Source of the DNA: a virus
Reading direction: 5' to 3' (one strand)
IMG/VR virus record: IMGVR_UViG_3300042988_001318
Span: 1 to 34,191 of that record
DNA length: 34,191 bases
Shown here: in pieces, positions 1-34,191 of the stretch
Layout: each line of letters starts with the position of its first letter
Position numbering within the stretch: the stretch's first letter is position 1
Made by a program: the position numbers and the translations under genes
Notes under the pieces: model-generated
What the model saw: only the letters and a program-made list of their open reading frames with translations
Database searches by the model: none
Told to the model about the DNA's origin: nothing

Positions 1-140
1 ACTTGATGCTCCACCACGCTCAAATCAATCGAGGCCTGCCGGGCCAGGTGCCACACCTCGCTATTCTCCCGCTGAATCGATTCGATCAGGCGGCGCGTGG
101 AGCGCAACAGGCGGGTCATAGCTTCGCGGTCTACGGTCAT
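1..140 (-). CDS. Hypothetical protein, partial (C-terminus outside window)
   Basis: Only the first 46 codons are in the window. The ATG at 138-140 overlaps the TGA of the upstream gene (137-139) as ATGA, the junction used throughout this operon, so the start is well supported. The visible part (beginning MTVDREAMTRLL) is charged and probably helical, without a membrane segment or known motif. In position it is the last visible gene of the lysis cluster; in many podoviruses a small terminase subunit follows, but nothing here proves that identity. Confidence 0.6.
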   Translation of the reverse strand, partial: MTVDREAMTRLLRSTRRLIESIQRENSEVWHLARQASIDLSVVEHQ

Positions 141-526
141 CGTTTCAGTTTCTCGTGGCATTCTTTTTCCACTTCTCGGATCAGTTCAAGTGCCTGACCG
201 GCTTCCTGCTCGCGCCGGTCTAGGCGTGCGGCCAGGCTGGCTAACCGTTCCTCGGCGAGCGGGAGGATGCCGCGGGCCATAACCGTTCGGATGCCTTGCT
301 GTTCTTCCAGGGCTTTCTCTATTTTCGTCTCCAAACGCGACCCCCAAACAATCCCGCCGATCAAGACCACGGCCAGCGATAGCAGCGCTTGCAGGTCGCT
401 GAACGTCCGCAGCCGGAACCGACTATCCGCCTGCGCCTGGATCTGCTCGGCAACGAACTTGTAGATAACATGGGGCGGGGGTATTTGCCTGCGCTCATTC
501 TCCCCATCCCAGCCGTTATCACTCAT
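137..526 (-). CDS. Single-pass membrane protein with coiled coil, possible inner-membrane spanin-like lysis protein
   Basis: 129 aa. An N-terminal charged segment of about 45 residues is followed by one hydrophobic stretch (about residues 46-64, ALLSLAVVLIGGIVWG) and a long charged helix rich in E, K, Q and R with heptad-like spacing to the C-terminus. This single-pass plus coiled-coil layout, next to a holin candidate, lysozyme and lipoprotein, fits an accessory lysis protein such as an inner-membrane spanin, but the 45-residue leader is longer than in classical Rz. I do not recognise the family. Its start overlaps the holin candidate by 8 bases. Topology and role are inferred. Confidence 0.7.
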   Translation of the reverse strand: MSDNGWDGENERRQIPPPHVIYKFVAEQIQAQADSRFRLRTFSDLQALLSLAVVLIGGIVWGSRLETKIEKALEEQQGIRTVMARGILPLAEERLASLAARLDRREQEAGQALELIREVEKECHEKLKR

Positions 527-725
527 CCGCGTCCCTTTGTTTGCGGTCGCTGGTCATCATCCCGAGGCCGCCTGCGACCATGCCCGCGGTAGCGAAGATT
601 TGCGCGCCGGTTTCCCATTGGTTGTGCCAGAACGCCCACAAGGCCGACACCGATCCCAGCGTCCACACCACCCCGCGGATCGTGGAATTTTCCGTCAAAT
701 GGTCGAGCAAATGATCAGCGTTCAT
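519..725 (-). CDS. Holin candidate
   Basis: 68 aa with two predicted membrane segments (about residues 17-33 and 41-57) separated by a short polar turn, and a hydrophilic charged C-terminus (SDRKQRDADE). This is the usual design of a class II-type holin, which forms inner-membrane lesions that release endolysin. It lies directly after the lysozyme gene and overlaps both neighbours (715-725 and 519-526), consistent with translational coupling in a lysis cassette. The assignment rests on size, topology and position rather than a sequence motif; another small membrane protein is possible. Confidence 0.65.
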   Translation of the reverse strand: MNADHLLDHLTENSTIRGVVWTLGSVSALWAFWHNQWETGAQIFATAGMVAGGLGMMTSDRKQRDADE

Positions 726-1149
726 CGGCCATGTATCTCCCGGTCTGCATCTGGTTCGCCAACTCCCGCGCGCGTTTGCCGACTTGCCCTGCCCATTTGG
801 ACTTCATCATGCGATCGGCGGCTTGGGCATACTGCCCCAGGCGGACATGCTCAAGCGTTTGCTTGAATGCCAGCAGTCCCGCCACGCCGAGATTGAAGCC
901 CATATTCAGCAACACGTCCCGGCGCACGTCATCGAGGCTCGTGAACCAGGGCAAATGCTCACAGAGGGCATCCTCGACTTCCTTTAGGTCGTTGCGAAAG
1001 ATCAGCATGATTTCATCCTCGCGCAGCCCCTTCGCATCGAGGTTGTGGCCTACCCCCACGGTCAAGCATCCCGCCGTGCACCGGTACGGTTTTGCCCTCA
1101 CCCCCTCATGCCGGATCAACTGCTTTTCGAGGGCGTCGAGTTCCTTCAT
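715..1149 (-). CDS. Endolysin, GH24 (T4-type) lysozyme
   Basis: 144 aa from the ATG at 1147-1149, chosen because it overlaps the TGA of the lipoprotein gene (1146-1148) as ATGA and gives a family-typical length; the frame stays open to an upstream start at 1185. The catalytic region is clear: HEG with general acid E15, then PYRCTAGCLT and VGVGH. Aligned to T4 lysozyme Glu11-Asp20-Thr26 the spacing is kept (E15, position 24, T30), but the Asp is a Cys, a variant common in phage lysozymes of this group. It cleaves peptidoglycan between MurNAc and GlcNAc. No signal sequence or SAR segment is seen, so export should need the holin encoded next. Confidence 0.9.
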   Translation of the reverse strand: MKELDALEKQLIRHEGVRAKPYRCTAGCLTVGVGHNLDAKGLREDEIMLIFRNDLKEVEDALCEHLPWFTSLDDVRRDVLLNMGFNLGVAGLLAFKQTLEHVRLGQYAQAADRMMKSKWAGQVGKRARELANQMQTGRYMADER

Positions 1150-1313
1150 TTCTCGATCGGCCGATTGCCGGGCACCTCGCGGCAATTCTTCACGATCCCG
1201 GCCACGACTTCACACACCAAAGCCGCCCCTGACGCCGCTTGGTACAGCACCGTCGGTGGCACCCCGCAGCCTGACAGACTCAGGGCAAGCAAGGCTGCGT
1301 AGATGTGGGGCAT
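1146..1313 (-). CDS. Small lipoprotein, o-spanin-like candidate
   Basis: 55 aa. It starts MPHIYAALLALSLSGCG: a short n-region, hydrophobic core and lipobox LSGC with the modified cysteine at residue 16, then a mature part of about 40 residues. Its first 34 bases overlap the 3' end of the glycosidase-like gene, and its TGA overlaps the lysozyme ATG. A short outer-membrane lipoprotein inside a lysis cassette suggests an Rz1-like outer spanin, but proline enrichment is modest and it is not nested in an Rz-like gene, so an independent lysis or exclusion lipoprotein is also possible. Export and lipidation are inferred from the lipobox. Confidence 0.65.
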   Translation of the reverse strand: MPHIYAALLALSLSGCGVPPTVLYQAASGAALVCEVVAGIVKNCREVPGNRPIEK

Positions 1314-2467
1314 TTCAGGTTCTCCGGTGGCCAGTTGCTACCCGGTGAGTTCAGGAACGGCAGCACGCGCGTTGTCACGTAATTGCCCTGTCCGCGCCAG
1401 CCATCACCCCAAGACAGGGACGAGACGCCAATCGTCTGCGTGGCCCATTCAAAAATTGTCTTTTCCGCCTGCGGCATGGTCGGCGATATCTGGCTCTGCT
1501 GGGCTTGGGGGATCGTGGGCACGATGCCCCTCTGCCTGATTTCTTCCAGCGTCCCGCCGAATTTCTTCCCTGGCACGGTATCCGGGTGCGTGAAAGCGCA
1601 CCCGCCTATCGCGGCGATCGCATTGCCGAGCCGGGGGAACTGCGAGGCATCGGGGAGCATATTCAAACCCGTGGCCACGAGTGTCGAAGGAAACGCCTTT
1701 TTCGTCTCCGCAGCAGCCCGGATGAGTTGGTCGATGTGCACGGTCGGGTTGGTGTAGTCGGGCTGCTTGGGCGCGCCTTCCAGGGCGCTCTCGCCATCTC
1801 CCACCGTCACGGCCCACAGCCTGGCATCGCTGTCGTATTTCTTGCCGAGCGCGCGGTAGAGGTCGATGAAGTGATCGACGCACTTCGGGAGGTACCACTT
1901 GAGGGCCAGCCCTTTGATGTCTTTGGGGTCTGGGGTTTTCTGCTGCAACATCCCGAACGTGCAGCCCTCGGTGGACAGGTAGTCCGGCATGTTCCCGCCG
2001 CGCTCGTTGGCAAACGAGCGGTCTTGGATCTTGATCTGGAGCTTTTTGCCCTGCGCTCCCACCGCGCCTAGGAACTGATCGATCTGGGCGAAGTCGTAAA
2101 CCTTGCGCCCGGGTTCCAGCTCCCGCCAGTTGATGTAGAGCAGCAGCCCTCGCATTTTCGGATGAGCCAATGCCGACTTGAACGGTTCCCGATCCCAGGC
2201 TTTTGGCCCGGCATAGGCCGCCGACTTGATCGTCTGGTAGTGGCCCGGAAACCACTTGGTCCCCACCTTGGGCGGGGGCACCACCACGGCATCGAGGGCA
2301 ACCGAGAGGGGGTTTTGCGTAGACCGGATGCGCACGGTGGTCGCTTGGTCGTTGGTGATTACGACGGCGCGCGACTGACCGGGGGGTAGGTCGAAGGCAG
2401 CAGGGTCGAGGGTTAGAGCGGGGGTCGTCCCCGCCACCATCACCAGCGCAATCAAAATTCTATGCAT
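1280..2467 (-). CDS. Exported glycoside-hydrolase-like protein (TIM-barrel type suspected)
   Basis: 395 aa. The N-terminus (MHRILIALVMVAGTTPALTL) is a clear Sec-type signal peptide. Residues about 20-70 look like a small beta domain. From about residue 75 the pattern recalls retaining glycosidases of the beta/alpha-barrel superfamily: LLLYINWRELEPG followed by KVYDFAQID, a long central region with WAVTVGDGES, and late SSLSWGDGW. GDGES may hold the acid/base Glu, but I cannot place the nucleophile. It overlaps the methyltransferase gene by 8 bases upstream and the lipoprotein gene downstream, so it is embedded in the operon. A secreted enzyme in a phage operon could act on capsule, exopolysaccharide or cell wall. 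Family and substrate are unproven. Confidence 0.7.
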   Translation of the reverse strand: MHRILIALVMVAGTTPALTLDPAAFDLPPGQSRAVVITNDQATTVRIRSTQNPLSVALDAVVVPPPKVGTKWFPGHYQTIKSAAYAGPKAWDREPFKSALAHPKMRGLLLYINWRELEPGRKVYDFAQIDQFLGAVGAQGKKLQIKIQDRSFANERGGNMPDYLSTEGCTFGMLQQKTPDPKDIKGLALKWYLPKCVDHFIDLYRALGKKYDSDARLWAVTVGDGESALEGAPKQPDYTNPTVHIDQLIRAAAETKKAFPSTLVATGLNMLPDASQFPRLGNAIAAIGGCAFTHPDTVPGKKFGGTLEEIRQRGIVPTIPQAQQSQISPTMPQAEKTIFEWATQTIGVSSLSWGDGWRGQGNYVTTRVLPFLNSPGSNWPPENLKCPTSTQPCLP

Positions 2468-3821
2468 CGCTCGCCCTCGGTTGCTCGCGTGAGTTTACAC
2501 CACATCTCGTAGGGTTTTGCAAAGCGGGCACTAGATGTTGTGGTTTGATTGCCTCCACCATTGCGATTCGCTCACCGATCCAGCGCACCACCGGAACGGC
2601 AAAACTATTTCCAAGCGCCTTGTACCTCGGCCCATCCGGGCAGGCTTCGGCCGACTTGTTGCGGTAGGGAATGCGGGTGTAATCGTCTGGGAAGCCCTGC
2701 AAACGCTCGCACTCGATCGGTGTTAAGTGGCGCACATGACTACCTATCACTGCCCCGTTGTGTCGTCGGCTGCCGTTGTTGCTGTCGAGCGTTGCGCGTG
2801 TGTCGCCAGATCGCACACCGGATTGGCTTGATTGGAAAGCCACGGCCGCAATCGGCGCGGCGCGACTACGATCTGAACTCGTGGTTAGCGGTCGTGCTGT
2901 TTGGCATTCCTCAAACTCACCGGTTTGGTAATCGCTGGCCATAAACGCCCCCGGCACCAACGGCGTTCCCCGTCCCGTGCCGTCCTCGCTGGCGTCGAAG
3001 CCTTCGGCGCGTAGGAAGTGCGCCACAAGATTCTCGTGGCTGTCTTGAGCCCTCGCGCGCAAAGTGCCAAGTCCTTCTTGCCAAAATCCGTTGCCCGTCA
3101 TGTGGCACGGCACCAGCGTCGTCGTTTCGTAATCCTGACGACTGCCCTCGCCCGTTGTGTCACAACGGGCGATCAATCCGCCATCAAGGTCTAAGTCTGT
3201 CCCGAGTCCGCCGCCGCCTTGAGTGCGTGCGCTAATGGTGGGGGCAACTCCTTTCCCCGCTTCTCGGCTCGGCGCAGGATGCCCCGACAGGCTGTGGGGC
3301 TCAAAAAGTACCGCGGCGGGACGGTGCCAGTCTCCAAGATATCCGACAACGAAGACGCGACGGCGCCGCTGTGGAACTCCAAAGTATTGAGCGTCAAGGA
3401 TTCGGTAAGCCCACCCATACCCGAGTTGCCCCAGCGCCCCGAGGAAGGCACCAAAGACCCGTCCTTGGTCGATGGACAGTACTCCGGGCACGTTCTCCCA
3501 TACCACCCACTTGGGCCGATATTGTGCAACCACCGCAAGATAGGTAAGGGTGAGGTTGCCGCGCGGATCGCTAAGTCCCTGCCGGAGTCCGGCGACGGAA
3601 AAGGCCTGGCAGGGGCTTCCTCCCACAATGATGTCTGGATTGGTTTCTGGCCATTGTTCATGTTGGCTCACGTCTCCCAGGTTCGGCACGTCGGGGTAAT
3701 GGTGCGCCAGCACTGCGCACGGAAAGGGCTCAATCTCAGCCACTGCGGCGCATTTCCAGCCGAGCGGGCGCCATGCCACGCTGGCCGCTTCGATCCCGCT
3801 GAATAGGCTCATGAAGCGCAT
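2460..3821 (-). CDS. DNA (cytosine-5) methyltransferase
   Basis: 453 aa. Motif I is FSGIEAAS (7-14), motif IV GGSPCQAFS with catalytic Cys71, motif VI ENV (109-111), motif VIII QRRRRVF (151-157) and motif X GNSFAVP near the C-terminus. The enzyme transfers methyl from S-adenosylmethionine to C5 of cytosine; the long region from about 190 to 350 is the target-recognition segment, so the recognised site cannot be read. The ATG at 3819-3821 overlaps the upstream stop (TGATG); an in-frame Met four codons in (MSLFSG) is an alternative. Phages often use such enzymes to evade host restriction. No cognate restriction enzyme is adjacent on this strand. Confidence 0.95.
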   Translation of the reverse strand: MRFMSLFSGIEAASVAWRPLGWKCAAVAEIEPFPCAVLAHHYPDVPNLGDVSQHEQWPETNPDIIVGGSPCQAFSVAGLRQGLSDPRGNLTLTYLAVVAQYRPKWVVWENVPGVLSIDQGRVFGAFLGALGQLGYGWAYRILDAQYFGVPQRRRRVFVVGYLGDWHRPAAVLFEPHSLSGHPAPSREAGKGVAPTISARTQGGGGLGTDLDLDGGLIARCDTTGEGSRQDYETTTLVPCHMTGNGFWQEGLGTLRARAQDSHENLVAHFLRAEGFDASEDGTGRGTPLVPGAFMASDYQTGEFEECQTARPLTTSSDRSRAAPIAAVAFQSSQSGVRSGDTRATLDSNNGSRRHNGAVIGSHVRHLTPIECERLQGFPDDYTRIPYRNKSAEACPDGPRYKALGNSFAVPVVRWIGERIAMVEAIKPQHLVPALQNPTRCGVNSREQPRASDA

Positions 3822-4114
3822 CAGATCGCCCCGAACGGTCTGGACACAATCGCCAGATGCCGCAGCAGCTCCGTCTCAGGCGTCGGCCACGGTGCCTCCG
3901 GATCGGCGTAAGGCCCGCGCTTGGCGCCCCTCCGGGCGCAGCGCCAACAGCAGGGATCCAATCTCATCCGGTCGGCCCGGCGCGAGAAGGGTTGATTGCA
4001 GCACCGCGAGAACCCCTCGGCGAAATAGTGCCCCTTGCGGTACGCGAGTTCGGTCACGGTGTAGGCGCCCTGCTCGCCGAGTAGGTGTGTGGGGGGGTTA
4101 GGCTTCGGCGGCAT
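3821..4114 (-). CDS. Hypothetical Cys-rich protein
   Basis: 97 aa, not recognised. The middle part is basic and holds two cysteine clusters (RCCNQ near residue 38 and PCCWRC near 54-59), suggesting a small metal-binding or nucleic-acid-binding protein; the C-terminus is acidic and proline-rich. Its stop overlaps the methyltransferase start by one base, implying coupled translation and perhaps a linked role. A GGTGGA element lies upstream of the chosen ATG (4112-4114). The antisense HNH gene begins 86 bases upstream. Confidence 0.65.
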   Translation of the reverse strand: MPPKPNPPTHLLGEQGAYTVTELAYRKGHYFAEGFSRCCNQPFSRRADRMRLDPCCWRCARRGAKRGPYADPEAPWPTPETELLRHLAIVSRPFGAI

Positions 4115-4164
4115 GGAACAGATCCACCGTTTTCATGCTGTGGCAATAGGGGCTGAACCAACAA

Positions 4165-4193
4165 TCGCCACGGTTTAAGTTATTTGGTACACT
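4165..4193 (+). promoter_or_regulatory. Extended -10 promoter for antisense HNH gene, apparently leaderless
   Basis: TCGCCA (4165-4170), a 17-base spacer and TACACT (4188-4193), with TG one base before the -10 hexamer, form an extended -10 sigma70-type promoter. The expected first transcribed base falls on the A of the ATG at 4200. No Shine-Dalgarno sequence precedes that ATG, so the mRNA may be leaderless. Confidence 0.5.
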
Positions 4194-4199
4194 GCCCAC

Positions 4200-4625
4200 A
4201 TGAGAAACAAATCTGGGCAATTTTTGGCGGGGGCTGTCTCGGAGCACCGGGCAGCGCTGGGGTCCGTTCGGATCAGAACCCGACACAAGCGCGGAGGTGA
4301 AAAGCGCGCTTACGTGAAGGTTGCGGAGCCCAATGTGTGGCGTCTTCGCGCTCACGTCGTTTGGGAGTCGGTGAATGGCCAGATTCCGCGGGGGATGGTC
4401 TTGCACCACGTCAACGAAGACAAAACCGATGATGCTCTGAGCAATCTTGCTTTGGTGACCAAGGCGGAACACCTTGCGCTGCATCGAGATGAATATTCCG
4501 AGCGCATCACCGCGAACTTCACCGTCCGGCGCCAGGAATTGCGGTGGTCTACCAAGAGCAAAACCAAGAAAACCGGAAGGCACCCAAAAAACTGCGAATG
4601 CCCTTTGCATCGCTCGCCGCAATAG
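4200..4625 (+). CDS. HNH endonuclease (homing type), antisense insertion
   Basis: 141 aa. The HNH/His-Me core is LHHVNEDKTDDALSNL followed by EHLALH, with candidate residues H69/H70, N82 and H91; upstream VWRLRAHVVWE is the typical beta-strand lead-in of phage HNH homing endonucleases. The C-terminus is basic and ends in CPLH. The gene lies on the plus strand between two minus-strand genes (58 aa gene ending at 4637, 97 aa gene starting at 4114), so it looks like a mobile free-standing endonuclease gene placed in an operon junction. It has its own promoter and no visible ribosome binding site. It should nick or cut DNA near the cognate empty site. Confidence 0.85.
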   Translation: MRNKSGQFLAGAVSEHRAALGSVRIRTRHKRGGEKRAYVKVAEPNVWRLRAHVVWESVNGQIPRGMVLHHVNEDKTDDALSNLALVTKAEHLALHRDEYSERITANFTVRRQELRWSTKSKTKKTGRHPKNCECPLHRSPQ

Positions 4626-4636
4626 GCTGGGCGCCT

Positions 4637-4813
4637 TCATGTTTTTACCCCCCGAATGACGTTCAGCTCGATCAGCCGCCCGCCGTACTCGTCTCGCAAG
4701 CGCTGCTTGCATTGCTCGACCGTCTCCCCTGGTCGGGGCATCTCGGTTGAGTGCCCTGGCAGCGGTTTTTTGTTTGAGCCCATCAGGCGGTAGCGCAGGA
4801 TTTCCACAGCCAT
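4637..4813 (-). CDS. Hypothetical small protein
   Basis: 58 aa from the ATG at 4811-4813; the frame stays open further upstream into the VRR-NUC gene, so the start is uncertain. GGGAA elements lie a few bases upstream. The sequence is charged, with a central PRPGETVEQCKQRLRDEYGG stretch that looks helical. No family is recognised. A 64-base gap separates it from the VRR-NUC gene, unusual in this tightly packed operon, which slightly favours a longer N-terminus. Confidence 0.55.
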   Translation of the reverse strand: MAVEILRYRLMGSNKKPLPGHSTEMPRPGETVEQCKQRLRDEYGGRLIELNVIRGVKT

Positions 4814-4877
4814 TCCCGTATCAGTTTCCCAATTGCGTTGAACCTTGCGTCTCTCAGGCGCCTTCCTGGGCCATTCC

Positions 4878-5312
4878 CTAGCCACTTCCCCGCTCAAATT
4901 TCCCACCGACGTAGTTTTCCAAGATTTCCCGCCCCTGATCGACCCCATACGCCACCTCGGCCCGGTAGCCCTGACCGGCGAGGCGGGCGAGCCACAAGCG
5001 TTGCTCCGTCCTGACCGAGCACCATGTGGATCCGGTCGGCTTCATCTCGACCGCCAGCCCGTGGTAGATCCCCGAGGGCAACAGCAGCAGCAGATCCGGA
5101 AACCCCGCCGAGACCCCCATTGCCTTCAGCCGGCCGGCCTCGCGCTTGCCGCGCAGGCCGCCGTTGGGGACGTGGATCAGCGAGCGGGCTTGCTGCGGAT
5201 AGGCCAAGCGAAACCACTCGACCACCGCCATCTGCTCGCGGTCCTCATGCCGCGGGGTCCGGATCCGCTTCGGCGCGGCGAAGAAGTCACGCTGCAGGGC
5301 GGTCTTAGCCAT
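4878..5312 (-). CDS. VRR-NUC domain nuclease
   Basis: 144 aa. It shows the VRR-NUC fold of the PD-(D/E)XK superfamily: an early EQ pair (E26, Q27), HVPNGG, AGFPDLL (D73), then VEMK (E89, K91) and a downstream Q-containing helix (EQRLWL). D73, E89 and K91 are the expected metal-binding and catalytic set. Stand-alone phage VRR-NUC proteins are thought to be structure-specific or Holliday-junction-type nucleases in replication or recombination. Its start overlaps the 63 aa gene by 8 bases. The length is typical of phage versions. Confidence 0.85.
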   Translation of the reverse strand: MAKTALQRDFFAAPKRIRTPRHEDREQMAVVEWFRLAYPQQARSLIHVPNGGLRGKREAGRLKAMGVSAGFPDLLLLLPSGIYHGLAVEMKPTGSTWCSVRTEQRLWLARLAGQGYRAEVAYGVDQGREILENYVGGKFERGSG

Positions 5313-5496
5313 CGAGCTTCCGCCCGTGAGTCATCGCGACCGCCAAGTCCATCAGCGTGACGGCGCTGAGGCGGATCTGATCAGGGGTGACTCCCGGCCG
5401 AACCCGAATCCCGTCCGGGCCGATGATCAGCCAGCAGGCATCGATCGCGGCCTTGGTCTCCGCGGGGGTCGAGAGCGTGCGGGTGATGCTATCCAC
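5305..5496 (-). CDS. Hypothetical small protein, GTG start
   Basis: 63 aa. The start is a GTG at 5494-5496, inside the last codons of the upstream gene (8-base overlap). The sequence carries two helical segments around a WLIIGPDGIRVRPG strand-turn and a final ALTLMDL-like hydrophobic helix. No family is recognised. Its place beside the VRR-NUC gene and its coupled translation suggest a small accessory protein of DNA metabolism, but that is only context. Confidence 0.6.
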   Translation of the reverse strand: MDSITRTLSTPAETKAAIDACWLIIGPDGIRVRPGVTPDQIRLSAVTLMDLAVAMTHGRKLDG

Positions 5497-5692
5497 GCCG
5501 GTATCTCCGGGGCTTTCGCGGCGTTGGTTCTGGCTTGGGTTGCTTCTCGAACACCCCCTGCGTGTAAGCGTCGGCCTCGAAGCGAATGGTGATCGCCGTG
5601 GGTTTGCCGAAGGCTGCCGCGATAGCGCGCAGCCAAGCCGCTTGCTGGGGGTCTATGTGGACCAGTTCGGCGAAGGCTTCCTGCTTGTTCAT
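5489..5692 (-). CDS. Hypothetical small basic-tailed protein
   Basis: 67 aa, starting MNKQEAFAELVHIDPQQAAW. The N-terminal half is amphipathic helix, followed by a strand (AITIRFEADAYT) and a basic, proline-rich tail (KPEPTPRKPRRYRRG) that could contact nucleic acid. Its ATG overlaps the stop of the 92 aa gene as ATGA. No family is recognised. Confidence 0.6.
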   Translation of the reverse strand: MNKQEAFAELVHIDPQQAAWLRAIAAAFGKPTAITIRFEADAYTQGVFEKQPKPEPTPRKPRRYRRG

Positions 5693-5967
5693 TGGTAGAG
5701 CGTTTTCTGTTTCAGATCAAACGCCGCACCGTCTTTCAGGCATTCAAGTAGCGCCTCTGTGTCTTCATAAAATAGCCAGGTTGCCATGTCTTCTATGCGG
5801 ACCAAGTGATAGCCCCATCCGTCGTTCCATTCGTCCTCAAGGTAGAACATGGTTTTGACCATGTACCACCCTGGCTCTGGGTTGGCGATGATCTCGCCTG
5901 ACTCGAAACCACCCTTCAAAACGCCGTTAAAGAACATCCCCACTAAGCCGTCGCTCTCTTTACTCAT
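5689..5967 (-). CDS. Hypothetical acidic protein
   Basis: 92 aa, acidic and aromatic (PEPGWYMVKTMFYLEDEWNDGWG), without cysteines clustered as zinc ligands or membrane segments. It looks like a small globular alpha/beta protein. The ATG at 5965-5967 follows a purine-rich GAGA run that may serve as the ribosome binding site. It is the first securely supported gene downstream of the repeat array, and its base composition is more AT-rich than its neighbours. Confidence 0.65.
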   Translation of the reverse strand: MSKESDGLVGMFFNGVLKGGFESGEIIANPEPGWYMVKTMFYLEDEWNDGWGYHLVRIEDMATWLFYEDTEALLECLKDGAAFDLKQKTLYQ

Positions 5968-5996
5968 CTCTCTATATCTCTCTTGTGTGTGTGTGT
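5964..5996. repeat. CT/GT microsatellite tract
   Basis: A pyrimidine run of CTCT type (about 5964-5984) is followed by six GT units (5985-5996) just upstream of the minus-strand gene starting at 5967. It supplies the purine-rich leader of that gene and might be slippage-prone. Confidence 0.5.
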
Positions 5997-6275
5997 TAGG
6001 GAAGGGTGAAAGGGGTAGGAAAGGTGATACAACCGATAGAGCTGGTGTAGCTGGTACAGCCGGTACAGCCGGTACAACTGAGGGATCAAGGGGTTAGTGT
6101 CCATGGGTGGATCGGGTTGTACCGGGTTATACCGGGTTATACCAGAGGGGGTGTCTACCCGGTATAACCGAGGGATCATAGACTTAGGCCCTATTTGGGG
6201 GGGTGTTGTACCGGTTGTACCGGTATACGTATACGCGCGCGGTATACCGTCATTCTCGGACCAGATAGCCATCAT
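5964..6275 (-). CDS. Doubtful reading frame spanning the repeat array
   Basis: A 103-codon frame runs through the repeat array, from an ATG inside the primase-helicase 3' end to a TGA overlapping the next ATG as ATGA. Its product would be low-complexity, with a run of Leu-Tyr-Arg triplets. In favour: the operon-style overlap, and Leu codons in the triplets that vary only synonymously. Against: no ribosome binding site, bizarre composition, and 10-base repeats that do not keep frame. I regard the DNA repeats as the real feature. Confidence 0.2.
   Translation of the reverse strand: MMAIWSENDGIPRAYTYTGTTGTTPPQIGPKSMIPRLYRVDTPSGITRYNPVQPDPPMDTNPLIPQLYRLYRLYQLHQLYRLYHLSYPFHPSLTHTHKRDIER
6044..6249. 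repeat. Iteron-like repeat array, candidate replication origin
   Basis: About twelve copies of a GGTAYA/TRTACC core lie in both orientations. GGTACAGCC-type 9-base units run in tandem at 6044-6079; CGGGTTRTAC 10-base units at 6113-6142; an inverted copy at 6161; TGTACCGGT units at 6207-6224. The right end holds two perfect palindromes, GTATACGTATAC (6223-6234) and CGGTATACCG (6240-6249). A longer direct repeat, GGTAYAACYGAGGGATCA, occurs at 6071-6088 and 6161-6178. The array starts at the stop codon of the primase-helicase gene. Phage P4 alpha protein, also a primase-helicase, binds short repeats at its origin, so an origin or initiator-binding region is the natural reading. Confidence 0.7.
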
Positions 6276-8115
6276 CAGTCCACTCGATCAGCCCCGCGTT
6301 CCGTAACTTTCCGCACAGGCTGTAAACGGCGTTCCACTCCTTGCAGCCCTTCACAATCGTGGCCCCCGGATAAAGCAACGCCGCTAGTTCCGGCCCACGA
6401 ATCGGCCCGTGTTCGCGGATCGCCACGAAGACCTTCTTGCGCTCGGGACTCATGCCGACGTGCGGCCCTTCATCGGTCATCGTCCATTGCTTGACCTCGC
6501 TGTCCCAATACAGCTCAAAGCGGCTTTCCACCACATCCCTCCCGGTGACATGCAAAACCGCTTCATTGCCGCCGCGGGGGCGCTGTAGCGCCCAGACGTT
6601 ATCTACCCCACCGGCAAGCCCGTTGCTGCCGCTAATCAGGTCAAGAACGTCGTCGCTCTTGTTCTTGTTGGTGTGATGAATCAGCACAAACGCGGTCTTC
6701 GGATGCTTGGCGGCCAATTCAATAAACGGGCGCCCGACCGCATAGTCGTTGTTGTAAACCTTGTCGCCGTTCTTCTCTTCCGAGCGGATCATCTTGATGG
6801 TGTCAACGATGATCAGCCGGTAATCGAACTCTTGAAGGAGTGCGTCTAGATCGGCCGCGAGGTCTTCATCCAAGCGCGGGCTGCTGGTTTCGTAGTAAAA
6901 ATCAGCGGGGCATTTGCCGCCCCGTAATGACTCATTCAGGCGCCGCTTAATCCGGCGTTCGTTGTCTTCCAGGGCCATGTAAAACGTGGCGCCTGGATCG
7001 CACTGGATGCGCCCGAACATATATCCCCCCGCGGCGATCGACACCCCCATATCCATGGCGAGATAGCTCTTTCCAGCCTTGGGCGGCGCCACCAACAGCG
7101 TCACCCCTGCCGGTAAAATGCTCGGGATAACCCACATCAACTCGGGCATTTCCTTACAAAGCAGGTCGCGCGCCTTCTTTGGTCTGAATCGTTCCTTTTT
7201 TGGCCTCTTGGGTGGTTCTTCTTCCGTCTTGGGCGTTTTCTTCGCTGCTTCCTCCGGTTCCCGTCCGCTCTGCAACGCCCAAACGGTCTTCGGATCGAGG
7301 TCAAGAGCCTGCAGGAACTCCCCTTGCTCGCGGTTCTCGCAATGACTGTGAAGGCAATGGAACTTGCCAAAGCGCACCCCGCCGAAGTTTGGCAGCAGGT
7401 ACACCGTGGCAGTGTCACCGGATACGCTGGTGTGTGAGTCGCCGCAGGGACAATGCACCGCGAACTTGCCGGCGCTCAGTTCCTTTTTGATCATGTTCCG
7501 CGCGGCCAGGGCCGTCAGCACCGGGTCGCCTTCCGCTATCGCTGCGGCGCGCTGATCGGCGCGGTATTCCTCGATCGCTGGGGGGGCCTTTGCCAGCAGC
7601 TCGTCAACGTCGAGCGGTTCGCCATCGCTGCGCCAGATTTTCGAGGTCGTTACCGGCGTAAACACCGGCTGCTCGGATCGGTACACGCTCGCGTCAAGCT
7701 GGATGTGGGCGCCAAAGCGCGCTTCGAGTTCCGCCTGGATCACCAGGCCCACCCGCCGACACTCTTCGCGGGTCATGTCGCGGGAAGCGTTGATAATGGC
7801 GCGGGCGCGGGGCTTTGCTTCGGTGTGTGAGGCGGTGGTGTAGCCAAAATAGTCGTAGCGGCTCAGATACAGACACACATCCTGAAACGTCTCAGGGCCG
7901 TCGATCAGGTCGAAATCGAGCGGGAGCCATTCCCGCGGGAGTGCGCCCTCTTTCTTGCGCCGGCCGTCGCCGTTGAACGGCGCGGCCACGTAGGTCATGC
8001 CCTTGCGGGGTGAACGCAGCGCCAAGACCCTTTCTTGAAAATCCCGGAACGTCTCGGCCGTTTCGTTGACCGGGTGATTATCAAAGGTGTTCTGCCCGAC
8101 GCTGTAATGAATCAT
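6250..8115 (-). CDS. Primase-helicase: AEP-type primase domain, zinc motif and RecA-like helicase
   Basis: 621 aa from the ATG at 8113-8115 (ATGA overlap with the HNH gene stop). Residues 60-150 resemble an archaeo-eukaryotic-type primase: PLDFDLIDG (D67, D69) and ASHT (H97). Residues 220-260 hold a Cys/His cluster (HCPCGDSH, then FHCLHSHC). A charged linker (290-315) leads to a RepA/AAA_25-like ATPase: Walker A APPKAGKS (343-350), Walker B LIIVDT (D438) and LIHHTNK (about 480). The C-terminus looks like a winged helix. It should prime and unwind phage DNA; the adjacent repeats are its likely target. The primase catalytic assignment is by motif only. Confidence 0.9.
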   Translation of the reverse strand: MIHYSVGQNTFDNHPVNETAETFRDFQERVLALRSPRKGMTYVAAPFNGDGRRKKEGALPREWLPLDFDLIDGPETFQDVCLYLSRYDYFGYTTASHTEAKPRARAIINASRDMTREECRRVGLVIQAELEARFGAHIQLDASVYRSEQPVFTPVTTSKIWRSDGEPLDVDELLAKAPPAIEEYRADQRAAAIAEGDPVLTALAARNMIKKELSAGKFAVHCPCGDSHTSVSGDTATVYLLPNFGGVRFGKFHCLHSHCENREQGEFLQALDLDPKTVWALQSGREPEEAAKKTPKTEEEPPKRPKKERFRPKKARDLLCKEMPELMWVIPSILPAGVTLLVAPPKAGKSYLAMDMGVSIAAGGYMFGRIQCDPGATFYMALEDNERRIKRRLNESLRGGKCPADFYYETSSPRLDEDLAADLDALLQEFDYRLIIVDTIKMIRSEEKNGDKVYNNDYAVGRPFIELAAKHPKTAFVLIHHTNKNKSDDVLDLISGSNGLAGGVDNVWALQRPRGGNEAVLHVTGRDVVESRFELYWDSEVKQWTMTDEGPHVGMSPERKKVFVAIREHGPIRGPELAALLYPGATIVKGCKEWNAVYSLCGKLRNAGLIEWTDDGYLVRE

Positions 8116-8615
8116 GAGTGCGCCCGCTCGTGACACTCACGGCACAGGGCGACCAACTCGAACAGCAGTTCATTGAAGACGTGCTTATACGTCAGGTGAT
8201 GCACTTCCGTGGCAGCGCAGGCCCGACAGCCTTCGCAGCGCCCCTCACTGCGTTCCAGCACTAGCCGGCGTTTCAATCGCCATTGCGGCGTCTGCAGGTA
8301 GTTTTGATAGCGCTCCGTGTGTTCGATCCGCTCATCATCCACCGCGGCCATGCGCTCAAAGCGCGCCGCCTCATAGACGGCCACCCGTTGTGCGTTCCAA
8401 TCGGCGCCGAGGGTGTCATTCCATGTTGGGCAGAACTCCAAGGTGTTGTTCTGCTGCTCCAGCATCTCCGCGGCTTTGCTCTTGGCGATCGCCGCCGAGG
8501 TCGCCATGCCGCAGCGTAAGCATTGCTTGTAATAAGCCTTGGATCCGTTCGAGAGGGTGCGAACCACCAATTGATCATGCCGGTGTTCGCAATCAAGAGA
8601 CGTTCGGTCAAGCAT
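8112..8615 (-). CDS. HNH endonuclease-like protein
   Basis: 167 aa. The C-terminal HNH domain is clear: CEGC (127-130), EVHHLTY (H139, H140), NELLFELVALCRECH with N148 and final CxxCH-like ligands, and H166. The N-terminal part has a second Cys/His set (CEH near 9, CLRC 32-35) that may bind zinc. Unlike the antisense HNH gene it is co-oriented and coupled to the primase-helicase by ATGA, so it may be a standing member of the replication operon (structure-specific nicking) or a domesticated homing endonuclease. Confidence 0.85.
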   Translation of the reverse strand: MLDRTSLDCEHRHDQLVVRTLSNGSKAYYKQCLRCGMATSAAIAKSKAAEMLEQQNNTLEFCPTWNDTLGADWNAQRVAVYEAARFERMAAVDDERIEHTERYQNYLQTPQWRLKRRLVLERSEGRCEGCRACAATEVHHLTYKHVFNELLFELVALCRECHERAHS

Positions 8616-8793
8616 CGGGGTCTTCCGTGTTGGTTATCAGGTCGTCGTCTATGCCGGCTGTACGCTCCCACTCCCCGCACGGCTCGACCGCGAGGCGTCG
8701 ATGCCAGAGGCACATCAGGCGCGGCTCGCCGTCCACCCACTGACTAAGGCTGTGGGCGCAGTGGGCGCAGCGTCTCAATTCTCTTTCGGCCAC
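8608..8793 (-). CDS. Small Cys/His protein, probable zinc binder
   Basis: 61 aa. The sequence RRCAHCAH (C9, C12), MCLWHRR and EPCGEWER gives four or five Cys/His ligands in a treble-clef-like spacing, typical of phage-encoded small zinc proteins with unknown roles. The C-terminus is acidic. It overlaps the Cro-like gene by 19 bases and the HNH gene by 8, so it belongs to the same transcript as the second gene after the regulator. Confidence 0.65.
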   Translation of the reverse strand: MAERELRRCAHCAHSLSQWVDGEPRLMCLWHRRLAVEPCGEWERTAGIDDDLITNTEDPDA

Positions 8794-9005
8794 AGGTCTG
8801 GTCTCAGCTTGTGCTTGGGGATCTGAAAAACCTTGTGAATTTGTAAGGCTCTCTCAGCCGGGAGGGTGGTCGTTTCCCACTTATAGGTTGCTATCGGGCT
8901 GATCCCCAATTGCCGCGCAAAACCAGCGCGGCCGTGGGTTGCGACAAGTTTTTTCAATTCCTTCAGAGCCGAAGCACGGATCTTTGGGCCTTTTGGGGCT
9001 GCCAT
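8775..9005 (-). CDS. Cro-like helix-turn-helix regulator
   Basis: 76 aa. The segment GRAGFARQLGISPIATYKWE is a helix-turn-helix of the Cro/YdaS type, followed by TLPAERALQIHKVF and HKLRPDLWP, the characteristic C-terminal pattern of this group. A GAGGT ribosome binding site precedes the ATG at 9003-9005. It is the first gene of the leftward operon and faces the rightward operon, the usual place for a Cro. It probably represses one or both divergent promoters at 9010-9062. No CI-type partner is visible. Confidence 0.85.
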   Translation of the reverse strand: MAAPKGPKIRASALKELKKLVATHGRAGFARQLGISPIATYKWETTTLPAERALQIHKVFQIPKHKLRPDLWPKEN

Positions 9006-9009
9006 AAAA

Positions 9010-9062
9010 TTTACCTCAATGGTTGGTCGGCAGATAGTAGCGCAAAAACGCTTGCGTGTGGC
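9010..9062. promoter_or_regulatory. Divergent promoter region with candidate operator
   Basis: Rightward: TTTACC (9010-9015), 17 bases, GATAGT (9033-9038). Leftward: GCCACA (complement of 9057-9062), 17 bases, TACTAT (complement of 9034-9039). The inverted repeat CGCAA-6-TTGCG (9041-9056) fills the leftward spacer and covers the expected rightward start. The hexamers match consensus only in part (3-4 of 6), but the arrangement is that of a Cro-controlled divergent promoter pair. Confidence 0.45.
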
Positions 9063-9112
9063 CCTTACTTAAAGTTATCATTCGGCTCCACTCAACGCAC
9101 CGGACCACTTCC

Positions 9113-9199
9113 ATGCAAGCCCTAACCGCCTTCCTCACCCTGACCGCTTGGGCGGTCTTGTTCACCATCGCGGTCTTTGGCTCGGCGGGGTGGTTGTGA
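9113..9199 (+). CDS. Candidate 28-residue membrane microprotein
   Basis: A 28-codon frame beginning MQALTAFLTLTAWAVLF is almost entirely hydrophobic, one membrane helix long. Its TGA overlaps the GTG of the next gene (GTGA), the junction style of the rest of the operon, which is the main argument for it. No ribosome binding site precedes the ATG. It would be the first product of the rightward early operon; function unknown. Confidence 0.45.
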   Translation: MQALTAFLTLTAWAVLFTIAVFGSAGWL

Positions 9200-9354
9200 C
9201 TGACGAACAACATCATCACGTCAGGCTAATGCTGCAGCTCAACGACTTCATCCGCGCCTGGTATTGGGCCATCGATAACCGCCCGGGTATGACGCCGGGC
9301 GTTATCGCTTGGATGTGGCAAAGGCTTCTCGATCTGGACGAGGCCGAACTGTGA
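9196..9354 (+). CDS. Hypothetical small protein, GTG start
   Basis: 52 aa, starting VTDEQHHHVRL (GTG at 9196-9198). It contains a His cluster and a tryptophan-rich helix (FIRAWYWAIDNRPG), ending acidic (LLDLDEAEL). No family is recognised. An in-frame upstream TTG/ATG-like extension exists but would overlap the microprotein completely. It overlaps both neighbours by four bases. Confidence 0.55.
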   Translation: MTDEQHHHVRLMLQLNDFIRAWYWAIDNRPGMTPGVIAWMWQRLLDLDEAEL

Positions 9355-9524
9355 TCACAATGCCCGCCGAGGAACTGTTAAGCGTCTTGCGCGAATTGGT
9401 CGAAGCAATCGACTTAACGCACTGGTCAAGCTGGCAAACGACGGCCAAGTTCGACGGCCCATTGCAAAACGCACGAGACGCCATTGCGCGGGCTCGGGCT
9501 GATGAAGAACGGACCGCGCCATGA
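9351..9524 (+). CDS. Hypothetical small helical protein, GTG start
   Basis: 57 aa, starting VITMPAEELLSVLRELVEAI (GTG at 9351-9353 overlapping the previous TGA); an ATG three codons in is an alternative. It is mostly amphipathic helix with an acidic C-terminus. Its opening (V/M)ITMP is repeated at the start of the next gene, so the two initiation regions share nearly the same bases. It may be a partner of the exonuclease encoded directly after, but this is only position. Confidence 0.55.
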   Translation: MITMPAEELLSVLRELVEAIDLTHWSSWQTTAKFDGPLQNARDAIARARADEERTAP

Positions 9525-10309
9525 TCACGATGCCGAGCGCCGAATACCACCGGCGCCCCGAGGTCAACAAGTCGCTGCTGGACCTCATCGAAGCCGCCCC
9601 AGCCAAGGCTAAGGCGCGCCTCGATGGCGCGCCATCCGAGCCCACCCCGGCGATGCTGCTCGGCACTGCGTTTCATGCCGCGGTGCTGGAGCCGGAGACG
9701 CTCATCAAGTCCCCGGAGTTCAACAAGCGGTCCAAGGAAGGCAAGGCGGAAGCCGAAGCCTTCGCCCAGGAACACGCCGGCAAGGTCATCGTAGACCCCG
9801 ACACCTTCGCCACCGTCCAGGGGATGCGCGAGGGCGTCATGCGCCACCCGGTGGCAAGGCGGATTTTCGACGACGGGATCCCCGAGCAATCGTGCTTCGC
9901 GGAGCTTATGGGCGTCCCGGTCAGGTGCCGGCCGGATTGGGTGAGGCCGAGCGCCGACCTAATCTGCGATCTGAAATCCACATCGGATGCCAGCCCGGAT
10001 CAGTTCAGCCGCTCGGTCGCCAACTTCCGCTACCACGTCCAGCACGCTTTCTACCAAGACACGATCCAGGCCGCTGGCTATGCGGTGCGCAGCTTCGTGT
10101 TCGTGGCGACTGAGCGCGCATTTCCGCACCTCTGCGCCGTCTACGTCCTCGATCCGGCCGACGTGGAGCGGGGCCGGGAAGCCTACCGGCGCAACCTTGA
10201 GACCTATCTGGAGTGCCAGGCGTCGGGGGTCTGGCCGGGCTATGACGAGGGAATTCGGGTGCTGCAGCTCCCAGCGTGGTTCCGGAAAGCCACCCAAGGG
10301 GATTTTTGA
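9521..10309 (+). CDS. RecE/exodeoxyribonuclease VIII-like PD-(D/E)XK exonuclease
   Basis: 262 aa. It matches the RecB-family exonuclease fold: GTAFH (H52), RPDW (D139), LICDLKST (D150, K152) and QHAFY (Q174, Y178), the GxxxH, GRPD, DxK and QxxxY motif order. It should degrade one strand of double-stranded ends to give 3' single strands for the annealing protein RecT, encoded one gene downstream. The ATG overlaps the upstream stop by four bases. The length suits a phage RecE-type C-terminal nuclease. Confidence 0.9.
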   Translation: MITMPSAEYHRRPEVNKSLLDLIEAAPAKAKARLDGAPSEPTPAMLLGTAFHAAVLEPETLIKSPEFNKRSKEGKAEAEAFAQEHAGKVIVDPDTFATVQGMREGVMRHPVARRIFDDGIPEQSCFAELMGVPVRCRPDWVRPSADLICDLKSTSDASPDQFSRSVANFRYHVQHAFYQDTIQAAGYAVRSFVFVATERAFPHLCAVYVLDPADVERGREAYRRNLETYLECQASGVWPGYDEGIRVLQLPAWFRKATQGDF

Positions 10310-10821
10310 TGGAAACAACCAAACCAAAGCGGCTCTGCTCAATTGATGGGTGCGGGGAGAACCATTACGGGCTTGGGTTATGCAAAAAACATCATTGGCG
10401 ACTGCGCCAGCATGGCGACCCAAACAAGACCACCATGCGGGCAAGGGGTGAGGGAACGATAGTAAGCGGGTATTGGGCGTTTGGTGACAAGAACGGGAAA
10501 AACCGACTTGCTCACGTCCTGATTGCCGAAAAGGCGCTTGGCAAGCCCATCAAGCGGCCCGTACAGATCCACCACGTCAATGGTGACCGGCTCGACAACC
10601 GCAACGAAAACCTCGTGATCTGCCCGAACGATGCCTATCACTTCCTGCTTCATCGGCGCACCAGGGCGCTAGACGCAACAGGCAACGCGAACGCCCGAAA
10701 GTGCAACTACTGCGGGCAATGGGACGATCCGGAGAACCTTTATATCTCGCATCACGCATGTTTCCACGCGGCTTGCCGTGGGGAATACAAACGAAACATT
10801 CAACAACAGAGGAACCAATGA
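10309..10821 (+). CDS. HNH endonuclease between exonuclease and RecT genes
   Basis: 170 aa. N-terminal zinc motif C10, C15, C25, H29 (CSIDGCGENHYGLGLCKKHH), then the HNH core: AHVLIAEKALGK lead-in, VQIHHVNGDRLDNRNENL (H88, H89, N101) and H111. A second Cys/His cluster follows (CNYC 132-135, then C151 and C156). The start shares one base with the exonuclease TGA and the stop overlaps the recT ATG, so an apparently mobile gene sits seamlessly in a recombination operon. It may be a free-standing homing endonuclease or have been recruited to recombination. Confidence 0.85.
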   Translation: METTKPKRLCSIDGCGENHYGLGLCKKHHWRLRQHGDPNKTTMRARGEGTIVSGYWAFGDKNGKNRLAHVLIAEKALGKPIKRPVQIHHVNGDRLDNRNENLVICPNDAYHFLLHRRTRALDATGNANARKCNYCGQWDDPENLYISHHACFHAACRGEYKRNIQQQRNQ

Positions 10822-11654
10822 TGGCCGCCGTTCTAGACCAATCCAATCAAATGACCCTGCGCGACAATCAAAGCGTCGGATTCACCACGATGGCCGGCTT
10901 TGAGTTCGTCCAGAGGGTGGCGAAGATGCTCGCATCGTCAGCCCTCATCCCTAAGGAATATCAGGGCTCAGTAGCGAATTGCGCCATTGCCTTGAACATG
11001 GCCAGCCGCATCGGTGCGGATCCGCTGCAGGTCATGCAGTCCCTTGTGATCGTGCACGGGCGCCCGACGTGGAGCGCTCAATTCTTGATCGCTTGCTTTA
11101 ACCAGTGCGGGCGTTACACCTCGATCAAGTACCGCTTCACCGGGGAAAAGGGGAAAGACTCTTACGGTTGCATTGCCTACGCGCAGGAACTCTCCACGGG
11201 TGAAACGATCGAGTCATCGGAAATCACCATCGGGATTGCGAAGGCGGAAGGCTGGTACGGTCGGAACGGGTCCAAGTGGCAGACGATTGGGTCGCATATG
11301 CTGATGTTGCGGTCAGCCTCCTGGCTGGTCCGGACCCACGCGCCGGAACTGGCAATGGGCCTCACCACCCGCGAGGAAGCCATCGACAGCATTGATCTGG
11401 AGCGATCGCCCGATGGGTCGTTCGCCGCTGCGCCGGCCGTGTCCGAACCCGAAGCCATCATGGCCAGCCTCGACCCCCAAACCGGGGAGATTGATCCGGC
11501 GCATGTGCCGTGGATCAAAGGCATTGAAGAGTCCCAAGACCTTGGCGAACTGGCGCGGGTGCTCGGCGCCATGCCGCGGGATATCAAGACCGCCCTGCGG
11601 TCGGCGCTGGAGACCAAGCAGGCCTCGCTCAAGGCGCAAGAGGGGGCCGCATGA
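10818..11654 (+). CDS. recT: RecT-family single-strand annealing protein
   Basis: 278 aa from the ATG at 10818 (ATGA overlap with the HNH stop; a second ATG follows at once). The RecT core is visible: LIPKEYQGS, ALNMASRIGADPLQVMQSLVIVHGRPT-type region (write-up positions about 45-80) and a later WKTIGSHMLMLRSASW-like segment. It anneals complementary single strands made by the exonuclease, promoting phage recombination and concatemer formation. The C-terminal 70 residues are acidic and probably flexible. Confidence 0.85.
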   Translation: MMAAVLDQSNQMTLRDNQSVGFTTMAGFEFVQRVAKMLASSALIPKEYQGSVANCAIALNMASRIGADPLQVMQSLVIVHGRPTWSAQFLIACFNQCGRYTSIKYRFTGEKGKDSYGCIAYAQELSTGETIESSEITIGIAKAEGWYGRNGSKWQTIGSHMLMLRSASWLVRTHAPELAMGLTTREEAIDSIDLERSPDGSFAAAPAVSEPEAIMASLDPQTGEIDPAHVPWIKGIEESQDLGELARVLGAMPRDIKTALRSALETKQASLKAQEGAA

Positions 11655-11860
11655 CCCTCCCCACCGAGGACGAAGCCTATCGCGCCGGCTATGAAGCCGG
11701 GCGCGATGGCACCACCGACAGCAACACGCTCTTGGCTAACTTCGCCCTGCCCGCCCTGCGCGATGCCTGGGAGCGGGGCTATTGGGACGCCAAAGAAGGG
11801 CGGGACTCCGCAAATTTTGCGGAGTCCTCTAAAACAGCGAAAAACGGAGCCGCGCCATGA
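11651..11860 (+). CDS. Hypothetical small protein
   Basis: 69 aa, starting MTLPTEDEAYRAGYEAGRDG. Two short repeats of an aromatic-Gly pattern (YRAGYEAGRDG and ERGYWDAKEGRD) recall a small helical hairpin often encoded in phage early regions. It overlaps recT and rha by four bases each. No function is known to me. Confidence 0.6.
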   Translation: MTLPTEDEAYRAGYEAGRDGTTDSNTLLANFALPALRDAWERGYWDAKEGRDSANFAESSKTAKNGAAP

Positions 11861-12639
11861 AGAAGAAAACCCAACTGCCCAGCCTGGTGTTTATTGTCCA
11901 CGGCAAACTGTGCACCGATTCGTTGATCATCGCTCACGAATTTGGGCGCCGTCACGACAACGTGATGCAACTTATCGAGAAGCGATTAAACAGCAAAGAG
12001 GAAAAAATTCGAGCGTTTTATCTCCTCAACTTTAAGGAGGTCGATTACGTTGATCAGGGCGGCAGAACGTTCAAAAAGTACGTTATGACCCACCCCGGAG
12101 CGGGGGAACTGATCATGTCCTTCCAGGGCGACAAGGCAACGCTTGTGCGTATCCGTTTTCTGGACGAGTTCGCCCGCATGGATCGCGAACTAAAGCGTCT
12201 GGCCCGCAACCATTCCGACGCCGGATGGATCGAAGCCCGCGCCAATGGCAAGTGCATCCGCTCCACGCTGACCAGTGCCGTCCAATCGCTTGAACGATTG
12301 GCCGAGCAACAGGGCGGGAAGAAGGTTGACTCCCGCACCGGACAAGAAGGGCGCCACTACTACGAAACCACCACCCGGATGATCTACAAAGAGCTGTTCG
12401 GGGATGGCACCTTGAGCAAAGTTCGGGAGCGGTTGGATGCGCTGCATCTCACGTTCTTGTCGATCTGCGAGGAATCCTGCGCCCAGGAAATTGAACGGCT
12501 GTGCGAGCTGGGCATCGATTACCACACGATCTATGCCGAGGCGAAGAAGCGCGTCATTGCCACGGTGGAAGGGCTGTCATCCTCGCGCATTGCCAGCCGT
12601 CCAGAGTCGGTGCGGCTGGCCTGGGAGGCTCGGCCATGA
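11857..12639 (+). CDS. rha: Rha-family phage regulatory protein
   Basis: 260 aa. Residues about 15-115 fit the Rha domain: a mainly beta start, SLIIAHEFGRRHDNVMQLIE, FKEVDYVDQGGRTFKKYVMT and the helix GDKATLVRIRFLDEFARMD. The C-terminal half is a separate helical domain (YKELFGDGTLSKVRERLD) seen in several phage antirepressor-type proteins. Rha of lambdoid phages is linked to lysis-lysogeny control and to interference in hosts lacking IHF. Its presence, with KilA-N and Cro-like genes, points to a temperate ancestry. Confidence 0.85.
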   Translation: MKKKTQLPSLVFIVHGKLCTDSLIIAHEFGRRHDNVMQLIEKRLNSKEEKIRAFYLLNFKEVDYVDQGGRTFKKYVMTHPGAGELIMSFQGDKATLVRIRFLDEFARMDRELKRLARNHSDAGWIEARANGKCIRSTLTSAVQSLERLAEQQGGKKVDSRTGQEGRHYYETTTRMIYKELFGDGTLSKVRERLDALHLTFLSICEESCAQEIERLCELGIDYHTIYAEAKKRVIATVEGLSSSRIASRPESVRLAWEARP

Positions 12640-12812
12640 CCGCCCTTTACATGATCCTTTTCCGCCTGCTCCAGTGGCACGCGCTGCAGGTAGACCGCTC
12701 CCTGTTCTGGTTGTGGCTGCGCCTCACCGACGACGGGGAACCGTGCGAGCTGGAGGATGAACCGCCACCACGGGAAAACGTCGTGCACCTGCCGCGCCGG
12801 GAGTTGCATTGA
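12636..12812 (+). CDS. Hypothetical small membrane-associated protein
   Basis: 58 aa, starting MTALYMILFRLLQWHALQ. The first 35 residues are aromatic and hydrophobic with interspersed polar residues, possibly an amphipathic or membrane helix; the tail is acidic then basic (EDEPPPRENVVHLPRRELH). The start overlaps the rha stop. No family is recognised. Confidence 0.55.
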   Translation: MTALYMILFRLLQWHALQVDRSLFWLWLRLTDDGEPCELEDEPPPRENVVHLPRRELH

Positions 12813-12991
12813 TGCGCTACACCACCGCGGGCTATGGGGACGAAGCCACGTTCCCGCCCTGCACCGGGCACCCGCTGGATCCGCGGACAGAGGAAGCCGA
12901 GCAGGCGTGCCCGCAGTGCGGCTCGACCGATCTGCTGGAAATCGATATGGGCTTGATGTGCGCCGAGTGCGGGGCGGTGTTTGATGCCTAG
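12812..12991 (+). CDS. Small zinc-ribbon protein
   Basis: 59 aa. CPQCGSTDLLEIDMGLMCAECGAVF is a classic zinc ribbon split as CPQC and CAEC, preceded by a short Cys-containing leader (PPCTGHPLD). The ATG shares a base with the preceding stop (TGATG). Phage zinc ribbons of this size can bind nucleic acid or proteins; the role here is unknown. Confidence 0.65.
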   Translation: MRYTTAGYGDEATFPPCTGHPLDPRTEEAEQACPQCGSTDLLEIDMGLMCAECGAVFDA

Positions 12992-13217
12992 CGTCTATTA
13001 CTGCTCACCAACAAACAGTACCCACTTTACGACATGCTGCGACGTGGCGATTCTCCCTCATCAACAAAAGTGCCCGATGTGCACAAAGGATATATATCCA
13101 TTTTATGAGGGCATGACAGACAAAGAGCGTGACGAAGCGGCTGGAGGTTATTACAACCACAACACCGACATGGCCAGGAACTCACGAGCCAAATCAACAG
13201 CCTGGTGGCTGAAATGA
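12984..13217 (+). CDS. Hypothetical small Cys protein, AT-richer than neighbours
   Basis: 77 aa, starting MPSVYYCSPTNSTH. It has a CPMC motif with upstream TCC and YYC cysteines, a partial zinc ribbon, and a charged C-terminus ending STAWWLK. Its DNA is visibly AT-richer than flanking genes (for example GATATATATCC near 13090), which suggests separate acquisition. It overlaps the upstream gene by eight bases and the next by four. Confidence 0.6.
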   Translation: MPSVYYCSPTNSTHFTTCCDVAILPHQQKCPMCTKDIYPFYEGMTDKERDEAAGGYYNHNTDMARNSRAKSTAWWLK

Positions 13218-13426
13218 TCAATTGGCAGCGCGTTACCTTGAACCTCCGCAAGTCCTGCGGCTCCTTGTCCCAAGTCCACCGTCGTACGGGGGTGGATGTC
13301 CAGCACCTGCGCCGCCTAGCGCGCGGGGAGGTCAAAGACCCCCGCTTTACGGCGGGGGTCCGGTTGCTCGATCTTCACCTTGATGTGTGCCCAAACGAAC
13401 ACAGCCGGGAGAACCTATGGAACTGA
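13214..13426 (+). CDS. Putative helix-turn-helix protein
   Basis: 70 aa, starting MINWQRVTLNLRKSCG. SLSQVHRRTGVDVQHLRRLARGE fits a helix-turn-helix (SQVHRRTGV as first helix and turn, VQHLRRLAR as recognition helix). The rest, RLLDLHLDVCP, would form the closing helices of a Cro-type fold. A second regulator within the early operon is plausible. ATG 13214 is chosen for the ATGA overlap; a GTG at 13205 is possible. Confidence 0.55.
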   Translation: MINWQRVTLNLRKSCGSLSQVHRRTGVDVQHLRRLARGEVKDPRFTAGVRLLDLHLDVCPNEHSRENLWN

Positions 13427-13581
13427 ACCCCGAATCCTTCGGTGATGCGACGTGCCCCATCTGCGGCATGAGAAGGGCCGATCCGAAGCACCGCGGCCGT
13501 CAGGGCGCGCGGTGCTCCAAGATCAGGCAACAGCGGGCCGTGAAGGCGAAAGAGGAAGCGGCCAGGAAGGTGAGGGGATGA
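13417..13581 (+). CDS. Small zinc-finger-like basic protein
   Basis: 54 aa, starting MELNPESFGDATCPICGMRR. CPIC, then H and a later Cys (GARCSKIR) give a compact Cys/His site; the remainder is a basic lysine/arginine helix (QQRAVKAKEEAARKVRG). A good SD-like GGAG lies ten bases upstream. It is probably nucleic-acid binding; unrecognised. Confidence 0.55.
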   Translation: MELNPESFGDATCPICGMRRADPKHRGRQGARCSKIRQQRAVKAKEEAARKVRG

Positions 13582-13790
13582 AACTCGACCTTGCCGAAGT
13601 CCTGAAGCCCGCCCCTAAGCCCCTACCCCGGATTGAGTTCTACGAGTCCGGTGGCAAGTGGGTTGTGCTACTGATCAACCACAAAGGAATTGAAAAGGGC
13701 CAAACCTTTGACACCAAGACGGGCGCGCTTGCAATGGCAATGGAGTTCAAAGCCTTCCTTGATTGGCCAATCGTGAAGGTGGAGCGATGA
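13578..13790 (+). CDS. Hypothetical small protein
   Basis: 70 aa, starting MKLDLAEVLKPAPKPLPRIE. A beta-type pattern (FYESGGKWVVLLINHKG, GQTFDTKTGALAMAMEF) resembles a small double-stranded-sheet domain with a helix, something like an AP2 or integrase N-terminal fold, but too short to call. Both ends overlap neighbours by four bases. Confidence 0.6.
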   Translation: MKLDLAEVLKPAPKPLPRIEFYESGGKWVVLLINHKGIEKGQTFDTKTGALAMAMEFKAFLDWPIVKVER

Positions 13791-14650
13791 GCGACAAACC
13801 CCTCCGCATCCTTTCTTATGGTGGTGGCGTGCAATCGACCACGATCGCCCTGATGGCTGCCACGGGCTTTATCGAGCGCATTGATCACGCTATCTTTGCC
13901 GATACCCAAAGCGAGCCCGAAAGCGTTTACCGCTACATGGCGTGGGCTGAGGCCGAGATTGCTAGATCGCCGCATCCGTTCCCGGTGCATCGCGTCACGC
14001 ATGGCAGCCTTGAGGCCTCGGCGCTCGACATGAAGGTGACGGCGGACGGGCGCCGGTATTCGCGTGTCGATGTGCCGTTTTTTACACGGTCAGATGCGGG
14101 CGTTATTGGGAAGATCCCGCACCGATCTTGTACGCGAGACTACAAGATCCAGCCGGTGCAGCGATTAGCGCGGCAGTTGGCCAGCGTGAAGCGCGGGCAG
14201 AAATATTGCAGCGTGCACCAGCTCATCGGGATCAGTCGCGATGAAGCGCACCGGGCAAAGCCAGCGCGCGGAAAAAGCCCCGGCGCTCCGGTGTATTGGT
14301 TAGAGAATCAGTGGCCTTTGCTTGAACTGGGTTATTACCGCGGCCACTGCCTCGAGTGGATGCGGCAGCGGGGTTATCCCGAGCCGCCTCGCTCGGCGTG
14401 CGTGTTCTGCCCGTTCCATTCTGACGATGAATGGATTCGATTGCGGGATCACGAGCCGGTCGAGTTCGCGCGGGCCGTGCAGTTTGAGCGGGATCTGCAG
14501 GCGGGAAAAACCGCAACCGATAACTTCTCGTCTATCCCCTATCTGCACCGATCCTGCGTGCCGCTGGATCAGGTAGACCTAATGGCGTCAAAGACGGCCG
14601 GCCAGGTCGATCTGTGGGGGAATGAGTGTGAAGGATTCTGCGGGAATTGA
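13787..14650 (+). CDS. PP-loop ATPase, PAPS-reductase-like (adenine nucleotide alpha-hydrolase superfamily)
   Basis: 287 aa. The PP-loop SYGGGVQSTTIAL lies at residues 10-22, followed by FADTQSEPESVY as in PAPS reductases and related phage proteins. Conserved cysteines stand at 115 (SCTRDYKI), 205 and 208 (ACVFCPF) and at the very C-terminus (ECEGFCG, 281 and 285), a spacing that could hold an Fe-S cluster. Such proteins adenylate a substrate before sulfur transfer or other nucleophilic replacement; a base or tRNA modification is possible, but the true substrate is unknown. It is co-transcribed with the small zinc proteins. Confidence 0.85.
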   Translation: MSDKPLRILSYGGGVQSTTIALMAATGFIERIDHAIFADTQSEPESVYRYMAWAEAEIARSPHPFPVHRVTHGSLEASALDMKVTADGRRYSRVDVPFFTRSDAGVIGKIPHRSCTRDYKIQPVQRLARQLASVKRGQKYCSVHQLIGISRDEAHRAKPARGKSPGAPVYWLENQWPLLELGYYRGHCLEWMRQRGYPEPPRSACVFCPFHSDDEWIRLRDHEPVEFARAVQFERDLQAGKTATDNFSSIPYLHRSCVPLDQVDLMASKTAGQVDLWGNECEGFCGN

Positions 14651-14651
14651 T

Positions 14652-14855
14652 ATGACTGAGCACGTCCCCACCTACCGCGTCTCCTTCATTTCATCGCAAA
14701 TCGAACGCGCCCCGCTGGGCACCCGCGGGCTATTCGTGGAGCGGGCCGGTCTCACGACTTCGCTCTGTGCCCAGACGGGAGCGGGGGTCGAGGTCATCCT
14801 CGTGCTGTCGCCCGAGGAAGCGGGGGCGTTGGGGGAGTTTCTGCGGGGGAGATGA
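14652..14855 (+). CDS. Hypothetical small protein, last gene of early operon
   Basis: 67 aa from the ATG at 14652, one base after the PP-loop gene stop; an in-frame ATG at 14622 (MSVKDSAGIDM) is an alternative. The sequence alternates strands (YRVSFISSQIER, TTSLCAQTGAGVEVILVL) and ends in a helix (PEEAGALGEFLRGR). No family is recognised. No further plus-strand gene follows until the KilA-N gene 500 bases on. Confidence 0.55.
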   Translation: MTEHVPTYRVSFISSQIERAPLGTRGLFVERAGLTTSLCAQTGAGVEVILVLSPEEAGALGEFLRGR

Positions 14856-15005
14856 TTTAAGGGCAGGCGGCGTGGAAAGCAGACACTCTGCCAGCGTAAG
14901 CTGCTACGGCATAAGCCTTGCGCGTTGGATGGCGTTGCAAGTTATGGTCCCGGAGGACGACTCACAGGGATCGCTCGAATAGCCCGGAATAAGAGCCGCA
15001 ACGTT

Positions 15006-15032
15006 CCCCGGAATGACCGGGAATAGCCGGGG
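15006..15032. repeat. GC hairpin within CCGGAAT repeats
   Basis: CCCCGG (15006-15011) pairs with CCGGGG (15027-15032) around a 15-base loop that itself contains CCGGGAAT. Related CCGGAAT copies lie at 14993 and 15008. It may be a protein-binding cluster or an RNA hairpin at the end of the early transcript. Confidence 0.4.
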
Positions 15033-15060
15033 TAGCGTCCGGCCCTGCCCACCAGACAGC

Positions 15061-15082
15061 AAAAAGCCCGCGTTAAGCGGGC
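15061..15082 (-). terminator. Intrinsic terminator, best read leftward
   Basis: GCCCGC (15066-15071), loop GTTAA, GCGGGC (15077-15082). On the minus strand the stem is followed by TTTTT (complement of 15061-15065). It would stop leftward read-through from the structural operon before it runs antisense into the early genes. Rightward, the tail is only CTTTGGCTT, so it is weaker in that direction. Confidence 0.65.
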
Positions 15083-15211
15083 CTTTGGCTTGGACTGATT
15101 CCCGAAGGAACCGCGCCCGATTGATGCTCTCGCATCACCCTCTCCGTCAGGTTAGGGTGTTGGCGCTGCGGTCAGGGACACCGGACAAACCAGGTATGTC
15201 ACACAGCGACA

Positions 15212-15236
15212 ACGAGCGAGGATTTTACACGCTCGT
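15212..15236. promoter_or_regulatory. Inverted repeat upstream of KilA-N gene, possible operator
   Basis: Perfect 7-base arms ACGAGCG and CGCTCGT are separated by AGGATTTTACA, an AT-rich 11-base spacer. Size and position, about 120 bases upstream of the KilA-N start, fit a dimeric repressor site. Confidence 0.35.
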
Positions 15237-15340
15237 CACCGGATCGCAATAGTTCAGGTGAGATCAATTCTTTGCTACGTTAGAGCGCAGCCGGGGCCCC
15301 TTGGGGGGGGCATCCGGCCACTTCCAATCACTAGCCTAAG

Positions 15341-15347
15341 AAGGAGG
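15341..15347 (+). promoter_or_regulatory. Strong Shine-Dalgarno of KilA-N gene
   Basis: AAGGAGG lies seven bases before the ATG at 15355, close to a perfect anti-Shine-Dalgarno match, and fixes the start of the KilA-N frame. It implies active translation despite the stop codon further on. Confidence 0.75.
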
Positions 15348-15354
15348 CCAGCAA

Positions 15355-16068
15355 ATGGCGCGTCAAAGCGTACCCAATCAGAATCACGGTGTCACTAGCA
15401 GAACACCGAAATACGAAATTGCCCAGATCAACGACATCGCGCTGACCGTAGATGTCTCCCTGCTGGCAAAGACCGACGAAATGTTCTTCAACGCCACCGA
15501 GATGGCGAAGCAATTCGGCAAGCGGCCGGATGACTTCTGGAAACAAGAGCAAAACCGCGAGTACTTGGCCGCTCTCGTTACCCCCTGAGAGGGTAACGAA
15601 GATGACTTTATCAAAACCCTTCGTGGTGGAAAATATCAAGGAACATGGTTCCACAAGGATCTTACTTTGCAGTTCGCCCGATGGCTTAGCCCTATCTTTG
15701 CCGTTCGTCTTGATCAATGGACACTGCGGCGCATCGATGAAGAACACGGCCGGCGCCAACAGCGCCGCGAAGCAAAAACCGGCTTCCTACCGATGACAGA
15801 CGCCATTCTGCACGCTCATGATCCGGCCGAGAGCTATCACTTCTCAAACGAAGCGGACATGATCAACCGTATCGTGCTGGGAACGTCAGCAAGGGAGTTC
15901 AAAAAGGAACGAGGCGTCGAGTCAATTCGTGATGCCTTGAACGCCAAACAATTGGCCGCCATCAGCCGATTGCAGATCATCAACACCGGATTGATAGAGA
16001 TTGGGCTGGAATACGCGAACCGAAAAGCCAAGCTGATCGAGTGTCATCAGCGACAGGTCGCTATTTAG
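15355..16068 (+). pseudogene. KilA-N domain protein interrupted by in-frame TGA
   Basis: The first 77 codons end at TGA 15586-15588; the same frame continues to 16068, giving a 238-codon unit without any frameshift. The KilA-N domain spans the stop: MFFNATEMAKQFGKRPDDFW before it, and KYQGTWFHKDLTLQFARWLS then FAVRLDQW after it. The C-terminal half is a helical domain (REFKKERGVESIRDALN). KilA-N proteins are phage DNA-binding, antirepressor-like proteins. A TTG at 15667 could reinitiate the distal half. It is either a nonsense mutation, a sequencing change or a read-through design; see the hairpin around the stop. Confidence 0.8.
15575..15599. other. Hairpin with the TGA stop codon in its loop
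   Basis: TCGTTACCC (15575-15583) pairs perfectly with GGGTAACGA (15591-15599) around the seven-base loop CCTGAGA that contains the in-frame TGA (15586-15588) of the KilA-N gene. It could be a read-through element, a target of a regulator, or coincidence. Confidence 0.6.
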
Positions 16069-16092
16069 AATGACACAATCAGGTCATTCTAA
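16065..16092. terminator. Hairpin between convergent stops, possible bidirectional terminator
   Basis: TTAGAATGAC (16065-16074) pairs with GTCATTCTAA (16083-16092) in a perfect 10-base stem with an eight-base loop. It lies exactly between the TAG of the KilA-N gene (16066-16068) and the TAG of the last structural gene (16093-16095). No T-run follows on either strand, so it may end transcription poorly or protect 3' ends. Confidence 0.5.
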
Positions 16093-16374
16093 CTACTCAA
16101 GCGCCCGCCTGAAACCCCAATCCAGCACGAACCACGGTAACCAGAAGGGCTTTTTCTGCACCCGAATCCAACACTCGTGCCCGGTCCCGGTAGGGACCAG
16201 GGCAGCAGTGCCAGAGCACCGGCCCCGGAAAAACCACGTTTCCACCCCGCCGACCAGCCGCTCGGCCGTCACGCTACAGCCCGCCCGCTCGCATAGCGCG
16301 CGGATCTCGGCATCGTTGGTGCCGTGCTGAAAGCGCTGATACTGACTGGGGGTTAGTGGGTACTTAAAGAGCAT
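16093..16374 (-). CDS. Hypothetical protein, last gene of structural operon
   Basis: 93 aa, starting MLFKYPLTPSQYQRFQHG. It has three cysteines and an aromatic C-terminal half (CWIRVQKKPFWLPWFVLDWG) that may associate with a membrane or with partner proteins. It overlaps the upstream gene by 22 bases in another frame. It is encoded downstream of the distal tail proteins. No family is recognised. Confidence 0.6.
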   Translation of the reverse strand: MLFKYPLTPSQYQRFQHGTNDAEIRALCERAGCSVTAERLVGGVETWFFRGRCSGTAALVPTGTGHECWIRVQKKPFWLPWFVLDWGFRRALE

Positions 16375-16748
16375 TTCTGCAGCCCGTTGGCTTCCAGCAC
16401 CTCGGCCACATGCGTGACCGGATCCGCACCCTCAACACACGACACCACAGCCCCCTTCATCAGCTCCCACACCCGCGCTTCATCCAGCTTGTAATCCTCC
16501 CACGCGCCGCCCGCTTCCGGCGTCGGCAAAGCGCCCTGCTCGATTCCCGCCAACATCGCGGCGAACTCTGGAACGCAGAAGCTATGGCAAAGCCAATGCG
16601 TCGGCGGATTCTCGCCCGTCGCCGACAGCGGCACGGTGTATTCGTCCGCGTCAGGCGGACAATGGCCCATTGCGGCGGCGAGCTTGTTGGCGTCTGGCTT
16701 GTCTGCATCAGCAAAGATGAAGACCAGCGAATAATTCCAGGCACTCAT
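16353..16748 (-). CDS. Hypothetical protein, tail-associated by position
   Basis: 131 aa from the ATG at 16746-16748 (ATGA overlap with the 477 aa gene), starting MSAWNYSLVFIFADADKPDANKLA. The alternation of strands and helices suggests an alpha/beta fold; HWLCHSFCVPEF and acidic loops stand out. Distal position in the structural operon suggests a fibre chaperone or accessory protein, but there is no recognisable motif. Confidence 0.65.
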   Translation of the reverse strand: MSAWNYSLVFIFADADKPDANKLAAAMGHCPPDADEYTVPLSATGENPPTHWLCHSFCVPEFAAMLAGIEQGALPTPEAGGAWEDYKLDEARVWELMKGAVVSCVEGADPVTHVAEVLEANGLQKCSLSTH

Positions 16749-18178
16749 AAAATCCCCGCCTTGGCCTTCAGCCATTTGATGATTTGGGCACTCTTGCTGC
16801 TCGGCGAGGCGAGATACACCCGCCCGTAGTCGGCAGCCGGGGTGTTGAGATTGGTCGCCCCGTTGAGCGTTACCGATCCCGTTTCGGTCACGGTCGCCCC
16901 GTCGTTGATATAGGTCACGCAGTTGCTCCCAAGGTTCGGGAAGGTCACAACAAGGTTATCGTCCGACAAATCCCGCTGCAGATACCACCCGCCATTGGCG
17001 CTCAGTCTCAGCACGGGTTTCAATCCAGTCGCGCCGCTTTGCACCGCGTGGTAGCCGCCCCCGCTCAGGTCGTTCTGCTTGCCAATCGGCTGATCCGGCC
17101 CGCTCACCGCCGTCGTGCCCGCCGAGTCTTGGAACAGCGTCAGCGCCACGCCCGCCGCAGCGGCGTTGGTGGCGAATTGAGCGTCCCAGGAGGCGCCGAC
17201 TTCTTGATAGGCGGTCGCCGCGCCGGCCACTTCGCACTGCGCCAGCGTGACGGTTCCTGTGACGGTACAAACGAGATTACCAGCGGCAGGCGTGAACGTA
17301 GCGGTCACTCGGTCACCCGCCCCGGTGCCGACGAGCGCGCCGACGTAAGCGGTCGAGAAGGTGATGGTCCCGGTCCCGGTGAAGCTCACGGTCAGCGGCG
17401 TTGCGGTCACGCTGGAGACGGTCTGCGTGCTTAGGGTCGCGGTATTAAGGAAGCGGTTCCGCCGCAGCCACGGCACATTCTTCGCCGCCGCGTTGGCGTA
17501 TTGTTCGGTCGTGAAATCCGCCCCGGCGATCTTCTGATAGCTTTGGTCGAGGGTAGAAAGCGGCATAAATGACGCCTGAAACACTTCGGTCGTGTCACCG
17601 GTCGTGCCGGCATAGGATTCTGAAATCGCCCCGGAGGTATACGCAGAGTTGCGATGAATCAGGGTCACGTTCGTCGCTGTTGTTGGCGCAATACAGGTCA
17701 CAGACAATCGGTACTTGTTGTCTCCCAGGCTCTCAATGAGAGGGTTTGATGCTGAGTAATCGGTCCCCGCCGCGCCTGCTGTTCCGGTGGTTGGGTTATC
17801 CAGATCGAACCCTGCGCCGCAACTGACTGCAGCGGAAGCCCGATACCCTATAGCGATATAGCGCACCGTGCCCTTTCTCACGACAAAAGACACCCGGTAG
17901 GGCGTCAGTGCCGTGGTTGTTGCCACTTGGTTGATGTAATGGTGCGCTGTCGCTGCGGCGTTGGTCACTGCGTTAGCGGTTGCGGTGGTCGAGGTCTTTA
18001 GCCAGATGGCGTTGCTGAAATCCTCCGTATACGTCAGCAGATTGCGCCTCGGCAGATGATCCACGGCGCCCCACAGGCTGCTCGGGTCATAGATCGCGCC
18101 GCCGCCAGACTGCGCGACGGCTTGCTGCAGTTTGGTCAGCGTGAACTTCGGCCGCGCCGCTTTGGTGATCGGGCGCAT
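16745..18178 (-). CDS. Distal tail/fibre protein with carbohydrate-binding-like domain
   Basis: 477 aa. After a short leader, RRNLLTYTEDFSNAIW begins a jelly-roll-type domain seen in many phage fibre and baseplate proteins (about residues 45-235). A second, Thr/Val-rich beta region follows (about 240-345), then FQDSAGTTAVSGPDQPIGK, NDLSGGGYHAVQ, a motif set also seen in phage tail proteins, and a C-terminal strand-rich part ending in a basic helix. It probably contributes to receptor or surface-glycan binding. Start at ATG 18176-18178, six bases after the upstream gene. Confidence 0.7.
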   Translation of the reverse strand: MRPITKAARPKFTLTKLQQAVAQSGGGAIYDPSSLWGAVDHLPRRNLLTYTEDFSNAIWLKTSTTATANAVTNAAATAHHYINQVATTTALTPYRVSFVVRKGTVRYIAIGYRASAAVSCGAGFDLDNPTTGTAGAAGTDYSASNPLIESLGDNKYRLSVTCIAPTTATNVTLIHRNSAYTSGAISESYAGTTGDTTEVFQASFMPLSTLDQSYQKIAGADFTTEQYANAAAKNVPWLRRNRFLNTATLSTQTVSSVTATPLTVSFTGTGTITFSTAYVGALVGTGAGDRVTATFTPAAGNLVCTVTGTVTLAQCEVAGAATAYQEVGASWDAQFATNAAAAGVALTLFQDSAGTTAVSGPDQPIGKQNDLSGGGYHAVQSGATGLKPVLRLSANGGWYLQRDLSDDNLVVTFPNLGSNCVTYINDGATVTETGSVTLNGATNLNTPAADYGRVYLASPSSKSAQIIKWLKAKAGIL

Positions 18179-18183
18179 GGCGG

Positions 18184-18705
18184 TCAGTACTGGTCCGCGT
18201 TGAGGGCCACGGTGAACTGCTGGGCGCTCGCGGGAGCGGCGCCCGCGGTCTTGACCACCAGCACCCCGTACAGATCGCCCGAGCCGGCCGTGGTCGTGAA
18301 CGTGACGGGAAGGTCAATCCAGAGGGCCGAGCAACTATCCGAGCCGGTGCCCTCGGTGGCCAGCGCCGGGAAATCCAAGAAACCGATCCGGTTGGAGCGA
18401 TCGGCCCAGAGTAGGGTATAGGGGGAATTGTCCGCGATCGGCGTCGGGGCGGTCTTGTAGAGGTACAGACGGCAAGCCATGCCTAAGCACGCGGTTGCGC
18501 TGTTGGTCATCAGCCGGGCCTTGGTTATCGAGCCCGCACAGACGCCAGGGTCCGCCATGCCGGAAAAGGTGAGAACCGCCGCGGTGCCGGTGTTGCCCAG
18601 CACGTCAGAGGCCGAGTAAGCCGTGGTGTCGCTGGGGCGGGTAAACGAGGTCTCGACGTTGACGCCGGTGAGGATCGGCGCGTTGTAGGTGGATCCGCAG
18701 GCCAT
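18184..18705 (-). CDS. Hypothetical virion protein, beta-rich
   Basis: 173 aa, starting MACGSTYNAPILTGVNVETS. Thr, Ser and Gly richness and alternating hydrophobic strands indicate a beta-sandwich virion protein. A strong TAAGGAG ribosome binding site overlaps the upstream stop, placing this start with confidence. No enzyme motif. Likely a tail or fibre accessory component by operon position. Confidence 0.7.
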   Translation of the reverse strand: MACGSTYNAPILTGVNVETSFTRPSDTTAYSASDVLGNTGTAAVLTFSGMADPGVCAGSITKARLMTNSATACLGMACRLYLYKTAPTPIADNSPYTLLWADRSNRIGFLDFPALATEGTGSDSCSALWIDLPVTFTTTAGSGDLYGVLVVKTAGAAPASAQQFTVALNADQY

Positions 18706-18717
18706 TGGCGTGACTCC

Positions 18718-19257
18718 TTAGCTGTATTCGTTGGCGGTGCCAAACGCACCTTTCTGGTAATGGGCGTCGAGGCTCAGAATCACCGGGTCAATACCCGCGG
18801 TGCCGTCCACTTTCTGTAACCGAAACGCGAGGATGGTCGAGAAGGTGGCGCCGGTTAGGGTGATATCGACCAGCTCCTTGATCTGGTGCGTGTACTGTTC
18901 CTGACCCGCACAGGTATGCGTGACGGTCCCGGTGTTGGCCTCGGCGCCGAACGTCCCACCCGGTGACGCCCAGGTGTAGTCGAGGCGAAAGCCGACCGTG
19001 TTGCCCGCGGCCGTACTTATCGGGAAAGTGAAATGGACGTGAAAGTGAACCACTGGGTTGGGTAGCAGTTGGTGCGGAAGCTGGATGGTCCCGTGGCACA
19101 GATCGCCCCCATCAAACTGGTAGCCAAAGACGTTCCCGCCCCGAATGGCCACAAAAGTGGGTGCTGTGCCCCCGGTCGGCAGCGCGATGGCTGGGGCCGC
19201 CGAGTCATCCCATCGGTACTGTTGGGCGCCTTCTCCGGTGTTGGTGAGGATAGGCAT
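18718..19257 (-). CDS. Hypothetical virion protein, beta-rich
   Basis: 179 aa from the ATG at 19255-19257, sharing a base with the upstream TAA. It begins MPILTNTGEGAQQYRWDD and contains HFHVHFTFPIS and several long strands, suggesting a beta-sandwich. It is probably a structural protein of the tail or its adsorption apparatus. The frame extends upstream but only into the overlapping gene. Confidence 0.7.
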   Translation of the reverse strand: MPILTNTGEGAQQYRWDDSAAPAIALPTGGTAPTFVAIRGGNVFGYQFDGGDLCHGTIQLPHQLLPNPVVHFHVHFTFPISTAAGNTVGFRLDYTWASPGGTFGAEANTGTVTHTCAGQEQYTHQIKELVDITLTGATFSTILAFRLQKVDGTAGIDPVILSLDAHYQKGAFGTANEYS

Positions 19258-19964
19258 TAGCTCAGCTCCGTCACGCGGGCCGCGCCCGTGGCGCTGGCCC
19301 AAATGCCATCGATGATCCCGGCGTAAACGGGGGAGGATGGCAGTTCCAATGTCTCGCCGCCGTTGAGCTTGTAGGTGAAGCTCGTAGTCGAAGCGGTCGC
19401 CCCGAACTTGAGATACAAAATCGCGGTGCTGTCATTCATGATGATGGCGCCCTTCCTTGCGCTGTTCGCCGCCAAGACCGTCACGCTCGAGGCCGAGCCG
19501 CTGACGTTGCTCAGGGTCGCCGTGCTGGCCGCAGGCAAGGAAGAAACCACAACCGCACCCGTCACGGTCGGGGTCGATCCCACCGTGCCGCCCGATCCGG
19601 CCGAGATGGAAAGGGTCGCCGTGCCCCCGGTGCCGCACAGTGCCGCGAGGTGCGTCTCGGTGGTGATGTCCCGCGCGAGGGTTTCGCACGAGTACGGATC
19701 GATCGGGTAATCCGTCACGGCTGCGCTGATCCCCGAGCCGCCCAGCTTCACGTAAGCCCGGCTCAGTCCGTAATTGCGCACGGTGAGGGTGTCCCCGGTC
19801 GCGGGCAGTTCCACCCGCGCGCTGGCGACGGTCGCCGACAGGCTGACCGTGCCAGTAGGCGTGTAGCCCTGCACCCCGGAGTCCGACGTGAGAAGGTGCC
19901 CGTCCGCATCGACGGCCATGGCTACCGGCTTATTAGTGCCGGCGAATACTCCCTCGTTAATCAT
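19257..19964 (-). CDS. Hypothetical virion protein with two similar domains
   Basis: 235 aa from the ATG at 19962-19964 (ATGA overlap). Starts MINEGVFAGTNKPVAMAVDADG. Two beta domains show the same order of elements: residues about 50-125 (RNYGLSRAYVKLGG, then a Tyr-Pro-type loop and GGTATLSIS) and about 160-235 (MNDSTAILYLKFGA, then LPSSPVYAGIIDG). A Thr/Val-rich linker separates them. Similar small domains occur in podophage structural proteins; a decoration or fibre-linker role is inferred. Confidence 0.65.
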   Translation of the reverse strand: MINEGVFAGTNKPVAMAVDADGHLLTSDSGVQGYTPTGTVSLSATVASARVELPATGDTLTVRNYGLSRAYVKLGGSGISAAVTDYPIDPYSCETLARDITTETHLAALCGTGGTATLSISAGSGGTVGSTPTVTGAVVVSSLPAASTATLSNVSGSASSVTVLAANSARKGAIIMNDSTAILYLKFGATASTTSFTYKLNGGETLELPSSPVYAGIIDGIWASATGAARVTELS

Positions 19965-20356
19965 GGCGTAACTCCTGCGGTGACGATGGGGGGAACCGGA
20001 GCGGGGGTGTTGTCGGCTTGCTTGGCCGCGTAGATGTAGGCGCACGCGATCGCGTAAGCGATCTGCTCATCGGTGAAGTATTGGCCTTCGACCGGCTCGC
20101 CATCAGGTCCGAGGATCTGCTCGTAAGTCTCGGGGTTGATGTAGGGCACCCGAATCCCCGGCGCTTGGACGGAGACCTCAAGATGCCGCCCGGTGGGCGT
20201 CTCGGAAACGAGCTGATCGGCTACGGTGATGCGGTCCACCTCCGAGAATTTCATCACGGGCGCCTGCCCGTACTCGTTCAGACACAAAATAGACTTGGCC
20301 GCGCGGTAGCGCTTAACCTGGCTGACTTCGATCTGCTCGGCATAAGTTGTTGGCAT
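19961..20356 (-). CDS. Hypothetical protein, follows tail spike
   Basis: 131 aa, starting MPTTYAEQIEVSQVKRYRAAK. A good AAGGAG sits nine bases upstream of the ATG at 20354-20356. The middle is strand-rich (GRHLEVSVQAPGIRVPYINPETYE) and the end is an alanine-rich helix with a Pro-rich tail. No family recognised; adjacency to the spike suggests a virion or assembly role. Confidence 0.65.
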   Translation of the reverse strand: MPTTYAEQIEVSQVKRYRAAKSILCLNEYGQAPVMKFSEVDRITVADQLVSETPTGRHLEVSVQAPGIRVPYINPETYEQILGPDGEPVEGQYFTDEQIAYAIACAYIYAAKQADNTPAPVPPIVTAGVTP

Positions 20357-20370
20357 GGGGTACTCCTTGG

Positions 20371-21774
20371 TTATCCGATCTGCCCGCCCGTTGTCGTCCC
20401 GCCCGCGACCGAGCCGGGGAAGGTTACGCCCGCCGCATAGACCACGCTGTTATAGGCCACGGCATAGCGCGTGCCGGTGGCGCTCCCGGTCCACGTCACT
20501 GCGGGCAGAAATAGTGTGCCGTTATAGGCTGCCGACACGAAAGCGGACGAAAAGGCAGGGGTGCCAGTGAGGGTGACAGCCACCGCCCCCGGCGCCGCAA
20601 TGCAGGCGGCCGTATCGACATAGAAGTGATAAGGCGCGTTGCCGACAATGGCGTAATTGCCGGCGATGAAAACCTGACTGCCGTACCGCGCGACGATCTG
20701 CCCATTGACGCAGGCCCCAAACTCTACCGTGTCAAGCGTGCAGCCCGCGTTATACATCAGGATCCCAGCCCCGCCGCTGGAAGCGATCCGCATACCGCGT
20801 ATGCGGTAGCTCGCCTCAATCGTGTCCCCGGTGATGGTGTTCGTGCTGCTGGTCACGACGACATTGCCCGGCGTCACCAGATCCCCCTCAATCGTGACGG
20901 AATAGGCCGCATTGCTGCAGCCGGTCAGGCTGCGAAGGTAGAAAGCGGCATAGGTGCCGGCCCGGACGTAAATCGTCACGGTCTGATAGCCCAGGTCGAG
21001 CGTGCCGGCCACTACATCAATGGCGCGCTGGATGGTGCGAAACGCCCCGCCCGCCGTGTCGGCCAGTCCGTTATTGGCGTCATTGCCATTGGTGCGGACG
21101 TAGTAAGCCACCGGGGCCGTCAGGCGATACCGCACCGCGCCCAGTCCGCCCGGCGACACGTCCCCGGTCGCGGTGATATTGCCCGCCACTTCGAGCTTCT
21201 GTGTGGGGGTGGTGGTGTCACCCACCCGGAGGGCGCCATTGATGTACGCGTTCCCGATAATCTCAACCGGCAGCGTGGGCACCGTCGTGTCGCCGATCCG
21301 CAGCCCTGGCGCGACGATGGGCTTGTCACTGGCCGTCTTGGTGCTTGAGATGTTGACGTTGTTTTGCGCGCCGCTGGCCTGGTTGCTTTGGATCGCCAAA
21401 TCTCCCGCGGCATCCTGCCAGATCAGGGCGCCGTTGCCGGTCGAGTCGATGGTTATTTCAGTGAACGTGGACGGAAACGCGGTGGTGTCCCCCACCCCCA
21501 CAATGTTGTCTATGGTGCGGATTGTTACCGCATCAGCATCAGCCAGCACGCACTTATATACGGTCCCGTTGGCCAGCCAGATCGGCGCGGGTGGCTCGCC
21601 GCGCGAGTTCAAAACGATCGGCGCCGTGTGCGCGGTGCCGGTGCTGGTCTGGTAGACCGTCGCCGGTGTGGTGGTGCCCGCCAGATACCACGTCAGCGTG
21701 CCGCCCACGAGGGGCAGCACGTCGTCGCTGAATTGTTCGTCCTGAAAGACGGGAGAAAGGTTGTAATCGGCCAT
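20371..21774 (-). CDS. Tail spike/fibre with head-binding-like N-terminus and beta-helix
   Basis: 467 aa. Residues 1-100 (starting MADYNLSPVFQDEQ, with GGTLTWYLAGTTTPATVYQT and TIDNIVGVGD) match the N-terminal anchoring domain common to podophage tail fibres. Residues about 150-200 hold repeated GLRIGDTT and ALRVGDTT elements of a fibre shaft. From about 215, YYVRTNGNDANNGL and FRTIQRAID open a pectate-lyase-type beta-helix that continues to the end. It should recognise, and possibly cleave, host surface polysaccharide. I see no catalytic residues I can assign. One-base TGATG overlap with the upstream gene. Confidence 0.8.
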   Translation of the reverse strand: MADYNLSPVFQDEQFSDDVLPLVGGTLTWYLAGTTTPATVYQTSTGTAHTAPIVLNSRGEPPAPIWLANGTVYKCVLADADAVTIRTIDNIVGVGDTTAFPSTFTEITIDSTGNGALIWQDAAGDLAIQSNQASGAQNNVNISSTKTASDKPIVAPGLRIGDTTVPTLPVEIIGNAYINGALRVGDTTTPTQKLEVAGNITATGDVSPGGLGAVRYRLTAPVAYYVRTNGNDANNGLADTAGGAFRTIQRAIDVVAGTLDLGYQTVTIYVRAGTYAAFYLRSLTGCSNAAYSVTIEGDLVTPGNVVVTSSTNTITGDTIEASYRIRGMRIASSGGAGILMYNAGCTLDTVEFGACVNGQIVARYGSQVFIAGNYAIVGNAPYHFYVDTAACIAAPGAVAVTLTGTPAFSSAFVSAAYNGTLFLPAVTWTGSATGTRYAVAYNSVVYAAGVTFPGSVAGGTTTGGQIG

Positions 21775-24281
21775 CAGCGGGTCATCCTGTTGTAAATCTC
21801 CGAGAGGATCCCGGTGCGGGCGCCACTCTGCAGGGCTGGCATCAAAGCCTCGGTTGACCGCAGGCGTCCCAGGTTCATCAAGCGGGCGCCCTCTTCGGGA
21901 TCGATCAGGCCGCGCTGAATCATCCGCAGCACGTCCACTTGTGCGGGTTTGGTCGCGGCATCGGCCATTTTTCCTGGCACTGACTGCAAGATGTTTTTTG
22001 CAAAGCCAGCAAGACCGGTGCGGGTATTATCCCCCAGCAACCCGCCCATGATGTCGTCAGAGATGATCTGGTTGACGGCCAGATTCTGAGCGGTGGCGCT
22101 GTTCACGGGAGCGCCCCCGGTGGTCAGCACATTGGCCCGCCGCTTCTCTTCCTGCGCCGCTTCAAAGGCTGCCCGTTGCGGCTTGGAGAGCTTCGCCCCG
22201 GCTTTGCGCTCGGCGCCTGCGATGTCGATCTGGTCGAGCTTGGCCCCGGATAGCGTCCGGTCCCCGTACAGTTGATCCGCGTCGGCAATGTTGCGCGCGG
22301 TGTTTTCGCTTTTGCCGACCAATTCCCGCCCCAGCTTTAGCCGGCCCTCGGCGCGCGCCATACGGGAGTAGCGATCAAGGAAGGGCTTAAACTCAGGCAC
22401 CGCGGCGATCAAGTCGTCATTCATCGCCGAGCGGATCTGCTGCCCTACTCGCTTCATGTCCGCCTTGCTGCCCGCGGTGGCGGTCAGCAGGTTTTCATAA
22501 ATGAGATCGTCCAGGCTTTGGCGGTTGTTCCAGAGCCGGGTAAAGTTGGTCCCTTCCTCGACCCCCGCCGCAGTCTTGGCGATCAGGTTCTCCAGCTTCG
22601 CATTGCCTTGGTGCCGTTTGGCCAGGTCCGCAAGGGTGGCTTGTAACTTGGTGGGCGCCACAGGCAACTCGGCCGGGTCGATGCCCTTCGCTGCAAGTTG
22701 ATCCTCAAAGGTCTGGCCGATGCGCTGCTTCACCATCCCGATGCGGTCGAGCATATCGGTGGTGCCCGCCTTGGGCGCCTTGTTCACCCGGTCGAGGGTG
22801 TCGCGGATGGCGCTATCCATCTGCGTAATTCGAACGGCGTTGACTTGATCCACACCCGCGTCAATGGCGGTCTGTGACGAGGGCAAGACTCGCTGTAACC
22901 GGGCAAGGCCTGGATCCTGCGTCACCTCGGCCAGCGTCGGCTTGGAGCCGGGGACCAACTCCCGATTGAAAGCCGGATCCGCCGCCCGTGCCGCTGCGGT
23001 GTTGGGCGCCGCGGCCTGCTTGTTCAGCACCCGCCCGGCGATCTTCTCGCGCCCGCCCGCGCTGAACGGGGCGGCCATGCGGCTGACCCCCGAGCCAACA
23101 GCCTGCGCGGTGCTGATGCCGACACCCGGAACCATCCCGCCGATGATGCCCGCCCCGATCTGCACCGGAACCGGAGCGCCCGCCTCGCGGGCAAGGTCGG
23201 AGGCACCCGAGGCGGACATGGCGGACAAAGCCTGCTTACCGGGGGCTGCGGCGAGAGTGTTTAGCCCGTTGGCGGCCATGCCGCCCGCAGGCGCGGCAGC
23301 GCCCACCATCCCCGCCAAACCCGCCCCCGAGGCTGCCCCCAGCCCGGCCGTCACCACCCTTTCCGCACCTGAGGCCGCTTGCGGGTTGATCCCGCCCGCC
23401 TGCAGCGCTTGATCCACATAAGCGCCGGTCGGCGGGAGGTAGTCCAGCGTGCCGGGGCGGATGGCGTTGACCCCTTTGGCAATCAGGTTCACCGGGGCGT
23501 TGATGGCATCCGCGGCCATCGTCAGCGGGGCGGATAACCCCTTCGCGGTCGAGCGAATCGCGGTCTGTGCGGTCGGGGACATGCCTGAGGGCTGGGCCTG
23601 CTGTTCATCCTCCCACACAAACCCCGCAGGCAAAGCCGAGCCACCCGGCGCAGGTTGTGCCTGCGCGTCTTCCCATTGGTAGCCCTGCGGCAGCATCACC
23701 CCGTTACCAGGTGGCGGTTGATCTGCCGCTTGGGCGGCCGGAATGATGGCATCGAATAAGCCACTCGCCGCTTGCTGGAAAATGTTGGGCGCGTACTTCT
23801 CGCGCATTCCCGCAACGTGCTGGGAGCTGCCCAAGTTCTTCATGACGCGCGGCACATATTTCTGTGTCTCCCGGTACGGAGGCACGCCCCCGTACTTTTG
23901 GACCGCACCGGCCCCGGCGTTGTAAGCCGCTGCCGCAAGTTCCGGTTTGCCAAACTGCCGCAACAGGTCGCCCAGGTGGCGCCCACCCGCAGGGATCGCT
24001 TTGTAAGGGTCTTGGAGGTCCGTGATGGTCTTCATCCCGTACCGGGCGCCGGTCTCTGGGATGAACTGCATCCGCCCGTAAGCGTTGGCCGGCGATCTAA
24101 CTCGGTTGCGTAACGCATCGTCCTTGATGTGGCCGGTCTCAGCGTCCGAAATCGCCTTGGTAAAGCCGGGGGGTAGCCCGTTGACGCGATCCGCTTCGGC
24201 ATACAGAGCCGCGTAATCCGGCTGCCCGCCCTGCGGCGTTTGCTCGTCTTCCCACACAAAGCCCGGAGGTAAAGCGCTCAT
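21774..24281 (-). CDS. Large ejection protein with N-terminal lytic transglycosylase (P22 gp16-like position)
   Basis: 835 aa. Residues about 22-150 form an SLT domain: catalytic E48 (SDAETG), GRMQF (69-73) and AAAYNAG (116-122). An 11-residue motif LPxGfvWEDeQ occurs three times (4-14, 197-207, 217-227), flanking the enzyme domain. Residues about 240-430 are Ala/Gly/Pro-rich and amphipathic, able to interact with membranes; 430-835 is long helix. By position and design this is an internal virion protein injected with the DNA that opens the peptidoglycan. ATGA overlap with the upstream gene. P22 gp16 is 609 aa, so this one is long. Confidence 0.8.
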   Translation of the reverse strand: MSALPPGFVWEDEQTPQGGQPDYAALYAEADRVNGLPPGFTKAISDAETGHIKDDALRNRVRSPANAYGRMQFIPETGARYGMKTITDLQDPYKAIPAGGRHLGDLLRQFGKPELAAAAYNAGAGAVQKYGGVPPYRETQKYVPRVMKNLGSSQHVAGMREKYAPNIFQQAASGLFDAIIPAAQAADQPPPGNGVMLPQGYQWEDAQAQPAPGGSALPAGFVWEDEQQAQPSGMSPTAQTAIRSTAKGLSAPLTMAADAINAPVNLIAKGVNAIRPGTLDYLPPTGAYVDQALQAGGINPQAASGAERVVTAGLGAASGAGLAGMVGAAAPAGGMAANGLNTLAAAPGKQALSAMSASGASDLAREAGAPVPVQIGAGIIGGMVPGVGISTAQAVGSGVSRMAAPFSAGGREKIAGRVLNKQAAAPNTAAARAADPAFNRELVPGSKPTLAEVTQDPGLARLQRVLPSSQTAIDAGVDQVNAVRITQMDSAIRDTLDRVNKAPKAGTTDMLDRIGMVKQRIGQTFEDQLAAKGIDPAELPVAPTKLQATLADLAKRHQGNAKLENLIAKTAAGVEEGTNFTRLWNNRQSLDDLIYENLLTATAGSKADMKRVGQQIRSAMNDDLIAAVPEFKPFLDRYSRMARAEGRLKLGRELVGKSENTARNIADADQLYGDRTLSGAKLDQIDIAGAERKAGAKLSKPQRAAFEAAQEEKRRANVLTTGGAPVNSATAQNLAVNQIISDDIMGGLLGDNTRTGLAGFAKNILQSVPGKMADAATKPAQVDVLRMIQRGLIDPEEGARLMNLGRLRSTEALMPALQSGARTGILSEIYNRMTR

Positions 24282-25585
24282 TGCGGTACCAATTGCCCAT
24301 TACGCACAATCATGCGCTGCCCGGTAGCGGGGTTGATTGCCACCCGGCCCTCGGGGAGTCCGCCCGTTGGGGCGGGCGCCTGCTGTTGGCCTTGCGCTGG
24401 CTGTCCACCCTGCGGCTGCCCGGTAAACGCCATCGGATCGGCGAACACCTCGGCCGGGTTCAGCCCCGCCTTTTGGGCGAGGGCGTCAAGGTTGCTCTTG
24501 CGAGCTTGATATGAAGACTCGTATTGCTGCATACGACGGCCGATGATGTTGGCGATCCCCGCTCGCGCATCGGGACCGAGCTTGCCTTCCTGCTTCAATT
24601 GCGAGTTCAGGTTGTTCAGCCATTGACTGAACGACGAGGCGCCCTGAATCGCGGCCAAATCGCCCTCACGCACGGAGCCGAGGTCGTCGAGGATGTTGGT
24701 CAAGCCGTAAATGATGTCCACGTCCGACTGTGGGTCCGTGCTTTTGATGGCACTCAGCACGGCATTGGCCTTGGGCAGTACGCGCTTGTAGGTCAGCACT
24801 TCCGGCGCGCTGTCGTGCTTGTCGATCAGCCAGCGGGCATCGCTGCGCTGCTGCTCGGTGAGCTGGGCTTGCCGGGTCTGTTGCTGCTGCTGTCCTTGTT
24901 GGGCGAGCTGCTGCTGTTGGTACGGGGTCGGCCCCAGCCCTTGCTGATAGGCGTTGATCTGGTTCGCCTTGCTCACGTCCCGCTGCATTTCCTCGTCGGG
25001 GTCTTTGTAGCCGCCCGCCTTGGCCGCTGCCATGATGTGCGGGAGCACATCCGGGTTGCCGGCTGCTTCCTGCAGTTGCCGCGCTACCTCGGGGTTACGC
25101 TCGCCCCAGGTCTTGGACCGGGCCATCAGGTAACCCGCCAAGGCTTGCGGGTTGGCGTTCGCTCCCATCGTTTTCATGTAGTGAGCCGCCCCCACGGCTT
25201 CCTGCTTGGCAATGTCGGCGTTTTTGCCCTCGTTCTCGATCTGCTTGCCTTGGGTATCAGCCCCGATCCGCCCGCCCTCGGCCTTGAGCTTGTTCACCTC
25301 GTATTGAGACTTAGCCAGCCCCATCGCGCGCTCAGGGTTGATCTTGTAGAGGGCCGCCAAACCTTGTTCTTGGTCGGGTCCGCCGAGGTTCGCCTTGACC
25401 GCTTCATTCCACTGCGATTCCTCTTCGAGCTTTTGCTGTTCGCGCAGGGCCAGTGATTGCAGCGCATCGGCTCGCGCCTGGGAGGTTTGCAGTTCTTGCA
25501 TTCCCATCATGCCTGACAGGAAGCCGCCCGCGATGTTTGGCTGCTGGAAAGCGCCGGGGGGTAAAGAGATGTCTCCGAATGGCAT
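24278..25585 (-). CDS. Putative ejection/internal virion protein (gp20-like position)
   Basis: 435 aa, almost entirely helical and very rich in Q, A and K, with a pure Q run region (QQQQLAQQGQQQQQ near residue 215). N-terminal GGFLSGMMGMQELQTSQARADALQ is typical of podophage internal proteins. The C-terminus is Pro/Gln-rich, ending in a short beta segment. It sits between two other ejection-type genes, like P22 gp20 (471 aa). No sequence motif proves it; role inferred from composition and gene order. Confidence 0.65.
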   Translation of the reverse strand: MPFGDISLPPGAFQQPNIAGGFLSGMMGMQELQTSQARADALQSLALREQQKLEEESQWNEAVKANLGGPDQEQGLAALYKINPERAMGLAKSQYEVNKLKAEGGRIGADTQGKQIENEGKNADIAKQEAVGAAHYMKTMGANANPQALAGYLMARSKTWGERNPEVARQLQEAAGNPDVLPHIMAAAKAGGYKDPDEEMQRDVSKANQINAYQQGLGPTPYQQQQLAQQGQQQQQTRQAQLTEQQRSDARWLIDKHDSAPEVLTYKRVLPKANAVLSAIKSTDPQSDVDIIYGLTNILDDLGSVREGDLAAIQGASSFSQWLNNLNSQLKQEGKLGPDARAGIANIIGRRMQQYESSYQARKSNLDALAQKAGLNPAEVFADPMAFTGQPQGGQPAQGQQQAPAPTGGLPEGRVAINPATGQRMIVRNGQLVPQ

Positions 25586-25589
25586 GGTC

Positions 25590-27035
25590 TTATCCTGAGA
25601 TGCTGCCGTTGCTGGTGTTCGTGTTGCCGCCGAAGGTGCCCCAGTTGTTGTTATTGTTTCCGCTGTTTGACTTCATCCACATCCCCGCAAGCCCCGCAAT
25701 GTTGTTGCCGAGGCCCGAGAGGGCCGAGTTATTCATCGCGGCTTGGTTCCAGGCGTTCTGACTCCCGGTGGTCGCGCCCCCGGTGTAGGTGCCCACACGG
25801 AGCCCGGTGTTGGCCTGCTTCATCCCGGCCGCGCTTTTTGCTGCGTCATAGCCCAGCCCGGCGAGGTTCATCAGAAAGCCCTGCCGCTGCAGTTGGCTTT
25901 TCGACGTGTTGTCGAAGTTGGCTTGATAGTTCTGAAGCTGCTGCTGGTTGATCAGGTTCTTGTATTGCTGGGTGCCGAAGTAAAGCCCCTGCTTGCGCGA
26001 CAGGTCCGCCTGGTCGGCGGCCTGCGCGGCGTTCCATTGGTTCATCATCGCTTGCCGGTTGGCGAGGTCTTGGCCGTAGGCGCCCTGATACAGTTGCCCC
26101 ATTGCCTGCCGGTTGGCCGCATCCTGCCCATAGCGTTGGGCGTAGGCTTCGAGCATCCCTTGCCGGTTCGTCATGTCGGCTTGGTTCGCCTGGTTGTATT
26201 GCGTCAGCGCGGCCTGCTTCATCGCTTGGTCGCGGGCAAAGGCGTCCTTGTATTCGTTGGCCGCGTAGTCCTGGGCGTACCGCTCTTGGGCTTTCAGTTG
26301 TCCCCCGCCCAGCACGCCCCCGCGGGCGGCCGCTAACCGGTCATTGGCTTGCAGGCCTTGATTCAGCCGGAATTGATAGCCGGGGTCGTTCTGGAGCTGA
26401 TCGCCTGAGTAACCCTGCAAGGCGTTGGTCAGATCGTAGCCGTACTGATCGCGGAAGTTGCCGGCGTTGTATTGCTTGCCCGCTTGCGAGAGGTCATACC
26501 CGACTTCATTCTTGAAGCGGGAGGCGTCGTATTCGGTGCCGACTTTCGAGAGGTCGTAGCCGTACTGATTCCGGAACCGGCTCGGGTCGTATTCTTTGCC
26601 CGCTTGCGTCAGGTCATAGCCATAGGTGTTTCGGAAGTCTTCCGGGGTCATCGAATCGTAGAGGTTAGCCAGGCTCCACCCCTCTTGCCCGATCGCCTTC
26701 CCGAAGTCCTCCGGGGTGTACTCCTTAAGAAACTGTTGCTGGCTGGTACCGGGGGCGAGGCCTTGCTGCTCGACGTATTGCTCCCAGTTGTAGGGAGTCA
26801 TGCTGCCGTTGTTTAACTCGTCTCTCGCTTGCCTAAACATGTCGTAACCACCCCAGGCCCAGGGGTTGAGGTAGTTACCGATCATCTTGTCGCTGTTCTG
26901 CAATTCCTTGCTGGACAGGCCGACGCCCTGATTGATCATCTTGCGAGAGGCGCCTGCCGCATCTCCCGAGCCAGCCATTGACATGCCGGCCGCTGCGACC
27001 GATCCCACTGCACCAGCAATTGCTGCGAACGACAC
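25590..27035 (-). CDS. Putative ejection protein with tandem 20-residue repeats (gp7-like position)
   Basis: 481 aa. The N-terminus (MSFAAIAGAVGSVAAAGMSM) is hydrophobic. Residues 133-232 are five consecutive 20-residue repeats of the type xFRNxYGYDLxxxGxEYDxS, the last degenerate. Residues about 285-355 carry a second, helical repeat of 18-19 residues centred on NRQxM. The tail is Asn/Gly/Ser-rich. Position ahead of the other ejection genes matches P22 gp7 (229 aa), though this protein is twice as long. Likely part of the DNA-translocating channel or its precursor. The DNA repeats occupy 26340-26639. Confidence 0.65.
   Translation of the reverse strand: MSFAAIAGAVGSVAAAGMSMAGSGDAAGASRKMINQGVGLSSKELQNSDKMIGNYLNPWAWGGYDMFRQARDELNNGSMTPYNWEQYVEQQGLAPGTSQQQFLKEYTPEDFGKAIGQEGWSLANLYDSMTPEDFRNTYGYDLTQAGKEYDPSRFRNQYGYDLSKVGTEYDASRFKNEVGYDLSQAGKQYNAGNFRDQYGYDLTNALQGYSGDQLQNDPGYQFRLNQGLQANDRLAAARGGVLGGGQLKAQERYAQDYAANEYKDAFARDQAMKQAALTQYNQANQADMTNRQGMLEAYAQRYGQDAANRQAMGQLYQGAYGQDLANRQAMMNQWNAAQAADQADLSRKQGLYFGTQQYKNLINQQQLQNYQANFDNTSKSQLQRQGFLMNLAGLGYDAAKSAAGMKQANTGLRVGTYTGGATTGSQNAWNQAAMNNSALSGLGNNIAGLAGMWMKSNSGNNNNNWGTFGGNTNTSNGSISG
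26340..26639 (-). repeat. Five tandem 60-base coding repeats
   Basis: Five in-frame 60-base units within the 481 aa gene encode 20-residue repeats with the shared core YGYDL. Copies 1-4 are well conserved at the protein level, the fifth is diverged. Unit number may vary among relatives by recombination. Confidence 0.8.
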
Positions 27036-27040
27036 GGGTA

Positions 27041-27511
27041 TTACTCCTGTTCAGCCGGCGCCAAGCGCCGGGCATCTTGTAACGGATCCACCACCAGCAG
27101 GTTCTCCAGGGCGGGAATATCGGTCATGCCCTCGGGTACTCCGTGCACCGTTATCCAACTGGTTTCGGTATGGCACAACACCGACCGCTGCGTCCCCGGC
27201 TCGGTGATCCAGATGCCGGGGGCTTCGACCTCGGCCTGTTTGCCGTCCTGATCCACCACTGTGCAGCGCCCGGTGAGGGCAATGGTGATGTGCCGGCTCT
27301 TGTGGAGCTTGGTCACGACACAGACGCCCGCGGGAACCGTGATCTTGCGCCCGTACACGCCGGGGACGTGGAAGTGTTCCAGTGGCGGGTCTACCTCTTC
27401 CAGTTCGCCCGCGGCAATCGCCGCAATCATCGCGCGCCCGAGGTCATTCGGTCCCGGCTTCGGGCGGAGGTCACCGCGTAGATACACTTCGCCTGGGTAG
27501 CAAAAGCCCAT
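27041..27511 (-). CDS. Cupin-like virion-region protein
   Basis: 156 aa from the ATG at 27509-27511 (TGATG overlap). The order HFHVPG, ITVPAG, SRHITIALTGRCTVVDQDG, VEAPGIWITEPGT, RSVLCHTETSWITVHG follows a cupin-type double-stranded beta-helix, with histidines where metal ligands often lie. Such proteins occur in podophage structural operons but their role is not settled. Here it lies between the gp10-like and ejection genes, where P22 encodes its tail needle gp26. Confidence 0.65.
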   Translation of the reverse strand: MGFCYPGEVYLRGDLRPKPGPNDLGRAMIAAIAAGELEEVDPPLEHFHVPGVYGRKITVPAGVCVVTKLHKSRHITIALTGRCTVVDQDGKQAEVEAPGIWITEPGTQRSVLCHTETSWITVHGVPEGMTDIPALENLLVVDPLQDARRLAPAEQE

Positions 27512-27735
27512 CACACCACCGCCCCCGTGGCATCGCGCCACAGTGAACCGTCGAACCAGATCGGCTTACCCAGATCGCTATCAAAGTACATCTGCCCGGC
27601 GAACAAGCCCACGGTCGGGCGTCCTACGGTTGGGCCTGCGGTGGGCAGTCTCAATGCCTGGTAGACCGCTTGGAACCACATCATCCACGAGGGCTGGCTG
27701 AAGGGGTCTCGCAGTGGCGGGGGGGGGATGCTCAT
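27511..27735 (-). CDS. Hypothetical small virion-region protein with C9 tract
   Basis: 74 aa from the ATG at 27733-27735 (ATGA overlap with the gp10-like gene). It begins MSIPPPPLRDPFSQPSW; codons 3-6 come from a run of nine C on the coding strand (27719-27727). The second half (VGLFAGQMYFDSDLGKPIWFDG) resembles short glycine-aromatic segments at tips of phage tail proteins. Similar small genes follow gp10-like genes in related phages, but no role is known to me. Confidence 0.65.
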   Translation of the reverse strand: MSIPPPPLRDPFSQPSWMMWFQAVYQALRLPTAGPTVGRPTVGLFAGQMYFDSDLGKPIWFDGSLWRDATGAVV

Positions 27736-29762
27736 GCTGTCTTCACCGTAGCCGCAATGATGGCAATCTTGACCGGATCCGAGACGCGGAGCTTCCAGGT
27801 GCGCCGCCAGGAGCGGCCCAGCCTGCGGAAGATCACGCGCCGGGTGTAATCGCCCTCGGCGCCAATTGCCCCGGTGACCGGCGAGCACCACGTATGCCCG
27901 GCATCATCAGACCACTGCAACATCAGCTCGGGCCCGACGACAGGGGCGGTGTCAAGGAAAGGCCCGGTCGGGACGTTAAAGGCGCCGTCATATTGCGCGG
28001 TGCCATTGGTAATGCGGATCTCGGCCAGGCTGCCCGTGAAGTACGCCACCAGATCAAAATTGGACCCGATCGTCAGCGGCGAAGCCGTGCCGAAATCGGT
28101 GGAAGCGGTCCAAGGCGTGCCCGGAACCCCGTTCAGGTAGAGATTGGTCACGCCCGCCTTCCGGCAAGCGGCGATGTGATGCCAGGCGCCCGCTGTGATG
28201 GTGGTTGAAATGCGGGTGCCCGATGCGAAAAACTTCAGCACCCCGTCCTCCACCAGCACAACGATGGCGGTCGCTACGGTGATGCTGCGGAAATCAAACA
28301 CAATGAGCTGGCCCACCACCGATTCGAAATAAACCCACCCCTCAATGGTGTAGTCGCCCGTGCCAAAGCCGAAACTCGCATCCTCGGCCACGGTCAGCGC
28401 GCCGGAGCTACCCAGCAGGATCGATGAACCGCCGAACTTGGCGCGCCCGGTATCCGTCTGCACGGTGCCAACGGGCGTGATGACATGCCCACCGACCGCA
28501 TCGGTGAAGATCACCCCACCCTCAGCCCCGTTGCCGTGGCAGAGTAGGACGACGTCGTCATAGAACGGGTTGGAGCGGTCCATCGTGCCGCCCCGTTCCA
28601 TGTCGATCTGCACCGACTGGTAGCTAATGAGCTTTTCATCAGTCCCCAGCGTCGGGCTGACCAGCTCCCGGATGATGGTTGAGCCGTCATCGGTGTAAAG
28701 ATCCAGCGACATGTTGTAAAGGCTGCCGTCAATTCGGCTGCCGACGACGTGCCGCCGATCAAAATAGGCATACGCAATGCCCCAATGGGCCCCACCGTCG
28801 CTCTGCCGCTCGTGCCAGGTCGAGGTCGTCAGGTCATAAACCCAAGTGGCCTCACCGCTCGGGAAGCTGATCACGTAGAAGACGTGACCTTCGGATGTGT
28901 AGCCGTAGGCTACTGCGTCATCCGTTCGCGGGTAGCGGGACCATTGGTATTCGACCGCTTCAGTGGATAGCCGCTCGGTCTGCGACCCCCCCGTGTTGGA
29001 CACCACGAAGCCCGCACCCTGGGGGGTGGTGGCCAGCCAGATGATCTGATTGCCCGTCTCACCCACCTTGGCCACCGATGCCGGCGCCAGGCAGCCGAGG
29101 TTTGACACCGCCCCATCGACGCGCCGGAACACGGAATCGGGATCCCCGGCGTTGTAATGAAGCTCAAGCGTCTGTTGCCCGAACACGTACAGCAGGCCGA
29201 AGGTCGAGGCCACCGCGACGATGTTGTCGGGGCCTGCCTCGGCCGCGTTGTAGTCGAGAGCGTTCCATGTGGAACCGTCGTACAGCGAACTGTAAAAGTA
29301 CGTATTCGTTCCCTGCGCGTTACAGATAAAGTAGCCGTCCAGAAAGCACACGGTATTGGCCACCGGCATGGTGGGAATGTCCGCAAACGTGTCAATGCTG
29401 GGCGTGTACAGGTGCCCGCCGATACCGTCCGTCAGGATCAATTGCGTGCCGTTGTGCGCCATCGAGACCGGCCCCACCGACGAGGCCAGTGTCCCCGCCT
29501 GGATGCGGGTGTAATCGGTCGCCACCTTGTACAGCTTCGGGCCGGCGACGACATAGAGATAATCACCCATGACCAGCATGCCGCGCACTGACGCCCCGCG
29601 CCTTTTCGGCGTGTTCAGCACCTTCAGCAACTCTAAGCCCGGCGTGCCCAGCACCACCGGGCGCTGATCGAGGGTCATGTGGGGGTACAAGTTCAGGTAA
29701 CGAACCGCGCCAGCGTTGACACTGCGCCCGGTCTGCTGGCCGACAAAGGGGATGATGGGCAT
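27732..29762 (-). CDS. P22 gp10-like tail-machine (packaged DNA stabilisation) protein with inserted LamG-like domain
   Basis: 676 aa. The beginning (MPIIPFVGQQTGRSVNAG, then RYLNLYP) and end (LMLQWSDDAGHTW, GDYTRRVIFRRLGR, KLRVSDPVKI) match the gp10 family, which plugs the portal-gp4 channel. Residues about 394-606 form a concanavalin/LamG-like module: VLLCHGNG, YTIEGWVYF, AGAWHHIAACR, LYLNGVPG, GSLAEIRI. Without it about 465 residues remain, close to P22 gp10 (472). The insert follows the strand VQIDMERGG and precedes LMLQWSDD. It would expose a possible glycan-binding domain on the tail hub. Confidence 0.85.
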   Translation of the reverse strand: MPIIPFVGQQTGRSVNAGAVRYLNLYPHMTLDQRPVVLGTPGLELLKVLNTPKRRGASVRGMLVMGDYLYVVAGPKLYKVATDYTRIQAGTLASSVGPVSMAHNGTQLILTDGIGGHLYTPSIDTFADIPTMPVANTVCFLDGYFICNAQGTNTYFYSSLYDGSTWNALDYNAAEAGPDNIVAVASTFGLLYVFGQQTLELHYNAGDPDSVFRRVDGAVSNLGCLAPASVAKVGETGNQIIWLATTPQGAGFVVSNTGGSQTERLSTEAVEYQWSRYPRTDDAVAYGYTSEGHVFYVISFPSGEATWVYDLTTSTWHERQSDGGAHWGIAYAYFDRRHVVGSRIDGSLYNMSLDLYTDDGSTIIRELVSPTLGTDEKLISYQSVQIDMERGGTMDRSNPFYDDVVLLCHGNGAEGGVIFTDAVGGHVITPVGTVQTDTGRAKFGGSSILLGSSGALTVAEDASFGFGTGDYTIEGWVYFESVVGQLIVFDFRSITVATAIVVLVEDGVLKFFASGTRISTTITAGAWHHIAACRKAGVTNLYLNGVPGTPWTASTDFGTASPLTIGSNFDLVAYFTGSLAEIRITNGTAQYDGAFNVPTGPFLDTAPVVGPELMLQWSDDAGHTWCSPVTGAIGAEGDYTRRVIFRRLGRSWRRTWKLRVSDPVKIAIIAATVKTA

Positions 29763-30464
29763 TTATGGCCCCGCGTAGACGATCCAGCGCCGGCCCTCGC
29801 CCGCCGTCCGCAGCATCGGATCCATCGCAATGGTGGGCGTGCGCTGGTTGATGCGCTTCAGGTTCCGCAGCGACTTCTCGGCCAAGCGCTTCAGGTCCGC
29901 CCCGGCTTCGATCTGGTATTCAGGCGCGAGCCGCAGGGCCAGGTTGTACCGGATGGCGTCAGCGTAGCCGGGTGGCAGACTGATGACGGAGTACAGCGTG
30001 TCGAAGCCCGTTAACGGCTTCTCCGCAACGGTGTTGATCGTGTTGCCCGTGGGGATCGGCCAGAGCCAGAGCTTGCCGAGCGGATAGTCGGGCTCGTAAT
30101 AGCCGTAGATCGGCCAGGCGGTGGTCAGGGTCTTGAGCCTGATGGCCTCGTAGTCGTCCACCCCGAGAAGGGTCAGCGGGTAATCGACCGTCGCCACCCT
30201 AACCGTGGCCTGCAGCAAGCGCGCTGGGCGCGCGCTGTTGAACGTGCCGCCGATCCCCCACGTGTGCGGGTTGAGGCTGGCCGTGAGGGTGAAGGTCTCC
30301 CTCGTCGCGTGGTAGAGAGTAAGGCCTTCCGTGGCCCACGATTCGAGCATCCATTGGAGCGCTTCAAGCGCATCCTGCGACTCTTGGTCAGTGAGAGTCG
30401 TATTCCCCGTGAGTACGTTGAGCGGCCGTAACGCCCCTTTGATCAAGTCCAGTGCGGTCGTCAT
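29763..30464 (-). CDS. P22 gp4-like head-tail completion protein
   Basis: 233 aa. The pattern is that of tail accessory factor gp4: MTTALDLIKGALRPLNVL, SQDALEALQWMLESWATEGL, then strand-rich ATRETFTLT and PARLLQAT, YGYYEPDYPLGKLWLWPIP, and a final helix LRLAPEYQIEAGADLK. gp4 binds the portal ring and bridges it to gp10, closing the filled head. The next gene starts right after the stop. P22 gp4 is shorter (166 aa); this longer form is common among relatives. Confidence 0.85.
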   Translation of the reverse strand: MTTALDLIKGALRPLNVLTGNTTLTDQESQDALEALQWMLESWATEGLTLYHATRETFTLTASLNPHTWGIGGTFNSARPARLLQATVRVATVDYPLTLLGVDDYEAIRLKTLTTAWPIYGYYEPDYPLGKLWLWPIPTGNTINTVAEKPLTGFDTLYSVISLPPGYADAIRYNLALRLAPEYQIEAGADLKRLAEKSLRNLKRINQRTPTIAMDPMLRTAGEGRRWIVYAGP

Positions 30465-30484
30465 TTCCGCTCAACGCTCCCAGG

Positions 30485-30655
30485 TTATTTCTTCGGCTTC
30501 GGCGCGGGCGCCTCGTCCTCTGCGGTTAGGTCCAGCACGTCTTGGACGGGTCCAAGCAGTGCGGCTTCCTCTTCAGCGTCCAGCACCGTGACCCCCTTGC
30601 TCGGGTCATCTGGATCGGTGCTGACCCACTTCGGGTATTCCACAAACTCGGCCAC
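30485..30655 (-). CDS. Small acidic protein, GTG start
   Basis: 56 aa, starting at GTG 30653-30655, two bases after the stop of the 111 aa gene, with sequence MAEFVEYPKWVSTDPDDPSK. The C-terminal half is highly acidic and ends APKPKK. It would otherwise leave a 190-base gap in a packed operon. Unknown function; perhaps a head completion or assembly cofactor by position. Confidence 0.6.
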   Translation of the reverse strand: MAEFVEYPKWVSTDPDDPSKGVTVLDAEEEAALLGPVQDVLDLTAEDEAPAPKPKK

Positions 30656-30657
30656 GA

Positions 30658-30993
30658 TCAGCCCTCGAAGGCCGTCTTGGTCGCCACCGGGCGGAACACG
30701 CCAATCAAGTAGGCTTCCGAGGCGGTCGGGGTGACGGCCGAGCCGGTGGCATTCACGAAGGTGACGGCCAAGGTATCCGCGGCTTTCACACGGGCACCGA
30801 CAATGCCGATGCCGGCTTGAGCCGTGGGTTTATTGATCGAGACCACGAAGTCTCCGACTGCCAAGCCCGAGACGGTCAAGTCCTGCTCGGCTGTGGTGTT
30901 GGCCCCGACTTGCGCCGGGGAGAGCGTCACGGTGATGACGGAAAAGCCGCGCTGCTCTAGCAGTTTGGCGCTGACGATGTTGGGAGCTGCCAT
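30658..30993 (-). CDS. Small beta-rich virion protein, candidate head decoration/completion
   Basis: 111 aa, starting MAAPNIVSAKLLEQRGFSVI, with a GAGG ribosome binding site. The strands SVITVTLSPAQV, AEQDLTVSGLAVGDFVVSI and ADTLAVTFVNATG indicate a small beta-barrel or Ig-like protein, as in phage decoration or hub proteins. It is the first minus-strand gene after the coat gene, separated by the antisense endonuclease. Function inferred only from place and fold. Confidence 0.65.
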   Translation of the reverse strand: MAAPNIVSAKLLEQRGFSVITVTLSPAQVGANTTAEQDLTVSGLAVGDFVVSINKPTAQAGIGIVGARVKAADTLAVTFVNATGSAVTPTASEAYLIGVFRPVATKTAFEG

Positions 30994-31019
30994 TTTGATG
31001 TCCTCAATTGATCCAATGC

Positions 31020-31038
31020 GGTAAAATACGCTTTTACC
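31020..31038. promoter_or_regulatory. Inverted repeat upstream of antisense endonuclease
   Basis: GGTAAAA-TACGC-TTTTACC is a perfect 7-base inverted repeat, starting 17 bases before the endonuclease ATG. It contains TAAAAT, a possible -10, but no good -35 is present. It may be an operator for the endonuclease gene. Confidence 0.35.
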
Positions 31039-31054
31039 TAAACAGGGTTAGACG

Positions 31055-31780
31055 ATGTTGGAATCGTTCGGTCTGCTTCCTCATTCCCACAAGCGCGTTG
31101 CGATTGGTGATCGCTTCGACCGCTTGACCGTTCTCGCCATCGGCAAGACTGCCGACAAGAAACCGGCCTACTACGCCATTACCGCCTGCGACTGCGGGCA
31201 CCCGCCCAAGCGGGTGACGGTCAGTTCCCTTTTGCTGGGAACCTCCCGCAGTTGCGGGTGTTACGCCAAAGACGTGAACACCACACACGGCTGTTGCCCC
31301 AAAAAGGGCGCCAGCCCGCTTTACAACGTCTGGCATGGCATCAAGCACCGCTGCACCAATCCGAAAAACTCGAACTACCGTTGGTACGGTGGTCGCGGCA
31401 TCACGATCTGCCCGGAGTGGCTGAACGTCGCGAACTTCATCCGCGACATGGAACCCACTTACCGGCCCGGTTTGGAGCTTGACCGCATCGACAACGACAA
31501 GGGGTATTCCCCCGACAACTGCCGCTGGGTCACGCACCGCACCAACTGCAAGAACACCCCGACCGCTCTGCTCATTGAGTACAACGGAGAGGCTAAGTCC
31601 CTTTACGAATGGAGCCAGTCCACCGGGCTGTCCGTGACTACGATCCGCGCTCGACAACGGTACGGGTGGAGCGTCGAAAAGACGCTGACCACCCCTGCCG
31701 ATCCCAAGCGTGTTCGTTCCGGTCATATCGCTGCGCTCGCTAGGAAGCTCAGAAGCCTAGAGGCCGAACTAGCCGATTAG
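31055..31780 (+). CDS. HNH-type homing endonuclease, antisense behind coat gene
   Basis: 241 aa. N-terminal zinc-type Cys set (CDCG 45-48, SCGC 66-69). The core is LYNVWHGIKHRCTNPKN, WYGGRGITICPEWL and LELDRIDNDKGYSPDNCRW followed by THRTNCKN, the signature of a common phage HNH family (D143, D146, N155, W158). A C-terminal NUMOD/helix-turn-helix segment follows (KSLYEWSQSTGLSVTTIRARQ). The gene is on the opposite strand to all neighbours, and its last 12 bases overlap the 3' end of the coat gene. CAGGG acts as a plausible ribosome binding site. Clearly a mobile intergenic insertion. Confidence 0.85.
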   Translation: MLESFGLLPHSHKRVAIGDRFDRLTVLAIGKTADKKPAYYAITACDCGHPPKRVTVSSLLLGTSRSCGCYAKDVNTTHGCCPKKGASPLYNVWHGIKHRCTNPKNSNYRWYGGRGITICPEWLNVANFIRDMEPTYRPGLELDRIDNDKGYSPDNCRWVTHRTNCKNTPTALLIEYNGEAKSLYEWSQSTGLSVTTIRARQRYGWSVEKTLTTPADPKRVRSGHIAALARKLRSLEAELAD

Positions 31781-33034
31781 CTTCACCGCCAACTCAGGAT
31801 ATATTGCCTTCCACCCGTACAAGATATCAATACGGGTTATGTGCGTATCTGTCATAGCGTCATAATACCCTTTCACGATACGCAGGGACAAGCCAGCCGC
31901 CTTACTCGAAGCCCTCGCAGACTCCCCGTTACCTTGCGGCAATGGCAGATCGGCGCAGGCCAGCGTGTAAGCGTTGCGATGGAAAGCCAAGTTGACCGGG
32001 TAGCTGTTGGTCGCCCCATAGCCTTGCAGCGAGGTCAAAGTCGCGTTGTTCACGAATGCGCCGCTGGAGGCGTAGACGTTCTGGAACGGCCCAGAAAACA
32101 CGGGATACGGCAAGATTTTGAGCGACGTTCCACCCGAGGTATAAGCCTCGGTGACAACGAAGTTCTTCAGCACGCCAGTGGAGACCCGCGACTGCGGATT
32201 GACGGCGTAGCAGTCGGAGAACGTCACGCTGGTCCCCGCCGACAGGTTCGCGCCCAGGCTGTTGATCGTCAGCGTAAACGGCGTGGTTGCGTCGGATTGA
32301 ACCGTGTTGGCCCCACCCTGCACCCCGTTGATGGTGTTGGTCTTGGCGCCGCTCAAAGCTGTAGCGTTATGGGCGATGACGTTCTGATCCCGCACGAAGT
32401 TGAAGCCCAGCACCGAGTCTGCCACGTAGCCCTTATCGAACTGCCGCGAGATTTTCGTGGGGTTGTTGAACAGCGAGCTGTGCGCCTGCACGATGCCGGT
32501 GTTCGTCGCGGGCGAGATGACGCAATAACGGTCCTCATCCATCGGGGCCGCTTCCTCATCGAGCCTCTGCCCAGCCGCCAGAATCGCCGCGATCGCCTGC
32601 GCGCTGGTCGGGGTGCCGATCAGTTGGCCCGGGGTGCCGACTGCGTTGTGGGTGTAGAGCGACATCTGGCTCAGGCCGTCATAGTCGATTTTGTTCGCAA
32701 TCGCGGCCATCGCGGGCGCGATGATCCTCTGTTTGAAATCATCCATGCTCAACGCCAGATCGGCGCTGGTGAACGCCATCGCCACATTAGCCTGCGTGGT
32801 CAGCATCACCGGAACGTAGGTTTCCACCGAGGCCTGCGGCTCGATCACCGGTCCGGTCCCGACCGTGTAACGGGTCGGTTTGCGGACGTTCAACGTGGCG
32901 CCGATCTTGGCGCCCGAAACGGCGAATTGGTCGTCATAGGCACGGTTGACGTGCTTGCTGAAGCCCAACATATTTTCGAGGATCTCAAGAGCCTCAAAGG
33001 TAATCTTGCTGGTAGTGAGTAATGAATTAGCCAT
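31769..33034 (-). CDS. Major capsid protein, P22 coat (gp5) family
   Basis: 421 aa, close to the 430 aa of P22 coat. The N-terminal region (MANSLLTTSKITFEALEILEN, KIGATLNVRKPTRYTVGTG, NVAMAFTSADLALSMDDF) and the central PATNTGIVQAHSSLFN and RQFDKGYVADSVLGFNFVRDQN follow the family; FTLTINSLGANLSAGTSVTF lies where P22 coat carries its inserted I-domain. It assembles with the scaffold protein into a T=7-type procapsid, inferred from the family. A good ribosome binding site (AAGG) precedes the ATG at 33032-33034. Confidence 0.9.
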   Translation of the reverse strand: MANSLLTTSKITFEALEILENMLGFSKHVNRAYDDQFAVSGAKIGATLNVRKPTRYTVGTGPVIEPQASVETYVPVMLTTQANVAMAFTSADLALSMDDFKQRIIAPAMAAIANKIDYDGLSQMSLYTHNAVGTPGQLIGTPTSAQAIAAILAAGQRLDEEAAPMDEDRYCVISPATNTGIVQAHSSLFNNPTKISRQFDKGYVADSVLGFNFVRDQNVIAHNATALSGAKTNTINGVQGGANTVQSDATTPFTLTINSLGANLSAGTSVTFSDCYAVNPQSRVSTGVLKNFVVTEAYTSGGTSLKILPYPVFSGPFQNVYASSGAFVNNATLTSLQGYGATNSYPVNLAFHRNAYTLACADLPLPQGNGESARASSKAAGLSLRIVKGYYDAMTDTHITRIDILYGWKAIYPELAVKLIG

Positions 33035-33046
33035 GATCGTGTCACC

Positions 33047-33973
33047 TTACTTGCGGGCGGAATGTTTCAACGCGCGCCACTTGTCGTAGTCCCCAGCCTG
33101 CTCCAGCGCTTCGAGCTGCGCGTCGAAGTTGACGGCAGGCGCCGCACCGGACCCACGGAGCGGGCTGATCGGAGCGGGGGCTTTGGATACAGGTCGGGGC
33201 GTGGCGGGCGGTTCTTGGGGCGTCAAGGTGCTGATGAGCTGACCGAGGCGGACGGCTGCGTGCGCCGGGCGCATCCGCGCCAGCGCTTGCAGTTCTTGCG
33301 GCGAATTTGCCAAAAGATAGGCAAGCTCTGGGCCTTGCTCGTGCGTGGCCAGGATCTCGACCACGCCGGGGTTGCCCTGAAGGAGCGGCGCAAGCCGTTC
33401 CCCGGTGACGACCTCGTTATAGTCGGGATGGCGGGCGCGGGCTTGGTCTTCCCGAGTACGTATCTCGGCAACGGTCCGAACCCGTTCCTGTTCGGCTTGG
33501 AAGGCAGCTAACTCCTGGCGGGCTTCATGCCGTGCCATGTCGCGGAGGTAGTTTCTGTCCAGCTCCCCGTCTTGGTAATTCTCGGGCGAGGGAGGGCCGC
33601 CCGATGCCTGGGCTTCTGTTGGGGCTTGCGAGGGTTGCCCGTTTCGCTCCAAAAGCGCTAGGGCGCGATCCAATTGCGCCTGCATCGCGTCGGCCCGCCT
33701 TTGCGCATCGCTGCGTTCGCGGACTAGCTCATCAATCCTTTTCTGCACTCCACGGGGTGGCTTGGCTTTCGCTTCGGCTTCCGTGGTTTCCTCAGTGGAC
33801 GATTCTGAGTCTTCCGGTTCTTCGGAAGGGGTTGCGTCCGGTTCGGCCGGCTCGGTCGGAGTTTCCTCGTTCACGGTCACGAGGCTTTGCGCATAAGCCA
33901 CTTGATCCGCGGGCGTGGTCACGACGATTCGAGGGGCTTCCGCCCCGTCTGATACGGGTAAGGTTTCAGTCAC
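33047..33973 (-). CDS. Scaffolding protein (P22 gp8-like position)
   Basis: 308 aa, near P22 scaffold (303 aa). Acidic low-complexity N-terminus (about 35-70), helical core rich in Q, E, R and A (about 76-190), and a C-terminal helix pair ending DKWRALKHSARK, basic like the coat-binding end of P22 gp8. The start is GTG 33971-33973, because the preceding ATG runs at once into TGA; GGAG lies six bases upstream. It is the first gene of the structural operon and directly precedes the coat gene, as expected for a scaffold that directs coat assembly and leaves before packaging. Confidence 0.8.
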   Translation of the reverse strand: MTETLPVSDGAEAPRIVVTTPADQVAYAQSLVTVNEETPTEPAEPDATPSEEPEDSESSTEETTEAEAKAKPPRGVQKRIDELVRERSDAQRRADAMQAQLDRALALLERNGQPSQAPTEAQASGGPPSPENYQDGELDRNYLRDMARHEARQELAAFQAEQERVRTVAEIRTREDQARARHPDYNEVVTGERLAPLLQGNPGVVEILATHEQGPELAYLLANSPQELQALARMRPAHAAVRLGQLISTLTPQEPPATPRPVSKAPAPISPLRGSGAAPAVNFDAQLEALEQAGDYDKWRALKHSARK

Positions 33974-34053
33974 ATGGTTCTCCAGCGAAGGGAGTAGCGC
34001 GCCTCACGGCGTGGGGGAGCCCGGTTTGTGGTGATCCGGTAACACTCGCGCGA

Positions 34054-34084
34054 TTTATATCACACCTGGTAGGGGAATACTCAA
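34054..34084 (-). promoter_or_regulatory. Extended -10 promoter of structural operon
   Basis: On the minus strand: TTGAGT (complement of 34079-34084), 19-base spacer, TGA-TATAAA (-10 at complement of 34054-34059, with TGn before it). The long spacer is offset by the extended -10. Start of transcription is expected near 34047, about 75 bases before the scaffold GTG. Confidence 0.6.
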
Positions 34085-34088
34085 TCAG

Positions 34089-34104
34089 CCACTACATCTA
34101 GTGG
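34089..34104. promoter_or_regulatory. Inverted repeat just upstream of structural promoter
   Basis: CCACTA-CATC-TAGTGG, perfect 6-base arms, ends five bases upstream of the -35 element. Its position suits an activator or late regulator site. Confidence 0.45.
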
Positions 34105-34123
34105 TTGGCGGTTTCCATCAGGC

Positions 34124-34150
34124 AAAAAAAAGCCCCGGAGGGCCGGGGCT
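34124..34150 (-). terminator. Strong intrinsic terminator, leftward
   Basis: AGCCCCGG (34131-34138), loop AGGG, CCGGGGCT (34143-34150); on the minus strand the eight-base stem is followed by eight T (complement of 34124-34131). It stops transcripts arriving from genes to the right (presumably portal/terminase) just before the structural promoter. Confidence 0.85.
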
Positions 34151-34191
34151 CAACTCATGTAAGGAGAAAAACGGGGGTCTTGATTCTACCC

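Follow-up and report, generated by a model that had tools for sequence, protein, structure and literature searches.

A LamG-type module inserted at the platform loop of a gp10-family tail hub in an uncultivated virus

The tail hub protein gp10 is among the more conserved tail proteins of podophages and is regarded as pure plumbing, concerned with DNA retention. What a lectin-like domain might be doing in the middle of such a protein is the question raised by one gene of the uncultivated virus IMGVR_UViG_3300042988_001318 (hereafter “this phage”), whose whole record of 34,191 bases is the window analyzed here. The gene, on the minus strand at 27732-29762, is a single uninterrupted reading frame with an ATG start, and its 676-aa product is termed LamG-gp10. 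A sequence-only reading had described a LamG-like module spliced into it and proposed that the module perhaps serves weak surface attachment before spike binding. The features discussed below are collected in Table 1.

Table 1. Coordinates of LamG-gp10, its parts and its neighbours in the window
Feature	Position	Strand	Basis
Tail hub / head-closure (Hc3) gene of the gp10 family with a LamG module inside it, 676 aa	27732..29762	-	phrog_578, Foldseek
gp10 N-part (residues 1-391), with the N-terminal platform strand(s), a seven-bladed-propeller core and, last, platform strand 379-388	28590..29762	-	11-gp10 alignment, AF2 model, T7/SU10 domain scheme (PMC6702177, PMC9509320)
N-side linker, residues 391-402, predicted flexible	28557..28592	-	pLDDT below 50
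Inserted segment, residues 392-610, in place of a short platform hairpin loop (consensus GVGLTTGQGSDP)	27933..28589	-	alignments; sister L017 without insert
LamG / concanavalin-type domain, residues 397-605	27948..28574	-	Laminin_G_3, profile span, AF2 pLDDT
gp10 C-part, residues 611-676 and stop: remaining platform strands (PELMLQWSDDAGHTW...VSDPVKIAI)	27732..27932	-	alignment; 98.5% identical to L002
gp4-like head-tail adaptor gene, directly upstream of gp10	29763..30464	-	P22_Tail-4, SU10_adaptor, phrog_637 Ad3
74-aa protein gene beside gp10, ATGA overlap with gp10, no assigned function, 98.6% identical in L003	27511..27735	-	
Short tail-fibre/adhesin-like gene downstream of gp10	27041..27541	-	phrog_24280 (E 4e-24), phrog_12032

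Identity of the hub and limits of its insert

Both flanks of the module belong to one gp10-family protein. A profile search assigns residues 4-394 to phrog_578, “head closure Hc3”, with an E-value of 4e-100, and residues 611-676 align column by column with the C-termini of gp10s in an alignment of 11 members. Taking out the insert leaves about 457-463 aa, where ordinary gp10s have about 454-480 aa and the sequence-only reading had estimated 465. That reading had also called the product a portal-plug protein; its family assignment stands, while the “plug” label does not, since gp10 is the tail hub and head closure. The plug of P22 is the needle gp26, which gp10 holds. The gene lies in a P22-type structural module consisting of scaffold, a P22-type coat protein (PF11651), the gp4-like adaptor, gp10, and fibre-type and ejection genes. 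Another gene of this phage, at 20371-21774, encodes a candidate tailspike of 467 aa, which has no PHROG match and resembles right-handed beta-helix proteins weakly (E 0.006). P22 gp10 and Sf6 gp8 (phrog_578; PDB 8eap, 8u10, 9jg6, 7sg7) have in common with LamG-gp10 the 5-4-10 gene order, the fold and the sequence family of the N- and C-terminal parts, but where LamG-gp10 carries 219 residues including the LamG domain, P22 gp10 makes only a short turn (STGVAQYAD, about residues 398-406).

The junctions of the insert can be read exactly from the 11-gp10 alignment. Homology to gp10 ends at Gly391 and picks up again at Pro611, the sequence running ...VQIDMERG(391) - insert - P(611)ELMLQWSDDAGHTW... 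where relatives read ...LQVDMQTGVGLTTGQGSDPQAMLQWSDDGG, so that one C-terminal platform hairpin loop (DMQTGVGLTTGQGSDPQ-MLQWSDDGG) has been swapped for the insert. Pfam Laminin_G_3 is found at residues 451-587 with an E-value of 6.1e-14 within the whole protein, and at 4.2e-15 (56.6 bits, cut-off 27.6) when the insert segment is searched alone; the LamG profile extends over residues 397-605. The segment also has matches among PHROGs for LamG modules that are carried by proteins of tail and baseplate. The insert is a complete Laminin_G_3/concanavalin module of residues about 396-609, and the clean internal insertion placed at residues 394-606 by the sequence-only reading was correct to within a few residues.

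The AlphaFold2 (AF2) model of LamG-gp10 (mean pLDDT 86.1, pTM 0.71) predicts that the insert folds as a separate all-beta domain, a beta-sandwich, mostly at pLDDT 80-97. Low-confidence linkers lie on either side, at residues 391-402 and about 601-610, suggesting a tethered domain, and the platform strands 379-388 and 612-618 border the insert on its two sides. The C-terminal platform is, in the T7/SU10 scheme, a beta-sandwich contacting the adaptor (PMC6702177, PMC9509320). Foldseek searches with the model returned the hubs of the cyanopodophages Pan3 (9vyg_M, TMt 0.85) and Pam1 (7eeq_1, 0.81), P22 gp10 (0.78-0.80; 8eap_D 0.80) and Sf6 gp8 (0.78). The two cyanopodophage hubs are the nearest solved relatives in both sequence and fold, although the platform loop of Pan3 is without an insert. 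The LamG part of an initial AF2 model matched an arabinanase domain, 5hon_A (TMt 0.69 over 210 columns). Trypanosome trans-sialidases, which also combine a propeller with LamG, were considered as a functional clue and set aside as a coincidence of architecture, the whole-length TM being about 0.24.

Distribution and divergence of the LamG insert

No deposited phage covering 80% of the LamG-gp10 query was found. Among the IMG/VR matches listed, the architecture occurs only in L001, a contig of 9926 bases identical to 24266-34191 of this phage, and in a 77%-identical version carried by L002 and L003, which come from two other metagenomes. Pattern-based scans with the C-terminal half and the LamG profile gave no further LamG-gp10 lineage among the matches listed, and rarer ones may exist. 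An assembly or annotation artefact fusing two genes deserves practically no credence; we regard it as ruled out by the single uninterrupted frame, the presence of both halves of one gp10, the same architecture in the 77%-identical contigs L002 and L003, and the purifying selection described below. LamG is missing from almost every gp10 homologue; it is not present in P22 or Pan3, nor in any other gp10 recovered outside these contigs. On the predicted fold and on this distribution, neither of the two outcomes that the sequence-only reading had named as refuting, failure to fold as a separate domain and presence in all gp10 homologues, applies. L017, which the tree places as sister (SH-aLRT 100), is the nearest empty-site relative; it is 47-49% identical (49% in the core), its neighbourhood is shared with this phage, and its loop is empty. 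The closest named phage, Rhodoferax phage P26218 (KP792623, gp10 39% identical), has the same neighbourhood and likewise no insert.

Comparison with L002 indicates how the insert has evolved. Identity is 86% in the N-flank, 59.6% in the insert and 98.5% in the C-flank, with NG86 dN of 0.126, 0.376 and 0.035 and dS of 0.77, 1.33 (near saturation) and 0.41, respectively. dN/dS is thus 0.16 in the N-flank and 0.09 in the C-flank, and about 0.28 in the insert. Of the segments compared between this phage and its 77% relative, none is more diverged than the insert, the others being gp4 (99%), the fibre and major capsid protein (MCP) (89% each), the scaffold (82%) and a 435-aa protein (69%). The LamG insert is under purifying selection yet fast-diverging: across 40% divergence at the amino-acid level, the domain of some 210 aa remains whole and in frame with this dN/dS, which argues for selection on it. 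That said, dS is also raised in the insert, and recombination may therefore account for part of the divergence. Such divergence is what would be expected of a surface-recognition part.

In the SLT-domain ejection protein (21774-24281), the first 302 residues are 100% identical to L003:11119-12024 and the DNA is 99.2% identical over 1042 bases, the remaining structural genes being 69-99% identical to L003, which suggests a recent exchange. L003 has a regulator gene of the Rha type (Phage_pRha, E 7e-24; 4204-5001), wedged between gp4 and gp10 and overlapping the gp10 start, whereas in this phage a Rha gene lies elsewhere, at 11857-12639; an exact 25-bp stretch (11805-11829 of this phage) is common to both.

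The best sequence relatives of the LamG domain (43-47%) are likewise internal domains, found in marine T4-like “baseplate wedge”/beta-helix proteins (phrog_13163 group; L177-L189) and in a Septimatrevirus tail protein (SCUT-S3), but these carriers are unrelated proteins of other phage groups. Within the marine proteins (L177-L189, L193, L205) LamG sits at a common place. Marine T4-like phages were considered as donors and rejected, as this identity is too distant to name one.

The platform loop as a recurrent insertion site

The sequence-only reading regarded such an insertion as unusual, which is true of the LamG cargo and not of the site. A profile scan gave 227 full-length gp10 loci in 137 clusters (90% core identity), and platform-loop inserts of at least 20 aa are present in 34 of these clusters; 10 have inserts at “site A” in the first half of the propeller, 2 have them elsewhere and 93 have none. 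Members of the gp10 family recurrently carry insertions at the platform loop, and LamG is a rare instance among them. Insert frequency depends on the origin of the loci: 41 of 75 in the first profile scan, 6 of 77 in a scan centred on another branch, 8 of 61 among records of cellular genomes and 1 of 10 among named phages. On a quick, approximate gp10 tree the insert label needs 12 changes, at least 8 of them forced by well supported branches, so that platform-loop inserts appear to have been gained or lost repeatedly. Pairs of gp10s with 94-98% identical cores differ by a clean insertion of 99 or 201 bases exactly at the loop. Such pairs (L054/L277 vs L105, L328 vs L071, L061 vs L050) show recent gain or loss of TESGDxL-type pieces.

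The cargo is diverse. One type consists of repeat-like TESGDxL pieces of 27-72 aa. Most loop inserts are short and repeat-like and carry no recognised domain, which means that the loop may simply be permissive. A surface-type module, BspA-type LRR_5 (E 8e-14), occupies the same loop in a prophage gp10 of Acinetobacter haemolyticus (L116:3001-4715), on a contig that ends inside the gene. A possible dockerin-like piece in L052 and L058 stayed below threshold, at 15.8 bits against a cut-off of 22.9, and is not claimed; L068 has a Gly-rich replacement of its C-terminus (Gly_rich_2, E 1e-8). In Acinetobacter silvestris (L121:2886-5197) and A. halotolerans (L147:2976-5211) gp10 is even split at the loop. 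The first reading frame encodes the gp10 N-part and, at the platform loop, about 250 aa without a match, after which it ends; the second (about 65 aa) starts with MEPxLxLxWSDDNGHTW, comprises the last platform strands and has its own RBS-like sequence. A terminator-like hairpin, CCACCTTCGGGTGGTTTTTT, lies between the two in L121. At site A (profile positions about 85-150) the inserts are mostly large, with a few of 28-29 aa; L100, L142, L153, L154, L156, L158, L162, L163, L165 and L170 hold unclassified pieces of about 80-320 aa there, at profile positions about 115-150.

Such variety might mean that LamG is a largely neutral passenger on an exposed hairpin tip, with no strong function. Very different inserts at one point, pairs with 98.4% identical cores that differ in having one, and the split Acinetobacter gp10s all fit this idea, which we nevertheless judge improbable given the selection on the LamG domain noted above. 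A broader idea, which we put forward tentatively and hold to be rather less probable than not, is that the gp10 platform hairpin is a general, actively exchanged display socket for unrelated modules (LamG, BspA-type LRR, short repeats, perhaps dockerin-like). The hub would then have a host-recognition ring of its own alongside fibres and spikes, and binding at the surface might be coupled directly to the opening of the gate.

Possible role of the LamG module in adsorption

LamG-gp10 extends a known practice, the decoration of virion proteins with additional domains, and no paper on a gp10 with a lectin insertion was found among the literature searched. In lactococcal 936 phages, carbohydrate-binding modules on Dit, tail-tube and neck passage proteins bind host cells (PMC6669499). 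These are likewise accessory modules on structural proteins, although the phages are siphophages, the carriers differ and host-cell binding is demonstrated there. The head-tail adaptor gp83 of DEV (Schitoviridae) has an outward 101-aa lectin-type insertion (PMC10925440) and is thus another podophage neck/tail-core protein with such an insert, whereas its carrier (a gp4-like adaptor) and its domain are different. The crAss001 muzzle gp44 and the SU10 nozzle gp17 carry Ig-like domains that lie between propeller blades 2 and 3 or within them (PMC10172136, PMC9509320); they resemble LamG-gp10 in having inserts in a nozzle fold, but theirs lie in the propeller and LamG lies in the platform loop. 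Site A of the gp10 family is perhaps equivalent to the place between blades 2 and 3 where SU10 and crAss001 have these domains.

We would picture LamG-gp10 as a hexameric hub of the P22 gp10 type, sitting under the gp4 adaptor and shutting the DNA channel. Six LamG domains would then be present per hexamer, if the stoichiometry of P22 applies. Since six 22-kDa domains are too big for a channel such as that of the related SU10 nozzle, 25-31 Å across, they would be expected on steric grounds, the model being that of a monomer, to point away from the flank of the hub, each on its two flexible linkers. Their most likely ligand there would be a glycan (or surface protein) belonging to the envelope, capsule or slime of the host, held by weak binding with avidity, and the outcome would be a reversible first contact or an orientation of the tail ahead of the dedicated fibres or spikes. 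We consider it somewhat probable that six outward lectin-like modules give weak accessory adsorption in this manner, and the surface-type LRR_5 module at the same loop of another gp10 is counted in its favour. The attachment role proposed by the sequence-only reading is plausible and has close precedents, while binding and exposure are inferred. The fold alone is no proof of ligand binding, as LamG folds also act in protein-protein contacts, and reach to the cell surface is uncertain because the insertion is in the head-proximal platform, away from the membrane-proximal tip.

The position of the insert leads to another explanation, in which LamG is a structural or docking element clamping the hub to the capsid, the adaptor or the base of a fibre or spike within the virion. 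The platform is the part that meets the adaptor (PMC9509320), the fibre of T7 docks on the outside of gp12, between its propeller and its platform (PMC6702177), and insert domains have structural roles in the crAss MCP and the SU10 nozzle (PMC10172136, PMC9509320). A clamp, however, should co-evolve with its conserved neighbours, and the insert is 60% identical between relatives whose gp4 and C-flank are almost unchanged. The low-confidence linkers suggest a tether, and the sister phage L017 manages without LamG, so that we hold a clamp to be unlikely.

A further alternative is that the target is not a host receptor at all. Adhesion to environmental surfaces has been put forward for Ig-like and carbohydrate-binding domains that virions expose. 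Variable tail-tube domains are discussed in PMC9022992. By analogy, LamG could bind particles, mucus-like glycans or cell debris and raise encounter rates, although we would give this very little weight. The steric argument and the precedents of the 936 phages and the DEV adaptor are the reason why accessory adsorption is favoured over clamp, passenger and environmental adhesion alike.

A recurrent insertion loop that gains or loses its cargo between near-identical hubs would imply that the hub, too, is a place where adsorption specificity is tuned, and this would help to explain the odd extra domains met with in environmental phages. The platform loop is a naturally tolerated insertion site, for which a sister with an empty loop exists.
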